Positions 1-64,000 of a stretch of 64,000 nucleotides of DNA are shown one piece after another. The position numbers and the translations under genes were made by a program. The notes beneath the pieces are model-generated. The model ran no database searches, had not been told where the DNA came from, and was given only the letters and a program-made list of their open reading frames with translations. The stretch is taken from positions 310,001 through 374,000 of the forward strand of contig NZ_JADKRR010000001.1 of the NCBI RefSeq assembly GCF_015351105.1, read 5' to 3'. This DNA is from Clavibacter sp. VKM Ac-2872. Lineage in GTDB: Bacteria > Actinomycetota > Actinomycetes > Actinomycetales > Microbacteriaceae. Numbering within the stretch: position 1 is the first letter of the stretch; every line of letters begins with the position of its first letter.

Positions 1-2
1 TT

Positions 3-413
3 GTCGAGGCGGTTAAACTGACGGAGACTGGAAATCGGTTTTTGGCGCGGGAGGATCCTCTCACCATAGAACTTTCGGAGATCATAAAGGTACTCAGTCG
101 CGAGTTCAGCGAACAGGAGCTTCCGGAAGATATGAGGCGACTTGCCCAAACGCTGCACACGCTTTTGGGCTCATGCAAAGTCCAAATATCAGCTCTCGCC
201 CCTCTGTTGAAACGTGGTCGCGAGGCCCGTGGCTCACATCCTCTTGATCTTTCTCCGTATGCGACGGTTCTTCAGTATTTGATTGACACGAAAGCTGCGG
301 CCGTCAAGGTTGCCTTGAGAAAAGCGAAGGCGCCAGTTGTTCTTTTGCCGGTGGAAGTTATTTTACCGAGCGGCTTTGACGCCGCTGATATGCCTAATGC
401 GCGATTAATCTGA
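3..413 (+). CDS. hypothetical protein, C-terminal part (5' end outside window)
   Basis: The frame is open from the first bases of the window (..VEAVKLTETGNRFLARE..) to a TGA at 411-413, so this is the C-terminal part of a longer protein. A TTG at 42 could start a 123-residue product but has no convincing ribosome-binding site. The stretch LTETGNRFLA resembles the wing of a winged-helix domain, but too little remains to name a family. The rest is mainly helical with many K, R and E residues. Codon use is more AT-rich than the core genes, which fits an acquired gene. It lies 124 bp upstream of the restriction-modification pair on the same strand, so a regulatory or defence role is possible but unproven. 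Confidence 0.5.
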   Translation, partial: VEAVKLTETGNRFLAREDPLTIELSEIIKVLSREFSEQELPEDMRRLAQTLHTLLGSCKVQISALAPLLKRGREARGSHPLDLSPYATVLQYLIDTKAAAVKVALRKAKAPVVLLPVEVILPSGFDAADMPNARLI

Positions 414-537
414 TAGTGGTCTGACCTGGAGAGTCGGTGATCTGACTCGCTCGCTTGCAGCTCAGTCGGATGTGCGATTGACCCTACTTGCGCGATTCGG
501 CTGCAACCGGAGCGTCGCCGACCGGTAGTCTTCGGCC

Positions 538-2229
538 ATGAGTTGGGCCACTGATACCGCGCTGCCTCAGCCTGAGCTCACAGTGGCTGCTTCGCGAACC
601 GAAGCGGTCCTGGCCAGTCTCCGGCCGTGGTGGCGAGGACGCGTGGACAGAGCCGGCCTGGGCGCGGAGTGGTCCGAACTCGACGCAGCGCTCGATACTG
701 TCGCTCCCGGGCAGCTGCCTCCAGATGAGAATCTGTCTGAAAGTCAGGACGCGTATGCGCTTGGGGTGACCTACGTCGAGTCGCTGGATGCACGAGAGCG
801 CAGTATCCACGGCCGCCACTACACGCCGGAGGGCCTTGCCGCGCAGCTGTGGCTGATGGCTCGCAAAGCCCTGGGCTTCGGAATCGATCCGCGCCCGCTT
901 CCTGGGCTCATCAGGGATCCCGCCTGCGGTGCTGGCGCGTTGCTCGTGCCGGTCCTCCGAGAGCACCTGAAGGCGACGGCGAATGCAGACCCGACGCTCG
1001 TGCTGGCGTCCCTTCCGCAGGTGGTGGAGGGTATTGACACGGATCCGTGGGCGGCATACATCGCGAGTGTGGTGCTAGCCGCGGAGATGCTGCCGACGCT
1101 CGCCCGCGTTGCACCAGCGCGACGTCGACCCCTGCCAGCGCTGGCACACGTCGGGGACGGTCTGGATCCGAAGCTCTCTTCAGCGACTGCATGGATCATG
1201 AATCCGCCATACGGCCGCCAGCGTCTGTCGACCGAGCAACGCGCCCTGTTCGCGGACAGTCTCTATGGTCACGCGAACTTGTACTCCCTCTTCCTCGCTG
1301 CTGCATCGCGGAACGTCGCTCCGAAGGGCGTGGTCGCGGCCCTTGTGCCCACGAGTTTCACATCGGGGCTCTACTTTCATCGGCTGCGTGACCAGATCAG
1401 TCACCGGACTCCGCTTCGCCGGGTCGCGTTCGTTCAAGAACGCACCGGCGTGTTCGGCGGCGTGCTGCAGGAGACTTGTCTCGCGGTGTTCTCGACCGCG
1501 AACTCACGGAGGGTCACGATTGAGCGGATCACGGGCGGGAAGGTGTCATCAGTGGCGTCGGTGCCATCACCGCGCTCGTCAAGTCCGTGGCTGCTTCCGC
1601 GCGAAGCGTCCGACGCCGCCCTGGCGGCCGCTGCTAGCTCGCTGCCGCTGACGTTGAAAGCAGCAGGATGGCACGCGTCGACGGGGCCTCTTGTATGGAA
1701 CCGGCGGCGGACGGAGCTTCATGCGCGTAAGGCCTCCGGGCGTGTCTTCGTCCTGTGGGCGGCAGACATGGACGGTGGTCGTGTGCACCGCGACGGCTCG
1801 CGTGACTCGCTGCGCTTCCTCGACATGCGCGATGACAACGATCGGCGTGTGAACACTCTCACTACACCGGCGGTGTTGGTGCAGCGCACGACCGCGCCGG
1901 AGCAGCCCCGTCGTCTGCTGGTCGCGGAGCTGACTCAGGCGAAGCTGGATGAGCTCGGCGGCGCAATCGTCGTCGAGAACCACGTAAATGTGCTCCGCCC
2001 ATCCAGGAGTGACCCGCTGCTGTCGCAGTCGACGCTTACGCGTGTGCTCAATAGTCCAACCTTCGACCGGCTAATGCGCTGCATCTCCGGTTCTGTGGCC
2101 GTCAGCTCCTACGAGTTGGGTTCTCTGCCCCTACCCGCCGCCGACACCCTCATCTCATGGGACGCACTCGACGGGGATGCCTTAGATCAGGCAATCGCAA
2201 AGGCCTACCGGCCGGCTGGAGTTTCGTGA
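538..2229 (+). CDS. type II N6-adenine DNA methyltransferase (Eco57I/TaqI-like)
   Basis: This 563-residue protein should transfer a methyl group from S-adenosylmethionine to adenine N6 and protect host DNA from the nuclease encoded next to it. Seen directly: GRHYTP near residue 92, typical of gamma-class adenine methylases; SAM-binding motif I DPACGAGAL at residue 127; and catalytic motif IV NPPY at 222-225. The C-terminal half, beyond about residue 330, lacks a named motif and is probably the target-recognition region. The start is ATG 538. Its TGA overlaps the GTG of the restriction endonuclease by four bases, so the pair is probably translationally coupled. The recognition sequence cannot be read from the protein. 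Family assignment is firm. Confidence 0.92.
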   Translation: MSWATDTALPQPELTVAASRTEAVLASLRPWWRGRVDRAGLGAEWSELDAALDTVAPGQLPPDENLSESQDAYALGVTYVESLDARERSIHGRHYTPEGLAAQLWLMARKALGFGIDPRPLPGLIRDPACGAGALLVPVLREHLKATANADPTLVLASLPQVVEGIDTDPWAAYIASVVLAAEMLPTLARVAPARRRPLPALAHVGDGLDPKLSSATAWIMNPPYGRQRLSTEQRALFADSLYGHANLYSLFLAAASRNVAPKGVVAALVPTSFTSGLYFHRLRDQISHRTPLRRVAFVQERTGVFGGVLQETCLAVFSTANSRRVTIERITGGKVSSVASVPSPRSSSPWLLPREASDAALAAAASSLPLTLKAAGWHASTGPLVWNRRRTELHARKASGRVFVLWAADMDGGRVHRDGSRDSLRFLDMRDDNDRRVNTLTTPAVLVQRTTAPEQPRRLLVAELTQAKLDELGGAIVVENHVNVLRPSRSDPLLSQSTLTRVLNSPTFDRLMRCISGSVAVSSYELGSLPLPAADTLISWDALDGDALDQAIAKAYRPAGVS

Positions 2230-3362
2230 GCCCGTTTCTGCCCGTCGTACCGGTCGAGCTGTGCGCTGACCGCTTGCAACGTATCTTCCCTCGAGAAGGA
2301 TTCGACACCGTCTTCAGCAGCCCACTCGCGGCCGCCGCCGTCGCCGCGATGATCTATCTCGGCGCCGTCCACGACCCTGATGCCGACACCCAACGGTGGA
2401 TGCGACCTTCGATGGTGATGTGGCTGAACGACGCGGCCCTCGAACACGGCTCGGACGAGCAACGGGATGCCTGGTATGAGGCCGCGCTGGGTGGAAAGAA
2501 GCGTGTCGAAACGTTGTTCTCGACCTGGGGCGTCGACGGGAACCCGCGTTACGCGGACAACACCCGTGAGACGCTGCGCGACGAAACTCTTCCCAAGTGG
2601 CGTGAGAACGGTGCTGTCCTCACCCGCGGTGGCCTTCCCACATCCAGTTCTCTCCCGAGGTGGGCGTTGGAGAGCGCCTTCGCGGATCTCTTCGACCCGG
2701 ACCTCGAAGGCGAGGCGCTCGAGACGCAGATTGATTACTGGGTCGCCACGCACCTCAGCGCCACGGGGCGTCTCCGGGCAATGGGAGCTCGGCGCCGCTC
2801 GAGCACCATCGACGCCGTCTACGTCAACCTGCCTACTGGCGACACCCGTCAGCTCGAACCAGGCCTCGCCTCCGAGATCCTCAAGGGTGTCGTGGAGCAA
2901 TGGGCGAGGAACAAGCTCCGCGCACCCCTCGTTCTCACCATTTCCGAGCCCGGTGACAAGATCTACCTCGCCGACAGGCGCTCGCTCCAAACCATCGGCA
3001 TCGACATCGACCCCGGAAAGCTTCTACCTGACGCGCTCCTCGTTGACACGGAGGCCGAACCGCTTCAGTTCTGGGTCATCGAGGCGGTCGCGACAGATGG
3101 GCCCATCGACGAGCCCCGAAAGCAGCTGCTCCTCGATTGGGCTGATCAGCAAGGCATCCCACCAAACCAGTGCCATTTCCTCACCGCGTTCGAGTCTCGG
3201 CACCACCCAGCCGCTCGTCGTCGGCTCAAGGACCTTGCTAACGACACCTACGCCTGGTTCCTCGATGACCCTGGTAGCGAACTGGTGTGGCGCACCATTG
3301 AACAACCGCCTACCCCGGCGCACCTGGCGGCCCTCACCCTGATCTCCCGCCCGCCGGTCTAG
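2226..3362 (+). CDS. BsuBI/PstI-family type II restriction endonuclease
   Basis: A 378-residue protein is predicted from GTG 2226, which overlaps the methylase stop as GTGA. A longer in-frame ORF from 2157 would run inside the methylase gene and is less likely. The C-terminal part carries the signature of the BsuBI/PstI restriction-endonuclease family: ALLVD, then FWVIEAVATDGPIDEPRKQLL from about residue 284, which includes the acidic and basic residues of the PD-(D/E)XK-type core. The N-terminal 200 residues are probably the DNA-binding half. Members of this family recognise six-base sites such as CTGCAG, but specificity here is unknown. With the methylase it forms a complete type II restriction-modification system. 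Confidence 0.88.
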   Translation: MSPFLPVVPVELCADRLQRIFPREGFDTVFSSPLAAAAVAAMIYLGAVHDPDADTQRWMRPSMVMWLNDAALEHGSDEQRDAWYEAALGGKKRVETLFSTWGVDGNPRYADNTRETLRDETLPKWRENGAVLTRGGLPTSSSLPRWALESAFADLFDPDLEGEALETQIDYWVATHLSATGRLRAMGARRRSSTIDAVYVNLPTGDTRQLEPGLASEILKGVVEQWARNKLRAPLVLTISEPGDKIYLADRRSLQTIGIDIDPGKLLPDALLVDTEAEPLQFWVIEAVATDGPIDEPRKQLLLDWADQQGIPPNQCHFLTAFESRHHPAARRRLKDLANDTYAWFLDDPGSELVWRTIEQPPTPAHLAALTLISRPPV

Positions 3363-3442
3363 GACCAGACTGGGCAGCCATCGTCGTCGACAACAGGGGG
3401 ACGCACATGAGGGCTCGAGTGGCGGCCGACACCGTCTGATAC

Positions 3443-4021
3443 GTGTTCCGCACCGACTGCCAAGACGAGAAGTGGGCTTACATCGGTCAGAGCATGCGCA
3501 TGGATCCGGAGAACATGCGCATCTATTTCGGCAACGGATTCAATTTCCAGCAGGCTGTCGCAGACCGTGTAACCACCGGTTTGCAGAAAACCGTCCTTGC
3601 CGCCGCTTCGACACATCTAGAGCTGCCCTCCGTCGAGATGCTGCACATCGCTCGGGCCCGTGCAAAGGGAATCGCGTTGCTGAACGGAGATATCGGGGGC
3701 CCGACCGTTTCCCGTCCTCCAACGCCACTTGTTGTTACGGCTCCCGGAAGCGATGACGGCCCGGACCGACCCGAGAGCGTTCTACAAGTTCCTCAAACGC
3801 AACCGCGCGCTGGTCGAGCAAGCGATCCTGGACGCCTCCGCGGTCACGACCGACGCCTTCTACACATGGAGCGCGATCTCTTGGATGTGGAGGACCTGTC
3901 GCATGCCTGTCCCTCGTGCGGTTCCCCGCCCGGTGAGGTTTGCAGGACCAACGCACACTCGGCCGCGAAGCCGCACAACCCGTCGCGTAACCACCGGGCA
4001 CGACCTCGAGCGAGGAACTGA
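3443..4021 (+). CDS. hypothetical ORF, uncertain (overlaps frameshifted zinc-finger gene)
   Basis: A 192-residue reading frame begins at GTG 3443, just after an in-frame stop. The first 90 residues (FRTDCQDEKWAYIGQSMRMDPENMRIYFGNGFNFQQAV..) have plausible codon use and may be a real small gene. From about 3750 to 3880 codon quality collapses in this frame, while a different frame becomes strongly GC3-biased. The frame becomes convincing again at CPSCGSPPGEVC near its end. The stretch is therefore more likely two genes or gene remnants than one protein. No function is assigned. Confidence 0.35.
   Translation: MFRTDCQDEKWAYIGQSMRMDPENMRIYFGNGFNFQQAVADRVTTGLQKTVLAAASTHLELPSVEMLHIARARAKGIALLNGDIGGPTVSRPPTPLVVTAPGSDDGPDRPESVLQVPQTQPRAGRASDPGRLRGHDRRLLHMERDLLDVEDLSHACPSCGSPPGEVCRTNAHSAAKPHNPSRNHRARPRARN
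3753..4021 (+). pseudogene. small zinc-finger protein, frame interrupted near 3865-3890
   Basis: From ATG 3753 one frame has strongly coding third positions (MTARTDPRAFYKFLKRNRALVEQAILDASAVTTDAFYTW..) up to about 3870. The good codon pattern then moves to another frame, which encodes DLSHACPSCGSPPGEVCRTN and ends at TGA 4019-4021. The CxxC-x(5)-C spacing followed by H and R residues resembles small zinc-finger domains common in actinobacterial and phage proteins. The interval of 269 bp is one base short of a whole number of codons, as expected for a single-base loss. The lesion could be genuine or a sequencing error. Confidence 0.4.
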
Positions 4022-4041
4022 CTCGTCGGGTACGGGGTTGA

Positions 4042-5142
4042 CTACCCCGCCCCGACCTCCCGGCGGATCGCCGCCGCGAACCGGTCGATGTCGTCCTCGG
4101 TGGTGTCGAAGGAGCACATCCAGCGCACCTCGCGGCGGGCCGGGTCCCAGTCGTAGAAGCGGAACTCGCTGCGGAGGCGGTCCGCGACGCCCTCGGGGAG
4201 GATCGCGAACAGGCCGTTGGCCTGGGTCTCCTGCGTGAACTCGACGCCCTCCACGCCGTCGAGCGCGGCCCGGAGGCGCGCGGCCATGCCGTTCGCGTGG
4301 CGCGCGGAGCGGAGGTAGAGCGGCACGCCGTCGACCTCGGATCCGAGGAGCGCGAGCAGCTGCGCGCTTACGAACCGCATCTTCGAGGCGAGCTGCATGT
4401 TGAGCTTGCGGAGGTAGGTCAGCCCCTCGGAGGCCTCGGGGTCGAGGACGACGATCGCCTCGCCGTAGAGCAGGCCGTTCTTGGTGCCGCCGAAGCTCAC
4501 GACGTCGACGCCCGCGTCCGACGTGAAGGCGCGGAACGGCGCGTCCAGCGTGGCCGCCGCGTTCGAGAGGCGGGCGCCGTCCATGTGCAGGCGCATGCCG
4601 CGCGCGTGCGCGTGGTCGGCGATCGCCCGCACTTCGGCCGGCGTGTAGACGGTGCCGAGCTCCGTGGTCTGCGTGATGCTCACGGCGAGCGGCTGCGCGC
4701 GGTGCTCGTCGCCCCAGCCCCACGCCTCGCGGTCGATGAGCTCGGGCGTGAGCTTGCCGTCGTCGGTCGGCACCTGGAGCAGCTTGATGCCGCCGACGCG
4801 CTCGGGGGCGCCCCCCTCGTCCGTGTTGATGTGCGCGGTGGTCGCGCAGATCACCGCGCCCCAGCGCGGCAGCATCGAGAGGAGCCCGGTGACGTTCGCG
4901 CCCGTGCCGTTGAACACGGGGTACGCCTCGGCGCCGCGGCCGAAGTGCTCGCCCACGACCTCCTGGAGCCGTGCCGTGTAGGCATCTCCGCCGTACGCGA
5001 CCTGGTGCCCGCCGTTCGCGGCCGCGATCGCCTCGAGCACCTCGGGGTGGATCCCGGAGTAGTTGTCGGAGGCGAACCCGCGAGCGGCGGTGTCGTGGAG
5101 GCGGAGGGGGGAGGCGGGGGATGCGGCGTCGGCGTCGGTCAC
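4042..5142 (-). CDS. ltaE: low-specificity L-threonine aldolase (PLP-dependent)
   Basis: The enzyme cleaves L-threonine or L-allo-threonine to glycine and acetaldehyde in the cytoplasm. The 366-residue sequence has the family pattern of the beta-eliminating lyase/threonine aldolase fold: ASDNYSGIHPEVLEAI at the N terminus, the NGTGAN glycine-rich loop near residue 78, HMDGARLSNA near 186, and the PLP-binding lysine in SFGGTKNGLLYG (K221). GTG 5142 is preceded by GAGGATGG. The coding strand runs into the restriction-modification islet: the stop codon at 4042-4044 marks the islet boundary. The next gene upstream, a Nudix hydrolase, starts its coding end 45 bp away, and the two may be cotranscribed. 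Confidence 0.93.
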   Translation of the reverse strand: MTDADAASPASPLRLHDTAARGFASDNYSGIHPEVLEAIAAANGGHQVAYGGDAYTARLQEVVGEHFGRGAEAYPVFNGTGANVTGLLSMLPRWGAVICATTAHINTDEGGAPERVGGIKLLQVPTDDGKLTPELIDREAWGWGDEHRAQPLAVSITQTTELGTVYTPAEVRAIADHAHARGMRLHMDGARLSNAAATLDAPFRAFTSDAGVDVVSFGGTKNGLLYGEAIVVLDPEASEGLTYLRKLNMQLASKMRFVSAQLLALLGSEVDGVPLYLRSARHANGMAARLRAALDGVEGVEFTQETQANGLFAILPEGVADRLRSEFRFYDWDPARREVRWMCSFDTTEDDIDRFAAAIRREVGAG

Positions 5143-5186
5143 GGTCCCATCCTCGCCTACCGGCCGTCGCGCCCGTGCCCGTGCCC

Positions 5187-5843
5187 CTACGCCGGGAACC
5201 CGTGCAGCGCCACGTGCTGGAGCAGGATCACCGTCTTGCCGTCCGCGATGCGGCCGTCGGCGACCATCGCGAGGGCTTCGTCGAGCGACACCTCGATGCG
5301 CTCGATGTCCTCGCCCTCCTCGGCGACGCCGCCGCCCGCGCCCTCGACATCGGCCGGCGTGTACGACGCGAGGTAGTGGTGTACGCGCTCGGTCACGGAT
5401 CCGGGGCTCATGAAGAGGTCGAACAGGTGCGTGAGCGCGACGACCTCCACGCCGAGCTCCTCGCGGGCCTCGCGGCGGATCGCATCCTCCGGGGAGTCCG
5501 CGTCGAGGAGGCCGGCCGCCGCCTCGACGAGCATGCCGTCGGGGTGGCCGTTGACGTAGGCGGGGAAGCGGAACTGGCGGGTGAGCAGGATCCGGTGCGT
5601 GTCCGCGGCGTAGAGGAGCACGGTCGCGCCGTCTCCGCGGTCGTAGGTCTCGCGCTGCTGCTCCTGCCAGGATCCGTCGCGCAGCCGCAGGTCGAGCGTG
5701 GTGCGGCGGAGCACGTGCCAGCCGTCGGAGGTGACCTCGACGCGCTTCACGACGACGTCGGGGTTGCGGTCGAGGTCCGTCCCGCGGAGGTGGAGGCCGG
5801 TGCGGCCCCTCGAGTCGGGCACGGTCTCACCGGGGCGCGTCAT
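5187..5843 (-). CDS. Nudix hydrolase, NudK-like (GDP-mannose/ADP-ribose pyrophosphatase type)
   Basis: This 218-residue protein hydrolyses a nucleoside diphosphate linked to another moiety. The Nudix box lies at 111-133: G111, then R124-E125 and E128-E129 within RREAREELGVEV, which are the metal-binding residues. The canonical glutamate early in the box appears as D116. The flanking pattern (VLLYAADTHRILLTRQFRFPAY before it and GSVTERVHHYLASY after it) fits the GDP-mannose/ADP-ribose pyrophosphatase branch rather than MutT. The start is ATG 5843 with an upstream GAGGATGG. Exact substrate is not determinable from sequence. Confidence 0.85.
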   Translation of the reverse strand: MTRPGETVPDSRGRTGLHLRGTDLDRNPDVVVKRVEVTSDGWHVLRRTTLDLRLRDGSWQEQQRETYDRGDGATVLLYAADTHRILLTRQFRFPAYVNGHPDGMLVEAAAGLLDADSPEDAIRREAREELGVEVVALTHLFDLFMSPGSVTERVHHYLASYTPADVEGAGGGVAEEGEDIERIEVSLDEALAMVADGRIADGKTVILLQHVALHGFPA

Positions 5844-5916
5844 GGGGCCATCCTCGCGGGGCGCCCGCCGGCCGCGCGTCCGTCCGAGGGCGGATCCGCG
5901 CGGCGGACGGCGGTGA

Positions 5917-7188
5917 TCAGGCGCGGCCCTGCAGGATCAGGTTCCAGTAGACCCAGGGGAGCACGTACCGGTCGGCGAGGAACGTGATGCGGCGCTCCTT
6001 CGCGAGGCCCGTCCAGCCCGGGATGGTGGGCTTCGGACGGTACCGGTCGTCGAACTCCGCGAACACCACGGTCGAGCGCGAGACCACGAAGGGACACACC
6101 GAGTACCCGTTGTAGACCTGCGGCAGCGGCTTGCCCTGGAGAGCGGCGACGAGGTTCTTCGCGACCGTGGTGGTCTGCTGGCGGAGCGCGCCGCCGGACT
6201 TCGAGTTGGTGGTGGCCGCCGCGTCGCCGAGCGCCCACACGTCGGGGAAGCGCGGGTGGCGGAGGGTGAGCGGATCCACCTCGACGAAGCCGCCCGCGTC
6301 GCCGGGCGCCGCGAGGCCGGTGCCCGCGAGCCAGTCGGGCGCGGACTGCGGCGGCACCGCGTGCAGCACGTCGTAGGCGATGGTCTCGCGCTCGGCGACG
6401 CCGTCGTCGTCGGCGCGAGCGGCGTGGTCCGGCCCGAGGAGCGCGCGGGCACGGGCGTCGCCGGCGATCTCCACGGTGCGGGCGACCGGATCCACGCCCA
6501 CGAGCTCGCGCCCGTACCGCACCTCGATGCCGTACTCGCGGACCTTGCGCTCGAGCTCCGCGTCGATGAGCGGCATGCCGAACAGGGTCGGCGTGGGCAC
6601 CACGAGCACCACGCGGATGTCGTCGAGCACGCCGATCGCGCGCCAGTGGTCGCACGCGAGGTACATGGGCTTCTGCGACGCGCCCGAGCAGGTCCCCGGG
6701 CCGCCGGGCTGCGTGAAGACGACCGTGCCGGAGCGCACGTCGCGCAGCACGCGCGAGGCCTTCGCGGCGTAGCGGTGCTCGTAGTTGGAGATGCCGACGG
6801 GCGACGCCATCGCCTCCGCGAGGCCGGGGACGCGATCCCAGTCCTTCTGGATGCCGGGGCACACGATGAGCTGGCCGTAGGAGACGCGGCGGCCCGACTC
6901 GAGCGCGACCGTCTTCGCCGCCGGGTCGATGCCGGCGACGCGGTCCTGGATCCACGTGACGCCCTTCGGCGTGACGGAGCCCTGCGGCCGGGTGGCCCGC
7001 GACGCCCGCGCGGTGCCGCCCGCCACGTGCGAGAACATCGGCTGGTAGTAGTGCGTGTCGCGCGGCTCGATGACCGCCACGTCGTCGACGCCGTACCGCC
7101 GGAGCCGTCCCGCGACCGAGAGCCCGGCGTTCCCCCCGCCGATGACGAGGACGTCGTGGTGCGGGGTCGTGCCGGAGGCATCGGTCAT
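5917..7188 (-). CDS. sulfide:quinone oxidoreductase-like flavoprotein
   Basis: This 423-residue FAD protein probably oxidises sulfide or another sulfur donor and passes electrons to quinone at the membrane surface. Near the N terminus VLVIGGGNAGLSVAGRL is the FAD dinucleotide-binding motif, and IEPRDTHYYQPMF matches the type II SQR active-site entry. Cysteines in GTCSGASQKPMYLACDHW and in the C-terminal YSVCPFV are placed like the redox-active cysteines of type II SQRs. A less specific NADH dehydrogenase-like role is the main alternative. It starts at ATG 7188, divergent from the Asp23 gene across a 270-bp gap in which I see no clear site. Confidence 0.85.
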   Translation of the reverse strand: MTDASGTTPHHDVLVIGGGNAGLSVAGRLRRYGVDDVAVIEPRDTHYYQPMFSHVAGGTARASRATRPQGSVTPKGVTWIQDRVAGIDPAAKTVALESGRRVSYGQLIVCPGIQKDWDRVPGLAEAMASPVGISNYEHRYAAKASRVLRDVRSGTVVFTQPGGPGTCSGASQKPMYLACDHWRAIGVLDDIRVVLVVPTPTLFGMPLIDAELERKVREYGIEVRYGRELVGVDPVARTVEIAGDARARALLGPDHAARADDDGVAERETIAYDVLHAVPPQSAPDWLAGTGLAAPGDAGGFVEVDPLTLRHPRFPDVWALGDAAATTNSKSGGALRQQTTTVAKNLVAALQGKPLPQVYNGYSVCPFVVSRSTVVFAEFDDRYRPKPTIPGWTGLAKERRITFLADRYVLPWVYWNLILQGRA

Positions 7189-7458
7189 GGGCTCAACCTA
7201 GGCCTGCCCGGCGACATCGGGGCCGGCGGCCGAGGACCGGTCCGCCACGCATCCCGCCGCGCCTCCCGGTCCTGGCCGGAAAGCGCACGCCGGATGCCGC
7301 CAGGTGGCCGCGCAGCGAACGGCGGTGCCTCGCGCCTGAGGGAACGCTGGACGTCCGGGACGGGCCGGGGGCCCTGCCCGTCTCCTTGACGTGCCGGTCA
7401 TCGAGCCGGCACCGCGACCCGCATCCGGGACCGCGCCACCGAGCACCAGGAGCACCAC

Positions 7459-7905
7459 ATGACCGACGTCACCCCCGCCACCGCCTCCAGCCGCGCCGCC
7501 GCGAAGCACACGCCCGCCGACTCCGCCTCCGGCAAGAACACGATCGCCGACGGCGTGATCGAGAAGGTCGCCGGCATCGCGGCCCGCCAGGTCCCCGGCG
7601 TCCACGACCTCGGCAACGGCGCCGCGCGTGCCGTCGGCGCGATCCGCAACGTCATCGGCCAGCAGGACCGCGGCCAGGGCATCTCCGTCGAGGTCGGCGA
7701 GAAGCAGGTCGCCGCGGACATCGTCGTCGTCGCCGAGTACCCCGTCGCGCTGCAGGACCTCGCCGACCGGATCCGCGAGTCCGTCACCGACGCGATCTCG
7801 CAGGTCGTCGGCATGGACGTGACCGAGGTCAACGTCACGGTCTCCGACGTGCACATCCCGTCGGACGACAAGGACGACGACGACCAGAAGAGCCGCGTCC
7901 AGTAG
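7459..7905 (+). CDS. Asp23/Gls24 family envelope stress protein
   Basis: This 148-residue acidic protein has a single Asp23/Gls24 (DUF322) domain at about residues 30-130 (IEKVAGIAARQVPGVHDLGNGAARAVG .. VEYPVALQDLADRIRESVTDAI..GMDVTEVNVTVSDVHIP). Proteins of this family are associated with the cell envelope and alkaline or cell-wall stress in Gram-positive bacteria. The start ATG 7459 is preceded by AGGAG at the proper distance. It is the first gene of a same-strand cluster with an aquaporin and a second Asp23 protein, separated from the aquaporin by a strong hairpin. The C-terminal tail is highly charged (DDKDDDD). Confidence 0.9.
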   Translation: MTDVTPATASSRAAAKHTPADSASGKNTIADGVIEKVAGIAARQVPGVHDLGNGAARAVGAIRNVIGQQDRGQGISVEVGEKQVAADIVVVAEYPVALQDLADRIRESVTDAISQVVGMDVTEVNVTVSDVHIPSDDKDDDDQKSRVQ

Positions 7906-7918
7906 CAGCGCCCGCGCG

Positions 7919-7947
7919 GACGGGACCGGGCACGACCCGGTCCCGTC
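7919..7947 (+). terminator. hairpin after the Asp23 gene
   Basis: Perfect 12-bp inverted repeat: 7919-7930 pairs with 7936-7947 around a 5-base loop (GACGGGACCGGG / CCCGGTCCCGTC). It begins 14 bases after the stop codon. No T-run follows, as is usual in high-GC actinobacteria, so it may attenuate rather than fully terminate. Confidence 0.6.
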
Positions 7948-8031
7948 GCCGTGCGCGGGGCATCCGTCCCGCGCGACCCGACCCACCCGCATCCGCACGA
8001 CCCGCATCCGCACCACTGAGGACACGAACCG

Positions 8032-8851
8032 ATGAGCACGTCGACCACCACCGCGAAGGCCCCCCCGCGACACCCCGGCCCAGGGCCGCGGGCAGAAGGC
8101 GGCATCCGCCGGGGACCGCCCGTCCGTCGCCGCACGCTGGGGCGCCGAGGCGTTCGGCACGTTCCTCCTCGTGTTCGGCGGCGTCGGCACCGCGCTCTAC
8201 GCGTCCGCGTTCCCGGACGACGGCAACGCCACGGGCGTCGGGTTCCTCGGCGTCGCGCTCGCGTTCGGCCTCACGGTCATGGCGGGCGTCGCCGCGGTCG
8301 GCGGCATCTCCGGCGGCCACTTCAACCCCGCCGTCAGCGTCGGCCTCGCGTTCGCGGGCCGCATCGGCTGGCGCGAGGTGCCCGGCTACGTCGTCGCCCA
8401 GCTCGTCGGCGGGATCCTCGCGTCCAGCGCCCTCGCGCTCATCGCGTCGGACGGCCCCGCCGGCTACCTCGCGTCGAAGCAGGACGCGGGCTTCGCGTCG
8501 AACGGCTTCGGCGACGCATCGCCCGGCGGCTTCGGCCTCGGCGCGGTGCTGCTCGTCGAGGTGATCCTCACCGCCGTCTTCGTGACCGTGATCCTCGCCG
8601 TCACCGGCCAGAAGGCGTACGCGGCCGTCGCGCCCATCGTCATCGGGCTGACGCTCACCCTGATCCACCTCATCAGCATCCCGGTCAGCAACACGTCCGT
8701 GAACCCGGCCCGCTCCATCGCGGCCGCGATCTACGGCGGGCCCGTCGCGCTCGGCCAGGTGTGGGCGTTCATCGTCGCGCCCCTGCTGGGCGCCGCGATC
8801 GCCGGGCTCGCGCACCGCGCGCTGACCCGCGCCGCCGACGTCCCGGCCTGA
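8032..8851 (+). pseudogene. aqpZ: aquaporin (AqpZ/MIP family), frame broken in a C7 tract
   Basis: The gene encodes a MIP-family water channel with six membrane helices and both NPA boxes (GGHFNPAVSV and SVNPARSIAA). The main frame from 8171 is open to TGA 8851, but its first possible start (GTG 8171) lies inside helix 1, and no start codon exists upstream in that frame. A normal start (ATG 8032, MSTSTTTAKAP..) is in another frame. The two frames meet at seven consecutive Cs (8060-8066). Removing one C gives MSTSTTTAKAPRDTPAQGRG.. running straight into ARWGAEAFGTFLLVFGGVGTAL. The 820-bp span is one base over a whole number of codons. So the gene is intact except for a one-base homopolymer shift: a real lesion, a contingency tract, or an assembly error. 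Confidence 0.85.
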
Positions 8852-8927
8852 TCCGCTCGCGCGCTCCCGCCGCGCGCACCCCGCGCACCCCACCGATCCG
8901 CATCCGCACCACCGAAGGAGCACCGCC

Positions 8928-9857
8928 GTGAACGACGCCGCACCCGCCATCCGTCCCATCGACCTGACCGGCATCGACGCCGCGCACCCGGAGGGGGAGA
9001 CGGCCGCGCAGCGCATCGGCGTCGCCGCGGCCGAGACCGCCGCGGGCGTCACGGGCGTGCACCACCTCGGCGGCACGGCCGCGCGGGCGCTCGACGCGGC
9101 GTCGCGGGCGATCCGCGGCACGAGCACCGGCCCCGGCGTCACGGTCTCCGAGGAGGTCGGCGGGACGGTGATCGACATCGACCTCGTGGTCGAGTACCCG
9201 ACGCCCGTGCAGGACGTCGTCGACGAGACGCGCGAGCAGGTGGCGCGCGCCGCCCGGCAGATCGCCTCCGGCGACGTGCGGGTCAACATCCGCGTGACCG
9301 ACGTGCACGGCCCGTTCGACGACGAGCAGTCGCCCGCGGGAGCCGCGCTGGAGAGGGCGAAGGACGCCGGTTCCGACGCGCTGGACAAGGCCAAGGCGGC
9401 CGGATCCGAGGGGCTCGAGAAGGCGAAGGCCGCCGGATCCGTGGCCGCCGACCGCGCCCGCGATGCCGGCGACCGGATCCAGGACGCCTCCGCCGACGCC
9501 GCCTCCCGGGCCCAGGACGCCGGATCGCGCGCCGCCGACGCCGCGAAGGAGATCGGCTCCGAGGTGGCCGACCGCGCGAAGGCCGCGGGCGCCGTGCTCG
9601 CCGACTCCGCGAAGGCGGACGTCGAGGAGACGCAGGAGGCGGCCCAGGAGCGCCACGCCGCCGACGCCGACTTCGACACCTACGCGGAGCAGGCCGGATC
9701 CGCGCCCGAGGTCACCGTGATCGTGGAGGGGGACGGCGATGGCGCCACGCGCGTCGAGGTCGACGGCCCCGCGACGGTCGAGGTGCAGGGTGACCGCGTC
9801 GAGGTCGACGGCACGGCGACGACTCGCGATACCGCCGCTGACGACAGCCACGCCTAG
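8928..9857 (+). CDS. Asp23/Gls24 domain protein with LEA-like amphipathic repeat tail
   Basis: GTG 8928 is preceded by GAAGGAG. Residues about 20-130 form an Asp23/Gls24 domain (VAAAETAAGVTGVHHLGGTAARALD .. VVEYPTPVQDVVDETREQVARAARQIASGDVRVNIRVTDVHGP), paralogous to the protein encoded at 7459. Residues about 140-235 are a repetitive Ala/Lys/Asp/Gly helix region (ERAKDAGSDALDKAKAAGSEGLEKAKAAGS..) with an 11-residue rhythm like LEA or apolipoprotein amphipathic helices. The last 60 residues are acidic and valine-rich. I infer an envelope-associated protective protein for osmotic or desiccation stress, consistent with the adjacent aquaporin. The repeat tail is unusual for the family. Confidence 0.82.
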   Translation: MNDAAPAIRPIDLTGIDAAHPEGETAAQRIGVAAAETAAGVTGVHHLGGTAARALDAASRAIRGTSTGPGVTVSEEVGGTVIDIDLVVEYPTPVQDVVDETREQVARAARQIASGDVRVNIRVTDVHGPFDDEQSPAGAALERAKDAGSDALDKAKAAGSEGLEKAKAAGSVAADRARDAGDRIQDASADAASRAQDAGSRAADAAKEIGSEVADRAKAAGAVLADSAKADVEETQEAAQERHAADADFDTYAEQAGSAPEVTVIVEGDGDGATRVEVDGPATVEVQGDRVEVDGTATTRDTAADDSHA

Positions 9858-9893
9858 CGCGCGGTCGGTCCGGGGGCGTGCTCGGACCGCGCG
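9858..9893. terminator. bidirectional hairpin between convergent genes
   Basis: The 9-bp arms 9858-9866 and 9885-9893 (CGCGCGGTC / GACCGCGCG) are complementary, with an alternative inner pairing GGTCCG / CGGACC. The hairpin lies between the stop of the plus-strand Asp23-repeat gene and the stop of the minus-strand DUF805 gene. Confidence 0.5.
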
Positions 9894-9904
9894 GATCCGC
9901 GGCG

Positions 9905-10357
9905 TCAGTCGAAGCGCGCGCCGCCCGGCCGCGACCGCCCCGCGGTCATGATCACGTAGACGATCTGCCCGAGGAACGGGATGAAGTTGATGAACGTCCA
10001 CGTGCCGCTGCGGTCGACATCGTGCAGCCGCCGCCACGAGACCGCGAACGACGGGATGAAGACCGCCAGCTGGAGCACCGCGAGGACGGCGCTCCACGGG
10101 TCCGTGATGGTCAGCTCGTCGAGGAGCCCGAGGCCCCCGAGCGGTTCGCGGCGGTCGGCGTTCAGGCTGCTCAGGGTCTGGAGGGCGGACGTGCCGACGA
10201 CGCTCGTGAGGATCCACCACCAGAACTCGCTCCGGCTGGCGCGCCCGCGGAAGGTCGCGTACTTGAGGAAGAACCTCCGCATCGCCTCCTGCCAGGACGC
10301 GCCGTACAGCGGCAGCTCGAGGGATGTGCGGGCTCCGGGCGGCGTCGCGTCGGTCAT
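9905..10357 (-). CDS. DUF805 membrane protein
   Basis: This 150-residue integral membrane protein has the DUF805 pattern: the FRGRASRSEFWWWIL motif at about residues 36-50, hydrophobic segments, then SWRRLHDVDRSGTWTFINFIPFLGQIVYVI near the C terminus. The family function is unknown. It may be a membrane scaffold or transporter accessory. ATG 10357. It stands alone, convergent with the Asp23-repeat gene, and is separated from the next minus-strand gene by about 75 bp. Confidence 0.85.
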   Translation of the reverse strand: MTDATPPGARTSLELPLYGASWQEAMRRFFLKYATFRGRASRSEFWWWILTSVVGTSALQTLSSLNADRREPLGGLGLLDELTITDPWSAVLAVLQLAVFIPSFAVSWRRLHDVDRSGTWTFINFIPFLGQIVYVIMTAGRSRPGGARFD

Positions 10358-10432
10358 GCGTGGACCGTACGCGGGCCCGGCCGCATCCTCGGGGGAGCGG
10401 ATGCGGCCGGGCGGGCGAGGGGCGGGGTCGGA

Positions 10433-10900
10433 TCACACCGCCATGAGCCCCAGCACCGCGAGCGCCCCGAAGGCGACGCCCCAGACGGCGATCGCGATCG
10501 TCTCCCAGATCAGCACCGCGCGCGGGCGGGCGCCGAAGGAGACCATCGCGGCCGACGTGAAGTGCGTCGGCACCAGGAGCGGGCCGAGGAGGCTGACGCC
10601 CGGCACGCCGTAGCGGTCGAACGTGCGGCGGATCTTCGCGCGCCGGGGCGTCTCCTCCTTCGCGCTGTCGCGCGTGAGCCGGTCGCGGGTCCGCGAGGCG
10701 ACCAGCACGATCAGCGCGACGATCGCGACGTTGCCCACGACGGCTGCGAGCACCGCGACCGCGACGTGCTGGCCGCTGATCACGCCCACCACGGCCGCGA
10801 ACTCGACCTCGAGGAACGGGATCATCGCGGTGACCATGACCCCGAACCACCGGAGCAGCTCCGGCAGGCCGTCCGTGAAGTCCTGCAGCGCGTCGATCAT
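10433..10900 (-). CDS. small multidrug export-like membrane protein
   Basis: A 155-residue protein with about four membrane segments is predicted from ATG 10900 (MIDALQDFTDGLPELLRWFGVMVTAMIPFLEVEFAAVVGVISG..). The ALxxxIPFxEVEFAA-type N-terminal segment and GVPGVSLLGPLLVPTHFTSAAMVSFG match the 'putative small multi-drug export protein' family. The function is weakly defined in the literature. The start overlaps the stop of the upstream ABC permease as ATGA, so it is probably the third gene of the ABC exporter operon. Longer upstream frames would lie inside the permease and are rejected. Confidence 0.75.
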   Translation of the reverse strand: MIDALQDFTDGLPELLRWFGVMVTAMIPFLEVEFAAVVGVISGQHVAVAVLAAVVGNVAIVALIVLVASRTRDRLTRDSAKEETPRRAKIRRTFDRYGVPGVSLLGPLLVPTHFTSAAMVSFGARPRAVLIWETIAIAVWGVAFGALAVLGLMAV

Positions 10901-12030
10901 CCCTTCAGCGCCTCTCGCAGCTTCACGCGGGATCCGGTGCGGAGCAGCGAGTTGCTGTAGATCCGGGATCCGAGGGCCACCACCACGGCGGTCGTCGCGA
11001 TGAGCACGGCGAGCGAGACGAGCGGCTCCCACCACTGGGCCTCGCCGAGGAACAGCCGCATCGGCATCCCGACCGGGGCCGAGAACGGGACGTACGACAT
11101 GACCGTCATCACCACGGGGTTGTCGTTGAAGAAGATGACCGCGAAGTACGGGATCATCACGAGGTACGTGACCGGGGCCGTGACGGCGCCCACGTCCTCC
11201 TGGCGGGAGACGAGCGAGGCCGCGGCCGCGAAGAGCGACGCGAGCAGCACGAACCCGAACAGGAAGAACACGACGAACCAGATCACCGCGGGGCCCACGA
11301 CCGCGAGCAGCGCGGTCTGCTCGGTCACGAGGAGGCCGACGCCCGACATCAGGGCGATGAGGGCGATCTGCGTGAACGCGAGGATGCTGTTGCCGAGCAC
11401 CTTGCCCGCGAGCAGCGCCCGCACGGGGATGGTCGACATGAGCAGCTCGACCACGCGGGTCTGCTTCTCCTCGACGACGCTCTGGGCGATGATCTGCCCG
11501 AAGGTCAGCGCCGAGATGAAGAACACGACGCCGAACGCGATCGCCACGAGGTAGGCGATGGCGGGGTTCGTGGTCGGCTCGTCGAGGAGCTCGACGCGCG
11601 GGGTGTCGGTGAGCGCGCTCACGACGCCGTCGGGGGCGGAGGTGTCGCCGATCACCAGCACGGCGCCGTCGGCGTCGGCCTGCGTGTCGGGGACGACCGC
11701 GGCCTCCACGTCGCCGTCGCGCACCATCGCCCGCGCGTCCTCGACGCTGTCGGCGGGCACGCCCTCGAGCGACGGGGCGCCGGACACGGCCTGCTGGGCG
11801 GAACCGACGACGGCCACGCGCGTCGTCTCTCCGCTGCCGCCGGGACCGCCGTTCGCGGTGAGGAAGCCGCTCACGATGATGGAGGCGAGGATCCCGACGA
11901 GCAGGATCCCGGTGCTGATGAGGAACGACTTGCTGCGCAGGCGCATGCGCACCTCGCGGCCCGTCACGAGCATCGTGGACTGGGCGAACGTCGGGGCGGT
12001 GCCCCGTCGGGTGGCGGTGGTGGTGCTCAC
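10897..12030 (-). CDS. ABC-2 type exporter permease (NatB-like)
   Basis: This 377-residue membrane protein has one N-terminal helix (FLISTGILLVGILASIIVSGFL), a large extracytoplasmic domain of about 130 residues, and then five or six helices including VVEEKQTRVVELLMSTIPVRALLAGKVLGNS, the conserved ABC-2/NatB motif. It should form the membrane channel of an export ABC transporter with the ATPase encoded just upstream (4-bp overlap, 12027-12030). NatAB homologues export sodium or drugs. The substrate here is unknown. Confidence 0.88.
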   Translation of the reverse strand: MSTTTATRRGTAPTFAQSTMLVTGREVRMRLRSKSFLISTGILLVGILASIIVSGFLTANGGPGGSGETTRVAVVGSAQQAVSGAPSLEGVPADSVEDARAMVRDGDVEAAVVPDTQADADGAVLVIGDTSAPDGVVSALTDTPRVELLDEPTTNPAIAYLVAIAFGVVFFISALTFGQIIAQSVVEEKQTRVVELLMSTIPVRALLAGKVLGNSILAFTQIALIALMSGVGLLVTEQTALLAVVGPAVIWFVVFFLFGFVLLASLFAAAASLVSRQEDVGAVTAPVTYLVMIPYFAVIFFNDNPVVMTVMSYVPFSAPVGMPMRLFLGEAQWWEPLVSLAVLIATTAVVVALGSRIYSNSLLRTGSRVKLREALKG

Positions 12031-12908
12031 TGGACGACCTCCTGGAAGATCTCGCTGAGGGTGGGGCGGCGACGGGTGAAGCCCGTGACGGATCCGCGGG
12101 AGACGGCCTCGGCGAGCACGCGCTGGCGCGCCTCCTCGTCGGCCTCGAAGAGCACGTAGCCGCCGTCGAACTCGACGACCTCGACGCCGGGCACGTCGCG
12201 CACCCAGCCGCCGTCGCCCGCGATCTGCAGCTCCGTGAGGGGGCGGCTGTGCTGGTCGCGCAGCTCCTCGCGGTCGCCCGACGCGCGGATCCGGCCCTCG
12301 GCGATGACGACGACGTCGTCGCAGAGACGCTCGACGATGTCGAGCTGGTGCGAGGAGAAGAGCACGGGCACGCCCTGCGCGGCCCGCTCGGTGAGGACGC
12401 CGAGCACGGTCTCGACGGCGATCGGGTCGAGGCCGGAGAACGGCTCGTCGAGCACGAGCACCTCGGGGTCGTGCACGAGGCTCGCGGCGATCTGCGCCCG
12501 CTGCTGGTTGCCGAGCGACAGCGACTCGATGGGATCGTTGCGGCGCTCGCCGAGGCTGAGCCGCTCGAGCAGGCGCTCGGTGCTCGCGGTCGCGTCGGCG
12601 GCGCTCATGCCGTGCAGGCGGCCGAGGTAGACGATCTGCTCCTGCAGCTTCATCTTCGGGTAGAGGCCACGCTCCTCGGGCATGTAGCCGAAGGTGCGGC
12701 GGCTCGAGGTGCCGAGGTCGCTGCCGTTCAGCGAGACGGTGCCGGAGTCGGCGGTGAGCACGCCGAGCATGATCCGCATGGTGGTGGTCTTGCCGGCGCC
12801 GTTGCCGCCGACGAAGCCGGTCAGCCTCCCCGGCCGCACGGCGAAGGACACGTCGTCGAGGACGCGGCGGTCCCCGAACGATCGCGTGACGTTCTGGACT
12901 TCGAGCAC
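12027..12908 (-). CDS. ABC exporter ATP-binding protein (NatA-like)
   Basis: The nucleotide-binding subunit of the exporter. Seen: Walker A GGNGAGKTTT, signature LSLGNQQRAQIAAS, Walker B VLVLDEPFSGLD and the switch histidine in SSHQLD, followed by a C-terminal DUF4162-like extension of about 80 residues. I place the start at GTG 12908 (LEVQNVTRSFGDRR..) because GAGGAGG lies six bases before it. A longer frame to 12950 exists but lacks such a site. It is first in the operon with the permease and the small export-like protein. Confidence 0.9.
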   Translation of the reverse strand: MLEVQNVTRSFGDRRVLDDVSFAVRPGRLTGFVGGNGAGKTTTMRIMLGVLTADSGTVSLNGSDLGTSSRRTFGYMPEERGLYPKMKLQEQIVYLGRLHGMSAADATASTERLLERLSLGERRNDPIESLSLGNQQRAQIAASLVHDPEVLVLDEPFSGLDPIAVETVLGVLTERAAQGVPVLFSSHQLDIVERLCDDVVVIAEGRIRASGDREELRDQHSRPLTELQIAGDGGWVRDVPGVEVVEFDGGYVLFEADEEARQRVLAEAVSRGSVTGFTRRRPTLSEIFQEVVQ

Positions 12909-13088
12909 GAATGGCCTCCTCGGTGGGCGTGGGTGATCCGTGCTGCTCACGCTAGGTGCGGGGGTGCGCGGGGGAGTCCGCCATGAGGGGGAACCCCGAG
13001 GGGGACGGGATGCGCGGGGGCGCGACCGCCCGCATCTGGGGCGTCACCGCGGGTGGTCCGGCGGGATCGCCGCTCCTAGGGTCGGAGC

Positions 13089-13511
13089 ATGCGCATCGCC
13101 ACCCTCGTCCAGGCCGTCGCCGACGGGGCCGGTGCCGCGGGGTTCGTGCTGTTCGCGCTGATCCTCACCGACATCGGCACCGCGCCGCTCGCCCTGAGCG
13201 GGCTCGCGTTGCTGACGCTGTCGCTCCTCGTGCGGGTGGCCGCGCTCATCCAGGCGCGCCGCGGGCTCGAGCGCCAGGCCACGCGTCGCGGGGCCTGGCG
13301 GTGGTGGATCCACGCGCTCTGGCTCGTGCAGGTCGTCGCCTTCGTCGCGGGCCTGGTGCTCGCGCACTCGTCCGTGGGCGCCGTCGCGACCGCGGCGATC
13401 GTCGGAGCGGTCGTGGGCGTCGCATCGGCCGCGCTCGCCGGGGGCGCCGCGCGCCGCGCCGGGCGCGGATCCGGCTTCGTGGACTCCGCCGCGGTCACCG
13501 TCTACGCATAG
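13089..13511 (+). CDS. small integral membrane protein, unrecognised
   Basis: This 140-residue protein has four predicted membrane segments (FVLFALILTDIG, LALLTLSLLVRVAALIQ, WWIHALWLVQVVAFVAGLVLA, AIVGAVVGVASAALAGG) with an Arg-rich cytoplasmic loop in the middle. I recognise no family. ATG 13089 has only a weak ribosome-binding site. Its last 10 bp overlap the 3' end of the convergent lactonase gene. Codon use is typical of the core genome. Confidence 0.7.
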   Translation: MRIATLVQAVADGAGAAGFVLFALILTDIGTAPLALSGLALLTLSLLVRVAALIQARRGLERQATRRGAWRWWIHALWLVQVVAFVAGLVLAHSSVGAVATAAIVGAVVGVASAALAGGAARRAGRGSGFVDSAAVTVYA

Positions 13512-14392
13512 GCGCTCGCCGCCGGGCCCGCGACCCCCGGCCGCACCGCGAACAGCATCCCCGCGCGCGGGTGCCTGGCCGAGTCCTCGGGCGTGTAGCC
13601 CTCCTGCGAGGTCGTGATCACGAGCACGTCGCGATCCGGGCCGACGAACGCGCAGCTCGACACCTGGGGCGCATCCACCCGCACGGATCCCACGTGCTCG
13701 CCGCTCGGGGAGTAGCGCCGCACCTCGCTGCCGCCCCAGAGCGCGACCCAGAGGAAGCCCTCGTCGTCGACGCACATGCCGTCCGGGTGGCCGTCTGCGG
13801 GGGCGATCTCGACCACCACCCGCGGATCCGCCAGCCCGCCCTCGTCGGTGACGCGGAAGCGCCGCACCTGCTGCGTGGTCGTGTCGATGTAGAGCATCTC
13901 GGCGCCGTCGGCCGAGAACGCGGTGCCGTTGGAGATGGTGACGCCCTCGAGCACGGTCGTCGCGCGGCCGCGGTCGAGGAGGTAGAGGGCGCCGGCGCCG
14001 GGCGTCTTGTCGAAGGCCATCGATCCCGCCCAGAGCCGGCCGCGCGGATCCACCTCGCCGTCGTTCATGCGGCGCCGGATGCCGTCGGCCGGCAGCACGT
14101 CGGCCATCGGGATCAGCTCGCCCTCGGCCGTGAGGCGGACGAAGCCGTCGCGCGCGGCGAGCACGTGGCCGCCGTCCGCGTGTCGGACGACCGCGCCCAC
14201 CGGCCCGCCGACCTGCGTCTCGTGGACCGGCCCGACCGCGAGCGTGACCGGATCGAACGTGGCCTCGCGCACGATGCCCACGTACTGGTCGGCCCAGAGG
14301 AGCGTGCCGCGCGCGGTGTCCCACAGCGGCGCCTCGGCGTGCTCCGCGCGGACGGTGTCGAGCGGCACGGCATCCCAGACGGCGACGCTCAT
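13502..14392 (-). CDS. SMP-30/gluconolactonase family protein
   Basis: A 296-residue six-bladed beta-propeller lactonase is predicted from ATG 14392. Family motifs: HAEAPLWDTARGTLLWAD at the N terminus with the metal-binding glutamate, MNDGEVDPRGRLWAGSM near the middle, ISNGTAFSADGAEMLYIDT, and ADGHPDGMCVDDEGFLWVALWGG. These carry the E, N and D metal ligands. Enzymes of this family hydrolyse sugar lactones. The start overlaps the stop of the upstream SDR gene as ATGA, so the pair probably works in one sugar-oxidation pathway: dehydrogenase first, lactonase second. Confidence 0.88.
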   Translation of the reverse strand: MSVAVWDAVPLDTVRAEHAEAPLWDTARGTLLWADQYVGIVREATFDPVTLAVGPVHETQVGGPVGAVVRHADGGHVLAARDGFVRLTAEGELIPMADVLPADGIRRRMNDGEVDPRGRLWAGSMAFDKTPGAGALYLLDRGRATTVLEGVTISNGTAFSADGAEMLYIDTTTQQVRRFRVTDEGGLADPRVVVEIAPADGHPDGMCVDDEGFLWVALWGGSEVRRYSPSGEHVGSVRVDAPQVSSCAFVGPDRDVLVITTSQEGYTPEDSARHPRAGMLFAVRPGVAGPAASAYA

Positions 14393-15183
14393 CGCGCGCC
14401 GTCCCGCGGCCCGCGCTCCGGGGCGCCCGCGCCCTCGTACGCGCGCTGCGGCATCTGCGTCGCGAGCTTGCCGCCGCTGACGTCGACGAGCGTGCCCGTG
14501 ATGTAGCCGGCGCGGTCGCTCGCGAGGAACACGAGGAGGTCGGCCACGTCGTCGGGTCGCTCCCACCGGCGGATGCTGAGGGTGTCGAGCAGGCGGTCCT
14601 GCGCGGGCTCCGGCATCTCGGCGAAGCCGTTCATGGCCGTCGGGATCATGCCGGGCGCGTACGCGTTGACGGTGATGCCCCACGGCCCGAGCTCGCTCGC
14701 GAGCACGCGCGTGAACTGCACGACCGCGGCCTTCGAGGCCCCGTACGCGGCCGCGCCGACGCTCGGGATGACGGCCGCGAACGACGCCGCGTTGATGATG
14801 CGCCCGCCTCCCGCCGCCTTCATGGCCGGGATGACGGCCTGCGAGAGCAGGAACACGCCGCCGACGTTCACGTCGAACGCGGCCTGGAAGCGCGCGGGCT
14901 CGAGCGTCTCGACCGACCCCTCGACGTTGATCCCGGCGTTGTTCACGAGGACGTCGACGCGCCCGGCCTCCTCGAGCACCTGCGCGACGGCGGCCTGCAC
15001 GGACGCCTGGTCGGTGACGTCGGCGACGATCGCGGTGATCCCGTCCGGCAGCGCGTCGCGGAAGCGGAGGTCGAGCCCGAAGACCCGGCACCCCTCGGCC
15101 AGGAAGCGCTCGGCGATGGCGCGGCCGATGCCCTGCGCGGCACCGGAGACGACGACGACCCTGTCGTGGAGGTCGATGAGCAT
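14389..15183 (-). CDS. SDR family sugar/alcohol dehydrogenase
   Basis: A 264-residue classical short-chain dehydrogenase. Seen: the cofactor motif SGAAQGIGRAIAERF (TGxxxGxG type), an acidic residue after beta-2 (GLDLRF) suggesting NAD preference, NNAGIN, the catalytic serine in NAASFAAVIPSVGAAAYGASKAAV, and the YxxxK pair. The C-terminal IxRWxxPDDVADLLVFLASDRAGYITG..VDVSGG is standard. It starts at ATG 15183, divergent from another SDR across 52 bp, and is followed by the SMP-30 lactonase with a 4-bp overlap. A sugar such as fuconate, rhamnose or galactose may be the substrate, but this is inference. Confidence 0.9.
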   Translation of the reverse strand: MLIDLHDRVVVVSGAAQGIGRAIAERFLAEGCRVFGLDLRFRDALPDGITAIVADVTDQASVQAAVAQVLEEAGRVDVLVNNAGINVEGSVETLEPARFQAAFDVNVGGVFLLSQAVIPAMKAAGGGRIINAASFAAVIPSVGAAAYGASKAAVVQFTRVLASELGPWGITVNAYAPGMIPTAMNGFAEMPEPAQDRLLDTLSIRRWERPDDVADLLVFLASDRAGYITGTLVDVSGGKLATQMPQRAYEGAGAPERGPRDGAR

Positions 15184-15235
15184 GCGTGTTCCCCACAGTC
15201 CTAATAGCGTTTCCCTCAACGTAGGGGAGACCGCC

Positions 15236-16018
15236 ATGTCCGGAGCACGGACGCACGACCAGCACGACGACCACGACCACGACGCGCCTGGGGAGGGATC
15301 GGCGAGCCCGCGGACGCTGTGGATCAGCGGCGCGGGATCCGGCGTCGGCCGCGCGACCGCCGTCGCCGCGGCCCGCGACGGCTGGCGCATCGTGCTCTCG
15401 GGCCGTCGCCGGGAGCCGCTCGAGGAGACGCGCGCGCTGGTGGACGACCTCGGATCCACCGCGGTCGTCGCCCCGCTCGACGTGACCGACGACGCCGCGC
15501 TCGCCGCCGTGGTCGCGGGCCTCGACCGGCTCGACGGCGTCGTGGTCGCGGCCGGCCTCAACGCCCCGCGCCGCTCCTGGGCCGACCAGGACGTCGCCGA
15601 CTTCGACCGCATCCTCGCGACCAACCTCACCGGCCCGGCGCACCAGGTGGCCGCCGCCCTCCCGCTGCTGCGGGCGTCCGGCGGCACGGTCGTGCTCGTC
15701 TCCTCGTACGCCGCGTGGACCCACTCGCCGGGCGCGGGCGTCGCCTACAGCGCCTCGAAGACAGCGCTGTCGACGCTCGTGCGCGACCTCAACGCGCAGG
15801 AGGCGGGCGCCGGGATCCGCGCCACGCACCTGTGCCCGGGCACCATCGACAGCGACTTCCTCGCCCTCCGGCCGACCGTCCCCGACGCCGCCGAGCGCGC
15901 CGCGATGCTCACGCCCGACGACGTGGCCCGCGCCGCGATGTTCGTGCTCGCGTCGCCGCCGCACGTGCGGATCGACGAGCTCGTGCTCTCTCCGATGTCG
16001 CAGCGCGGCGGGTTCTGA
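15236..16018 (+). CDS. SDR family oxidoreductase, gene bordering islet A
   Basis: A 260-residue short-chain dehydrogenase/reductase is predicted from ATG 15236 (preceded by GGGGAGA). It has a His/Asp-rich N-terminal tail of about 25 residues, the cofactor motif ISGAGSGVGRATAVAAA, AAGLNAP in place of NNAG, the catalytic VSSYAAWTHSPGAGVAYSASKTAL, and CPGTIDSDF. The glycine motif followed by SGRRREPL suggests NADP preference. Its last 26 bp, encoding MSQRGGF and stop, are repeated perfectly at 17622-17648, where they no longer belong to a gene. This gene is therefore the attachment point of islet A. Confidence 0.88.
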   Translation: MSGARTHDQHDDHDHDAPGEGSASPRTLWISGAGSGVGRATAVAAARDGWRIVLSGRRREPLEETRALVDDLGSTAVVAPLDVTDDAALAAVVAGLDRLDGVVVAAGLNAPRRSWADQDVADFDRILATNLTGPAHQVAAALPLLRASGGTVVLVSSYAAWTHSPGAGVAYSASKTALSTLVRDLNAQEAGAGIRATHLCPGTIDSDFLALRPTVPDAAERAAMLTPDDVARAAMFVLASPPHVRIDELVLSPMSQRGGF

Positions 16019-16019
16019 C
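15993..16019 (+). repeat. 27-bp direct repeat, proximal copy (3' end of SDR gene)
   Basis: These 27 bases, ending one base after the SDR stop codon, are identical to 17622-17648. Weaker similarity extends about 15 bases upstream (GTGCTCTCT versus GTGCTGTCC). The copies bound a 1.6-kb segment of different character. Confidence 0.85.
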
Positions 16020-16130
16020 CCGCGGCCTGCGGGTACAGCGCGCGCCCGGTGTCGCGGCGTCACTTCGACATGCGACGAATCTCGTGCTTTCGGAAGTGAA
16101 CCTCACCGGTCCGTGCGGGCCCGACGTGGA

Positions 16131-16162
16131 CATCCCGGGGGATGGCGGCATCCCCCGGGATG
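16131..16162 (+). terminator. strong hairpin downstream of the SDR gene
   Basis: Perfect 13-bp stem, 16131-16143 with 16150-16162, loop GGCGGC. It sits between the SDR stop codon and the convergent islet-A genes, so it can serve both strands. Confidence 0.6.
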
Positions 16163-16199
16163 GAATGGTAAGCGGAGCCTAGCCGGTGCGGGCCTCTCG

Positions 16200-16394
16200 T
16201 CAGCGGTGATGCGCCGGGCTGCCGTCCCGCGGTGATCCGGACTGGCTACGGATGAACCAGGCGACGGCATATCCGATGAAGATCACTGCCGCTGCGATCG
16301 CACCGAGGGCCCACGGGTTGATATCGGTGACTGCAGCGACGCCGATTGCCACCAGGGTGGGGACCAGCCAGCCGTAGTTCCTGAGTGCCCTCAT
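16200..16394 (-). CDS. small two-helix membrane protein of islet A (possible immunity partner)
   Basis: A 64-residue protein is predicted from ATG 16394 (MRALRNYGWLVPTLVAIGVAAVTDINPWALGAIAAAVIFIGYAVAWFIRSQS..) with two membrane helices and a charged C-terminal tail. The ATG overlaps the stop of the upstream secreted-protein gene as ATGA, so the two are translationally coupled. Tiny membrane proteins coupled to secreted proteins are often immunity proteins. That role is inference, because I recognise no family. Confidence 0.65.
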   Translation of the reverse strand: MRALRNYGWLVPTLVAIGVAAVTDINPWALGAIAAAVIFIGYAVAWFIRSQSGSPRDGSPAHHR

Positions 16395-17271
16395 GCGCAG
16401 TTCTTCTTGTCTACCTTGTGGATGCCCTTGCCGATGGGCACGATCTTGAGCTGATAGCACCCCGTGTTCTGCACGCTCGCGTTTCGGAATATCGAGGTGA
16501 CGCCACCCCAGATGTTCTGCACGGTGGGCACGCCGACATAGCCACAAAGCCCCTGGATGATGTAGCCGACGCTAGGGATCTTGCCTGCGCCCACACATCC
16601 GCCAGCGAGGGCTGTACCGAGTGTCGACAGACTGACCGCGGAGATGATCTTCACCTGAATGCCGGTCATGTTCCAATACGCTCCGGGGCCGTCCGAGGCA
16701 CCCGCCAAGCCGACGGTGATCGTGGGATCGGCGACGACCGGGTACGCGATCTCGCTTCCATGGATGGTCTGCGTCAAGACATCGCCGTCAAGGCTGTAGC
16801 TCGTACGCACCTTTTCCCCATTCGCGTCGACGGCCCAAGGTTCGTCGATCTCCGCGAGTGCGATCCGTGTGCCGCCCGCGTCGATCGCCACGATATATCC
16901 ACCATCTTGAGGCACGAGCGTCGCCCCAGCAGGGAGGTCGACCCGGAAGTCAGTACTCATCGCCCCGCGATCCATGCGACTCATCACCCGCACCCCGGCG
17001 GGCAGGACGGTCGTGGAGAAGACGTCTGCTGAGGGAGCGAGCCCGACCTCGAAGTCCCCGAAGCCGGCCACCGCAGCATCCTCATCCACGTCGACAGAGA
17101 CGCCCAGGTCAAGCGACTGCGTATCGACGGGGTCGAATCCCGCAGCGCGCTGGGCTGAGTCGAAGAGCCTATCTTCCTCCGAAATGGCGTTGGCGGGCGT
17201 GGCGCCGAAACCTACCAACGCTGTGGTGAAGAGTGCTGGACGGCCATGGATGAAGCTGTTCGCTGGATCAT
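16391..17271 (-). CDS. secreted protein of islet A, signal-peptide frame shifted by one base
   Basis: The mature region (about 270 residues from ISEEDRLFDSAQRAAG) has the actinobacterial extracellular pattern AMSTDFRVDLPAGATLVPQDGGYIVAID .. SEIAYPVVADPTITVG. A cysteine-containing C-terminal domain follows (AGGCVGAGKIPSVGYIIQGLCGYVG .. NTGCYQLKIVPIGKGIHKVDKKNCA) with four cysteines. Just before it ALFTTALVGFGATPANA is a good hydrophobic core and AxA signal-peptidase site, but no start codon lies in frame. MIQRTASSMAV (ATG 17271) sits one frame away and would give a normal signal peptide after a one-base correction around 17233-17239. The 881-bp span is one base short of whole codons. Function unknown; an exported toxin or bacteriocin-like protein is a reasonable hypothesis. 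Confidence 0.6.
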
Positions 17272-17621
17272 GTTTCCCCCCATGTTCCCGTGAACCACTG
17301 TGTTCCCGGTACAGCACAGTAAAGGGCCACGGGGCGACGGTGTCCATGCGACCTCGGGATGTCCCGCGCGACCCCATTGGTGTGCTATCGACCCTCCATG
17401 GTCCGCGGTGCGGCGCACCTCGCGGATGGAAGAAGAGAGGGCGGATGGGCCTCACGGATCTGCGTGGCGCTGATGAGAGCGGAAAGCGTGCGTCTAGCCT
17501 CGGCTGCCTCAACGATGGGGTCGGGGCCGCTGGCCTCAACGCCGCGCGCTGTTCCGAGCGGGAGCGAGACCTCGCGGAGTCGCACCGCAACGGGACGACC
17601 ATCCGCATGCGGTGCTGTCCT
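17272..17621. other. 350 bp without a convincing gene, distal part of islet A
   Basis: It probably contains the promoter of the secreted-protein gene near 17290-17340. I see short GC-rich frames on both strands, but none has a ribosome-binding site or a recognisable product. No repeat or RNA structure was recognised. Confidence 0.4.
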
Positions 17622-17648
17622 CGATGTCGCAGCGCGGCGGGTTCTGAC
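17622..17648 (+). repeat. 27-bp direct repeat, distal copy (displaced SDR 3' end)
   Basis: This is identical to 15993-16019. Read in the SDR frame it encodes MSQRGGF and TGA, preceded by VLSS where the intact gene has VLSP. No SDR body lies upstream, so it is a remnant of a gene end left at the far border of islet A. Confidence 0.8.
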
Positions 17649-17666
17649 GCCAGGGGCTCGCCGCGG

Positions 17667-18446
17667 TCAGTCCTCGTCCTCGTCCTCGGGGAAGCCCCGC
17701 CCGAGCGACCCGTCCGCGTCGTGCTTCCTGTGCCACCGCGCGTTCCGGATGTCGTTCCGCCGCGCCACCAGGGCCTTCCGGCGGAGGTCCCCACGCGTCG
17801 CCGTGCGCATCCATGCGTGCTCCACGACCCAGGAATCCGGCGGGAGCCACCGCTCATGGGCGTCCACGAGCGCGCTCTCGACGGCCGGGTCGAGCATCGA
17901 CACGTCGATCCCGCCGTCGTAGCAGTACACGGTCCACGTCATGTCCTCGGCGACGAGGAGGTAGCGGCCCTCCTCGCGGTGCCCCAGGTCGCAGAGGTCC
18001 CCCAGCGAAGGGCGACCCACCCGGATGCGGAACTCTTGCGTCCAGTCCTCGACGTCCTCCGCCGTCGACGCGCTCGGCTCCGTGAACACCGCCCACGGGA
18101 CGAGGCTCGGCAGCACGGTGTCCGACTCCCCGACGCCCCCGCGCCACAGCTCCACGACCAGGGTGCCGCGGACACCGGTCAGTCGTTCGAGGGTGGTGAC
18201 GACGCTCGCGTATCGCCGACGCGCTGCACGCCGATCGCGTGCGTGCCGGGCGTCCTGCTTCCCCCAGGGCAGCGTGTGGAACCGCATGCCGGGCAGGTAC
18301 CAGCCGCTGTATCGCGGGTAGGGCTCAGGCCACCGCTCCCGCCACAGGGCGAGCAGCCGCGCCGCGTCGGAATGCGCGTCGGGGGCGTCGGAGACGCGCG
18401 GCTCGGGGACGGATGCGGGGAGGGCGTCGGGTTCTGCGTCGCCCAC
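17667..18446 (-). CDS. hypothetical protein, unrecognised
   Basis: A predicted soluble protein of about 259 residues is placed from GTG 18446. A longer frame to 18533 exists with no better signal. It contains many Trp, Arg and Asp residues (WRERWPEPYPRYSGWYLPGMRFHTLPW .. WTQEFRIRVGRPSLGDLCDLGHREEGRYLLVAEDMTWTVYCYDGGIDVSML..HERWLPPDSWVV) and a highly charged tail ending EDEDED. The central part is reminiscent of the DUF3885 family, but I cannot confirm this. It is the first core gene beyond islet A, 19 bp from the distal repeat. Confidence 0.7.
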   Translation of the reverse strand: MGDAEPDALPASVPEPRVSDAPDAHSDAARLLALWRERWPEPYPRYSGWYLPGMRFHTLPWGKQDARHARDRRAARRRYASVVTTLERLTGVRGTLVVELWRGGVGESDTVLPSLVPWAVFTEPSASTAEDVEDWTQEFRIRVGRPSLGDLCDLGHREEGRYLLVAEDMTWTVYCYDGGIDVSMLDPAVESALVDAHERWLPPDSWVVEHAWMRTATRGDLRRKALVARRNDIRNARWHRKHDADGSLGRGFPEDEDED

Positions 18447-18570
18447 AGGGGAGCATCGCAGACACCGAGGTCGAGCGGCCGCCTCGATCCCCACGCCTCG
18501 TCGGGAGGGGGCGATCGGATCCGACCCGCTCACCTAGACGATCGTCTCGCCAAGGCGTTGAGTGGTCTTC

Positions 18571-18588
18571 CGTCGCAACGATGCGACG
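18571..18588. promoter_or_regulatory. inverted repeat upstream of the GlpT-like gene
   Basis: The 7-bp arms CGTCGCA and TGCGACG flank ACGA directly before the AGGAGG ribosome-binding site at about 18592. It could be a repressor operator or a leader hairpin. The regulator is unknown. Confidence 0.35.
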
Positions 18589-18604
18589 ACCAGGAGGCAG
18601 CAGC

Positions 18605-20026
18605 ATGACCACCGACCAGCGCACGCGATCCGACGGATCCGCCGTCCGACGCGGGCTCCTCACCTTCATGGCGGCACCGCCGCCCGCCCCGCGTCTCGAC
18701 GACGCCACCGTCGCCCGCCGCTACCCGCGCCTCCGCCTCCAGGTGTTCATGGGCATCTTCATCGGGTACGCGGCCTACTACCTCATCCGCAACAACGTGC
18801 CGCTGGTGGCCACGATCCTCCGCGACGAGAACGGCTTCAGCGCCCTCGGCCTCGGGATCCTCACCAACGGCGTGCTGCTCGCCTACGGCTTCAGCAAGTT
18901 CCTGAGCGCGATCGTCAGCGATCGCAGCAGCGCGCGCTGGTTCCTGCCCATCGGCCTGCTGCTGTCGGCGTTCGCGAACCTGGTGGTGGCGTTCGTGCCG
19001 GCCGTCGGCGCATCCGTGGCGCTGTTCGCCGTCGTGATGATCGTGAACGGCTTCTTCCAGGGGATGGGCTGGCCGCCGTCCGGCCGCACCCTCGTGCACT
19101 GGTTCTCGACCTCGGAGCGCGGCGGCAAGACGGCCATCTGGAACGTCGCCCACAACGTCGGCGGCGCCGGCGCGGGTGGCCTCGCGGGCCTCGCCATCGC
19201 CACCTTCGGCACCTGGCAGAGCGCGTTCTGGTTCCCGGCGATCGTCTGCATCGTGATCGCGCTGATCGCCTTCGCGCTCCTCCGCGACACCCCCGAGTCG
19301 GAGGGCCTCCCGCCCATCGAGGAGCACCGCCATGACCCGGCTCCCGTCGAGACCGACGCGGCCGACGAGGGCGCGTCGACCTGGTCGACCATCCGCCGGT
19401 ACGTCATCGGCAACCGCACCATGGTGAACCTCGCGCTCGCCAACGTCTTCGTCTACACGCTCCGCTACGGCGTGCTCGTGTGGGCGCCCATCTACCTCGC
19501 CGACGTCCGCGGCGCGAGCCTCGGCGAGGGCATCGCCGGGTTCTCGCTGTTCGAGCTCGCCGGCATCCCGGGCACGCTCCTCTGCGGGTACATCAGCGAC
19601 AAGGTGTTCCGCGGGCGGCGCTCGCCGACGGGGATCCTGTTCATGGCGGCCGTCGGCGTGGCCGTCGCGATCTACTGGCTGTCGCCCGCCGACGGCCCGC
19701 TCTGGGTGTCGCTCGCGGCGCTCGTGCTCATCGGCGGCCTGATCTACGGCCCGGTCATGCTCATCGGCCTCCAGGCGCTCGACCTCAGCCCCCGGAAGGT
19801 CGCGGGCACCGCGGCCGGCTTCACGGGCCTGTTCGGCTACGTGCTCGGCGCGACGCTCGCCTCCACGGGCATCGGCGCCTCGGTGCACGCGTTCGGCTGG
19901 GACGTGACCTTCGTGCTGATCCTCGTGTGCGTCGCGCTCGCGATCGTGCTGCTCGCCGTCGTCGGCAAGGACGAGTCGGCGCTGCGGCGTCGTCGCGAGG
20001 AGCGCGGGGACGTCGCGGCCCGCTGA
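18605..20026 (+). CDS. GlpT/UhpC-like organophosphate:phosphate antiporter (MFS, OPA family)
   Basis: A 473-residue transporter with twelve membrane helices is predicted from ATG 18605, preceded by AGGAGG. Family features: FIGYAAYYLIRNNVPLV in helix 1 with the substrate-contacting arginine, GLGILTNGVLLAYGFSKFLSAIVSD, FQGMGWPPSGRTLVHWFS, and a central cytoplasmic loop of about 40 residues. These fit the glycerol-3-phosphate/hexose-phosphate antiporter family, which exchanges an organic phosphate for inorganic phosphate. Glycerol-3-phosphate is the likeliest substrate. It appears monocistronic. Confidence 0.88.
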   Translation: MTTDQRTRSDGSAVRRGLLTFMAAPPPAPRLDDATVARRYPRLRLQVFMGIFIGYAAYYLIRNNVPLVATILRDENGFSALGLGILTNGVLLAYGFSKFLSAIVSDRSSARWFLPIGLLLSAFANLVVAFVPAVGASVALFAVVMIVNGFFQGMGWPPSGRTLVHWFSTSERGGKTAIWNVAHNVGGAGAGGLAGLAIATFGTWQSAFWFPAIVCIVIALIAFALLRDTPESEGLPPIEEHRHDPAPVETDAADEGASTWSTIRRYVIGNRTMVNLALANVFVYTLRYGVLVWAPIYLADVRGASLGEGIAGFSLFELAGIPGTLLCGYISDKVFRGRRSPTGILFMAAVGVAVAIYWLSPADGPLWVSLAALVLIGGLIYGPVMLIGLQALDLSPRKVAGTAAGFTGLFGYVLGATLASTGIGASVHAFGWDVTFVLILVCVALAIVLLAVVGKDESALRRRREERGDVAAR

Positions 20027-20053
20027 CCCGGGCTGCGTGGTACCGGTCGCGGA

Positions 20054-20782
20054 TCAGCTCGCGCCCGGCACCACGATCCCGCGCTCGTACGCGAACACCA
20101 CGGCCTGCACCCGGTCGCGCACGCCGAGCTTCAGCAGCAGGCGCGAGACGTGCGTCTTCACGGTGGCCTCGCCGAGGTAGAGGCGCTCGGCGATCTCCGC
20201 GTTGGCGAGCCCCTCGGCGAGGAGGCGCAGCACCTCGAGCTCGCGGTCGGTGAGCGTCCGCACGCGCGGGTCGGTCGGGATCGCGGGGGTCGGCGCGGGG
20301 GAGGCGGAATCGCCGGATCCCCGGCCGAAGCGCTCGATGACCCGGCGCGTGACGTCGGGCGAGAGCAGCGCGTCGCCGCGTGCGATCACGTGCACGGCCT
20401 CCACGAGCGACTCCGGCGACGCGCTCTTCAGCACGAAGCCGCTCGCGCCCGCGTCGAGCGCGGTGAAGAGGTAGTCCTCGCGGTCGAACGTGGTGAGCAT
20501 GAGGACGCCCGCGCGGATCGCCGGGTCGGCGACGATGCGCCGCGTGGCCTCGAGCCCGTCGACGCGCGGCATCTGCACGTCCATGCAGATCACGTCGGGC
20601 GCGAGCGCGGCGGCCAGGCGCACGCCCTCCTCGCCGTCGGCGGCCTCGCCGACCACCTCGATGCCGTCCTCGCTCTCGAGGATCACGCGGAAGCCGGCGC
20701 GCACGAGCGCCTGGTCGTCGACGAGCAGGACGCGGACGGCGGGGGGTGCGGCCGTGGTGGCGTCGGTCGGATCGGTGCTCAC
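20054..20782 (-). CDS. NarL/FixJ-type response regulator
   Basis: A 242-residue DNA-binding regulator is predicted from GTG 20782. Receiver domain, residues about 18-130: acidic pair in VLLVDDQALVRAGF, phospho-acceptor aspartate in VICMDVQMPRVDGLEA, and K in FVLKSASPESL. After a Ser/Pro-rich linker comes the LuxR-type HTH (LTDRELEVLRLLAEGLANAEIAERLYLGEATVKTHVSRLLLKLGVRDRVQAV). Its start overlaps the sensor kinase stop as GTGA, so the two form one two-component system. The signal is unknown. Confidence 0.93.
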   Translation of the reverse strand: MSTDPTDATTAAPPAVRVLLVDDQALVRAGFRVILESEDGIEVVGEAADGEEGVRLAAALAPDVICMDVQMPRVDGLEATRRIVADPAIRAGVLMLTTFDREDYLFTALDAGASGFVLKSASPESLVEAVHVIARGDALLSPDVTRRVIERFGRGSGDSASPAPTPAIPTDPRVRTLTDRELEVLRLLAEGLANAEIAERLYLGEATVKTHVSRLLLKLGVRDRVQAVVFAYERGIVVPGAS

Positions 20783-22236
20783 GCGCGGGTCTCCTCGGGG
20801 ACGGATGCGGGGGCGGCCTCCGCGGCGGACGCTGCGGCGGGCTCCGGGACGGAGGCGGAGAGGGGGACGGGCATCGGCACGGGCGGCACGACGGGCGTCG
20901 GACCGGTGGGGAGCGACGCGCGCACGAGGTAGCCGCCGCGGGCCTTGGGGCCGATCTCGATGGATCCGCCCACCGCCGCCACGCGCTCCCGCATGCCGCG
21001 CTGACCGAGGCCGCCCGGCCCGTTCCGCACGGGGCCCGCGGCTGCCGACGCCGCCGCGCCCGCGGGCCCGCCGTCGCTCACCTCCACCTCGACCCGGTCC
21101 GCCAGGTAGCGCAGGCGCAGGTCGACGCGCGCGCCCGTCCCCGCGTGCTTCCGCACGTTCGTGAGCGACTCCTGCGCGACGCGGTAGACGATGAGGTCGA
21201 CCGTGGGCGTGAGCGGGCGGGGCGTGCCGATGACCTCGTACGCGACCTGGAGCCCGGCGCCGCACGCCTCGGCGACGAGCTCGGGCAGCTGGTCGACGCC
21301 GCGGGTGGAGGCGGTGCGGGTCGGATCGCCCTGGGCGTCGTCGCCGGATCCCGTGCCGTCCTCCTCCTGCCGGAGCGCCACGAGCATCCGGTGCAGCTCC
21401 TCGATGGCGCTGCGCGCGTTGTCCTCCACGATGCCGAGCGAGGTCGCCGCCTTCTCGGCGTCGCGCCCGAGGACCCGGCGGGCGGCGCCCGCGTGCACGC
21501 CCATCACCGACACGTGGTGCGCGACGACGTCGTGCAGCTCCCGCGCGATGCGCACCCGCTCGATCGTCACCGCCTGCTCCGCCACGCGCTCGCGCTCCGT
21601 CGCCAGCTCGGCCGTGCGCGTCTCGAGTGCGCAGCGGTCGCGCGCCGACGCCCACGCGCGGTCGCCGAAGTACCAGGCGCCGCCGAAGTAGAGGAGGTTC
21701 GTGACGATGGTGACGAGCCCTGCGGCGACCGGCGCCGGGACCCACGCGTCGTCCGGCGCGGACTCGAAGGTCGAGCCGGACAGCGAGAAGAACCCGGAGG
21801 TCTGCAGCAGCGCGCTGAATAGCCACGCGAACATGCCGACGACGATGATGCCGCGCACGACGTTCGCCCGGAGGCGGTTCCGCCCCCAGGCACCGAGCGA
21901 GTACATCGCGATGAACATGGCGATGTTGGAGAAGAGCACCTCGGGCACGAACTGGTACGCGCCCACGATGAAGGTCGCGCCGATCACCAGCGTCACAGCC
22001 TCCGGCTGCAGGCGGCGGAGGGCGAGCGGGCCGCTCATGAGCAGGATCCACGCGGCGATGACCCACATCGGCGGCCGGGACGGGTACATGCCGATCGCGT
22101 AGTAGATGACGCAGCTCCCGGTGGTGAGCGCCAGCATCACGAGCGCCAGAAGGAGGTCGAACCGCAGCCCCGCGCGGTCGGGCCGGGGCCGCACCCAGAA
22201 CCGGTCGACGCTGTCGGGGGCGGATGCGGCGCTCAT
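20779..22236 (-). CDS. two-component sensor histidine kinase (HisKA_3 type)
   Basis: A 485-residue kinase is predicted from ATG 22236. The N-terminal half has about five to six membrane helices (residues 25-190) without an extracellular sensor domain. Then ERVRIARELHDVVAHHVSVMGVHAGAARRVL contains the phosphorylated histidine of the HisKA_3 dimerisation domain. The C-terminal HATPase region has VYRVAQESLTNVRKHA and DGGPAG..GQRGMRERVAAVGGSIEIGPKARGGYLVRASLP. A Pro/Ala-rich tail follows. It phosphorylates the response regulator encoded immediately downstream. Confidence 0.92.
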   Translation of the reverse strand: MSAASAPDSVDRFWVRPRPDRAGLRFDLLLALVMLALTTGSCVIYYAIGMYPSRPPMWVIAAWILLMSGPLALRRLQPEAVTLVIGATFIVGAYQFVPEVLFSNIAMFIAMYSLGAWGRNRLRANVVRGIIVVGMFAWLFSALLQTSGFFSLSGSTFESAPDDAWVPAPVAAGLVTIVTNLLYFGGAWYFGDRAWASARDRCALETRTAELATERERVAEQAVTIERVRIARELHDVVAHHVSVMGVHAGAARRVLGRDAEKAATSLGIVEDNARSAIEELHRMLVALRQEEDGTGSGDDAQGDPTRTASTRGVDQLPELVAEACGAGLQVAYEVIGTPRPLTPTVDLIVYRVAQESLTNVRKHAGTGARVDLRLRYLADRVEVEVSDGGPAGAAASAAAGPVRNGPGGLGQRGMRERVAAVGGSIEIGPKARGGYLVRASLPTGPTPVVPPVPMPVPLSASVPEPAAASAAEAAPASVPEETRA

Positions 22237-22324
22237 CCGACCACGGTATCGACGCGGCCCCGCGCGCCGCATCCGCCGGATGACGGAACGACGCCATCGC
22301 CCGCCGGCGCCCGGGCCGCCCGTC

Positions 22325-24310
22325 TCAGCCGGCAGCCGGGTCCGGCCCCGCGAGCCGGATACGCGGCACAGGCGGCGTGCCCATCCCGGCGCCGATGAAG
22401 TAGCTGGCCTCCGGCGGCTGGTCGTACCCCGTGTTCTGCCACGCGACGGCGAGGCGGTACATCGGGTCCTGCATGAGCGTGCGCAGCCGCATGTCGGACT
22501 GGTCGGTGGTGGAGTAGATGCGCAGCTCGCTCGAGTCGGCGCTGCGCCACACCAGCTCCTCGCGCCAGTCGCCCATGAGGTCGGCCTGGAGCATCGGGTC
22601 GCCCTTGGTGCCGTTGTCGGTGAGGGCGCCGTCGGCCCGGAGGAGCGTCCGCTGGGTGGCGGTGGTCCAGTCCCACTTGCCGATCACGGGCGTGCCCGCG
22701 CCGAGGGACGGGTCGTAGTCGTCGTCCACGATCTCGCGGAGCGGATCCCCGTCCCACCATGCCGTGAACACCGTGCCGGGCATGCGGTTCGCGATGAGCC
22801 GGCCGTCCGCCGAGCGGAGCTGCGCGTGGTCCTTGCCGTCGGGCCCGAGGCCGGACGCCCACGCCTCGGCGCCCGGGTGGCGGGGATCGACGTCGGCCGC
22901 GGAGCCGCGTCCCGTGTCGTGGTCGCCGGGGATGCTCCAGAGGATGCGACCCGTGCGGGCGTCGCGCATGGTCGCGGCCCGGTTGCCGGAGCGCGACATG
23001 ATCTCGTGCACCGCGAACACCTCGTAGCCGGGGTTGTCCGGCACGAGGTCGGCCACGTGCAGGGCGTCGCCGTGGCCGAGCCCCGTGGAGTAGAGGAGCG
23101 TGCCGTCGTCGTCGACCGTCATGGACCCGAAGACGATCTCGTCGCGCCCGTCGCCGTCCACGTCGGCGATCTCCATCGCGTGGTCGCCCTCGCCGGCGGC
23201 GGCCGCGTGGCCGTGCGTGGCGCTGTCGAGGATCCACCGCTCGACGAGGTGCCCGCCGCGCAGGTCGTACGCGGCGATGGCCGTGCGCGCGTAGTAGCCG
23301 CGGCTCACGATGAGGCTCGGATGCTCGCCGTCGAGGTACGCGGTGGAGGCGAGGAAGCGGTCGACCCGGTTGCCGTAGGTGTCGCCCCACGAGGCGACGG
23401 AGCCGCGCGGCGGGTCGTAGGGGACGCTGTCGATGACGCCGCCGGTCAGGCCGTCGAACACGGTGAGCGACTCGGGGCCCGAGAGCACGCGACCGGCCGC
23501 GTTCCGGTGGTCGGCCGTGGCGTCGCCGAGCACGCGGCCCTGGCCGTCGACCGTCCCGTCCGCGGTCTTCATGGCGACCTCGGCGCGGCCGTCCCCGTCG
23601 TAGTCGTAGACCTGGAACTGCGTGTAGTGCGCCCCCGCCCGGATGTTCGGGCCGAGGTCGATGCGCCAGAGCCGCGTGCCGTCGAGCCGGTACGCGTCGA
23701 GCAGCACGTCGCCCGTGTAGCCGTCCTGGCTGTTGTCCTTCGAGTCGCTCGGATCCCATTTCACGAAGAGCTCGTACCGCCCGTCGCCGTCCGCGTCGCC
23801 GACGCTCGTGTCGTTCGCGCTGTAGGAGTACGTCGCGCCGTCGGGGGTGGTGCCGTCGGCCGGGCGGTCGAGCGGCACGGACGTGTACGGGGCCGTCCGC
23901 ACGCCGAACGACGCCGTGACGGGCGCCTCGACGCCGTCGAGCACGCTCGAGACCACGTAGTGCGCATCCGCGGTGCCGTCCGGGTCGGTCATGTCGGTCG
24001 CGTCGGTGAGCGGCGATGGCGTGATCCTCGTGCCGTCCCGGTCGACGACGAAGGCGATGGCGTCGGGGTCGGTGCCGAGCATCCGCCACGAGAGGTGGAC
24101 GCCGTCGGGGACCAGCGCGGCCTCGGGCGCCCGGTCGAGGCGCTCCATCTGGCGGGCCGCGGTGGTGGGCGCGGCGGGGGTGGACGCCGCGCGAGCCGCC
24201 GCGGGGGATCCCGGCAGCTGGCCGACGACGACGGCGCCGGCGACGAGGGCGGCGGCCATCCCGCGGAGGAGCCGGTGACGGGCGCGGGCAGGGCGGCAGG
24301 GGACGGACAC
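22325..24310 (-). CDS. secreted rhamnogalacturonan lyase (PL11 family)
   Basis: A 661-residue exported enzyme is predicted from GTG 24310 (preceded by GGAGG). A Sec signal peptide covers about residues 1-42 (RHRLLRGMAAALVAGAVVVGQLPGSPAAARA). A fibronectin-like N-terminal domain follows (MERLDRAPEAALVPDGVHLSWRMLGTDPDAIAFVVDRDGTRI), then an eight-bladed propeller with calcium-binding FG-GAP-like repeats (SVGDADGDGRYELFVKWDPSDSKDNSQDGYTGDVLLDAYRLDG.., YDYDGDGRAEVAMKTADGT, IADVDGDGRDEIVFGSMTVDDDG). This is the family-11 lyase pattern. It cleaves the rhamnose-galacturonate backbone of plant pectin by beta-elimination, which supports a plant-associated life. Confidence 0.92.
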   Translation of the reverse strand: MSVPCRPARARHRLLRGMAAALVAGAVVVGQLPGSPAAARAASTPAAPTTAARQMERLDRAPEAALVPDGVHLSWRMLGTDPDAIAFVVDRDGTRITPSPLTDATDMTDPDGTADAHYVVSSVLDGVEAPVTASFGVRTAPYTSVPLDRPADGTTPDGATYSYSANDTSVGDADGDGRYELFVKWDPSDSKDNSQDGYTGDVLLDAYRLDGTRLWRIDLGPNIRAGAHYTQFQVYDYDGDGRAEVAMKTADGTVDGQGRVLGDATADHRNAAGRVLSGPESLTVFDGLTGGVIDSVPYDPPRGSVASWGDTYGNRVDRFLASTAYLDGEHPSLIVSRGYYARTAIAAYDLRGGHLVERWILDSATHGHAAAAGEGDHAMEIADVDGDGRDEIVFGSMTVDDDGTLLYSTGLGHGDALHVADLVPDNPGYEVFAVHEIMSRSGNRAATMRDARTGRILWSIPGDHDTGRGSAADVDPRHPGAEAWASGLGPDGKDHAQLRSADGRLIANRMPGTVFTAWWDGDPLREIVDDDYDPSLGAGTPVIGKWDWTTATQRTLLRADGALTDNGTKGDPMLQADLMGDWREELVWRSADSSELRIYSTTDQSDMRLRTLMQDPMYRLAVAWQNTGYDQPPEASYFIGAGMGTPPVPRIRLAGPDPAAG

Positions 24311-24701
24311 GGAGCCTCCGGGCGGGATCGCGGGCGGATGGGATGCGCGGGTCGGACGCGACGCGGACCGCCGGGACCGTCGGTCACGGTAGGCGGCGGA
24401 GGCCCGCCCGCGCCGCTCCCGTCCCCAGCGCCGAACGGGGGCGCCAGCGCCACAGCGCCCGGGGAGCGCGATTCACCGGACATCGTGATAGGCCGCATAG
24501 GTCAACCGGTGCGACACTGGGGGGACGGGCGCATCCGCCCGGCCGTCTCTCCCGCACCGTCGCGGATCCTCCTCCGTGCGCCGTCTGCCCGCCCGCGCGG
24601 CGCCCGACCTCCCGTCCCGCGCCCGCGTCACCCGCTGCCGTGCGCGCTGGCCGGATCCGCTCGCACCACCGCCGACGCCCGCGCCGGCACGAAAGGACCC
24701 C
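24311..24701. other. divergent intergenic region between the lyase and the DHA2 exporter
   Basis: This 391 bp of GC-rich sequence carries the two divergent promoters. An AT-richer patch around 24470-24520 is the likeliest promoter area. I see no convincing gene, RNA or operator. Confidence 0.4.
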
Positions 24702-26291
24702 ATGTCCGACACCACCGCATCCGCCCGCCCGGCGGCAGGGGTCACCGGCGCGTCCGGCGCGCCTGATTCCGGACGGCCCTCGGCCCCCGTCGTCTCGCGC
24801 CGCGCCTGGCAGGCGCTCATCGTGCTGCTCGCCGGCATGTTCATCGCGCTGCTCGACACCACGATCGTGAACGTGGCGCTGCCGACCATCCGCACGAGCC
24901 TCGACGCCTCCGAGTCGACGCTGAGCTGGATCATCTCCGGCTACGCGCTCGCGTTCGGCCTCGCGCTGATCCCCGCGGGCCGGCTCGGCGACCGCTACGG
25001 GCACAAGTGGGTGTTCGTGACGGGCATCGCGCTCTTCACGCTCGCCAGCCTCGCGTGCGGCGTGGCGCAGGACGACCTTCAGCTCGTGATCGCGCGCGTG
25101 GTGCAGGGGCTCGCCGGCGGCCTGTTCGTGCCCGCGGTGACCGCCTTCATCCAGCTGCTGTTCCCGCCGCAGGCGCGCGGCAAGGCGTTCGCCATCATGG
25201 GCGCCGTCATCGGCGTCTCGTCCGCGCTCGGCCCGATCGTGGGAGGCCTCATCATCCAGGCGGCGGGGGAGGAGTCGGGCTGGCGCCTGGTCTTCTTCGT
25301 GAACCTGCCCGTCGGCCTCGCGACCGTCATCGCCGCGATCTTCCTGCTCCCGAGCCGCCGCGTGGCCGAGGAGGTCGCGGGCGACGTGCGCGCGCAGTCC
25401 GGCCAGGCACGCGCAGGCGCCCCGGCGAAGCCCGCGGCCCCCGCCGCCTCGGGCGTCGACCTCGTCGGCATCCTGCTCGTGAGCGCCGGCCTCGTGGCCC
25501 TGCTCGTGCCGCTCATCGACGGCCAGGACCAGGGCTGGCCGCTCTGGACCTACCTCTCCCTCGCCGGCGGCGTCGTGCTCCTCGCGATCTTCGGCGCGTG
25601 GGAGGTCATGCAGACGAAGCGCTCCAAGGGCGTCCTCGTGCCGCCGCACCTGTTCTCGCACGCGGCCTTCACGGGCGGCGTGATCCTCGCGATGGTCTAC
25701 TTCGCGGCCTTCACGAGCATCTTCTTCACCATCTCGATCCTGTGGCAGTCGGGCCTCGGCAACTCGGCGCTCGAGTCGGGCCTCGTCTCGATCCCGTTCG
25801 CCATCGGCAGCATCGTCGGCTCCTCGCAGAGCAACCGCCTGACGAACCGCCTCGGCCGCACCGTGCTCGTGATCGGCACGGCGCTCGTGAGCGTCGGCCT
25901 CATCTGGCTCTGGCTCGTGCTCCTGAACACGGCGGCCGCGGACCTCACCAGCTGGATGCTCCTCGTCCCGCTGCTGCTCGCCGGCATCGGCAACGGCCTC
26001 TTCATCGCGCCGAACGCGCAGTTCATCGTCGCGACGGTCGACCCCGCCGAGGCGGGTGCGGCGTCCGGCGTCATCGGGACCGTGCAGCGCGTCGGCTCGG
26101 CCGTCGGCATCGCGGTGATCGGCAGCGTGCTCTTCGCGGGCGTCGCGGGCGCCGGGATCCGCGGCCCGCAGATGGTCCCCCAGGCGTTCACCGACGCGTC
26201 CGCGTCGGCCATGGGCGTCAGCGCGATCTTCGCGGTCGTCGCCTTCGCGCTCGTGTTCGCCCTGCCGCGGCGGGTGTCGCGCGGGCACTGA
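24702..26291 (+). CDS. DHA2-family MFS drug exporter (EmrB/QacA type)
   Basis: A 529-residue proton antiporter with fourteen predicted helices is predicted from ATG 24702, preceded by GAAAGGA. Motifs: FIALLDTTIVNVALPTI (motif D1 of DHA2), GRLGDRYGHKWVF (motif A), RVVQGLAGGLFVPAV (motif B), and IGVSSALGPIVGGLI (motif C, antiporter signature). It should expel lipophilic drugs or plant antimicrobials across the cytoplasmic membrane. It is monocistronic and followed by a strong hairpin. Confidence 0.93.
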   Translation: MSDTTASARPAAGVTGASGAPDSGRPSAPVVSRRAWQALIVLLAGMFIALLDTTIVNVALPTIRTSLDASESTLSWIISGYALAFGLALIPAGRLGDRYGHKWVFVTGIALFTLASLACGVAQDDLQLVIARVVQGLAGGLFVPAVTAFIQLLFPPQARGKAFAIMGAVIGVSSALGPIVGGLIIQAAGEESGWRLVFFVNLPVGLATVIAAIFLLPSRRVAEEVAGDVRAQSGQARAGAPAKPAAPAASGVDLVGILLVSAGLVALLVPLIDGQDQGWPLWTYLSLAGGVVLLAIFGAWEVMQTKRSKGVLVPPHLFSHAAFTGGVILAMVYFAAFTSIFFTISILWQSGLGNSALESGLVSIPFAIGSIVGSSQSNRLTNRLGRTVLVIGTALVSVGLIWLWLVLLNTAAADLTSWMLLVPLLLAGIGNGLFIAPNAQFIVATVDPAEAGAASGVIGTVQRVGSAVGIAVIGSVLFAGVAGAGIRGPQMVPQAFTDASASAMGVSAIFAVVAFALVFALPRRVSRGH

Positions 26292-26310
26292 CCCGCGCCG
26301 CTCCACCTCC

Positions 26311-26346
26311 CTCTCGCCGATCCGGATCCGTCCGGGTCGGCGAGAG
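26311..26346. terminator. bidirectional terminator hairpin
   Basis: Outer arms 26311-26320 and 26337-26346 (CTCTCGCCGA / TCGGCGAGAG) are perfectly complementary, with a second inner pairing TCCGGA / TCCGGG. It lies between the convergent MFS exporter and alpha/beta hydrolase genes. Confidence 0.7.
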
Positions 26347-26387
26347 CCGTCTGCGGGGTCGTGCCCCTCCCTGCGCCGTGCCTCTTC

Positions 26388-27239
26388 CTAGCCGGCCGCG
26401 AGGATCCGGTGCCGCAGCCGCCCGAGCGCGTCCTCGGCGCCCCGCAGCACGGAGATGTGGCCGTCGCCCGGGCGGATCACGAGCTCGGCGCCCGGCACGC
26501 GGTCGGCGAGCCAGCGGGCGTGGGCGACCGGCGCGATCCGGTCGGCCTCGCCGTGCAGCAGGATCACCGGCGCCCGGACGTCCGCGAGGTCGACGCCCCA
26601 GTCGGCGACGAGCGCCAGGTCGTCGTCGACCATGCCGCCGATCCCCGCCTCGAGCCCTCGCCCGGCGACCTCGTCCAGCCAGGCCCAGTCGGTCTCGAGC
26701 GCGCGCAGGTCGCCGTCCGTGAACATCGCCGGGTCGAACTCGGACGCGGCCAGCTCCGTCTCGAGCGCCTCCGCGCCGGTGAGCGCCGCCCGCAGCTCGC
26801 GCTCGCCGCCCGCGTGCATGCCGGCGAACCAGTCGAGGCCGTCCGCCTCGACGGGCGCGAGGGCCGCCCCGCACAGCGCGCCGAGCACGCGCCCCGGGAG
26901 CGCGGCCGCCGCGGCCAGCGCGAGCACCGCGCCGCTCGAGTGCCCGAGCACCGCGAAGCGGTCGATCCCGAGGGCGTCGGCGAGGGCCGCGTCGTCGGCT
27001 GCCGTGTCGGCGACGGCCCGGCCCGGGTGCCGGGTGGATCCGCCGTACCCCGGCCGGTCGTACGACACCCACCGGATCCCGCGGCCGTCGGGCGACTCGA
27101 CGAGCGGCGCGGGCGGGGGCCCGACGTTCGGGGTGCCGTGGTGGTAGACGACCACGAGGCCGGCCGCGTCTGCCGAGCCCGTGTCGTAGCAGTGCAGCGT
27201 GCGGCCGTCGGGGAGCCGCAGGTCGGTCTCGATGAGCAT
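26388..27239 (-). CDS. alpha/beta-fold hydrolase
   Basis: A 283-residue cytoplasmic hydrolase is predicted from ATG 27239. Oxyanion-loop motif VYHHGTPNVGPPPAPL, nucleophile elbow GHSSGA, an aspartate in LLHGEADRIAPV and the catalytic histidine in RPGDGHISVL complete the triad. A cap region of about 100 residues lies between. The substrate is not predictable; related proteins are annotated as esterases or haloperoxidase-like hydrolases. Confidence 0.85.
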   Translation of the reverse strand: MLIETDLRLPDGRTLHCYDTGSADAAGLVVVYHHGTPNVGPPPAPLVESPDGRGIRWVSYDRPGYGGSTRHPGRAVADTAADDAALADALGIDRFAVLGHSSGAVLALAAAAALPGRVLGALCGAALAPVEADGLDWFAGMHAGGERELRAALTGAEALETELAASEFDPAMFTDGDLRALETDWAWLDEVAGRGLEAGIGGMVDDDLALVADWGVDLADVRAPVILLHGEADRIAPVAHARWLADRVPGAELVIRPGDGHISVLRGAEDALGRLRHRILAAG

Positions 27240-27325
27240 GGGGCGAGCGTAGGCGCGTGGTCGCCCCGCGGACAGGGTCGGCCGCGAGCCGGGACGCGCG
27301 CGCCGCACGGTGACAGGATCGGCGC

Positions 27326-28024
27326 ATGGACGAGGCGCAGCGCAGCGAGCTCCGGGAGCTGCGCCGTCGCGCCTACGGACCGCGTCCCGACCTGGGCGAC
27401 GCCGGGCTCGACCGCCTGCGGCAGCTCGAGGCTCGGCAGGGCGGGGCGGCCGCCGGGTCGGCGGCCTCGGAGTCGGCGGGCGCGCCCGTCGCTGCGCCCC
27501 CGGCCGCCCCCGCGGAGCCGTCCCCCGACGAGCGCGATGCCGCCGTGGAGGACCTGGACGAGGACGCCGCCACCCGCTCGGCGTCCTCGCGGCGCCGCCG
27601 CACCGCGATCCTCTGGGCGGCATCCGTCCTCGTCGCGGTCGGCGCGACCGTCGCGCTCACCTCCGGCCTCGCGTCGATGACCGGCCGCGACGTCGGGACC
27701 GTCGCGCTGGACCCCGACCGCCCCGTCCCCGACCGCTGGGACGACTGGTACCAGGACGTCGCCACGGGCGTCGGCGAGTTCCACGGCCTCACGGTCATCG
27801 GCCTGGAGAACCCCGACGACGGCCAGGCGTGCGTCACGGTCGTCGCCCCGCGCTTCGCCCGCGGCGCGAACCCGATCGGCGGATGCGCGGCGGGCTCGTT
27901 CCCGGCCCGCGGCGTCCTCACGGTCACGGGCGACATGCCCGCCGAGCTCCGCGACGAGTTCCCCGAGGGCACGGCGCTCGAGTTCGTGCTCGAGGGCGGA
28001 TCCGTGCGGGTCACGGCGGGCTAG
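27326..28024 (+). CDS. membrane-anchored hypothetical protein
   Basis: A 232-residue protein starts at ATG 27326. It has a charged N-terminal helix (DEAQRSELRELRRRAYGPRPDLGDAGLDRLRQLEARQ), an Ala/Pro-rich linker, one membrane helix near 92-115 (TAILWAASVLVAVGATVALTSGLA) and an extracytoplasmic domain of about 115 residues with two cysteines (QACVTVVAPRF and GGCAAGSF) that could pair. Such proteins are common and uncharacterised in Microbacteriaceae. No function assigned. Confidence 0.75.
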   Translation: MDEAQRSELRELRRRAYGPRPDLGDAGLDRLRQLEARQGGAAAGSAASESAGAPVAAPPAAPAEPSPDERDAAVEDLDEDAATRSASSRRRRTAILWAASVLVAVGATVALTSGLASMTGRDVGTVALDPDRPVPDRWDDWYQDVATGVGEFHGLTVIGLENPDDGQACVTVVAPRFARGANPIGGCAAGSFPARGVLTVTGDMPAELRDEFPEGTALEFVLEGGSVRVTAG

Positions 28025-28040
28025 CGGCGGAGGGCCCGCG

Positions 28041-29474
28041 TCAGGCCGGGTTCGACTTCAGCAGCCGGGCCACCGCGATCATCGCGCCGCCCACCACAGC
28101 CGGGATCCCGCCGCCGGGGTGCACCGACGCGCCGACCCGCCACAGCCAGGGCCGCCAGGGGTCGTTGTACGCGGGACGGTGGAACGGCCCGCTCATCCAC
28201 GGCGGACGCGCCGCTCCGTAGAGCGCGCCGTGCGGCTCGCCGCCGACGCCGTAGTAGCGCGGATCGAGCACCGTCGTCGTGTCGAGGAGGTCGGTGAGGG
28301 GCCGGTCGAGCCCCAACGCCTGGGACACCCGGTCGACCTCGCGCCGGACGAAGGGGTGCTCGGCTGTGTAGCGGCCTCCGTCTGCGGCAGCGGTGAGGAG
28401 GATGCCGACGGTGCTGCGCGGGTTCGGGTACACCTCCCCGGCGCGGTACTGGTTGACGAACACCATGGTGTCGGCCGGCTCGTCGCCCGCCTCGAGGCTG
28501 CGGTGCAGCGCGGCCGGCTTCGTCGGCAGCACCACGCTGTGCGTCGCGATCTCCGCCGGGAGCTCCTCCCGCAGCGCGCCGTAGACCGCGATCGCCGAGC
28601 AGGAGAGGGCGCGGGGGCGCAGGCCGGCGACCGTCGGGATCCGCGACGGGCACATCAACCGGGTCAGCCGGTCGGCGTCCAGGGCGCTGACGACGAGGTC
28701 GGCCGGGTAGCGCCCGGCTGCGGTGGTGACGCACCCTCGCTGGATGCGGGTGACGGCCTCGCCGGTGCGGATCCCCACCCCGGCCGCCTCGGCCAGCCGG
28801 CCCAGCGCGAGCACGATCTCGTACACGCCGCCGCGCGGCACCCAGGCGCCGGTCTCCGCCATGATCGCCGGCATGCTCGCGTAGAGGGCCGGGGTGCGCG
28901 ACGGCGAGACGCCCGCGTTGAGGGTGTGGATGGCGATGATCTCCCGCAGCCCGTCGGGCAGCCACGTGAGGCTGTCGAGGTAGGCCCGCGTCGTGAGGCG
29001 CGAGCCGTACACCGCCAGCAGCCGGCGCACGGCGGGGAGCGCGGCCCGATCGGTGGGGTCGGCGAGCAGCAGCGCGGTGACGTCGTCGGCGAGGGGCGCG
29101 TGGATCTCGGAGAACCGCCGCCAGGCGCGGTACCAGGGGTGGTCGGGCGCCACCGGCAGGGAGGTCTCCTCGCCGTCGAAGTAGTAGCGGCCGACCTCGG
29201 GCATCCGCACCAGGTCGAGGCCGCCGTCGTCGGAGGCGCGCCCGGGGGTGCGCTCGCCGTCGCCGAGCCTGCGCCGCAGCTCGTCCCACACCGCCGGGAA
29301 CGTCACCAGCGACGGCCCGGTGTCGATGCGGTCGTCGCCGAGGAGGATCCGACGGCTCTTGCCGCCGAGCTCGGCGGAGGCCTCGAGCAGGGTGACGCGA
29401 TGGCCCGCGTGGGCGAGCAGAGCGGAGGCGGTGAGGCCGCCCATCCCGCCGCCGACGACGACGATGCGGCTCAC
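28041..29474 (-). CDS. crtI: phytoene desaturase-family flavoprotein (CrtI-like)
   Basis: A 477-residue FAD-dependent carotenoid desaturase or a close relative is predicted from GTG 29474. The N terminus VVVGGGMGGLTASALLAHAGHRVTLLEASAELGGKSR is the FAD motif, and near the C terminus GASVHPGGGIPAVVGGAMIAV is the CrtI carotenoid signature. It would introduce double bonds into a C40 backbone at the membrane. The start overlaps the UbiA prenyltransferase stop as GTGA. No phytoene synthase or GGPP synthase gene is nearby, so it may instead act later in the pathway, for example as a CrtD-like or elongase-coupled desaturase. Confidence 0.8.
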   Translation of the reverse strand: MSRIVVVGGGMGGLTASALLAHAGHRVTLLEASAELGGKSRRILLGDDRIDTGPSLVTFPAVWDELRRRLGDGERTPGRASDDGGLDLVRMPEVGRYYFDGEETSLPVAPDHPWYRAWRRFSEIHAPLADDVTALLLADPTDRAALPAVRRLLAVYGSRLTTRAYLDSLTWLPDGLREIIAIHTLNAGVSPSRTPALYASMPAIMAETGAWVPRGGVYEIVLALGRLAEAAGVGIRTGEAVTRIQRGCVTTAAGRYPADLVVSALDADRLTRLMCPSRIPTVAGLRPRALSCSAIAVYGALREELPAEIATHSVVLPTKPAALHRSLEAGDEPADTMVFVNQYRAGEVYPNPRSTVGILLTAAADGGRYTAEHPFVRREVDRVSQALGLDRPLTDLLDTTTVLDPRYYGVGGEPHGALYGAARPPWMSGPFHRPAYNDPWRPWLWRVGASVHPGGGIPAVVGGAMIAVARLLKSNPA

Positions 29475-30367
29475 GCGACACCTCCCAGCGTGATCGAGAC
29501 GACGAGCAGCACGCCGGCGAACGAGCCCGCGATGTAGGGGAAGGCGATCGACAGGCCGTAGAGGCGGTGGCCCGTCTCCGGCGTCGGGTCGCGCAGGAGG
29601 CGCACCACGAGGGTCCCGGCGATCACCAGGGTGACGGCCGCCACGGGCACGCTCACCAGCGCGAGCAGCGCCGTCGAGACGAGCCACCAGGCTCCGCTCC
29701 ACAGGGCGGTGCCGCGGGGGCCGAGCCGCACCGCGGTGGTGGTGATCCCCGCGTCGCGGTCCTCCACGATGTCCTGCACCGCGTCGAACGCGTGCTTGGC
29801 CACGCTCCAGGCCATCAGGCCCAGGGCGGCGGGCCAGACCGGCCTCGCCTCGAGGGCCGCCGGCACGATCACCAGGGGCAGCGCGTACGCCGCGTTGCTC
29901 AGCGAGTCGAGGAAGGGCCGGGCCTTGAAGCGCAGCGGGGGCGCGGAGTAGAAGACGAACACGCCCGCGTAGAGCAGGATCGCCGCGTTCGCGAGCGGGG
30001 GCAGCACCAGGAGGAAGCAGACGAGGAACGGCACGTTGAGGGCGGCGACGGACCAGGCGATGAGCCGCACCTCGGACGGCCGGATCCGGGCGCCCTCGAG
30101 CGAGCCCTTGCGGGGGTTCGCCGCGTCCGTGTCCTGGTCGAAGACGTCGTTCACGCCGTAGATGAGCAGGTTGAACGGGAGGGTGAGCCACAGGAGCAGC
30201 GGCAGGGCGCGCAGGTCGAACAGCGCGCCCGTGAGCCACACGGCGACGACGCCGGACCCGATGGTGTTGATCCACAGCACCGGCCGCGAGATGAGCACGA
30301 GGCGCCGCACGGCCATCCCGATCTCCGAGGGCGCGGTGCGGGGCAAGCGCTCGCTGCCGTCGGTCAC
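29471..30367 (-). CDS. UbiA-family prenyltransferase, lycopene elongase-like
   Basis: A 298-residue membrane enzyme with about eight helices is predicted from GTG 30367. The two Asp-rich prenyl-diphosphate sites are seen: NDVFDQDTDAANPRKG near residue 80 and DAVQDIVEDRDAG near 200. This form resembles the CrtEb/LbtBC lycopene elongases that add C5 units to make C50 carotenoids in Microbacteriaceae and corynebacteria. It is coupled to the CrtI-like gene. Divergently, a glycosyltransferase remnant begins about 50 bp away, hinting at a former glycosylated-carotenoid cluster. Confidence 0.78.
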   Translation of the reverse strand: MTDGSERLPRTAPSEIGMAVRRLVLISRPVLWINTIGSGVVAVWLTGALFDLRALPLLLWLTLPFNLLIYGVNDVFDQDTDAANPRKGSLEGARIRPSEVRLIAWSVAALNVPFLVCFLLVLPPLANAAILLYAGVFVFYSAPPLRFKARPFLDSLSNAAYALPLVIVPAALEARPVWPAALGLMAWSVAKHAFDAVQDIVEDRDAGITTTAVRLGPRGTALWSGAWWLVSTALLALVSVPVAAVTLVIAGTLVVRLLRDPTPETGHRLYGLSIAFPYIAGSFAGVLLVVSITLGGVA

Positions 30368-30420
30368 GAAGCCGAACGTACCCCCATCGACGCGCGCGCC
30401 CGCCTTACGGCTCCCAGGCG

Positions 30421-31465
30421 CAGACTGGATGCCCGGCGCCTGCTCTCCCCGGCAGGCCGCACCCCCTGGGCCCTCGCGCGCCACCTGCGCACGGAGGTCC
30501 GGCCCGCGATGCGGCGGATGCTCGCCGCCGCGGTGCGGGAGACGGTCGCCTTCGAGCCCGACGTGGTGGTGCACCATCCCCTGGTCCTCAGCGCGCCGAT
30601 GGTGGCCGACGCGCTCGGCGTGCCCCGCGTGCTCGTGGAGTTCGCGCCGGTCGCCACCCCCAGCGACCGCTTCCCCGCGGCCGGCGGCCCCACGGCCGTC
30701 CGCGACCTCCCCGTGCGCAACCGGTCAACCTACGCCGTGCCGCGCCTCGCCGCGCGCCTCCTCGAGGGCCACGTGGTACGCGCGGCCGCCGAGCTGCCGG
30801 GCGGCCGTCGTCCCTCCCGGCGCTCGCCGTCGCGCGCGACGCTCATGGCCGTGAGTCCCGCGCTGCTGCCGCGGCCCGACGACTGGCCGGAGCGGGTGCA
30901 CCAGGCCGGGGCCTGGTCGGAGGAGCCGGCGGCGTCGCGGGATCCGGTGATCGAGGACTTCCTGGGCGGTGGGCCCCACCTCGTCGCCTCGTTCGGGTCC
31001 ATGGCGCGAGGGGACGCGTCGGCCCGGGGGCGCGCCATCCTCACGGCCGCCCGCTCCCACGGCCTCCGGGTGCTGCTCGTCACCGGCTGGGGCGGGCTCG
31101 CGCTGCCGGACGGGTGCGGGGGATCCGACGTGCTGGCGGTGCGGTCGGCGCCGTTCGACCGGGTGCTGCCGGGCGCGGCGCTCGCCGTGCACCACGGCGG
31201 GGCGGGCACCTCGCACGCCGTCGCCCGGGCCGGGGTGCCCGCCGTCGTCGTGCCCGTCACCGCCGACCAGCCGTTCTGGGCCGCCCAGCTGCACCGGCAG
31301 GGGGTGGCCGCCGCCCCGATCCCCTCGCGCCGCATGTCGGCCGCCGCCCTCGCGCCCGCGATGGCCGACGCCCTGTCCCGGAGCGGGCGCGCGGCTGAGG
31401 TGGGCGCGCTCATGCGGCGGGAGCGCGGGGTGCGGCGGGCGGTCGACGTGCTCGAGTCCCTCTGA
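30421..31465 (+). pseudogene. GT1-type glycosyltransferase, N-terminally truncated
   Basis: The frame encodes about 345 residues of a UGT/MGT-like glycosyltransferase: ETVAFEPDVVVHHPLVLSAPMVADALGVPRVL, GPHLVASFGSMARGD, then the acceptor/donor motif FDRVLPGAALAVHHGGAGTSHAVARAGVPAVVVPVTADQPFWA. The family's first 70 or so residues (the N-terminal GSRGD-type strand) are missing, and the gap to the divergent UbiA gene is only about 50 bp. The first usable ATG is 30509. A carotenoid or sterol glycosyltransferase role is plausible but the protein is probably not functional. Confidence 0.65.
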
Positions 31466-31502
31466 GCCGGCGGCCGATCGGCAGCCCCCGCCCGTGCGTC
31501 GA

Positions 31503-32216
31503 TCAGCCGAGGATCGCGCGCATCCGCTCGTAGAACGGCGCCGGGTCGCCGGCCAGCGAGGCCTTCACCATGCGGCTCCAGTCGTCGACGACGACCTCGA
31601 CGGATCCCGCCGCCAGCCCGTCGAGCGACGCCCGCGGCACGTCGCGCGGGTCGATCATCGGCCCGTCGTAGCCGGCCATGATGTCGGTGTCGGCCGCCCC
31701 GAGGTGCACGCCCTGCACGAGCGTGCCCTGCCCGGCGAGCTCCAGCCGCACCGCGTTCGTCATGTTCCACTCGGCCGCCTTCGCCGCCGCGTAGCCGCCG
31801 TTGGCGGGGGTCGAGAACCAGGACAGCGCCGAGAGGATGTTGACGATCGCGCCCCCGCCGTTCGCGGCGAGCACGGGCGCGAAGGCGCGGATCACGCCGA
31901 GCGTCCCGTAGAAGTGGGTGTCCATCTCGCGGCGGATCTCCGCCATGTCGCCCGTGATGAGCGCGGCGCCCGTCGAGATGCCCGCGTTGTTGACCACGAG
32001 CGTCACGTCGTGCGCGGCCTCCGCGGCGGCGGTCACCGACGCCGGGTCGGCGAGGTCGAGGCGCAGCACCTCGACGCCGGGGATGTCGATCGCCTCGGGT
32101 CGGCGCGCGGTCGCGTAGACCTTGCGGGCGCCGCGCGCGAGCAGCTCCTCGACGAAGGTGCGGCCGATGCCGCGGTTCGCGCCGGTGACGAGGGCGACCT
32201 GATCCTGGATGTCCAT
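31503..32216 (-). CDS. SDR family oxidoreductase, MerR-controlled
   Basis: A 237-residue short-chain dehydrogenase starts at ATG 32216 with GGAGGA upstream. TGANRGIGRTFVEEL binds the cofactor. VNNAGIS, INILSALSWFSTPANGGYAAAKAAEW with the catalytic Ser, Tyr and Lys, and LVQGVHLGAADTDIM are typical. It is divergent from a MerR regulator, and the shared spacer holds a MerR-type promoter, so it is probably the regulated target and may reduce a reactive aldehyde or quinone. Confidence 0.88.
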   Translation of the reverse strand: MDIQDQVALVTGANRGIGRTFVEELLARGARKVYATARRPEAIDIPGVEVLRLDLADPASVTAAAEAAHDVTLVVNNAGISTGAALITGDMAEIRREMDTHFYGTLGVIRAFAPVLAANGGGAIVNILSALSWFSTPANGGYAAAKAAEWNMTNAVRLELAGQGTLVQGVHLGAADTDIMAGYDGPMIDPRDVPRASLDGLAAGSVEVVVDDWSRMVKASLAGDPAPFYERMRAILG

Positions 32217-32267
32217 GCGTGCTCTTCCTCCTGCCGCCCGCGTCGATCGCGGGGTGCGGCGCGGCCT

Positions 32268-32299
32268 ACGCTAGGAGTTGACGTCGACGTGAAGGGCAA
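32268..32299 (-). promoter_or_regulatory. MerR-type promoter/operator for the SDR gene
   Basis: On the minus strand TTGCCC (32294-32299) and TAGCGT (32268-32273) are separated by 20 bp, the over-long spacer typical of MerR-activated promoters. The spacer contains the palindrome TTSACGTCGACGTSAA (32278-32293). The -10 lies about 52 bases before the SDR start codon. Confidence 0.55.
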
Positions 32300-32354
32300 G
32301 TCCGCCCGCGAGATCGGCGGGATCACCACCATCAGCACGAGGGAAGAGGGCGGC

Positions 32355-32762
32355 ATGCTGCGGATCGGCGACGTGGCGGGACGCGCGGGCGTGAGCACGC
32401 GGGCGCTCCGGTACTACGAGGAGCAGGGCCTCCTGCCGGCCGAGCGCACCACGAGCGGCCAGCGCGTCTACCGGGAGGCGGCGGTCGAGCGCGTGCAGCT
32501 CATCCAGCGGCTGTTCGCGGCGGGCCTCCCGAGCCGCACGATCCGCCAGCTGCTCCCGAGCGTCGACACCGGCGTCGCGGCGCCCGAGTCGCTCGCGCTC
32601 CTGCGCTCCGAGCGCGACCGGATCACCGCGGCCATCGCCGAGCTCGAGCGCGCCCGCGTGGAGCTGGAGCGCGTGATCGAGGTCTGCCTGCACCCGACGC
32701 CGGAGCACTGCCCGGCGCTGCGCGAGGGCGGGGCGGCGCACGCGGAACCCGTCGCCGCCTGA
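32355..32762 (+). CDS. MerR family transcriptional regulator
   Basis: A 135-residue regulator starts at ATG 32355. The N-terminal winged helix MLRIGDVAGRAGVSTRALRYYEEQGLLPAERTTSGQRVYREAAVERVQLIQRLFAAGLPSRTIRQLLP is the MerR DNA-binding domain, followed by a coiled-coil dimerisation helix (LLRSERDRITAAIAELERARVELERVIEV). The C-terminal segment ECCLHPTPEHC-like (EVCLHPTPEHCPAL) has two cysteines that could sense a ligand or redox change. It probably controls the divergent SDR gene through the palindrome at 32278-32293. Confidence 0.9.
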   Translation: MLRIGDVAGRAGVSTRALRYYEEQGLLPAERTTSGQRVYREAAVERVQLIQRLFAAGLPSRTIRQLLPSVDTGVAAPESLALLRSERDRITAAIAELERARVELERVIEVCLHPTPEHCPALREGGAAHAEPVAA

Positions 32763-32768
32763 TTCCGC

Positions 32769-32797
32769 CGCGGGGCCGTCCGCGCGCGGGCCCCGCG
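32769..32797 (+). terminator. hairpin after the MerR gene
   Basis: The 9-bp arms CGCGGGGCC (32769-32777) and GGCCCCGCG (32789-32797) are perfectly complementary. It lies between the MerR gene and the end of the fructan operon on the opposite strand. Confidence 0.6.
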
Positions 32798-32836
32798 TCG
32801 GCCCGGGAGGGACGCCGCCCTCCCGAACCGGAGCGC

Positions 32837-34402
32837 CTAGCCGGCGAGGTCGCGGATGGTCAGGCCGGTGAACCGCGCCGCGCCGCCGACGGAGCGGAGC
32901 GCGATGCCCGTGTCCCCGTCCGCGAACTGCACCTGCTGCGAGAGCACGACGTGTCCGTCGTCCGCGAAGACCTCCACGCTCTGCATGTCGACGAAGATCC
33001 GCAGGTGGAGGGAGCGGCCCGCCGCATCGCCCGGCGCGGTCGCCCGCCTGTACGGGGACAGGGAGTACCCGGGCAGGTCGGACGCCGACCGGTCGACGTA
33101 CACCTCGCTCCCGGTCCTGCCGATGTCGGTGTGCCGCGCCCCGTCCGCGGAGCGTCCCACCCACACGCCGACGTCGGTCGCCGCGGTCCACGCGATGTCG
33201 AGCTCGAGCTCGTAGGCCCGGCCGTCCCAGGGGAGGACGACCGTGCCGTCCACCTCGCGGTCGGGCAGCTCGACGGTCCGGGTGGCGGTGGCCGCGAGCG
33301 CCGCGACGGGAGCGCTGAGCAGGCTGTAGCGCCCGTCCGCCTGGCGATCGAGCCGCAGCTCGCGGACGATCGAGTTCTGGCCGTTGTACCCGTCGGACGC
33401 GTCGGTGGGCACGTCGCGGTTCGCGTACTTCCAGTTGTTCATCCACGCGATCGCGTAGCGGCGCGTCTCCGGCGCCTCGACGACCGGCCACGTGACGGCC
33501 GCGTACCAGTCCCACCCCCAGTCGAGCCACTGCGGCGTGAGGTCGTCCGCGAGGTACTGCTCGCCGTCCCAGCGCCCGGTCCAGTACGCGTACGTCATGG
33601 GCAGGCCGACGCCGTAGGCGTCCATGCTCGCGCCGAGCACCCAGTGGCGGCTGCCGTCGTCCGCCGTCATCTCGAACAGATCCGGGCACTCGATCCCGCC
33701 GAGCCCGTGGTCGGGGTAGTCGAAGTTGCGCTGCAGCCGCCACGTGCGCAGGTCGGGAGATGTGTAGAAGGCCGCGTAGCGCGCGCGTCCGATGACGCAG
33801 ACCCACTCGCCGCGGGCGGCGTCCCAGTGCACCTTGGGGTCGCGGAACCACTCGGCGTTGTCGATCTCGCCCGGCGTCGACGCGGCGCGGCCGTCGGTGT
33901 TGACGATCACCGGGTCCGGGAGCGCGGTGAAGGTCGCGCCCCCGTCGGTCGACCAGTGCAGGTACTGCTCCTGGTACTTCCGCACGCCGTCCGTCGGCTG
34001 CGTCGCCAGGGCGACGACCGCGCCGGCGCCGAAGCCCGCCGTGTTCGCGGAGTCGACGACGGCCGAGCCGGACCAGACCGGGAAGTCCGGCTGCAGCGGG
34101 ATGGCGACGCCGTGATGGGTGAAGTGCACGGCGTCCGTGGTCGATGCGCGGTCCCAGCCACCCGGGCCGTTGTTCTGGTCCGAGTGCAGGTAGTAGAGCT
34201 GGTACGCGCCGTCGGTGAACACGGGCCGCTGCGGATCGCACAGCCACCCGGTGGGCGGCGTCATGTGGAACCTCGCGCGGAGCGATGCGGCGGCGGCCGA
34301 CGTCCTCGTCGCGTGCGCCGGACCGGCGGCCGCGGCCAGGGCGGCCAGCACCCCGCCTCCTGCTCCCTGGAGGACCAGGCGTCGTGAGATGTCGTTCGTC
34401 AT
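32837..34402 (-). CDS. secreted GH32 fructan hydrolase (levanase/inulinase type)
   Basis: A 521-residue exported glycosidase is predicted from ATG 34402. The N terminus SRRLVLQGAGGGVLAALAAAAGPAHA is a Tat signal (RR followed by a hydrophobic stretch). GH32 five-bladed propeller motifs follow: GWLCDPQRP with the presumed nucleophile D56 (the usual form is WMNDPNG, so the Asn is replaced by Cys), WFRDPKVHW (RDP motif), and GIECPDLFEM (acid/base Glu). A C-terminal beta-sandwich ends the protein. It should degrade polymeric plant or bacterial fructan outside the cell for uptake by the adjacent ABC system. Confidence 0.88.
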   Translation of the reverse strand: MTNDISRRLVLQGAGGGVLAALAAAAGPAHATRTSAAAASLRARFHMTPPTGWLCDPQRPVFTDGAYQLYYLHSDQNNGPGGWDRASTTDAVHFTHHGVAIPLQPDFPVWSGSAVVDSANTAGFGAGAVVALATQPTDGVRKYQEQYLHWSTDGGATFTALPDPVIVNTDGRAASTPGEIDNAEWFRDPKVHWDAARGEWVCVIGRARYAAFYTSPDLRTWRLQRNFDYPDHGLGGIECPDLFEMTADDGSRHWVLGASMDAYGVGLPMTYAYWTGRWDGEQYLADDLTPQWLDWGWDWYAAVTWPVVEAPETRRYAIAWMNNWKYANRDVPTDASDGYNGQNSIVRELRLDRQADGRYSLLSAPVAALAATATRTVELPDREVDGTVVLPWDGRAYELELDIAWTAATDVGVWVGRSADGARHTDIGRTGSEVYVDRSASDLPGYSLSPYRRATAPGDAAGRSLHLRIFVDMQSVEVFADDGHVVLSQQVQFADGDTGIALRSVGGAARFTGLTIRDLAG

Positions 34403-34450
34403 CGGGACCTCCCTTCGGTTGATGGTCGTGCGTCTGATGGGTCGTGCGCG

Positions 34451-35878
34451 TCACGCGGAGGCGGGCTCGCCCACCCGGTCCGCGACCGTGAGCTCGACGT
34501 CGGCGGCGTCCGAGGACAGGGTCACCGTGACCCCGCCCGTCCCGAGGAGCACGAGGTGGGATGAGGCGACGATCCCCCCGTCGACGAACACCTCGAGGAG
34601 CGGGCCGTCGACGCTGACGAGCATCCGACCGCCGTGCCCGTCCGGCAGCGGCGCGGTCGTGGTCGCGGGGAGGTCGGGGTGCACGGCGGCCATGGCCGGG
34701 CCGCCCCGCGTGACGGTCAGCGTGGCGGCCGACGCGTCGAGCTCGATCACGGCGAACGCGTCGGCCGTCCCCCGGAGGTGGAGCCGCGACGTCCCCGGGC
34801 GCGAGCTGTCCCAGGCCAGCCCGAGCAGGAAGTGGTCGCCCAGGTCGAGCCGCGTGGCCGGTGCGTGCGCCGCGATCCGGAGGGGCGGGTGCTCCGCGAG
34901 GCGCTCCACGAGGGAGGCGGGCGGCCGCTGGACGAGGCGCGGGCCGGCGGCCGTGCGCGTCAGGCTGAGCGTGCGGGGGAGCGACATCGCGCCGCGCCAG
35001 GGCGTGGAGGGGATGGCGGCCGCGTAGCGCCAGTTGCTCATCCAGCCGAGCATGACCACGGCCGCGTCGGGGGCGTCGGCGAAGGTCACCCCGGCGTAGA
35101 AGTCGGTGCCGTGGTCCAGGCGAAGCGGATCCGGCGTCGCCGACGTGAAGGTCCGGCCGTCGAAGTCCCCCACGACGTAGCTCATGGAGGAGCCTCCCGG
35201 ATCATCGCGGCCGTCCACGGGGTTGGTGCTGAACGTGAGCACCCACGCGACGTGGTCGGGATCCCCGTCGACGGCGAGCGGGACGAGGTCGGGGCACTCC
35301 CACACGACGCCCTCCTCCCCGTGCGGCCCGAAGTCGCTGAGCGGCTCCCACGAGAGCAGGTCCGTGGACGAGTAGAAGATGACCCGGCGCTCCTCCGCCT
35401 CGACGGCGAGCAGCACCCACCGGGCGTGGCCGGCGGCGTCGGCGACGCGGATCACCTTCGGGTCGCGGAAGGACGACGTGCCGCGATCCAGGACGGGGTT
35501 GCGCGGATCCGGCGTCCAGGTCATCCCGCCGTCGGTGCTCGTGGCCCGCGACTGCGCCTGGTGGTCGTCGTCGTAGGCGCTCGTGTACAGGGCGGTCAGC
35601 TCGGACGAACCCGGGGAGGACGCGACGACGGACCCGGAGAAGATCTGCTCGCCGGGACGGTGCATGATCGCGACCGGGTGCTCGGTCCAGCGCTCCAGGT
35701 CGGGGCTCGTCGCGTGCCCCCAGCTCATGTTGCCCCAGTCCGCGCCGTGCGGGTTGTACTGGAAGAAGAGGTGCCAGAGGCCCGCGTGGTGCACGAGGCC
35801 GTTGGGGTCGTTCATCCAGTTCCGGCGCGGTGTGAAGTGGAATCGCGGTCGCGGGACGAGGGCGTCCGTGGCGCTCAC
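34451..35878 (-). CDS. GH32 beta-fructofuranosidase (cytoplasmic)
   Basis: A 475-residue enzyme without signal peptide is predicted from GTG 35878, overlapping the LacI gene stop as GTGA. All GH32 motifs are canonical: RRNWMNDPNGLVHH with nucleophile D24, FFQYNPHGADWGNMSWGHATS, SFRDPKVI, and VVWECPDLVPL with the acid/base glutamate. It hydrolyses sucrose, kestose or short fructo-oligosaccharides after import. It belongs to the same operon as the ABC transporter, the repressor and the secreted GH32. Confidence 0.93.
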   Translation of the reverse strand: MSATDALVPRPRFHFTPRRNWMNDPNGLVHHAGLWHLFFQYNPHGADWGNMSWGHATSPDLERWTEHPVAIMHRPGEQIFSGSVVASSPGSSELTALYTSAYDDDHQAQSRATSTDGGMTWTPDPRNPVLDRGTSSFRDPKVIRVADAAGHARWVLLAVEAEERRVIFYSSTDLLSWEPLSDFGPHGEEGVVWECPDLVPLAVDGDPDHVAWVLTFSTNPVDGRDDPGGSSMSYVVGDFDGRTFTSATPDPLRLDHGTDFYAGVTFADAPDAAVVMLGWMSNWRYAAAIPSTPWRGAMSLPRTLSLTRTAAGPRLVQRPPASLVERLAEHPPLRIAAHAPATRLDLGDHFLLGLAWDSSRPGTSRLHLRGTADAFAVIELDASAATLTVTRGGPAMAAVHPDLPATTTAPLPDGHGGRMLVSVDGPLLEVFVDGGIVASSHLVLLGTGGVTVTLSSDAADVELTVADRVGEPASA

Positions 35879-36894
35879 GTCGACGCCCGGCGGATCGGCG
35901 GGCAGGCGATGAGGTGCGGGTGCCCGGGCGACACCGTCTCCATCCCGAGCAGCACGCGGATGCCCGCGGCGCCGAGCTCGTAGTGCGGCAGCTCGACGGT
36001 CGTCAGCGCCGGGCGCAGGTGCGCGGCGATCACGTCCTGGTTGTCGAAGCCCACCACGGCGACGTCCTCGGGGATCCGCAGCCCGTGCTCCCGCAGCCCG
36101 TCGTAGAGGCCCATGGCCACCCGGTCGTTGTGGCAGAACACCCCGGTGGCCTCGGACTCGATCACCGACCGGACGCTCGCGTAGCCGCCGTCCTGCTGGG
36201 GCGTCGCGTCGAACACCAGCGCGGCGTCGAAGTCGATGTTCGCGCCGGCCAGCGCCGAGCGGTATCCCTCGAGCCGCCCGGTGCGCGCGGGGGAGTCCGT
36301 CGTCGTGTTGATGAACGCGATGCGACGGTGGCCGGCGGCGATCAGCTCCTCCGTCGCCGCCCGTCCGCCCTGCTCCTCGTCGGGCACCACCGCGGGCAGG
36401 CCGCTGCCCACGGCGAAGCAGTCCACGAGCACGGAGTCCGTCTGGTGCAGCAGGTCGGGCACGGTGATCTCGCGGTGGTACCAGGTCGAGTAGAGGATGC
36501 CCTGCACCTGGTGCTCGAGCATCATCGCGATCGCCTCCTCCTCCACCGCCGCGTCGCCCTCGGTGTTCGCCACCAGGAGCACGTAGCCGTGCTTCCAGGC
36601 CTCGTCCTGCGCACCGTGGATGATCTGCCCGGCGAACGGCGTGGTGGCGATGGCGTCCGCGACCAGCCCGATGAACCGGGACGACCCCTGGCGCAGGGTC
36701 TTCGCCAGCGCGTTCGGCCGGTAGCCGAGGCGGATGACGGCCTCCTGCACGCGCTGCCGCGCGTTCTCGCCGATCCGCGCGCCGGCCTTGTCGTTGATCA
36801 CATGCGAGACCGTGGCCACCGAGACGCCGGCCTCCTTGGCGACGTCGCGCATGGTCACCGCGCTCGTGCTGCGTCCGTGCTCCGGTCCGCTCAT
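35875..36894 (-). CDS. LacI-family repressor of the fructan operon
   Basis: A 339-residue regulator is predicted from ATG 36894 (ATGA overlap with the permease). The HTH MRDVAKEAGVSVATVSHVINDKAGARIGENARQRVQEAVIRLGYRPNALAKTL is followed by a periplasmic-binding-protein-like effector domain (FIGLVADAIATTPFAGQIIHGAQDEAWKHGYVLLVANT .. VVGFDNQDVIAAHLRPALTTVELP). It probably binds a fructose or sucrose-like sugar and represses the operon from the paired sites near 41738-41790. It lies within the operon, so autoregulation is expected. Confidence 0.92.
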   Translation of the reverse strand: MSGPEHGRSTSAVTMRDVAKEAGVSVATVSHVINDKAGARIGENARQRVQEAVIRLGYRPNALAKTLRQGSSRFIGLVADAIATTPFAGQIIHGAQDEAWKHGYVLLVANTEGDAAVEEEAIAMMLEHQVQGILYSTWYHREITVPDLLHQTDSVLVDCFAVGSGLPAVVPDEEQGGRAATEELIAAGHRRIAFINTTTDSPARTGRLEGYRSALAGANIDFDAALVFDATPQQDGGYASVRSVIESEATGVFCHNDRVAMGLYDGLREHGLRIPEDVAVVGFDNQDVIAAHLRPALTTVELPHYELGAAGIRVLLGMETVSPGHPHLIACPPIRRAST

Positions 36895-37805
36895 CCCTTG
36901 GTCGCTCCGCTCTCGAGGCCCTGGATCATGGCCTTGTTCAACACGAGGAACACCAGCAGGAGCGGGGTGACCGAGACGCACACCGCGGCGAACGTCGCCG
37001 TCCAGTCGGTGTTGCCCATGGCGCCGATGTAGTTCTGCAGGCCGAGCGGGATCGTCTTCAGCCCGTCGGAGAGCACGAACGTGTTCGCGAAGATGAAGTC
37101 GTTCCAGATGAAGATGCTGTTCACGAGGACCACGGTGATGATCGTGTTCGCGGACAGGGGCGACGTGATGCGGAAGAAGATCCGGTACGGGCCTGCGCCG
37201 TCGAGGGACGCCGCCTCGTACATCTCGGCCGGGATGTACTCGTAGAAGGAGGAGAACAGGTAGACCGCCATCGGCAGGGCGAACGCCGCCAGCGGGATGA
37301 TCATCGACAGGTGCGTGTCCAGGAGCCCGACGCGCGAGTAGTCGATGAACAGCGGGACGAGCGCGATCTGCACGGGGACGATGATCCCGAGCAGGAACAG
37401 CGAGCGGACGAGGCGGCTGAACCGGAAGCCCAGCACCTGCAGCGCGAAGGCCGCCATCATGCCGGCGACGACGATCACGGCGCTCGCCCCGAGGGTCACG
37501 ATGAGGCTGTTGACGATGTTCAGCCCCAGGTCGCCGCCCGCGAAGGCGCGCGCGTAGTTGTCCAGCGTGAACTCGGACGGGAAGGCGAACGGGTCGCCGC
37601 CCGCGAAGTCCGCGGCCGTGCGGAAGCTCGTGATGAGGAGCCAGGCGAGCGGGTACACCTGCACGACGAGGATGGCGACGACCGTCACCGTGAGCAGGGT
37701 CCGCTGGACGCGGAGCCGCGGGGAGCGCGTCGGGCGTCGCCGCGCCGGCCCGCTGCCCGGGCTCGGGCGCTCCTCCGTCGGGCGGTCGAGGGTGGGCGTG
37801 GTCAT
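36891..37805 (-). CDS. CUT1 sugar ABC transporter permease (MalG-like)
   Basis: A 304-residue permease with six helices starts at ATG 37805. The conserved cytoplasmic EAA loop reads EYIPAEMYEAASLDGAGPYRIFFRITSPLSANTI. It pairs with the MalF-like permease immediately upstream (4-bp overlap) to form the channel. No ATPase gene is in the operon, so a shared MsiK-type ATPase encoded elsewhere is expected, as is common in actinobacteria. Confidence 0.93.
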   Translation of the reverse strand: MTTPTLDRPTEERPSPGSGPARRRPTRSPRLRVQRTLLTVTVVAILVVQVYPLAWLLITSFRTAADFAGGDPFAFPSEFTLDNYARAFAGGDLGLNIVNSLIVTLGASAVIVVAGMMAAFALQVLGFRFSRLVRSLFLLGIIVPVQIALVPLFIDYSRVGLLDTHLSMIIPLAAFALPMAVYLFSSFYEYIPAEMYEAASLDGAGPYRIFFRITSPLSANTIITVVLVNSIFIWNDFIFANTFVLSDGLKTIPLGLQNYIGAMGNTDWTATFAAVCVSVTPLLLVFLVLNKAMIQGLESGATKG

Positions 37806-38815
37806 GAGTCGTCCCTTCGACGCAGGAGCAGGAAGATGATGCCGACGGCGACGAGGCACTCGACGACGATGAACACGGAGATGGTGCTCGCGTACCCGTA
37901 GTCGGTGTGCACGAAGGCCGTCTTGTACATGTACGTCGTGAGCAGCTCCGACGACTGGCCCGGGCCGCCGTTCGTCAGCAGGTAGGGGATGTCGAAGCCG
38001 CGCAGGGCGAAGGTGGTCGCCATGATCGTCGTCGTGGTCCACACCGGGCGGATGTAGGGGAAGCGGATCCGCCAGAACAGCTGCCACCAGGTCGCGCCGT
38101 CGAGCCGCGCCGCCTCCTCGAGCTCGCGGGGCACGGCGAGGAGCGCGGCGTAGATGATCAGCATGTAGAGGCCCGTGAAGCGCCATCCCTCGGGGACGGA
38201 GACCGCGGCGAGGACGGTGGACACGTTCGACAGCCACGCGGTCTGCAGCGAGCCGAGCCCGATCCAGCCCAGCGCCTGGTTGAGCAGGCCGACCGGCTCG
38301 AGGGAGTAGATGCGCTGGAAGAGGATCGCGATGGCGACGGTCGAGATGACCGCCGGGAGCAGGTACAGCGTCTTCACGAGCTCGCGGGCTCGGGGCAGCG
38401 CGCTCACCAGGCTCGCGACGATGAGCGCTCCGCCCAGCTGCAGGACCAGGCAGATGGCCAGGTACGCGAGCGCGTTCCCGAACGACGTCCAGAACACGTC
38501 GTCGCGGGTCAGCATCTTCACGTAGTTGTCGATCCCGACGAACCTCATGTCGGTGATGCCGTCCCACCGGAAGAAGCTGAGCACCAGCGACTGCCCGATC
38601 GGGAGGAGCACGGCGAAGCCGTAGACGACGAGCGGCGGCAGGAGGAACACGAGCACGGAGAGCCGCGATCGTCGCGGGAGCATCGACCCCGCCACCGGCG
38701 CGCGCCGGGGGGCGCGGGCCGCGACCTCGCGGACGGCCGCGGTCGGCGCGGATCCGCCGCCGCTCCCGACCGATCCCCCGGCCCCGCCCGCGGCCCGCTC
38801 GACGAGGTCAGTCAT
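37802..38815 (-). CDS. CUT1 sugar ABC transporter permease (MalF-like)
   Basis: A 337-residue permease with a 45-residue Ala/Arg-rich N-terminal tail and six helices. The EAA loop is AVPRELEEAARLDGATWWQLFWRIRFPYIRPVW. ATG 38815 overlaps the binding-protein gene by 8 bp and has GGAG upstream within that gene. Partner of the MalG-like permease; it imports fructo-oligosaccharides by context. Confidence 0.93.
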   Translation of the reverse strand: MTDLVERAAGGAGGSVGSGGGSAPTAAVREVAARAPRRAPVAGSMLPRRSRLSVLVFLLPPLVVYGFAVLLPIGQSLVLSFFRWDGITDMRFVGIDNYVKMLTRDDVFWTSFGNALAYLAICLVLQLGGALIVASLVSALPRARELVKTLYLLPAVISTVAIAILFQRIYSLEPVGLLNQALGWIGLGSLQTAWLSNVSTVLAAVSVPEGWRFTGLYMLIIYAALLAVPRELEEAARLDGATWWQLFWRIRFPYIRPVWTTTTIMATTFALRGFDIPYLLTNGGPGQSSELLTTYMYKTAFVHTDYGYASTISVFIVVECLVAVGIIFLLLRRRDDS

Positions 38816-40148
38816 CGCTGTTCTCCTTGAGGGAGGCGTCCATAGTGGTGATGAAGTCGTCCGGCGAGATGTCGCCCTGGACGAGGAGCGTCAGCTCCTG
38901 CTGCAGGCGCGTGTTCGTGGCCGGGTCGAGCTGCGTGTCCCACGGCATCGCGATCGTGCTGCCGATCCCGTCCGCCTGCCCCACCGCTCGCGAGTACAGC
39001 GGCGTCGCATCCGTCGGGATCGCGGTCGTCGCCGTCGTCGTGGGCGAGAGCGCGCCGGTCGCCGCGTAGAGCTCGGGGTAGCGCTTCAGCGCGAACGCGA
39101 GGAAGTCGCGCACCAGGGGGTCGTAGGTCCGGGCGTTGACGGCCATGCCGATCCCCGACGGCGCCATGTACTCGTCCGCGTCGGTCACGGCGCCGTCGAT
39201 CGTCGGCAGTGTGAAGTAGTCGACGGCGCCGCGCACGCCCGGGTCGAGGGCGTCCGTCGCGAGGTTCGCGAGCTCCCACGTGCCGGTGTTGTAGATCGCG
39301 GCCTTCCCCGAGGTGAACTGGGCCTGCGCGTCGGCGTACCCGGTCGAGGAGAAGCCCTCCTGGAAGCAGCCCGCCTTGCCGAGCGATGCCAGCCACTCGG
39401 CGGCCGCGCGCCCGGCGGGATCCCCGAAGGACGCCGCGCCCGACTTGAGGTCCTTCACGTACTCGGGACCCGCCATGCGGAACGGGTAGTAGGCCATGTA
39501 GCGCTCGAGCGGCCACTGGTCCTGGCCGTCCAGCGCGATCGGGGTGATGCCCTTCTGGCGCAGCGCCTGGCACATGGCGGGGAAGTCGTCGAGGGTCGCC
39601 GGGACCCCCACCCCCGCCTCCTTCAGGAGGTCGGAGTTGTACCAGAAGAACTCGAGCTGGAACTCGAACGGGACCATGCGCAGGGATCCGTCGTCGAAGC
39701 GCTGGTAGTCGAGGGCCGCGGCGCGGTAGTCGTCGGCGACGCCGAGGTCGGTGAGGAGCGCGTCGACGTCCATCATCCGGCCCTGCGATGCGAGCTTCTG
39801 CGCGAACGGGGTCGCGTCCGTGTCGAACAGCTCCGGCAGCTTGTTCGCCGCCGCGAGGGTCTCGTACTTCTGGATGTAGGAGGGGCGATCGGGGGTGGTG
39901 ATGAGGTTCAGGGCGAAGCCGGGGTGGTCGGCGGCGTACTCGTCCGCGATCTTCTCCATCGTGGTGATGACGCCGCCGTCGGCGGGACGCGAGAGGAGCC
40001 AGGAGATCTGGCGCGGGACGATCTCCCCCTCCGGGTGGACGTCCTGCGGATCCGCACCGGATGAGGTGCCGGCGCAGCCGGTGATCAGCAGGGCGAGGGC
40101 AGCGGTCGCGGCGGCCAGGGACGAGGCCCTGCGGCGTGAGGTGGGCAT
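38808..40148 (-). CDS. extracellular sugar-binding lipoprotein of the fructan ABC transporter
   Basis: A 446-residue CUT1 solute-binding protein starts at ATG 40148, chosen because GGAG lies nine bases before it. The alternative ATG 40163 lacks a ribosome-binding site. The signal peptide RRRASSLAAATAALALLITGC ends in a lipobox, so the protein is anchored to the membrane by the cysteine. The family motifs WYNSDLLKEAGV and AIYNTGTWELANL are present. It captures oligosaccharides released by the secreted GH32 enzyme. Confidence 0.92.
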   Translation of the reverse strand: MPTSRRRASSLAAATAALALLITGCAGTSSGADPQDVHPEGEIVPRQISWLLSRPADGGVITTMEKIADEYAADHPGFALNLITTPDRPSYIQKYETLAAANKLPELFDTDATPFAQKLASQGRMMDVDALLTDLGVADDYRAAALDYQRFDDGSLRMVPFEFQLEFFWYNSDLLKEAGVGVPATLDDFPAMCQALRQKGITPIALDGQDQWPLERYMAYYPFRMAGPEYVKDLKSGAASFGDPAGRAAAEWLASLGKAGCFQEGFSSTGYADAQAQFTSGKAAIYNTGTWELANLATDALDPGVRGAVDYFTLPTIDGAVTDADEYMAPSGIGMAVNARTYDPLVRDFLAFALKRYPELYAATGALSPTTTATTAIPTDATPLYSRAVGQADGIGSTIAMPWDTQLDPATNTRLQQELTLLVQGDISPDDFITTMDASLKENSDD

Positions 40149-40240
40149 GGGTGAGGTCTCCATCGACTCGGTGGTGGGTGGTGCTGCGGGTGGGGGTGGT
40201 GCGGGGTGGTGCGGTGGGCGGGGTGGTGCGGTGGGCGGTG

Positions 40241-41719
40241 TCAGCGGGCGGTGGCGAGGAGCTCGCGGTCGGGCGTCGCGGCGTGCGCGGCGTGGCTCTC
40301 GCGGGACGAGAGCGTCGCGGTGAGGAACGTGACCCGTCCCTCCCCGACGAACACGCCGACCCGGCCGGCGGGGCGATCGTGGATGCGCGTGCTCAGCACG
40401 ACGGCATCGTCGACCGTCGCGACGAGGAGGTCGCCGTCGACGATCACCTCGAGCGTGTGCACCCCGGGCTCCAGGCGGCAGGGGCGCTCCAGCTCCACCG
40501 CGAACGGCACGTCACCGGAGATCTGCCACTGCTCCGTGCCCGTGATCCGACGCGGCCACCTGTCCATCACGAGCCGGTGCCGCCGGGGCTCGAGGCGCAG
40601 GACGTAGGACTCGTCCCCGTCGGCACCGGCTCGCAGGAGCACGCCGCACTCGGTCGTGGCCTCCGGGATCTCGATCGTGGTGACCAGGCGGAAGGACGCG
40701 GGCGCGTCGTCGGCCGAGAGCACGTGGGCGTACCCGTCCGGCGCGTCGAGAGAGGTCGGCGCGTCCACGATCGGGGCCTCCGCCCGGTCGAACGTGTCCC
40801 GCAGCTCCTCGGTCGGATGGAACGCCAGGGTCCCGTCCGCTCGCTGCTCGGCCTCCAGGACCGACAGGGTGCCGGCCCACTGCCAGGGGCCGTCGTCGCG
40901 GGAGCCCTCCCGGGTCGCGATCCAGCCGAAGAAGAAGCGCCGGCCGTCGCGTTCCGCCGACTTCGCGGCGTAGAACGCGCGCCCGTCGATCGTGTCGTGC
41001 TCGGGGACGATCCACGGACCGTGCAGATCACGTGACATCCGATAGCGCGTGGTGAACGCGTCGCTGAACTCCGAGGAGACGAGGTACCACCACCCGCCCC
41101 AGCGGAAGACCTCCGGGCACTCGTGGGCGATGCACCGCCGGGGGTCCCAGAACGGCTCGTCGGCGACCCAGCTCTCGAGGTCGCGGGAGGTGCACTGGGC
41201 GATGACGCCACGCCGCCGCGGCGCGCCGTCCACGTGGCGGGCCGTGATGAGCATCCGCCACAGGCCGGCCTCCTCGTCGCGGAAGACGAACGGATCCCGC
41301 CAGTCGGCCGTCTCGTAGCCGGCGGTCGCGCCGAACGTGTGCTCCGGGTGCTTCGTCCAGGAGGCCATGCCGTCGTCGCTCGTCGCGTGCATCACGAGCT
41401 GGAGCGGCAGCCCGTCGTCGCCGACGCGCTCCGGGTTCTGCCCCGTGTAGAAGAGGTGGTGCACGCCGGCGTCGTCCAGGACGACGCTGCCCGTGTAGGC
41501 GTTGAAGTCCGCGGCCGACTCGCCGCCGGACTCGAGCGCGACGCCGAGGTCGGAGAAGTCGACGAGGTCCGTGGTGGTGAGGCGGTGCCAGGGCATCCCC
41601 TCCTTGGGCTGCGCGCGCGTCTCGTGCAGGTAGAAGAGGTGGAAGACGCCGCCCTCCTGCCAGGGGATGACGTCGCCGACCCAGGCGTCGGTGGGGCGGG
41701 GGAAGCCTCGCTGCTGCAT
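40241..41719 (-). CDS. GH32-like beta-fructosidase, first gene of the fructan operon
   Basis: A 492-residue enzyme without signal peptide starts at ATG 41719 with GGAG just before. The GH32/GH68-type propeller is recognised from PTDAWVGDVIPWQEGGVFHLFYLHE (likely nucleophile D16), TADWRDPFVF (RDP motif), and IAHECPEVFRWGGWWYLVSSE (acid/base Glu), plus a C-terminal beta-sandwich (AFYAAKSAERDGRRFFFGWIATREG in between). The first motif departs from WMNDPNG, placing it in a divergent GH32 branch, possibly acting on an unusual fructan or sucrose derivative. Confidence 0.85.
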   Translation of the reverse strand: MQQRGFPRPTDAWVGDVIPWQEGGVFHLFYLHETRAQPKEGMPWHRLTTTDLVDFSDLGVALESGGESAADFNAYTGSVVLDDAGVHHLFYTGQNPERVGDDGLPLQLVMHATSDDGMASWTKHPEHTFGATAGYETADWRDPFVFRDEEAGLWRMLITARHVDGAPRRRGVIAQCTSRDLESWVADEPFWDPRRCIAHECPEVFRWGGWWYLVSSEFSDAFTTRYRMSRDLHGPWIVPEHDTIDGRAFYAAKSAERDGRRFFFGWIATREGSRDDGPWQWAGTLSVLEAEQRADGTLAFHPTEELRDTFDRAEAPIVDAPTSLDAPDGYAHVLSADDAPASFRLVTTIEIPEATTECGVLLRAGADGDESYVLRLEPRRHRLVMDRWPRRITGTEQWQISGDVPFAVELERPCRLEPGVHTLEVIVDGDLLVATVDDAVVLSTRIHDRPAGRVGVFVGEGRVTFLTATLSSRESHAAHAATPDRELLATAR

Positions 41720-41737
41720 GTCACTCCGTCGTGATGA

Positions 41738-41790
41738 TTAATCGGTTACGCAGACTCAACCACAGACGCGGAGCGTGATCAACCGTTTAA
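41738..41790. promoter_or_regulatory. paired LacI-type operators at the head of the fructan operon
   Basis: Two similar near-palindromes, TTAATCGGTTAC (41738-41749) and TCAACCGTTTAA (41779-41790; reverse complement TTAAACGGTTGA), share the pattern TTAAWCGGTTR with a central CG, as in LacI operators. Centres are 41 bp apart, close to four helical turns, which suits repressor looping. The first lies 19 bp before the GH32 start codon. The likely ligand is the LacI protein encoded at 35875-36894. Confidence 0.6.
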
Positions 41791-41854
41791 TCAGAATCGC
41801 GACGGCCGACTCGAGCGCCGTCGAGGTCGGCGCCGGCGCGGAGGGGCGCGCGGG

Positions 41855-42217
41855 CTACGGCCGCTCGTCCACCACGCCCACGAAGCGGCTGCCGATCCCG
41901 TCGACCTCGCGCCGGGCGAGGCCGAGCGCGGGCTCGGGCAGCTCGTCGGGGGAGTGGCGCTCGCAGGAGAGGTGGGAGAACTCCGGCCACCACTTCTTGG
42001 GGCGCACGGCCTCGGTGAAGCCGCAGACCTCGCACGTGAGCTGCACCCAGACGGGGCGCTTGCCGGTCGCGTTCGCGCGGGACTGCGCCAGCCAGGCGGG
42101 CGGATCCTGGTCCATCGCGGCGATCTCGGACTCGGGCACGCGCCCCGGGATGCCGTGGCGCGTGGCCATCTCCAGCGGGATGCCCAGCCGCAGCGCGGCC
42201 TCTCGTCTCGTGATCAT
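41855..42217 (-). CDS. small zinc-ribbon-like hypothetical protein
   Basis: A 120-residue protein starts at ATG 42217. It opens with a helix-turn-helix-like segment (MITRREAALRLGIPLEMATRHGIPGRVPESEIAAM), and then VQLTCEVCGFTEAVRPKKWWPEFSHLSCERH has a CxxC plus C and H arrangement able to bind zinc. I do not recognise a named family. It is divergent from the OhrR gene by 88 bp. Confidence 0.65.
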   Translation of the reverse strand: MITRREAALRLGIPLEMATRHGIPGRVPESEIAAMDQDPPAWLAQSRANATGKRPVWVQLTCEVCGFTEAVRPKKWWPEFSHLSCERHSPDELPEPALGLARREVDGIGSRFVGVVDERP

Positions 42218-42270
42218 GTCGGTCCAGGGTACGCGGCGGCGCTCCGCTCCTGAGCATCGCCCGAACTGGA

Positions 42271-42280
42271 TTGCGCACAA
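42271..42280. promoter_or_regulatory. OhrR-like operator upstream of the MarR gene
   Basis: TTGCGCACAA fits the symmetric pattern TTGYGCRCAA and lies 25 bp before the OhrR start codon, within an AT-richer promoter patch. Autoregulatory binding by OhrR is inferred from position. Confidence 0.4.
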
Positions 42281-42305
42281 CCTTGTTTCGTGGCGGGGTC
42301 GGACC

Positions 42306-42842
42306 ATGACCGATCGCGAGCCCTGCACCCCCGCCGACGCGACCGCGCCGCCCGCGCGCATCGCCGACGAGCTGGTCTGCTTCTCGCTCTACACGGCGTC
42401 GCGCGCGACCACCCAGGCCTACCGCGCGCTCCTCGCGCCGTGGGGCCTCACCTACCCGCAGTACCTCGTGCTGGTGCTGCTCTGGTCGGGCGACGACCGC
42501 ACGGTCACCGAGCTCGGGCAGCAGCTCGACCTGGACTCGGGCACGCTGTCGCCGTTGCTCGCGCGGATGGAGGAGGCCGGCTTCATCACGCGGCGTCGGA
42601 TCTCCGCCGACCAGCGCGTCGTCACGGTGTCGCTCGCCGAGCGCGGCCGCACTGTCCGGGCCGAGCTCGCGCACGTGCCCGCGGCGATCATCCGCGGCAT
42701 GGGCCTCGATCTCGACCGAGCTCGCCAGCTGCTCGCCACCCTGCATCTGCTGACCGCGGGCATGCAGGACGCCACGGCCGAGGCGCTCGCGCACCCCGCG
42801 ACCCGGCCGGCCGACGCGTCGGCGCGCACCCGCACCCCCTGA
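42306..42842 (+). CDS. ohrR: MarR/OhrR family peroxide-sensing repressor
   Basis: A 178-residue winged-helix regulator starts at ATG 42306. The N-terminal DELVCFSLYTASRATTQAYRALLAPWGLTYPQYLVLVLLWSGDDRTVTELGQQLDLDSGTLSPLLARMEEAGFITRRR shows the MarR fold with the reactive cysteine of OhrR in ELVCFSLY. Organic hydroperoxides oxidise this cysteine and release the repressor. It lies 59 bp upstream of the ohr gene on the same strand, the usual pair. Confidence 0.92.
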   Translation: MTDREPCTPADATAPPARIADELVCFSLYTASRATTQAYRALLAPWGLTYPQYLVLVLLWSGDDRTVTELGQQLDLDSGTLSPLLARMEEAGFITRRRISADQRVVTVSLAERGRTVRAELAHVPAAIIRGMGLDLDRARQLLATLHLLTAGMQDATAEALAHPATRPADASARTRTP

Positions 42843-42901
42843 TCCGCACCACCATCCCCACCCAGGGCCGCCACGAGCGGCCACGAACGGAAGGAACCGA
42901 C

Positions 42902-43324
42902 ATGGACGCCCTCTACACCGCGGAGGCCCTCGCCACGGGAGCCGGCCGCGACGGCCGCGTGGCCGTCAGCGACAGCGACCTCGCGCTCGACCTCTCCATC
43001 CCCAAGGCCATGGGCGGATCCGGCGAGGGCGCGAACCCCGAGCAGCTCTTCGCCGCCGGCTACGCGGCGTGCTTCCACTCCGCGCTGCAGGGCGTCGCCC
43101 GCGCGCGCAAGGTGAAGATCGCCGACTCGAGCGTGGGCAGCCGCGTGAGCATCGGATCCAACGGCCAGGGCGGCTACCAGCTCGCCGTGCACCTCGAGGT
43201 CGTCATCCCCGGGGTCGAGCACGACCTCGCGCAGGAGCTCGCCGACCAGGCCCACCAGGTCTGCCCGTACTCGAACGCGACCCGCGGCAACATCGAGGTC
43301 GTCGTCACGGTCTCGGACGACTGA
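42902..43324 (+). CDS. ohr: organic hydroperoxide resistance protein Ohr
   Basis: A 140-residue OsmC/Ohr-fold peroxidase starts at ATG 42902 with GGAAGGA upstream. The two catalytic cysteines are present in GYAACFHSAL and HQVCPYSNATRGN. It reduces organic hydroperoxides, including fatty-acid peroxides from plant defence, to alcohols. Its stop overlaps the ATG of the DoxX-like gene (TGATG). Confidence 0.95.
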   Translation: MDALYTAEALATGAGRDGRVAVSDSDLALDLSIPKAMGGSGEGANPEQLFAAGYAACFHSALQGVARARKVKIADSSVGSRVSIGSNGQGGYQLAVHLEVVIPGVEHDLAQELADQAHQVCPYSNATRGNIEVVVTVSDD

Positions 43325-43731
43325 TGGCCGGCGTCGCCCGCACGTCGTTCCCGCGCACCGCCGCCCGCGTCGTGCTGGGATCCTTCCTCGCGTTCGCCGG
43401 GGTCTCGCACCTCACGGTGGCGCGCGAGGAGTTCCGCGCGCAGGTCCCGAAGTCGCTGCCGGTGCCCGAGGACGTGACCGTCGTCGGATCCGGCATCGTC
43501 GAGATCACGCTCGGCTCGGCCCTGCTGTTCGCGCGCTCGCGCCGCGGCCTCGCGGGCTGGGCGGCCGCCGCGTTCTTCACGGCGATCTTCCCGGGCAACA
43601 TCGCGCAGTACGTCCACAAGCGCGACGCGTTCGGCCTCGACACCGACGCCAAGCGGTTCCGCCGCCTCTTCTTCCAGCCGGTGCTCATCGGGCTGGCGCT
43701 CTGGTCGACGGGTGCGCTGCGGAAGCGCTGA
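43324..43731 (+). CDS. DoxX-like membrane protein
   Basis: A 135-residue protein with four membrane helices is coupled to ohr by a TGATG overlap at 43322-43326. RVVLGSFLAFAGVSHLTVAREEFRAQVPKSLP and IVEITLGSALLFARSR..GWAAAAFFTAIFPGNIAQYVHKRDAFGLDTDAKRFRRLFFQPVLIGLALW follow the DoxX/DUF-type pattern. Such proteins often accompany oxidative-stress genes; precise role unknown. Confidence 0.82.
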   Translation: MAGVARTSFPRTAARVVLGSFLAFAGVSHLTVAREEFRAQVPKSLPVPEDVTVVGSGIVEITLGSALLFARSRRGLAGWAAAAFFTAIFPGNIAQYVHKRDAFGLDTDAKRFRRLFFQPVLIGLALWSTGALRKR

Positions 43732-43745
43732 TCCGCCTGCTCCGC

Positions 43746-43785
43746 CGACGGCGGGACGCTCCTCGACGAGGGCGTCCCGCCGTCG
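43746..43785. terminator. strong hairpin terminator
   Basis: The 14-bp arms 43746-43759 and 43772-43785 (CGACGGCGGGACGC / GCGTCCCGCCGTCG) are perfect, and the loop can itself pair (CCTCG / CGAGG). It lies between the convergent DoxX and RES genes. Confidence 0.75.
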
Positions 43786-43786
43786 T

Positions 43787-43827
43787 GCGTCAGCCGGGCC
43801 GGGGCGTCAGCCGGGCCAGGGCGTCAG
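43787..43827. repeat. 17-bp tandem repeat, 2.4 copies
   Basis: The unit GCGTCAGCCGGGCCRGG occurs at 43787-43803 and 43804-43820 with one mismatch and again in part at 43821-43827. The array runs up to the end of the RES gene. Probably slippage; no function inferred. Confidence 0.7.
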
Positions 43828-44444
43828 GCGAGACGCAGCACCGTGACGCCGAGCGGCCGGCACATCTCGTAGAGCTTCGCGAACCCGTCGGCGTCATCGA
43901 ACCACCAGCGGTACGCCGGATCCGGCTCGAGGTCGCCGGAGCTCACGCGGTCGCCGAAGAGCACCATCGCCCGTCGTCCGGCAGCCTGTCGGGACGGGTA
44001 AGCCAGCCCGTCGAAGCCCGCCGCGTGCGCGGCCTCCGCCCACGCGACCGTGTCCGGGTAGTCGGCCGCGTCTGTGGCGCACACCGAGTCCGCGCGGACC
44101 CGGAGCGCACGGGGGCCTCCTCCCACCAGCGAGGCCAGGCGGAGGTCCCGTGCCACGATCAGGCGCGAGCAGCGGCGCCCGGCGATGTCCATGCCGCCGA
44201 CCACGCCGCCGGAGAGCGGGACGTCGTGGAGGACCGTCTCGCACACCGCGACGTCCTCGGTGTCTCCGGCGTACAGGACCGGGACGACCGGGTCGCCGAA
44301 GAACGCGAACCGGGTCGGCGCGCCCACGCCCGGGTTGAACTCGGATGCACCGAACCGGGCGGAGTGGATGCGGTGGATGCGCCACCCGGCTTCGACGACC
44401 TCCGGGATCGCCGTGAACGGCGACGGCGGCGCGGGGACGCTCAC
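43824..44444 (-). CDS. RES-domain toxin
   Basis: A 206-residue protein is predicted from GTG 44444, which overlaps the antitoxin stop as GTGA. RES-domain features: GWRIHRIHSARFGASEFNPGVGAPTRFAFFGD.PVVPVLYAGDTEDVAVCETVLHDVP with the conserved Arg, Tyr and Glu, and the C-terminal GLAYPSRQ..RAMVLFGDRV. RES toxins degrade cellular NAD+. The order antitoxin then toxin is the usual one. Confidence 0.85.
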   Translation of the reverse strand: MSVPAPPSPFTAIPEVVEAGWRIHRIHSARFGASEFNPGVGAPTRFAFFGDPVVPVLYAGDTEDVAVCETVLHDVPLSGGVVGGMDIAGRRCSRLIVARDLRLASLVGGGPRALRVRADSVCATDAADYPDTVAWAEAAHAAGFDGLAYPSRQAAGRRAMVLFGDRVSSGDLEPDPAYRWWFDDADGFAKLYEMCRPLGVTVLRLA

Positions 44445-45052
44445 CAGGCGACGGCCCAGGCACGCGTGGCGGCATCGAGCACCAGGTCGGGCTCGTCGAG
44501 GTGGTCCACGGGTCGGCATGCATCCCCGCGGAGGTAGGTCGTCGGGCGGCAGAGCCACGCCACCACGTCCCGTGACTCCAGCTCGTGCTCGTGTCCGAGC
44601 GCGATGAGCCGGGGGATCACGGGCCGGATGGCTTCCGCGTGGAACTGGAAGCCCGGGTAGACGTATCTATTCGTGCGCCGGAGCCCGAGGATCCTGCCCG
44701 CCGTCCGCAGATCGCTCGCGTAGGCGCGGTTCGGTCGCGCTCCGAGCGCCGCCGACACGTCGACGCTCGAGAGGAACCCGAACTCCGCCTCGATGGCCCG
44801 CCAGAAGAGCTCCGTGTCGTTCAGGCTGCTGACGACGCCCGTGGGCAGCTGCTCGGCCTGCCGGGAGAGGACGTCGGACAGGGCGACGGTCTCCCTGAAG
44901 ATGGCGGTCTGCCGGGCGATGAAGCGCTCGAAGTCCGACGAGGGATCCGCGGAGACGGAGCGGCTGTAGGCCTCGAGCGTGCGGCGTTGGTGGGCGCTGA
45001 GGGCGGCCAGCGCAGGGGTCGGGTGGTCGTGCTGCGGCTGGGCATGGGACAT
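44441..45052 (-). CDS. Xre/MbcA/ParS-type antitoxin partner of the RES toxin
   Basis: A 203-residue protein is predicted from ATG 45052, chosen because GGAG precedes it; ATG 45079 is possible. The N-terminal half is helical without a clear Xre HTH. The middle (LNDTELFWRAIEAEFGFLSSVDVSAALGARPNRAYASDLRTAGRILGLRRTNRYVYPGFQF) and C-terminal WLCRPTTYLRGDACRPVDHLDEPDLVLDAATRAW match the toxin-binding region seen in RES partners. The gene directly precedes the toxin and should neutralise it and repress the operon. Confidence 0.78.
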   Translation of the reverse strand: MSHAQPQHDHPTPALAALSAHQRRTLEAYSRSVSADPSSDFERFIARQTAIFRETVALSDVLSRQAEQLPTGVVSSLNDTELFWRAIEAEFGFLSSVDVSAALGARPNRAYASDLRTAGRILGLRRTNRYVYPGFQFHAEAIRPVIPRLIALGHEHELESRDVVAWLCRPTTYLRGDACRPVDHLDEPDLVLDAATRAWAVAW

Positions 45053-45200
45053 GGGGGGCTCCGATCCTGACGCCGTCATTGTAGCGTCAGAAACGTCTGA
45101 TCTGATGCCGGACGCGTGCACCCTTGACCGCGGGTGCCGGGGCCGGGAGCCTGGGCGCACCCGCATCGCCCGCGGTCCCTGCGTCTCGAAGGAGAGACCG

Positions 45201-45632
45201 ATGCCCATGATCTTCGTCAACCTGCCCGTGACTGACCTGCCCCGCGCGATCGCGTTCTACGAGGCCGTCGGCTGCACCGTGAACCCGGACTTCAGCGATG
45301 AGAATGCGGCGTGCCTCGTCGTGGAGGCCGACCGCAGCGCCTTCATGCTCCTCACCCGCGACTTCTTCCAGTCGTTCCTCGACCTGCCGGTGGGCGACCC
45401 GGCCACGAGCGCCGCGGCGATCACGGCGGTCATGCTCGACAGCCGCACCGACGTCGACGCGCGCGCGACCGCGGGGCTCGCGGCCGGCGGATCCGAGGCG
45501 CGGCCCGCCGTCGACCTCGGCTTCATGTACCAGCGGCAGCTCCGCGACCCCGACGGGAACGTGATCGAGCTGGGGCACATGGATCCGATCCCGGCGGGCG
45601 GCGTGCCCGAAGCGAGCGGCGCCACGACCTGA
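45201..45632 (+). CDS. VOC/glyoxalase-like protein
   Basis: A 143-residue protein starts at ATG 45201 with GGAGAG upstream. It has the vicinal-oxygen-chelate fold pattern IFVNLPVTDLPRAIAFYEAVGCTVNPDFSDENAACLVVE and RQLRDPDGNVIELGHMDP, whose glutamate is a typical metal ligand. Members include glyoxalases, resistance proteins and dioxygenases; the substrate here is unknown. Nine bases beyond its stop begins the remnant of an epoxide hydrolase 3' end that marks islet B. Confidence 0.85.
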   Translation: MPMIFVNLPVTDLPRAIAFYEAVGCTVNPDFSDENAACLVVEADRSAFMLLTRDFFQSFLDLPVGDPATSAAAITAVMLDSRTDVDARATAGLAAGGSEARPAVDLGFMYQRQLRDPDGNVIELGHMDPIPAGGVPEASGATT

Positions 45633-45641
45633 TCGAATCCC

Positions 45642-45684
45642 CTACCGCAGCATCCAGACGATCGATCGGATGTCGCCCGCCAGC
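45642..45684 (-). repeat. displaced 3' end of an epoxide hydrolase gene (distal border of islet B)
   Basis: On the minus strand these 43 bases encode LAGDIRSIVWMLR and a TAG stop. They align without gaps to 47822-47864, the end of the intact epoxide hydrolase gene (LADDITAFLRTLR, TAG), with about 33 of 43 identical. No other part of such a gene lies here. Confidence 0.6.
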
Positions 45685-45794
45685 CGTACCAAAGTCGAGC
45701 ACATAGGCACCGCCAGCGATGCGAATTAATAGAGGCTGCCAACGCGGCTGATTCGATTCGCTGACCCGTCGATTCATTGGGGTATAACTAAATT

Positions 45795-46619
45795 ATGGGT
45801 AGAAGGAAGGCCGCAGAGCGTCAGCGTCAAACGCACCGGGCATGTCTCTTCTGCGGCGCTAAGCCGCTTACCGACGAGCACATGCTACCAAAGTGGCTTG
45901 CCGACAAAGTAGGGCACGTGCCGGGAGATACAAACACTTGGCGTAAAAACGTTCCTAGCTCAGGGGGTGCTTTTTCTGTCCTAAAGCAGGTTCCGCAGAT
46001 TCCGTTCTTGCGACAGGCGGTGAAGATTGTTTGCTTCCCGTGTAACAGCGGTTGGATGTCGGGGCTGGAGTCGGCCACGAAAAGCATAATCTCCGCAACC
46101 ATGGTTGGATCACCACGGCTGTTTTCCTCTTCGGATCGCAAGCGCTTCGTCAGATGGGCCATTAAGACCACCATGATTCGCGGCGCCAAGGAGACGGGAT
46201 GTGCTGCCGCCTATCCTGACGAGCACCGGTCATTATTAAGAGACGGGGCAGCGCCCTTGCCTGGGTGGCACGTTTGCATTGGCTTGACGAAGAGCGCAAA
46301 GCTTTGGACGACTCACTGGAGTTTTTCGTCATCTGCAAGTGATGACCTTGAGGCCGTCGGCGCCATCTTGTGCACAATTCGTATCTTCAAATTGCTTGTA
46401 GTTGTCGTTTTCGCATCCCCCTGCGAAGGCGCCGAAGAGACGCGTCTGGCCATTGAGGAGGACGGTAAGCTAGTGTGCTTGAGCGATAAGGCCCAAGGGG
46501 TTAAGTTTCTCGGCAATGACCGCCTTTTAAGTGACGATGAGGTCAGTTTCTATGCGGAGCTGTTTCGACACTTATACGGGCGCGCTATCTCGTCCGGTCC
46601 GTACCATTTAAGGCATTGA
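45795..46619 (+). CDS. HNH-nuclease-like zinc protein of islet B
   Basis: A 274-residue protein starts at ATG 45795. There is no strong ribosome-binding site, but TATAACT lies just upstream, so a leaderless transcript is possible. The N terminus has CLFCG (C17, C20), LTDEHMLPKWL (H29) and, after 50 residues, VCFPCNSGWMSGLE (C80, C83, N84). This CxxC-EH-CxxCN layout is typical of HNH-type endonuclease domains. The C-terminal 180 residues are not recognised. Codon use is AT-rich. A nuclease role in phage or plasmid defence is inferred. Confidence 0.65.
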   Translation: MGRRKAAERQRQTHRACLFCGAKPLTDEHMLPKWLADKVGHVPGDTNTWRKNVPSSGGAFSVLKQVPQIPFLRQAVKIVCFPCNSGWMSGLESATKSIISATMVGSPRLFSSSDRKRFVRWAIKTTMIRGAKETGCAAAYPDEHRSLLRDGAAPLPGWHVCIGLTKSAKLWTTHWSFSSSASDDLEAVGAILCTIRIFKLLVVVVFASPCEGAEETRLAIEEDGKLVCLSDKAQGVKFLGNDRLLSDDEVSFYAELFRHLYGRAISSGPYHLRH

Positions 46620-46779
46620 TAAGACGCAACGCATCCAAATGGTGCCTCCCTGGTTAGCTTCCATCGGCACCTCCACGAGAAATATTTGAAGCCGCGGAGC
46701 CGGTGCATTGCATCAGAACTGATTAGGCTGCATCATCTAGGCTTTGTGTTGAACGATCGAACAGCTGCTCCAACTTGTT

Positions 46780-47424
46780 CTACGGCGACACTTCAACCAT
46801 GACGGCACTGAACCGCGTTTTGCTGCCCGCCGATTGCGCATACAGCTCGCATCCCGTAACCCAAAGGGGGCGGATGTGACTCGGTCCGACCCGCGCCCGA
46901 CTGGCTGCGTTAGCCATGGGCTTTCGTATTGCTTCTCTTACGGCCGCAGCGCTTTTAGGCGCATCTGGCCCTAGCCAGTAAAGCAATACGCGCTTGTATC
47001 CCTTTACGTGAGTGCCGTGATCCTGTAGGTCGCGGAGCTTCTCCGTATCTTCTTTGAGCTTTACTGCTGCGTATCTACCAACTTCCAGAAGTAGCTGTTC
47101 GTCCTGCGGCGCTCCAGAAGGGGAATGCAATGCAAGATCGACGCGTTTTGGATTGCCGCCGGTGGCGCTAAATGGCACTTCCCACTGAATGCTGCGACCA
47201 TGTAGTGACGGTGACATCAAGAGGTGCTGATAAAAGAATTGAACTAGCGTCACCTCGTAAAAGTCCTGCTTGGTGGCAGGGAGGCCCGGACGCTGGTGAG
47301 TTAAGGCAAAGAGATCTGTTGCAGCTCTTTGGGCAGCTGGCCCTAGTAATTCCATGACCCGCCTCTCGTCGGGGTCGCCATTTCGGGGGCGCCCCCTCTC
47401 GTAGCGTTGCAAAAAAGGTCGCAT
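46780..47424 (-). CDS. uncharacterised islet-B protein, possible PD-(D/E)XK-like fold
   Basis: A 214-residue protein starts at ATG 47424 with AGGA upstream. The middle reads WEVPFSATGGNPKRVDLALHSPSGAPQDEQLLLEVGRYAAVKLKEDTEKLRDL. An aspartate in RVDLAL followed by a glutamate in LLLEVG and lysines recalls the core of PD-(D/E)XK nucleases, though the expected ExK is not exact. The remainder is unrecognised. It is convergent with the HNH-like gene, and the two are the only genes of the islet. Function uncertain. Confidence 0.5.
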   Translation of the reverse strand: MRPFLQRYERGRPRNGDPDERRVMELLGPAAQRAATDLFALTHQRPGLPATKQDFYEVTLVQFFYQHLLMSPSLHGRSIQWEVPFSATGGNPKRVDLALHSPSGAPQDEQLLLEVGRYAAVKLKEDTEKLRDLQDHGTHVKGYKRVLLYWLGPDAPKSAAAVREAIRKPMANAASRARVGPSHIRPLWVTGCELYAQSAGSKTRFSAVMVEVSP

Positions 47425-47821
47425 TGTGTGTCCTAAGTGTCAGATGCGTATTTCTCCAAGGCTAGGGCATTGCGGGTGCGTACGGGGCCCCCGTTCGGGC
47501 CGGCTGCGCAGCTCGCGTTCTGGTTTAAGGTGTGCGTGACAACGGCGTCAATCTCAACGTGATTTCATTCGCGATAACAAGTCGTAGCATGTCGACCGCC
47601 CTGTTAGGGAGGCGGTGGGCTTCGTGCGCACCGGTCATCTAGGCACTCAGCCCAAAGACGCTTTTGCAATCGATTGCTCGTCGATTATTAAACGTCATGG
47701 CATGTGCCGTCGGGGTGCCGCCCTCGAGGGTGCGCTCCTCTATTCAACTTGGACGCGGGGGCACCCACAGGTGGTCAAAGAGTGGCGATGTTTAAGGGCT
47801 GTTGTTGTGTCCACGGCCCCG
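47425..47821. other. AT-richer intergenic part of islet B
   Basis: This 397 bp lies between the minus-strand islet gene and the stop codon of the epoxide hydrolase gene. It holds the promoter region for 46780-47424 and several AT-rich stretches. A plus-strand frame runs through it into the antisense of the hydrolase gene but looks spurious. No RNA gene recognised. Confidence 0.4.
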
Positions 47822-48946
47822 CTACCGCAGCGTCCGCAGGAACGCCGTGATGTCGTCCGCCAGCAGCCCCGGCTCCTCGTGCGGCGCGAAGTGGCCGCCG
47901 CGCGGCATGGTCGTGTAGCGGACGATGTCGTAGGTGCGCTCGGCCCAGCTCCGCGGCGGATGCACCAGGTCGTGCGGGAAGACGGCGACCGCTGTCGGCA
48001 CCCGCACGCGCTCCACCGGCGCGGTGCGTCCGGAGCCGTACGCGAAGTACGGGCGGAGCGAGGTGCCGATGGATCCGGTGAACCAGTAGAGGGACGCCAG
48101 CGTCAGCAGGTGGTCGTCGCTGAAGGCCCGGGAGACGTCGCCGCCGCAGTCGCTCCACGCGCGGTGCTTCTCGAGGATCCACGACAGCAGCCCCACTGGA
48201 GAGTCCTGCAGCGCGGGCGCGAGGGTGAGCGGACGCGTCTGCTGCTGGTGCTCGTAGCCGCCCTCGGCTGCCTCCCACGCGCGCACCTCGTCTACGTGCG
48301 CGCGCTCCTCGTCCGTGAGCGTCGCCGCGTCGAGGTCGCGAGGTGCAGCAACCGCCATCAGGTGGATCCCCGCGACCGCCTCCGGATGCGCCTCCGCCAG
48401 CCGCGACGTGATCCCCGCGCCGAGGTCGCCGCCGTGCGCCGCGTACCGCGCGAAGCCCAGCTCCTCGGTCATCAACCGGTGCCAGAGCTCATGCGTCGGC
48501 TCGTTCATCCGCGGCCGCTGCGGCGAGAACGGGAAGCCGGGGAGCGCGGGGACGATCACGGTGACGGAGTCTCCCGGGTCGCCGCCGGAGCGCGACGGCT
48601 GGGACAGCCGCTCGGCGAGCGGCACCATCTCCAGCGCGGAGCTCGGCCAGCCGTTCGTGAGCACGATCGGGAGCCCGCCGGATCGCTCCGCCTCGAAGCG
48701 CAGGTACGAGACCGGCGTGCCGTCGAGGTCGGCGACCGCCCACGGCAGCGCGCGGATCTCGCGCTCGCGCGCCCGCCAGTCGAAGCCGTCGGCCCACACG
48801 GCGGCGAGGCGGCGCAGCGTCGCCTGGTCCGTGCCGGCCTCCCACGGCTCGACCGGCCACTCCGGCGCCCAGCGGGTGCGGCTGATCCGGTCGCGCAGGT
48901 CGTCGAGATCGGCGTCGGTGACGTGCAGGGGGAGCGGGTGGGTCAC
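47822..48946 (-). CDS. epoxide hydrolase (EHN domain, alpha/beta fold)
   Basis: A 374-residue enzyme starts at ATG 48946. The N-terminal EHN domain (DADLDDLRDRISRTRWAPEWP..WEAGTDQATLRRLAAVWADGFDWRAREREI) is typical of microsomal-type epoxide hydrolases. NGWPSSALEMVPLAERL is the HGWPGS oxyanion motif with N for H. AAHGGDLGAGI holds the nucleophile aspartate, and RGGHFAPHEEP the catalytic histidine. It hydrolyses epoxides to diols, perhaps plant lipids. It is flanked by islet B on its 3' side and a remnant of an ABC permease gene on its 5' side. Confidence 0.9.
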   Translation of the reverse strand: MTHPLPLHVTDADLDDLRDRISRTRWAPEWPVEPWEAGTDQATLRRLAAVWADGFDWRAREREIRALPWAVADLDGTPVSYLRFEAERSGGLPIVLTNGWPSSALEMVPLAERLSQPSRSGGDPGDSVTVIVPALPGFPFSPQRPRMNEPTHELWHRLMTEELGFARYAAHGGDLGAGITSRLAEAHPEAVAGIHLMAVAAPRDLDAATLTDEERAHVDEVRAWEAAEGGYEHQQQTRPLTLAPALQDSPVGLLSWILEKHRAWSDCGGDVSRAFSDDHLLTLASLYWFTGSIGTSLRPYFAYGSGRTAPVERVRVPTAVAVFPHDLVHPPRSWAERTYDIVRYTTMPRGGHFAPHEEPGLLADDITAFLRTLR

Positions 48947-49008
48947 GGGGGTCCTGACGTGGCGGGCGGGCGCGGTCCCCTCATGGTCCCGCGTCGCCGA
49001 CGCGGCGG

Positions 49009-49164
49009 CTACGTCCGCCGCCGCCTCGCCATCACCGCGCGCTGCAGCAGCACGAAGACCAGCAGGATCCCGCCCGTGATGATGGTGGTCGCCTCAGGCG
49101 GGATGCCGCCGTCGCGCGTGATGAGCACGTTCATGAGGCCCAGCACGAGGGCGCCGACGACCGA
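49009..49164 (-). pseudogene. displaced 3' end of the ABC permease gene (distal border of islet C)
   Basis: These 156 bp encode GALVLGLMNVLITRDGGIPPEATTIITGGILLVFVLLQRAVMARRRRT plus stop and match 51988-52143 at 152 of 156 positions without gaps. Similarity ends abruptly at 49164/49165 and at the stop codon. It is a fragment of the permease gene now 2.8 kb away, preserved near the epoxide hydrolase promoter. Confidence 0.85.
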
Positions 49165-51987
49165 TATGAAGAACGCCACGGCGCAGCACCACAAGCGCGC
49201 TAAGCGAGCCTGGCGTCGTGATGACGACGGCCAATCGAACCCTGTGCAGACGGGACGGCACATACGATGTCGCCCGCTGAGGCTCAAGGGCTGACCTCTC
49301 CCCCTCCCCGCCGCCGCAACCCGGAGCCGGCTCGAGGCTCAGCTCATTTGAGCCATCCGTGCAACAGCTGGTGAAATCCCTTCCAGTTCGATAAGCGATT
49401 AACGATACGCGAGCTAAGGCTGCCGGATGGCCCTCGTGAATCCGGCGGCGAAGAGTGCAGTGAGGGCCCATCCTGTTAGCGTCAAGAAGACTCCAACAGT
49501 GGCTACGAACTGTCCGCTTGCAGTGGCCGTCACCCGACACGCGGTCCCCACGCTTGTTCGAACTAGTGGTATAGCCACGTCCACTGCAACTTGTAGGATT
49601 TGTACGTCAGTGCATCGCGTCGCTGTCGCGGCTCCGGTTTGAGTTAGGGCACCGGCGTTAAGAAATGCCACAATCAGAGAAACTGTGATAACTCCTAGCA
49701 CGCCGATCAAGGCGCGCCAAGGCTGGTATCCGTAGCCGATGCATACTCCCGTGATCAGCAGCCACAACTTTGCCGGCTTCGACAATCCTCCGCGCCTAAG
49801 TTGATCATTGCGCTGTCTCATCAGGGCCCGGCGAGCGTCATTATCGTGGCCTTCGGTCCGGGCCACCAATGCGAGCTGCTGGTAGGGCTGGGCCCCGTAC
49901 TCCGTCGTTCCCTTCTGAATCGCATCCAGCCATTTAAGGAAAGGAACGCCCGTATAGCTTTTGTACGACAAACCGCCGAGGACCCACTTGGTTTCGCGCC
50001 CCGCCTGTTCTAAATTATCTGCATTAAGGTGTAGGGATCCTCGCACGGTAGTATTTGCAAGACTGATGGTGACTGAGTCGCCTGCGGTCCTTGAGGCGAC
50101 CTTGGAGCACAGGACCAAATTCCCGCGGATTTCCGCGCCGTCGATGCGTAATGCGGAGCCTTCGCCTTGCACTATGGAAAGGCCGCTCAAGTCGACGTCT
50201 GCAGTGATTGTGACACGAGATAAGTCAACTACGGCACTATCGTTCGATCCGAAAGCGGAGGCTTCCCGTCTCGCCGCAATACCATCAGTAATGGTAGCGC
50301 CGACCGCGACAAGGGCCGGTCCTGAGCCATTTTGCATTGATGATTCATGTAGCACTAATTGTCCCGTGATTACGGCGCTAGTAAAGCGTACAACGCCGTG
50401 TGCGCCATCGCCTTTCGCGTCGAATCCGTCATCAAGGAAAACATCTCCATTGATTGCGGCACAGTCGGCCAAGAGCGCGGTACCAATTGAGTTGGAAATA
50501 GTTGCACCGCTCATTGCAAGCTGGCCTTCGATTTTAATGCTATGAAATCGGATTGCTGCGTCGTCGTCCTTAGCGATTGCACTGAATCCATTGTCCAAAA
50601 ACGCACCCATGCCGATGAAAGCGCCATCTGCGTAGAGCGCCGGACCGCTTTCGTTAGAAAGGTGAGCCCCTCTCAGCGCAAGCTGGCCTGCAATCTTCGT
50701 GCCGACGAGGCGAACGCATCCCCCGCCCCGCTTCCGGATGCGCTAAAGCCACTACCAAACAGTAAAGCTCCCGCAATTTGTGCATCGTCCAGCAAGAGGG
50801 CGGGTCCGTCTGCGTCGCTTATATCTGAATTTGTCAGATCAACTTCGCGAAGGAAGCGCGCACCCATAAAGCGCACCCCGCCACCGACGCTTTTTGCGGT
50901 AGCAACAAAAGCACTATTAAGATATACGCCTCCATCAAAAGTTGCACTGTTAGCGTGCAAGGCCAACCCTTCCGGGTTGTGTATAGTTGCGCCACTTGCT
51001 ACAAATTGACCGCGAATGTGAGAGTGTGGAAGGCGCACTGTTCCCTCGCGACCTCGCCCAATCGCCGTAAAACTTTCGTCGATAAAAAGGGCGCCCATGT
51101 CGGCGTTGTCGCATGACAAAGCGGGGCCAGCTAGGTTTATCAGCTTGGCTCCAGACATTCCGAGTTGGCCTGTTATTTGCGCTCCAAGAAAGCGCACTGC
51201 GCTGGTTGGTCCGTGCCCGCGAGCTTCAAAGCCGTCGTTTAAAAATGCATCGCCATCAATTACGCAACCGTCTGCATTTAAGGCCGCCGCGGTCGTATTA
51301 GTTATTTTTACTTTAGAGAGATTTAATTGTCCCCGGATGCGTGCATCTTGTAGGATCACGGATTCCGGGCGACCTGCCAGTGGGGCCAGTATCACGGACG
51401 CCGCCATGTTGAGCCGTGCGATGTCGGACGAAACTGCAGTTAGGCCGCCCGCGAAGAGGCATGCAGTAAAGTTAATCGGTAACAGGGTTGATACATGGTT
51501 TAAGTCCAGCAGGCCCTCAATGCGTGCGCCAGAAACTTGAATACCGTGAGGGTCGATCGTATTAAGCGGAACATGCAGCCCTCGAAGGACTTCGCGAATA
51601 AAGGTCGCGCGAAGGGCGCCTTCTGCGCCCCAAGTGCTTAACTCCGATTCATCAACATTGAGCACGTCAAGGGTGTTTGTGAAAATCAGCGCATGGCCTC
51701 CTGCTAAACTGTTTAACAGTGCGAGTTCATTCCTCGAGGGGGTAAGGGGCATGACGCGGCTCCTAATATCAAGTCGGGAAACTAGGGCAAATATCCTCGG
51801 CGCAAGGCGCAAATAATGGAATCCTCGCCCGTGCCGATCATCTCCCGAAGTCTTCTAAAGGATGCATGTAACAGAATCCGAGTGCCCCTCTCCGAAATGC
51901 GGTCCAGAAAGGGCTGGGTAGGATATTTCTGTATGCTAGCCATAAACTTAGGACTGTCGGCCGAAATACTGCCCCCACTTATGGGGT
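49165..51987. mobile_element. accessory islet C inserted at the 3' end of the ABC permease gene
   Basis: The 2.8-kb segment is AT-rich compared with the flanks and lies between the intact permease stop codon (51988-51990) and the 156-bp duplicated gene end. It carries one large gene for a beta-helix membrane protein. No recombinase gene or terminal inverted repeats are visible. A short inverted repeat CCCCA/TGGGG sits at 51973-51986, next to the border. Confidence 0.65.
49414..51752 (-). pseudogene. beta-helix repeat membrane protein of islet C, one-base frameshift at 50720-50724
   Basis: Start ATG 51752 has AGGAG seven bases upstream. The protein consists of at least seven repeats of about 54 residues (VRFxGAxITGQLxMSGAxLxNxxGPALxADxAxIxGxxFLDxGFxAxGxG), predicted to form a right-handed beta-helix. 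A cytoplasmic-type segment AQPYQQLALVARTEGHDNDARRALMRQRN and about three membrane helices at the C terminus follow. The frame breaks at a run of five Cs. Adding one base joins ASGSGAG to GCVRLVGTKIAGQLALRGAHL and restores the repeat. The corrected protein would have about 779 residues. Similar proteins in Streptomyces are loosely annotated as membrane-associated oxidoreductases; true function unknown. Confidence 0.75.
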
Positions 51988-52143
51988 CTACGTCCGCCGC
52001 CGCCTCGCCATCACCGCGCGCTGCAGCAGCACGAAGACCAGCAGGATCCCGCCGGTGATGATGGTGGTCGCCTCAGGCGGGATGCCGCCGTCGCGCGTGA
52101 TGAGCACGTTCATGAGGCCGAGCACGAGCGCGCCCACGACCGA
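51988..52143 (-). repeat. 156-bp repeat, proximal copy (intact permease 3' end)
   Basis: This is identical to 49009-49164 except for four substitutions. Both copies start at the permease stop codon. The pair brackets islet C. Confidence 0.85.
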
Positions 52144-53046
52144 GCCGAGCACGAAGCCGACGCCGCCGGTGAGGAGGGTGCCGCCGATCACGGTCGCGGC
52201 GATCGCGTCGAGCTCCCAGCCGATGCCGGTGATGTTCTGCGCGCTGCCGAGCCGGGCCGTGTAGATCACCGAGGCGAGACCGGCGAGCGTGCCGCTGATC
52301 ACGTAGACGGCGAGCTTGGTGCGTCGCACGGGCAGGCCCATGAGCGCGGCCGACTGCTCGGATCCACCGGTCGCGTACACGGTGCGGCCGAGGCGCGTGC
52401 GGTGCAGCACGAAGAACGCGACGGCCACCACGACGAGGGCGATGAGCACGCCGGGTGTCGTGACGACGTCGTTCACCTTCGGGCCGTCGACGACCTTCAT
52501 GTTCGTGGCGAGCGACCGCAGCGGGGACTCGTCGTCGAGCCGCTCGGGCACGGTGCTGAGGATGGAGGCGAGCCCGCGGCCGAGGAACATCATCGCGAGC
52601 GTCGCGATGAACGGCTGCACGTCGAAGAACTGGATCAGCACGCCCGACACGACGCCCGATGCCGTGCCGATGAGGATCATCAGCACCATCACCACCCACG
52701 GGTTCCAGCCGGCGTTCGCGAGCAGCACGCCCGCGACGCTGCTGACGGCGACGATCGCGCCGACGGACAGGTCGATGCCGCCCGTGAGGATCACGAACGT
52801 GAGTCCCACGGCGAGCACGATGACGTGCGCGTTGTTGATGAGCAGGTTCGACAGCGTCGCGGCCTGCAGGATCCGGCCGTACGCGATCTCGCCGTAGGCC
52901 AGCATCGCCAGCAGGATCACCAGGGCGGCGACCGTCGGAAGCGAGTCGAGGCGGAGGCGCATCCGTCGGCGGGGCGGCCGGGGCGCGGTGCCGGGTGCCG
53001 GCGCGGGCGTCGGGGTCAGGGGCGGCTGGATCGTCGTGGCGCTCAT
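51988..53046 (-). CDS. CUT2 sugar ABC transporter permease (YjfF-like)
   Basis: A 352-residue permease with eight or more helices starts at ATG 53046 (ATGA overlap with the upstream permease). VGLTFVILTGGIDLSVGAIVAVSSVAGVLLA is the RbsC-family signature. The N-terminal 30 residues are Pro/Arg-rich. It resembles YjfF, the second permease of the E. coli galactofuranose importer YtfQRT-YjfF. Its last 156 bp are duplicated at 49009-49164, and islet C begins at its stop codon. Confidence 0.9.
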   Translation of the reverse strand: MSATTIQPPLTPTPAPAPGTAPRPPRRRMRLRLDSLPTVAALVILLAMLAYGEIAYGRILQAATLSNLLINNAHVIVLAVGLTFVILTGGIDLSVGAIVAVSSVAGVLLANAGWNPWVVMVLMILIGTASGVVSGVLIQFFDVQPFIATLAMMFLGRGLASILSTVPERLDDESPLRSLATNMKVVDGPKVNDVVTTPGVLIALVVVAVAFFVLHRTRLGRTVYATGGSEQSAALMGLPVRRTKLAVYVISGTLAGLASVIYTARLGSAQNITGIGWELDAIAATVIGGTLLTGGVGFVLGSVVGALVLGLMNVLITRDGGIPPEATTIITGGILLVFVLLQRAVMARRRRT

Positions 53047-54128
53047 GCGGGCACGGCCTCCTTCTCGGTCGGCACGGGGGTGGGCGCCGGCGGGCGGCGC
53101 CTCGTGAACAGCGCGCGGACGCGCCGGGACTGCAGGAGCACGATCGCGACGATCACTATGGCCTTGAAGGCGGGCGTGGCCGACGACGAGATGCCGAGGA
53201 ACACGACCGTCTTGTCGAGGGTCGCGATGAGGAGCGCGCCGACGGCGGCCCCGAGCAGGTGGAACTTGCCGCCCGCGAGCGAGGTGCCGCCGATGACGAC
53301 CGCGAGGATCGCGTCGAGCTCCAGCTGGTAGCCGGTGCGGGAGACGTCGACCGTCATGACGCTTGCGGTGGCGAAGATCCCGGCGACGCCCGCGAGCAGG
53401 CCGCTCGCGATGTAGGCGGTGAACAGGAGCGCGCGGCGGTCGAGGCCCGCGAGGCGCGCGGCCTGCGGATCCATGCCGATCGCCTCGATCATGAGCCCCA
53501 GCGCGCTGCGCCGCACGAGCACGGCGACGCCGATCGTGATCAGCACGGCCAGCAGGAACACCACCGGCAGCCCCACGAGGTACCCGTTCGCGACCCAGCG
53601 GAACGGCTCGTTCGACGCGGCCGTGTTCTGCCCGGCCGTGATGACCTTCGCGAGGCCGCGGCCCGCCAGCATGATCACGAGCGTGCTGATGAACGGCTGC
53701 AGCCCCACGACGGAGACGAGCATGCCGTTGACCGCGCCGAGGATCCCGGCGATGAGGAGCGCGAGGCCCATCGCGCCGAGCGCGACGCCGAGCGAGTCGG
53801 ATCCGGCCGCCTTCAGGAACTCCATGGACACGGCGCCGGCGACCACCATGATCGAGCCGACGCTGAGGTCGATGCCGCCGGTGGCGACCACGAGGCACAT
53901 GCCGACGGCGATCATCAGCACGGGTGCTGCGGCCCGGAGGATGTCGACGAGGTTGCCGACGAGGTTGCCCGTGTCCGGGTTCACCGACAGCGCGAGGTAG
54001 CCGGGGTCCTTCGCCACGTTGATGGCGAGCAGCAGGACGATCGCGACCGTGCCCCAGAACCAGGGCCGGTGCAGCACGTCGCCGAGTCCGCGCGCGCTCC
54101 GCTTCGCGGGGGTCGTGGTCTCGCTCAT
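53043..54128 (-). CDS. CUT2 sugar ABC transporter permease (YtfT-like)
   Basis: A 361-residue permease starts at ATG 54128, overlapping the ATPase stop as ATGA. LMIAVGMCLVVATGGIDLSVGSIMVVAGAVSMEFL is the RbsC-type signature. MDPQAARLAGLDRRALLFTAYIASGLLAGVAGIF and LELDAILAVVIGGTSLAGGKFHLLGAAVGALLI are conserved. It is the first of two permeases, which together form a heteromeric channel, as in the galactofuranose transporter. Confidence 0.92.
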   Translation of the reverse strand: MSETTTPAKRSARGLGDVLHRPWFWGTVAIVLLLAINVAKDPGYLALSVNPDTGNLVGNLVDILRAAAPVLMIAVGMCLVVATGGIDLSVGSIMVVAGAVSMEFLKAAGSDSLGVALGAMGLALLIAGILGAVNGMLVSVVGLQPFISTLVIMLAGRGLAKVITAGQNTAASNEPFRWVANGYLVGLPVVFLLAVLITIGVAVLVRRSALGLMIEAIGMDPQAARLAGLDRRALLFTAYIASGLLAGVAGIFATASVMTVDVSRTGYQLELDAILAVVIGGTSLAGGKFHLLGAAVGALLIATLDKTVVFLGISSSATPAFKAIVIVAIVLLQSRRVRALFTRRRPPAPTPVPTEKEAVPA

Positions 54129-55723
54129 CGGGTGGCCTCCTCGGGCGCGGTGCGGGTCGCGGTGTCGGACGCGCCGTCGGGCACGGTCTCGAGCGCGATG
54201 TCGGAGACGCCCTCCTCCGCGATGGCGGCGACGATCGACTGCGCCGTCACATCGGGTCCCGCCTCGAGCTCGGCGATCTTGCGGTGGTCCTTGAGCACGA
54301 CGATGCGGTCGCTGAGCCGCACCACCTCCTCGAGCTCCGAGGAGATGAAGACGACGGCCACGCCCGTGTCGGCGAGGGCGGCGACCTGCTCCTGGATCTC
54401 GGCCTTCGCGCCCACGTCGATCCCGCGGGTCGGCTCGTCGAGGATCAGCAGGTCGGGCTCGGTCGCGAGCCACCGGCCGAGCAGCACCTTCTGCTGGTTG
54501 CCGCCGGACAGGTTGCGGATGGGCCGGTCGGGATCCGCGGGCCGCACGTTGAGCTCCGTGAGGTACTTGGCGACGATCCGGTCCTTCTCCTTGCGCGGCA
54601 GGGGACGTGCCCAGCCGCGCTTCGCCTGCACGGCGAGCACGAGGTTCTCGCGCACGCTGAGGTCGCGGATGATCCCCTCGTCGCGCCGGTTCTCGCTCGA
54701 GAACGCGATGCGGTGCTTCAGCGCCTTCGCGGGGGAGGAGATGGCGACGGGTGCGCCGTCCATGGTCACGGATCCGGTGTCGGGCTTGTCGACGCCGTAG
54801 AGGAGGCGCGCGAGCTCGGTGCGGCCGGACCCGAGGAGCCCGGCGAGGCCGACGACCTCGCCGCGGCGCAGCTCGACGTCGGTCGCGTCGAGCGAGCCCT
54901 TCCGGCCGATCCCGGTGGCCCGGTACACGGGCTCGCCCATCGCCACCTGGCGCGAGGCGCGCTCGCGGTCGAGGGAGCGGAGGGTCTGCAGGTCCTTGCC
55001 GATCATCTCGGCGATGAGGCCGGCCCGGTCGATGTCGCGCGTGAGGTGCTCGCCCACGAGCCTGCCGTTGCGGAGCACCGTGAGCCGATCGCTGATCGCG
55101 AAGACCTGGTCGAGGAAGTGGGAGACGAACAGGATGGCGACGCCTTCGTCGCGGAGGCGGCGCATCACGCGGAAGAGGCCCTCGACCTCGTCGGCGTCGA
55201 GGCTGGAGGTGGGCTCGTCGAGGATCAGCACCTTCGAGTCGAGCACGGTCGCCCGGCTGATCGCCACGAGCTGCTGCAGCGCGAGGCTGATGGTGGAGAG
55301 CGGCGTGCGCGGATCCAGGTGCCCGAGCCCCACGCGCGCCAGCACCTCGGAGGCGGCGGCGTGCGTGCCCCTCCAGTCGATGCCGAACCGGCCGCGCCGC
55401 TCGTGGCCGAGCATGACGTTCTCGCCGATGGTGAGGTTCCCGCAGAGGTTGACCTCCTGGTAGACCGTGGAGATCCCGGCGGCCTGCGCGTCGGCGGTGC
55501 CGGAGAGACGGCGCTCGGCGCCGGCGACGATCACGGTCCCGGAGTCGATCCCGTAGACGCCCGTGAGCGCCTTGATGAGCGTCGACTTGCCGGCGCCGTT
55601 CTCGCCCATGAGCGTGTGGACCTCGCCGGGGAAGAGCCGCAAGCTCACCCCGTCGAGCGCCTTCACGCCCGGGAAGGAGATGGTGATGCCCCGCATCTCG
55701 ACGATGGGGCTGGGTGCCTGCAT
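54125..55723 (-). CDS. CUT2 sugar ABC transporter ATP-binding protein (YtfR-like)
   Basis: A 532-residue protein with two fused ATPase domains starts at ATG 55723. Domain 1 has Walker A GENGAGKST, ISLALQQLVAIS and LILDEPTSSLD. Domain 2 has the degenerate GLLGSGRTELARLL, LSGGNQQKVLLGRWL and LLILDEPTRGID. These are typical of RbsA/YtfR proteins. The C-terminal 45 residues form an Ala/Thr-rich tail. It powers the two permeases encoded directly downstream. Confidence 0.93.
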   Translation of the reverse strand: MQAPSPIVEMRGITISFPGVKALDGVSLRLFPGEVHTLMGENGAGKSTLIKALTGVYGIDSGTVIVAGAERRLSGTADAQAAGISTVYQEVNLCGNLTIGENVMLGHERRGRFGIDWRGTHAAASEVLARVGLGHLDPRTPLSTISLALQQLVAISRATVLDSKVLILDEPTSSLDADEVEGLFRVMRRLRDEGVAILFVSHFLDQVFAISDRLTVLRNGRLVGEHLTRDIDRAGLIAEMIGKDLQTLRSLDRERASRQVAMGEPVYRATGIGRKGSLDATDVELRRGEVVGLAGLLGSGRTELARLLYGVDKPDTGSVTMDGAPVAISSPAKALKHRIAFSSENRRDEGIIRDLSVRENLVLAVQAKRGWARPLPRKEKDRIVAKYLTELNVRPADPDRPIRNLSGGNQQKVLLGRWLATEPDLLILDEPTRGIDVGAKAEIQEQVAALADTGVAVVFISSELEEVVRLSDRIVVLKDHRKIAELEAGPDVTAQSIVAAIAEEGVSDIALETVPDGASDTATRTAPEEATR

Positions 55724-55818
55724 GGCGCGTGCTCCGTTCCTCCGCCGGCGTCGGTGCCGGGCGGGTGGGGCGGCGGGGCGGCTGGATCCGCCCCGCCGCG
55801 GGTGTCCGTGCGGGCGGG

Positions 55819-56823
55819 CTAGAACTTGCGATCGGGCAGCGCGGTGGCGGCCTTCTCGGCGGAGTCGAACACGTCCGACGGGACGACGATCGACGACTCG
55901 ACGCTCTCGCCGTCGAGCAGCTTCTGCACGGCCTCGAGCGCGGTGCCGCCGAACAGCGGGTTGTACTCGGCGACGAAGCTGAGCTTGCCGTCGGCCAGCG
56001 CCTGGAGCGCGTTTTTGGTGCCGTCGATGGTCGCGATCTTCACGTCCTGGCCGGGCGTGAGGCCCGCCTCCTCGACGGCCTGGACGGCGCCGAGGCCCAT
56101 CTCGTCGTTCTGCGCGAAGACCATCTGCACGTCGTTCGCGTTCGACTTGAGCACGGTCTCGAAGACGCTCTTGGCCTCCTCGGTCGACCAGTTCGCGGTC
56201 TGCGCGCCGACCTTCGTGAAGGTGCTCTCTGCGCCGATGACCTCGTCCCATCCCTCGTTGCGCTCGTTGACGACCGAGACGCCGGCCGGGCCCTCGAGCG
56301 TGAAGTACTTGCCGCCATCGGGCAGCGCGGTCTTCGCCCACTCGGCGACCGACGAGCTCACGGCGATGTTGTCGGGCGCGATGCGGGTCGCGTAGAGCGA
56401 GTCGTCGTCGGGCTCGATGCCGCGGTCGATGAGGACCACGGGGATCTCGGCCTCCTTGGCGCGCTCGAGCGAGTCCTCCCAGCCGGATCCCTCGGTGGCC
56501 GAGAGCAGGATCACGTCGACGCCCTCGTCGACGAACGACGTGAACGCGTCGATCTGCGACTTCTGGTCGTTGTTCGTGGCGGGCGCGTACTTGAGGTCGA
56601 ACCCGGCCTCCTTCGTGAAGGTGTCCTGGATGTCCTTCTCGTTGGCCTGGCGCCACGCGCCCTCGGGGCCGACCGCGACGAAGCCGACGGTGGCCGTCTC
56701 GCCGCCGCTGTCGGCGGTGCCGCCCGCCGTGGATCCGGTGCCGGAGTTGCTGTTGCAGGCCGCGAGGCTCAGGGCGATGGCCCCGGCTGCGGCGATGGTG
56801 GCGATGCGCCTCTTCGTGGACAT
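55819..56823 (-). CDS. CUT2 sugar-binding lipoprotein (YtfQ-like)
   Basis: A 334-residue solute-binding protein starts at ATG 56823 with AAGGAGGA upstream. The signal peptide MSTKRRIATIAAAGAIALSLAAC ends in a lipobox. VGFVAVGPEGAWRQANEKDIQDTF, SATEGSGWEDSLERAKEAEIPVVLIDRGI and SFVAEYNPLFGGTALEAVQKLL match YtfQ, the galactofuranose-binding protein, more closely than ribose or xylose binders. It is the first gene of the importer operon and lies 99 bp downstream of a palindromic operator. Confidence 0.92.
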   Translation of the reverse strand: MSTKRRIATIAAAGAIALSLAACNSNSGTGSTAGGTADSGGETATVGFVAVGPEGAWRQANEKDIQDTFTKEAGFDLKYAPATNNDQKSQIDAFTSFVDEGVDVILLSATEGSGWEDSLERAKEAEIPVVLIDRGIEPDDDSLYATRIAPDNIAVSSSVAEWAKTALPDGGKYFTLEGPAGVSVVNERNEGWDEVIGAESTFTKVGAQTANWSTEEAKSVFETVLKSNANDVQMVFAQNDEMGLGAVQAVEEAGLTPGQDVKIATIDGTKNALQALADGKLSFVAEYNPLFGGTALEAVQKLLDGESVESSIVVPSDVFDSAEKAATALPDRKF

Positions 56824-56921
56824 GGGATCTCCTCCTTGAGATGTCGGGACGTCGATGTCCCTCACGGTCCTCGGTGACCGGTGGTGCTGCGGTGGCGCGG
56901 GGTGCTGCCGCGTGCTCGGGA

Positions 56922-56935
56922 TGTTACCGGTAACA
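56922..56935. promoter_or_regulatory. perfect palindromic LacI-type operator
   Basis: TGTTACCGGTAACA is a perfect 14-bp palindrome with the central CG typical of LacI-family sites. It lies between the orphan ATPase gene and the binding-protein gene, about 100 bp before the latter's start codon. The LacI protein encoded at 58797-59837 is the likely ligand. Confidence 0.7.
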
Positions 56936-56991
56936 GTTCGGGTGGCACAAGGGTCCTGTCGCCTGGACCGCGGGAGCGCGGGGACGCGGGA

Positions 56992-58671
56992 TCAGCGTCG
57001 AGGCGGGTCGGGCCGCTCGGGCAGCTCCGGCAGCGGGAAGTCCGCCTCGTCGTCCTCGTCCGCCGGCGCCGCGATCAGCTCGACGAGCGTGTCGACCGTC
57101 ACGCCCGGCCCGTTGGCCAGCTCACCGATCTTCTCCCGGTCCTTGAGCACGACGATCCGGTCGCTCACGCGCACGAGCTCCTCGAACGCGCTGGAGATGA
57201 ACACGACGGCGACGCCCTCGAGCGCGAGCTGCGCGATGTGCGCCTGGATGTCGACCTTCGCGCGGATGTCGACGCCGCGGGTCGGCTCGTCGAGGATCAG
57301 CACGCGCGGCCGGATCGCCAGCCAGCGCGCGAGCAGGACCTTCTGCTGGTTGCCGCCGGAGAGCTGCCTGGCGGGCGTCGCCGGATCCGCCGGCGTGATG
57401 CCGAAGTGCTCGATGTGCCGCTCGACGAGGTCCTCGCGCTCGGCCTTCGCGAGCGGATGCGCCCAGCCGCGCAGCGCCTGGAGCGCGAGCACGATGTTCT
57501 CCCGCACGCTCAGCTCGCCGATGAGTCCCTCGGCGCCGCGGTCCTCCGCCGAGAGGGCCACGCGGTTCCGCAGCGCGTCGGCCGGCCGGTCGATCACGAC
57601 ATCGCGCCCGCCGAGCGTCACCACGCCGCCGTCGGCCCGGTCGGCGCCCGCGAGCAGGCGCGCGAGCTCGGTGCGGCCGGATCCGCGGAGCCCGGCGATG
57701 CCCACGACCTCGCCCGGGTGCAGCTCGAGGTCCACCGGCCGCAGCATCCCGCGGCGGCCGACGCCGGCGGCGCGGTAGAGCGGCGGCCCGACCGGATCCA
57801 CGCGGTGCGCCCGCCGCTCCGAGCCGATGCGCTTGAGGTGCGCCACGTCCTTCCCGAGCATGCGCGCGACGAGCTCGGCCCGGTCGAGCTCGTGGGGCAG
57901 GTGGTCGCCCTCCTTCACGCCGCCGCGGAGGATCGTCATCCGGTCGCTCAAGGCCAGCACCTGCTCGAGGAAGTGGGAGACGAACAGGATCGCGACGCCC
58001 TGGTCGCGGAGGCGGCGGATCACCTGGAACAGGCGCGCCACGTCGTCGGCGTCGAGGCTCGACGTCGGCTCGTCGAGCACCAGCACGCGCGGCCGGTCGA
58101 CCATGGCGCGGGCGATGGAGACGAGCTGGCGGCTGGCGGGGGAGAGGTCGGCGAGGCGGTCGCGCGGGTCGAGGTCGGCCAGTCCGAGCTCCGCGAGCAT
58201 GGCGGCGGCGCGCGCGTGCGTGGCGCGCCACGAGATGCCGAGGCGGCCGCGGGCCTCGTGGCCGAGCATCACGTTCTCGCCGACGCTCAGGTTCTCGACC
58301 AGGTGCGACTCCTGGAACGCGGCCTGGATGCCGAGGGCGCGCGCATCCGCCGGCCCGCCGAGCCGCACGGGCTCGCCGTCGACGAGGATCTCGCCCGCCT
58401 CGATCCGGTGCACGCCGAGCAGCGCCTTGATGAGCGTGGACTTCCCCGCGCCGTTCTCGCCGAGGAGCGCGTGCACCTCGCCGGGGTGGAGGTCGAGGTC
58501 GACGCCGTCGAGCGCGACGCCGTTCGGGAACGCGACGGTGATGCCCCGCATGCGCACGGTGGGGCGGGCCGGTGCGTGCGGGCGCGCGGTCTGCGCGGAT
58601 CCGGGCGCGGGCGCGGGCGCGGCCGTCGGGCCGGTCGGGCGGATCGTCGTCGATCCCCGTGCGTGACGCAC
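56992..58671 (-). CDS. second CUT2 sugar ABC ATP-binding protein, orphan
   Basis: This 559-residue double-ATPase protein is predicted from GTG 58671. It has a Pro/Ala-rich N-terminal extension of about 50 residues before MRGITVAFPNGVALDGVDLDLHPGEVHALLGENGAGKSTLI. Domain 1 has LSPASRQLVSIARAM and VLVLDEPTSSLD. Domain 2 has GLRGSGRTELARLLAG, LSGGNQQKVLLARWL and LILDEPTRGVD. It is paralogous to the YtfR-like ATPase, but no permease or binding protein is dedicated to it. It may serve the same permeases under other conditions. It lies between the LacI gene and the operator. Confidence 0.88.
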   Translation of the reverse strand: MRHARGSTTIRPTGPTAAPAPAPGSAQTARPHAPARPTVRMRGITVAFPNGVALDGVDLDLHPGEVHALLGENGAGKSTLIKALLGVHRIEAGEILVDGEPVRLGGPADARALGIQAAFQESHLVENLSVGENVMLGHEARGRLGISWRATHARAAAMLAELGLADLDPRDRLADLSPASRQLVSIARAMVDRPRVLVLDEPTSSLDADDVARLFQVIRRLRDQGVAILFVSHFLEQVLALSDRMTILRGGVKEGDHLPHELDRAELVARMLGKDVAHLKRIGSERRAHRVDPVGPPLYRAAGVGRRGMLRPVDLELHPGEVVGIAGLRGSGRTELARLLAGADRADGGVVTLGGRDVVIDRPADALRNRVALSAEDRGAEGLIGELSVRENIVLALQALRGWAHPLAKAEREDLVERHIEHFGITPADPATPARQLSGGNQQKVLLARWLAIRPRVLILDEPTRGVDIRAKVDIQAHIAQLALEGVAVVFISSAFEELVRVSDRIVVLKDREKIGELANGPGVTVDTLVELIAAPADEDDEADFPLPELPERPDPPRR

Positions 58672-58796
58672 CTGGTGCTCCTCGGGTTCCGGGCCGGTGG
58701 CGGCCGCGTGCCGGGCGGGCCCGGTGTGCTCGACTGTAGCCGCCGGTCGGCGGCGCGGGCGAGGGGTGGCGGACGCGGATCCCCCGGGTGCCGGAT

Positions 58797-59837
58797 TCAG
58801 TCGACGCGGCGGGCGGCGGCGCTCGAGTCGCGCACCACGAGCTCGGCCGGGATCCGGCTGGCCTGCGGGATCTCGCGCCCCTCGATCGCGGCGATGAGCA
58901 CGTCCACGACGAGCGTGCCGAGCGCCGGGAAGTCCTGCTTCACGGTGGTGAGCGGCGGGAGGAAGTGGCGGGAGACGGGCAGGTCGTCGAAGCCGACGAT
59001 GCTGAGGTCCTCCGGCACGCGGATCCCGCGGTCGTGCAGCCCGTGGATCACGCCGAGCGCCATCTCGTCGTTCGCCACGAACACGGCCGTGTACTCGGGC
59101 ACCGCGGTGAGCCCCTTCGCGAAGTCGTAGCCGAAGTCGCTCGACCAGTCGCCGATCACGATGGGCCGCTCGCGCATGCCCCACGCCCGGGTGCGCGCGT
59201 GGAAGGCGCGCTCGCGGGCGCGTGCGTCGAGCCAGTCGAGCGGGCCGGAGACGTGCAGCACGTCGCGGTGGCCGAGGCTCGCGAGGTGGTCGACGACGAG
59301 CCGCGTGCCCGCGGACTGGTCGACCGAGACCGTGAGGAACGCCGGATCCTTCTCGGCCTTCACCACGAGCGTCGGCAGCCCGGTCGTGATGGTGCGGAGC
59401 ACGGCGACCGACGACGAGCGGGGCGCGACCACGCACAGCGCGTCGATGCCCTGGCCGGTGAGGTGGCGCACGGCCTCCTCGGGCGTCGCGTCCTCCTCGT
59501 CGCGTAGCGCGAACGAGGCGACCGAGTAGCCGCCGTCGCGCGCCGACCGCTCGATGGCGCGCAGGATGCTCGACGGCCCGAACTCCACCGCGCTCTCGAT
59601 GAGCACGCCGATGCGCAGCGCCTGCTGCGTGACGAGCTGCCGGGCCGCGCTGTTCGGCCGGAAGTCGAGCTCGGCGACGACCTCGAGCACGCGCTGCCGC
59701 GTGGACTCCTTGACCTGCGGGTGCCCGTTGAGCACGCGCGAGACGGTCATGTGCGAGACGCCCGCGCGCTCCGCGACCTCGCGGAGCCCGAGCCGCTCGC
59801 CGCCGCTCCTGACGCTCACCCGCACTCCATCCGGCAT
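58797..59837 (-). CDS. LacI-family regulator of the CUT2 importer
   Basis: A 346-residue regulator is predicted from ATG 59837. HTH: LREVAERAGVSHMTVSRVLNGHPQVKESTRQRVLEVVAELDFRPNSAARQLV. The effector domain reads RIGVLIESAVEFGPSSILRAIERSARDGGYSVASFAL .. VFVANDEMALGVIHGLHDRGIRVPEDLSIVGFDDLPVSRHFLPPLTTVKQDF. It probably binds the palindrome at 56922-56935 and releases it on binding the imported sugar. Same strand and 125 bp upstream of the orphan ATPase gene. Confidence 0.92.
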   Translation of the reverse strand: MPDGVRVSVRSGGERLGLREVAERAGVSHMTVSRVLNGHPQVKESTRQRVLEVVAELDFRPNSAARQLVTQQALRIGVLIESAVEFGPSSILRAIERSARDGGYSVASFALRDEEDATPEEAVRHLTGQGIDALCVVAPRSSSVAVLRTITTGLPTLVVKAEKDPAFLTVSVDQSAGTRLVVDHLASLGHRDVLHVSGPLDWLDARARERAFHARTRAWGMRERPIVIGDWSSDFGYDFAKGLTAVPEYTAVFVANDEMALGVIHGLHDRGIRVPEDLSIVGFDDLPVSRHFLPPLTTVKQDFPALGTLVVDVLIAAIEGREIPQASRIPAELVVRDSSAAARRVD

Positions 59838-60080
59838 CCTCCGAGGCGGCGACGGACGTCGCGCCCGCCGGGGCGCGGGCCGGTCGGATCCCCCGTTGCT
59901 GCGCACACCCTACCGGGGCGGATCCGCGCGGTCCCCGGGTGCGACGACCGCCGGACACCCGCGCGTCCGTAACCGATCGGCCCGGCCCTGGCAAGCCCCC
60001 TGCGCATGGCACACGCCGCTCGGCCCCCGGACCAGGTTGGAGAGGCGGCGGTTTCGCCGCACGAAGAAATAGGAGCCCCT

Positions 60081-61037
60081 ATGTACTTCCACGCACAGAC
60101 CTGGATCAACGAGATCGCCGACGGCGAGCCCGACCCCGCCGCTGCCAACGCGCTGCAGGAGGGCCTCGGCGGCCAGTTCGGCGAGATGCGCACGATGATG
60201 CAGTACCTCTTCCAGGCCATGAACTTCCGCGGCGCCGCCGCCAAGCCGTACCGCGACCTGATCCAGGGCGTCGGCACCGAGGAGATCAGCCACGTCGAGC
60301 TCATCGGCACCACGATCTCGCGCCTGCTCGACGGCGCGCCCGAGTACAGCGGCAAGCTCACCGACCCGCTCGACACCCCGGGCAAGGGCGGCGCGACGCC
60401 GCTGAGCATCGCGCTCGACCACGGCAACATCCACCACCACCTCGTGGGCGCCCAGGGCGCGCTGCCCGTCGACTCGGCCGGCAACCCGTGGAGCGGCAGC
60501 TACGTCTACAACTCGGGCAACCTCCCGCTCGACCTGCTCTACAACGTCATGCTCGAGTCGACCGGCCGCCTGCAGAAGTGCCGCATCTACGAGATGACCG
60601 ACAACCCCGTCGCCCGCGCGACCGTCGCGTACCTCATCGTGCGCGACCAGGCGCACGAGAACGCGTACGCGAAGGCGCTCGAGACCCTCGGCGTCGACTG
60701 GGGCAAGCTCCTGCCGATCCCGAAGACCGACGCGGAGCAGTTCCCCGAGGTGAAGAAGCTCGTGGACCTGGGCCTCCAGAGCACGCAGTACAGCTTCGAC
60801 CTCGACGGCAAGAGCGAGGCCGGCCGGATCTTCCAGGGCGCGTCGCCCTCGAAGGACGGCACCGACCTCACCGCGACCGAGCAGGCGCCCGTCGGCGTCC
60901 CGTCGACCATCGCGCCCGAGCGGCTCGAGGAGTTCGCGCCGGGCCTCGACAAGGACCTGATGGCCCTCATCCAGGAGACGGCCGAGCGCGAGCTGGCCGA
61001 CATCGAGGCGTTCTACGGGCCGACGAAGACGGCGTGA
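60081..61037 (+). CDS. manganese catalase
   Basis: A 318-residue ferritin-like catalase starts at ATG 60081 with AGGAG upstream. Di-manganese ligands are recognisable in GQFGEMRTMMQYLFQ (E35), GTEEISHVEL (E67/E68 and H71) and, in the second half, VRDQAHENAYAKAL. It dismutates hydrogen peroxide in the cytoplasm without haem. It is probably monocistronic and adds to peroxide defence with the ohr locus. Confidence 0.95.
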   Translation: MYFHAQTWINEIADGEPDPAAANALQEGLGGQFGEMRTMMQYLFQAMNFRGAAAKPYRDLIQGVGTEEISHVELIGTTISRLLDGAPEYSGKLTDPLDTPGKGGATPLSIALDHGNIHHHLVGAQGALPVDSAGNPWSGSYVYNSGNLPLDLLYNVMLESTGRLQKCRIYEMTDNPVARATVAYLIVRDQAHENAYAKALETLGVDWGKLLPIPKTDAEQFPEVKKLVDLGLQSTQYSFDLDGKSEAGRIFQGASPSKDGTDLTATEQAPVGVPSTIAPERLEEFAPGLDKDLMALIQETAERELADIEAFYGPTKTA

Positions 61038-61208
61038 TCCGCGTCAGCTGATGCTCGCGGCGGCGCCGTCTCCTCGCGGGGGCGGCGCCGGCGGCGTGGG
61101 ACGAGGACGATCTTCGCGAGGTCCGCGATCGCCGGTGCCCCCGGTGTGGGGCGGCCGCGCGGACCGTGTCCCCGGGACGGTGCCCCGTCGCCCTGACAGG
61201 GTGGGCGC

Positions 61209-61766
61209 ATGGACATCGCCACCGCCCAGCAGGACGTCCGCCGGGTCTACCGGCACGGAGCGGTGGGGGAGGTCGCGACGGCGCTCGTGTGGGCCGCCTC
61301 CGCCGTGGTCGCGGTGGTCGGATCCGCCTCCGTCGCCCCCTACGTGCTCTTCCTCGGCGGCATGCTGATCTTCCCCCTCACCACCCTGGGCCTCCGGCTC
61401 CTCGGCGGACCGGCCGGGCTCCCGAAGGGCCATCCGATGGCCGGGCTCGCCTTCCAGACCGCGATGCAGGTGCCGTTCGGGATGCTCGTCGCCCTCGTGC
61501 TCGCGGCCACGGACCCGCGGCTGTTCTTCCCCGCGGTCATGGTGATCGTGGGCGCCCACTACCTGCCGTTCGTCTTCCTCTACGGGATGCGCTCCTACCT
61601 CGGGCTGGGCGTGCCCATGGTCGTCGGGGGCGTGCTCATCGCGACGCTCGCGCCCGGGCTCTCCGTGGCCGGCGCGTGGGGGACCGTGGCGTTGCACCTG
61701 GCGTACGCCGTCGTCTCGCTGCGGCGCAGCGCGACCTCGACGGCGGACGCGCGTCAGCCGCAGTAG
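61209..61766 (+). CDS. DUF7010-like integral membrane protein
   Basis: A 185-residue protein with about six membrane helices starts at ATG 61209. Features include AQQDVRRVYRHGAVGEVATALVWAASAVVAV, a conserved GGMLIFPLTTLGLRLL and GMLVALVLAATDPRLFFPAVMVIVGAHYLPFVFLYGM. The pattern fits a small family of uncharacterised membrane proteins (DUF7010). Its 3' end overlaps the convergent hydrolase gene by 13 bp. Confidence 0.75.
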   Translation: MDIATAQQDVRRVYRHGAVGEVATALVWAASAVVAVVGSASVAPYVLFLGGMLIFPLTTLGLRLLGGPAGLPKGHPMAGLAFQTAMQVPFGMLVALVLAATDPRLFFPAVMVIVGAHYLPFVFLYGMRSYLGLGVPMVVGGVLIATLAPGLSVAGAWGTVALHLAYAVVSLRRSATSTADARQPQ

Positions 61767-62578
61767 CTCATCGACGCGCTGATGGGACCCGTGGCCGCGG
61801 GCGCCGGGCAGATGCTGACCGACTCGTCGTCGTCGAGGTAGCGGGCGAGGAACGTGGTGGCCGCGTCGCGGATGGTGGCGTTCGGCGTCCGCCTGCCGGC
61901 GGTGTGCCCGGCTCCGCGCAGCTCGACGTACTCCTTGGGGGTGGGCGCCGGGATGGACCGGTACATGCGCTTCCCCATGAGGAAGGGGATCGCGACCGGG
62001 TCGTCCTGGCCGGTGATGACGAGCGTGGGCGTGGTGTCCGACGGGTAGGAACTCGGGATGTCGAAGGGCTCCACGGCGATCACGGCCTTGAGCGCGTGCC
62101 GTGCCTGCGCGGCCCGGAGGACGCCGCCGCCGCCCATCGAGTAGCCGAGGACGGCGACGCGGGCGGCGTCGACCTCGCCCGACACGGCGCTGGATCCGGT
62201 GAGGTAGTCGACCGCGGCGAGCGTCTCCTGCTCGCGCTGGCCGGGGAGGTCGAGGACCCCGTCCGTGTCGATGGTGAACGCGACGTAGCCCGCGGCCGCG
62301 AGAGCCTCGCCGTACCAGCGCATGTCGGCGTGCGTGTCGCGGAAGCCGGGCGTGATGACGACGGCGCCGAGCGTCGTGCCGGCGGGTTCCTCGGGGGCGA
62401 AGACCACGCCGCCGCCGAATCCGGAGACGTCGCTGCGCGCGACGTCGACCTCGTCGACGGTACCGGCGGCGTGGGCGGGAGCAGGCGTGGTGAAGGAGGT
62501 CGCGATCACGAGGACGGCGGCCAGGGCGGCGACCACGGCGGTGAGCCGGGCGCGACGGACGGGGTTCGCGAAGGACAT
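61754..62578 (-). CDS. secreted PETase/cutinase-like polyester hydrolase
   Basis: A 274-residue exported hydrolase starts at ATG 62578. The signal peptide ends near TPAPAHA. The catalytic serine lies in LGYSMGGGGVL, the aspartate in VITGQDDPVAIP and the histidine in RGAGHTAGR. The GxSMGGGG elbow and the two cysteines near the C terminus (SICPAPAATGPISASMSYCG), which can form the late disulfide, are typical of the cutinase/PETase group of dienelactone-hydrolase-fold enzymes. Cutin or other plant polyesters are plausible natural substrates; activity on plastics is untested. Confidence 0.82.
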   Translation of the reverse strand: MSFANPVRRARLTAVVAALAAVLVIATSFTTPAPAHAAGTVDEVDVARSDVSGFGGGVVFAPEEPAGTTLGAVVITPGFRDTHADMRWYGEALAAAGYVAFTIDTDGVLDLPGQREQETLAAVDYLTGSSAVSGEVDAARVAVLGYSMGGGGVLRAAQARHALKAVIAVEPFDIPSSYPSDTTPTLVITGQDDPVAIPFLMGKRMYRSIPAPTPKEYVELRGAGHTAGRRTPNATIRDAATTFLARYLDDDESVSICPAPAATGPISASMSYCG

Positions 62579-62737
62579 GGGGCCTCGATGGGGTCGGATG
62601 TCCGTGCGGCCTGCCCGACCGGATCGAGCAGCACGGTAGGGGGCTGCGGGCGGCAGGGGTGCGGATCCTCCTCAGGGCATGCCTCGGCGGCGTCAGCGCT
62701 CGTGACCGGCGCCCGCGCGGCTGCTAGCCTCGCGGGC

Positions 62738-63133
62738 ATGACGCGTCGCCCGCTCCTCGCCGCCGCCTTCCTCGCCGCGGCGGCCCTCCTCGCGGGCTGC
62801 ACGTCCGTCGTGGACGGCGGACCCGACCCGACGCCGGCCGCCGTAGAGGGCGAGCGAACCCCGGCGACGTCGACCACGGCACCCGACCCGGTCGTGCCGA
62901 CCGACGGCGGCCCGCGCTCCCAGGCGCAGGGCGAGGTCAGCTCCGCGGTGGGCACGCTGACCTACTACGTACCCGCATCCGGCGACACGCTGACCGGCGT
63001 CGCCGCCCGCTTCGGCCTCTGCATCGCCGACCTGGAAGCGGCGAACGGGAACTCGGACATCACAGCCGGCGCGGAGATCGTCGTCGCCCGCACCACGGCA
63101 ACGCCCCTCGACGACCACGCCTGCCTCGGCTGA
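62738..63133 (+). CDS. LysM-domain lipoprotein
   Basis: A 131-residue lipoprotein starts at ATG 62738. MTRRPLLAAAFLAAAALLAGC is a signal peptide with lipobox. A Thr/Pro-rich linker of about 45 residues follows, then a single LysM domain (YYVPASGDTLTGVAARFGLCIADLEAANGNSDITAGAEIVVA), which binds peptidoglycan glycan. Two cysteines (GLCIADL, DHACLG) may pair. Role: cell-wall-associated, otherwise unknown. Confidence 0.85.
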   Translation: MTRRPLLAAAFLAAAALLAGCTSVVDGGPDPTPAAVEGERTPATSTTAPDPVVPTDGGPRSQAQGEVSSAVGTLTYYVPASGDTLTGVAARFGLCIADLEAANGNSDITAGAEIVVARTTATPLDDHACLG

Positions 63134-63224
63134 CGCGCGGCCGATCCGCCGCCCGCCACTGCGAGCCCCCTGACCGGATCCGCCCCACCCGGGACACCGC
63201 AGACCCATCGCCGTAGGCTGATGC

Positions 63225-64000
63225 ATGGCCTCCGACACCGCACCCCGCGACCCCGCCGCGCCCCTCTACCTCGACGTCGTCGACGGCTGGTGGCGCGCCG
63301 CCAACTACCTCTCCGTCGGCCAGATCTACCTGCTCGACGACCCGCTGCTCGAGCGCCCGCTCACGCGCGACGACATCAAGCCGCGCCTCCTCGGGCACTG
63401 GGGCACGACCCCGCTGCTGAACTTCGTCTACGCGCACCTGAACCGGGCGATCATCGAGCGCGACCTCGACATGATCTACATCGCCGGCCCCGGCCACGGC
63501 GGCCCGGGCATGGTCGCGAACGCCTACCTCGACGGCACCTACTCGGAGCTGTTCTCGGCGGCGACGCCCGACCGCGACGGGCTCCGGCACCTGTTCCGGC
63601 AGTTCTCGTTCCCCGGCGGCGTGCCGTCGCACGCGGCGCCGGAGACGCCCGGATCCATCAACGAGGGCGGCGAGCTCGGCTACTCGCTCGTGCACGCGTT
63701 CGGCGCCGCGCTCGACAACCCCGACCTCGTGGTCGCGTGCGTGATCGGCGACGGCGAGGCGGAGACCGCGACCCTCGCCTCCAGCTGGCACCTCGACAAG
63801 TTCCTCGACCCGGAGTCGGACGGTGCCGTGCTGCCGATCCTCAACCTCAACGGCTGGAAGATCGCGAACCCGACGGTGCTCGCCCGCATCCCGGAGGACG
63901 AGCTGCTCGCGCTCTTCACCGGTTACGGCTACTCCCCGCGGATCGTCTCGGGCGGCTTCGACGGCGAGGACGTCTTCGCCGTGCACGAGCGGTTCGCCCT
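63225..64000 (+). CDS. xfp: xylulose-5-phosphate/fructose-6-phosphate phosphoketolase, N-terminal part
   Basis: The open frame from ATG 63225 continues past the window end (about 258 residues seen; the family has about 800). Motifs: [97 protein letters not shown] and [21 protein letters not shown], the last being the thiamine-diphosphate-binding GDGE region. The enzyme splits xylulose-5-phosphate or fructose-6-phosphate to acetyl phosphate and an aldose phosphate. Confidence 0.95.

What the first reader, a model, noticed from the sequence alone, without database searches (positions are those of the whole stretch)
45642..52143. Integrase-less islets that start at a core gene's stop codon and duplicate its 3' end
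Three separate accessory islets in this window share one architecture. Each starts exactly at the stop codon of a core gene, and each ends on its far side with a partial second copy of that gene's 3' end: 27 bp identical (15993/17622), about 33 of 43 bp (45642/47822), and 152 of 156 bp (49009/51988). A fourth islet (1-4041) also abuts a stop codon. The gene-attached copy is always complete, and the remnant lies next to the former downstream neighbour. That is the footprint of integration into gene 3' ends with restoration of the target. Yet the islets are only 1.6-2.8 kb, carry conflict-type cargo, and encode no recombinase. Mobilisation in trans, or homology-facilitated illegitimate recombination during DNA uptake, are candidate mechanisms. 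Three cases in 64 kb suggest a general route for acquiring small defence cassettes.
Basis: partly seen in the sequence, partly recalled or inferred. Interest (0 to 1): 0.8.

Follow-up and report, generated by a model that had tools for sequence, protein, structure and literature searches.

The report
Gene-end anchored islets leaving displaced stubs
Small accessory gene cassettes in this bacterium sit right behind the stop codons of ordinary genes and push a leftover copy of each gene's old end to their far side, a scar that fits DNA brought in from relatives by recombination anchored in the gene itself rather than by a mobile element's own enzyme.

Summary
All three duplicated gene ends are real (152/156, 34/45, and 34/37 bp with 27 identical in a row), and sister species carry single-copy sites. 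The fourth islet also has a stub: 246 bp, 2.2 kb outside the window. A repeat scan of 854 kb of this genome and 819 kb of a relative found 14 direct and 0 inverted repeat pairs. Nine pairs (8 loci) include a protein gene's end: all 3', none 5'. One further pair abuts a start codon from outside; another is a tRNA-Arg island with its own integrase.

No islet gene scanned matched a recombinase, the duplicated ends share no core beyond chance, and stubs measure 37-345 bp. At two loci a sister species has the same gene-islet junction without a repeat; at two loci the attached gene has a new stop codon while the stub keeps the old one. This favours gene-anchored one-sided recombination (homology-facilitated illegitimate recombination). 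Cargo is mixed: R-M, hipBA, secreted-protein pairs, MFS, MauE.

Precedents exist: R-M 'insertion with long target duplication' and T6SS immunity arrays. I call it a new variant of a known kind. Most clean insertions (67 of 82) lack the footprint, and donors of the window's own islets were not found.

The parts
1..4041 (.). Right part of a 6,212-bp islet (G000:C1:307830-314041) with an Eco57I-like methyltransferase (538-2229 +) and a BsuBI/PstI-type restriction endonuclease (2226-3362 +); outside the window also a GmrSD_N-domain gene, and a RelA/SpoT-like gene (weak, below Pfam's cut-off) whose end is at 413
4042..5142 (-). Anchor gene (Beta_elim_lyase family), complete; its 3' 246 bp recur as a stub at G000:C1:307584-307829, outside the window
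15176..16018 (+). Anchor gene, short-chain dehydrogenase (SDR); start uncertain
16020..17611 (.). SDR islet, 1.6 kb: secreted-type protein of the '...YPVVADP...NCA' family (16391-17347 -, start uncertain) and a small membrane-type protein (16200-16394 -). A homologous islet (77% DNA identity over 1,081 aligned positions) stands at the same gene end in G009 with a 105-bp stub
17612..17648 (+). Stub of the SDR 3' end (34/37), next to the former downstream neighbour
45640..45684 (-). Stub of the epoxide-hydrolase (EH) 3' end (34/45), next to the glyoxalase-family gene
45685..47819 (.). EH islet, 2.1 kb, 55% G+C: HNH-like ORF 45795-46619 + (no Pfam hit; HNH taken from one annotated distant phage relative), unknown ORF 46780-47424 -
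47822..48946 (-). Anchor gene, epoxide hydrolase (EHN + alpha/beta hydrolase), complete
49009..49164 (-). Stub of the permease 3' end (152/156), next to the EH gene
49165..51987 (.). Permease islet, 2.8 kb, 55% G+C: two ORFs that look like parts of one pentapeptide/beta-helix-like membrane protein (49414-50610 - and 50673-51812 -; Pfam matches below cut-off)
51988..52962 (-). Anchor gene, ABC-transporter permease (BPD_transp_2), complete; start uncertain

Best explanation
The islets were carried in on DNA from related strains in which the same anchor gene is followed by accessory genes. Homologous pairing within the anchor gene joined that side cleanly. The result is: anchor gene completed with the incoming 3' end and stop codon, then the islet, then a stub of the recipient's old gene end, then the old neighbour. 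The 3'-end bias follows because this arrangement keeps anchor gene, promoter and downstream neighbour intact. The islet begins at the stop codon because that is where homology between incoming and resident DNA ends. Shown: single-copy sites, stubs, the 3' bias, repeat-free gene-islet alleles at two loci, changed stop codons at two loci, no recombinase match. Inferred: the route of DNA entry, the illegitimate joint itself, and that the window's own islets arose the same way.
For: (1) Single-copy sites in relatives at all three window loci and at further loci: ogt-like and lyase genes in G005, HAD in G000, the G003 locus in G008. (2) Self-scan of 854 + 819 kb: 9 pairs at protein gene ends (8 loci), all 3', none 5'; 0 inverted pairs. 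(3) HAD locus: G017 has HAD-sec-g2-MFS'-MFSnb with no repeat; G016 has HAD-sec-g2-345-bp HAD stub-MFSnb; the two align without a break from inside HAD through the stop codon and islet (2,554 columns, 87%), to 78 bp before the stub. (4) X94 locus (a membrane-protein gene, no Pfam hit; 'KUP' in my notes): G005 has gene-secreted gene-membrane gene with no stub; G000 aligns to it (3,114 columns, 87%) from the anchor through the secreted gene, then has other membrane genes, a broken piece of a second secreted gene and a 48-bp stub. (5) Stop codons: at the ogt-like gene the attached copy ends in TAG, stub and single G005 copy in TGA; at the hip locus G000, G005 and G009 end GGG-TGA while G000's stub keeps GCC-TAG, the form of 8 of the 11 hip-free genomes. 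(6) No recombinase in the islet genes scanned; the tRNA-Arg element found by the same scan carries a Phage_integrase gene.
Against: No donor was found for the window's own islets: in 18 genus genomes the EH and permease islets occur only here, the SDR islet here and in G009, where it also has a stub; the HNH-like protein and the REase were found in 1 and 2 other genomes of 398 in the family. G005's HAD islet is MFS', and no HAD-MFS' pair without a stub was seen in the HAD regions of the 18 genomes (two of them short stretches), so G017's allele cannot be its donor. 78 bp between islet and stub in G016 are unexplained. Nearest-relative profiles showed no clear donor tract. Microhomology at the far joint could not be tested. 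G016/G017 could be read in reverse, with G017 having lost its stub. Stop codons are not uniform: G003 (hip plus stub) ends GCC-TGA and G006 (hip, no stub) GCC-TAG. One scan pair (G005, 87 bp) abuts a start codon from outside; counting it as a 5' case makes 8 to 1.
Confidence: 0.62

Rival explanations
1. [quoted passage not shown]
For: The footprint (repeats of the order of 100 bp, variable length, single copy in a related genome) is what was described for R-M units in Helicobacter (passages), and one islet here is an R-M unit with a 246-bp repeat. The permease gene copy shows no excess divergence beyond normal variation.
Against: It does not predict different stop codons on the two copies (ogt-like and hip loci), nor sister-species alleles with the same gene-islet junction and no repeat, nor a restriction to 3' ends apart from selection.
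Confidence: 0.2
2. Site-specific integration at gene 3' ends by a recombinase acting in trans, the element carrying a gene-end copy that restores the target.
For: Gene 3' ends with restored reading frames are classic integrase targets (recalled). The genome has such an element: a 9.7-kb tRNA-Arg island with a phage-type integrase and a 48-bp perfect repeat.
Against: No recombinase match in the islet genes scanned; the duplicated ends of ten loci share no longer words than random gene ends do; no common islet termini; at HAD, two different islets have stubs of 345 bp (G016) and 78 bp (G005).
Confidence: 0.07
3. The stub-bearing state is old and the empty sites are later deletions between the two repeats.
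For: Recombination between direct repeats gives a precise single-copy site; the hip islet occurs in 7 of 18 genomes, 4 with a stub, and the SDR islet is shared by G000 and G009 at 77%.
Against: The EH and permease islets occur in 1 of 18 genus genomes, so insertion is simpler there; it also leaves the origin of the repeats unexplained.
Confidence: 0.08

Closest known systems
Insertion with long (and variable) target duplication of restriction-modification units (Nobusato et al. 2000 Gene 259:99; Furuta et al. 2010 NAR 38:2428; neither read; known here through passages in PMC1643837, PMC3031569, PMC4978471 and PMC3874152)
   Same: Repeats of the order of 100 bp and variable length around an inserted unit, single copy in a related genome, no known mobile element; one of our islets is an R-M unit.
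   Different: Here the repeat is a gene 3' end at each gene-end locus found, with the complete copy on one side; most cargo is not R-M; repeat-free sister alleles and swapped stop codons point to a gene-anchored exchange.
Homology-facilitated illegitimate recombination (HFIR) in naturally transformable bacteria (de Vries & Wackernagel 2002; Prudhomme 2002; Meier & Wackernagel 2003; seen only as citations in PMC2884548 and PMC5361080)
   Same: Homology on one side anchors incoming DNA and the other end is joined without homology; foreign DNA is gained.
   Different: Described from laboratory transformations; competence, RecA dependence and microhomology are untested here; the joint lies upstream of the anchor's stop codon and so leaves a stub.
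Sequential displacement of T6SS effector-immunity modules in Vibrio cholerae (Kirchberger et al. 2017, PMC5361080, passages read)
   Same: Same proposed mechanism; arrays with a displaced 3' end of the older gene. The X94 locus looks like such an array (secreted gene, broken older one, extra membrane genes, gene stub).
   Different: The displaced end belongs to unrelated genes, not to the effector; no T6SS was looked for; cargo includes TA, R-M and transporter genes.
Integrase-less horizontal-transfer hotspots driven by recombination in flanking core genes (Oliveira et al. 2017, PMC5635113, passages read)
   Same: Core genes beside the variable segment serve as homology for accessory DNA exchange.
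   Different: Their model uses flanking core genes; here homology on one side only is inferred, which leaves the diagnostic stub.

Membership tests
Homology-facilitated illegitimate recombination | Incoming DNA shares homology with the recipient on one side of the new segment | tested here: met
   Met at two loci: G016/G017 align through HAD, stop codon and islet; G000/G005 through the X94 anchor and secreted gene. For the window's own islets no donor allele was found.
Homology-facilitated illegitimate recombination | Non-homologous joint with little or no microhomology at the other end | tested here: inconclusive
   The far joint lies inside the anchor gene; the donor sequence beyond it is unknown, and in G016 78 bp are unexplained.
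Homology-facilitated illegitimate recombination | Depends on DNA uptake and RecA | not testable with these tools
   Needs an experiment.
Insertion with long target duplication | Direct repeats of ~100 bp and variable length, single copy in relatives | tested here: met
   Stubs of 37-345 bp; single-copy sites.
Insertion with long target duplication | Both copies derive from the recipient's target | tested here: not met
   Different stop codons at the ogt-like and hip loci. Not resolved for the three window loci.
Insertion with long target duplication | Inserted unit is a restriction-modification system | tested here: inconclusive
   One islet carries R-M genes; none was recognised in the other islets scanned.
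Integrase-borne island at a gene 3' end | Encodes its own site-specific recombinase | tested here: not met
   No recombinase match in the called islet genes of at least 60 codons at ten loci (G016's secreted gene and G009's islet judged by homologues). Positive control: the tRNA-Arg element's Phage_integrase gene is found.
Integrase-borne island at a gene 3' end | Fixed core/repeat length at a given target | tested here: not met
   HAD 3' end: 345 bp in G016, 78 bp in G005, different islets. SDR: 105 bp in G009, 37 bp in G000, but these islets are homologous, so decay could explain that difference.
T6SS effector-immunity displacement arrays | Displaced 3' end of an older effector and orphan immunity genes behind a new module | tested here: inconclusive
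   X94 locus shows a broken older secreted gene and two membrane-type genes; effector and immunity roles are inferred; no T6SS examined.

The most novel reading that the evidence does not exclude
Gene 3' ends act as docking sites through which a whole actinobacterial genus exchanges small cassettes (secreted effector plus membrane partner, toxin-antitoxin, R-M, transporters) with no mobile element: the anchor gene supplies the homology, the cassette brings a new stop codon, and the displaced stub records each event, so successive events can stack into arrays.
Probability: 0.35. Interest if true: 0.7.

Novelty: new variant of a known kind. Interest (0 to 1): 0.52.

Why it matters
Many small accessory islets carry no integrase, and how they enter genomes is usually guessed. 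A gene stub on the far side of an islet is a readable scar: it says which side was anchored by homology, which DNA was resident, and where the joint fell. Repeat-free sister alleles make the donor arrangement visible, so one-sided recombination in nature could be counted and dated from genomes alone. It also offers a mechanism for the old 'insertion with long target duplication' of R-M systems.

Tried and rejected
Donor search for the window's islets. Islet DNA against the 18 genus genomes: EH and permease islets in this genome alone, SDR islet in this genome and G009. HNH-like protein and REase against 398 family genomes: 2 and 3 genomes with a hit, this genome being one of each. Plasmids (HNH-like, one pentapeptide ORF) and phages (REase, HNH-like) gave only distant relatives, best identity 24-38%. 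EH gene against plasmids: best 96% covered at 70%, no lead. A genome-contig scan with the SDR-islet protein gave 2 weak relatives. So no donor.

Ancestry switch around the islets: nearest-relative profile in 500-bp windows, inconclusive. G005 identity profile: no donor tract visible.

Common core or ends: the duplicated gene ends of ten loci share pairwise words of mean length 7.8, random gene ends 7.8 (60 draws); islet termini gave only 9-13-bp matches apart from the orthologous hip pair.

Rows not counted as gene-end events (5 of 14): X446959 (60 bp; one copy overlaps the last 15 bp of a gene, below my 20-bp rule, and holds a hairpin-like sequence), X453877 (2.2-kb tandem paralogues), X480158 (tRNA-Arg), Y313735 (87 bp; abuts a called start codon from outside), Y354339 (inside one gene). 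Y196194 (57-bp overlap, 286-bp insert, mostly intergenic) was left out as ambiguous. The EH pair lies below that scan's threshold and is not among the 9.

Gene calls in scripts come from a simple codon-usage caller written here, so start codons are uncertain. The label 'KUP' in my notes was recalled and had no Pfam support, so the report says X94.

Literature: HFIR terms, one-sided recombination, Clavibacter islands, long target duplication, hotspots. No title or abstract start listed there described gene-3'-end stubs beside islets in this genus. Papers were seen as listings or passages only.
Full report
What was checked. The window is G000:C1:310001-374000 of a 3.51-Mb genome with 17 same-genus relatives held. 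The genus is probably Clavibacter: relative G008 carries a homologue of the HNH-like protein at C3:124626-125390, nearly the place of one in a C. capsici plasmid record, NZ_CP012575.1:124623-125393. This is an inference.

The three repeats are real. Gene copy against far copy: SDR 34/37 with 27 identical in a row, epoxide hydrolase (EH) 34/45, permease 152/156. In 854 kb of this genome nothing besides the gene and the stub reaches the EH score. Relatives give the single-copy sites, joining the gene end to the stub's neighbour: permease in 7 of 15 relatives fetched, EH in G016, G004 and G002, SDR in G013 and G017. The fourth islet, 6.2 kb with a BsuBI/PstI-type R-M pair, has a 246-bp stub just left of the window.

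Unbiased scan. I took 854 kb of this genome and 819 kb of G005 and listed repeats of at least 35 bp and 85% identity, 250-15,000 bp apart. There were 9 + 5 direct pairs and 0 + 0 inverted pairs. Nine pairs, at eight loci, have one copy at a protein gene end: all 3', none 5' (two-sided sign probability for eight loci 0.008). The other five are a tandem paralogue pair, a tRNA-Arg island with a phage-type integrase, a pSAM2-type replication gene and an FtsK-type gene, one pair inside a gene, one ambiguous pair touching the last 15 bp of a gene, and one pair that abuts a called start codon from outside; if that last one is counted as a 5' case the tally is 8 to 1 (two-sided 0.04). In the pairwise comparison 7 of 82 clean insertions have a repeat of at least 35 bp: 5 at protein-gene 3' ends, one the tRNA, one ambiguous; 8 have overlaps of 10-34 bp and 67 none. 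The footprint is therefore a minority one, and in this genome its protein-gene cases lie in the first 454 kb of the 854 kb scanned. Relatives added G003 (112 bp, single copy in G008), G009 (105 bp, SDR) and G016 (345 bp, HAD).

Direction and source. At the HAD gene I saw these arrangements: HAD next to MFSnb in G000, G013 and G003; HAD-sec-g2-MFS'-MFSnb without any repeat in G017; HAD-sec-g2-HAD stub-MFSnb in G016; HAD-MFS'-HAD stub-MFSnb in G005; the other 12 genomes have no full-length MFSnb in the stretch fetched. G016 and G017 align unbroken from HAD across the stop codon and through the islet, so the gene-islet junction of G016 was not made by the event that made its stub; it was inherited or imported together with the gene end. 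The X94 anchor shows the same between G005 (no stub) and G000 (stub), with in addition a broken older secreted gene in G000. At the hip locus G000, G005 and G009 share an islet more than 97% identical, with a stub; G003 has an 82% version with a stub; G001, G006 and G017 have diverged hipBA without a comparable stub; 11 genomes show no hipBA in the stretch seen. In G000, G005 and G009, and at the ogt-like gene, the attached copy has a stop codon different from the stub's or from the islet-free form; the stub, read for G000 and G005, keeps the form common in genomes without the islet. G003 and G006 do not fit this neatly.

Mechanism. These facts fit incoming DNA anchored by homology in the gene on one side and joined illegitimately into the resident gene on the other. 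They fit poorly with an integrase: none matched in the islet genes scanned, no shared core or islet ends, stub length varies at one and the same gene. They also fit poorly with a pure target duplication. Against: no donor for the window's own islets; the G005 HAD case needs an allele not seen; the ancestry profiles were uninformative; 78 bp in G016 are unexplained; reversed order of events in G016/G017 is not excluded.

Cargo. R-M with a GmrSD_N-domain gene, HipA/HipB, an HNH-like protein named from one annotated distant phage relative, a pentapeptide-like protein (below cut-off), an Rv2525c-like glycoside-hydrolase-like protein with a peptidoglycan-binding domain, an MFS exporter, a MauE-domain protein, a response-regulator-type gene in G003, and a family of secreted-type proteins with a shared middle and differing C-termini, one of them DUF2599, beside small membrane-type proteins. 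The last resemble effector-immunity pairs; that is inference. So 'defence cassettes' is too narrow.

What is known. R-M units that insert with long, variable target duplications of the order of 100 bp are in print (PMC3874152, PMC3031569, PMC1643837, PMC4978471, passages; the originals were not read). HFIR has been proposed for displaced effector ends in V. cholerae (PMC5361080, passages) and for dimorphic loci (PMC2884548, passages). Recombination in flanking core genes has been proposed for integrase-less hotspots (PMC5635113, passages). What this case adds is the use of gene 3' ends at unrelated genes, the stub as a scar, mixed cargo, and repeat-free sister alleles.

Noticed in passing
window 16391-17347 (-); G000:C1:93913-94779; G005:C1:169547-170446; G009, G016 and G017 islets: A family of secreted-type proteins with a shared '...L.Q...YPVVADP' stretch and different C-termini (hydrophobic '...NCA' or DUF2599), beside small membrane-type proteins; looks like a polymorphic secreted effector with a membrane partner. 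Recurs in gene-end islets.
   Followed up: partly
G000:C1:92732-94901: Behind the X94 anchor gene: intact secreted gene, membrane gene, broken C-terminal piece of a second secreted gene, another small membrane gene, then a stub of the anchor. Looks like stacked displacement events.
   Followed up: partly
G000:C1:480158-489926: 9.7-kb element at tRNA-Arg with phage-type integrase, pSAM2-type replication initiator and FtsK-type gene and a 48-bp perfect repeat; AICE-like.
   Followed up: partly
G000:C1:401488-403373 and orthologues: hipBA islet more than 97% identical between G000, G005 and G009, whose anchor gene is about 92-93% identical, with much more diverged hipBA in the same slot in G001, G006 and G017.
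   Followed up: partly
window 49414-51812: The pentapeptide-like protein of the permease islet is split over two ORFs; possibly decayed.
   Followed up: no
G000:C1:276339-287397: 11-kb segment starting at the stop codon of an ABC-ATPase-like gene, with a 2,275-codon ORF and two similar downstream ORFs; only an 11-bp overlap repeat.
   Followed up: no
downstream of window 4042-5142 in relatives: The slot behind the lyase-family gene differs in most species (near-empty in G009, G011, G014): an integration hotspot.
   Followed up: partly
G005:C1:373735-373820 and 374373-374459: 87-bp repeat pair, one copy just upstream of a called start codon; the only hint of a 5'-side case in the scan.
   Followed up: no
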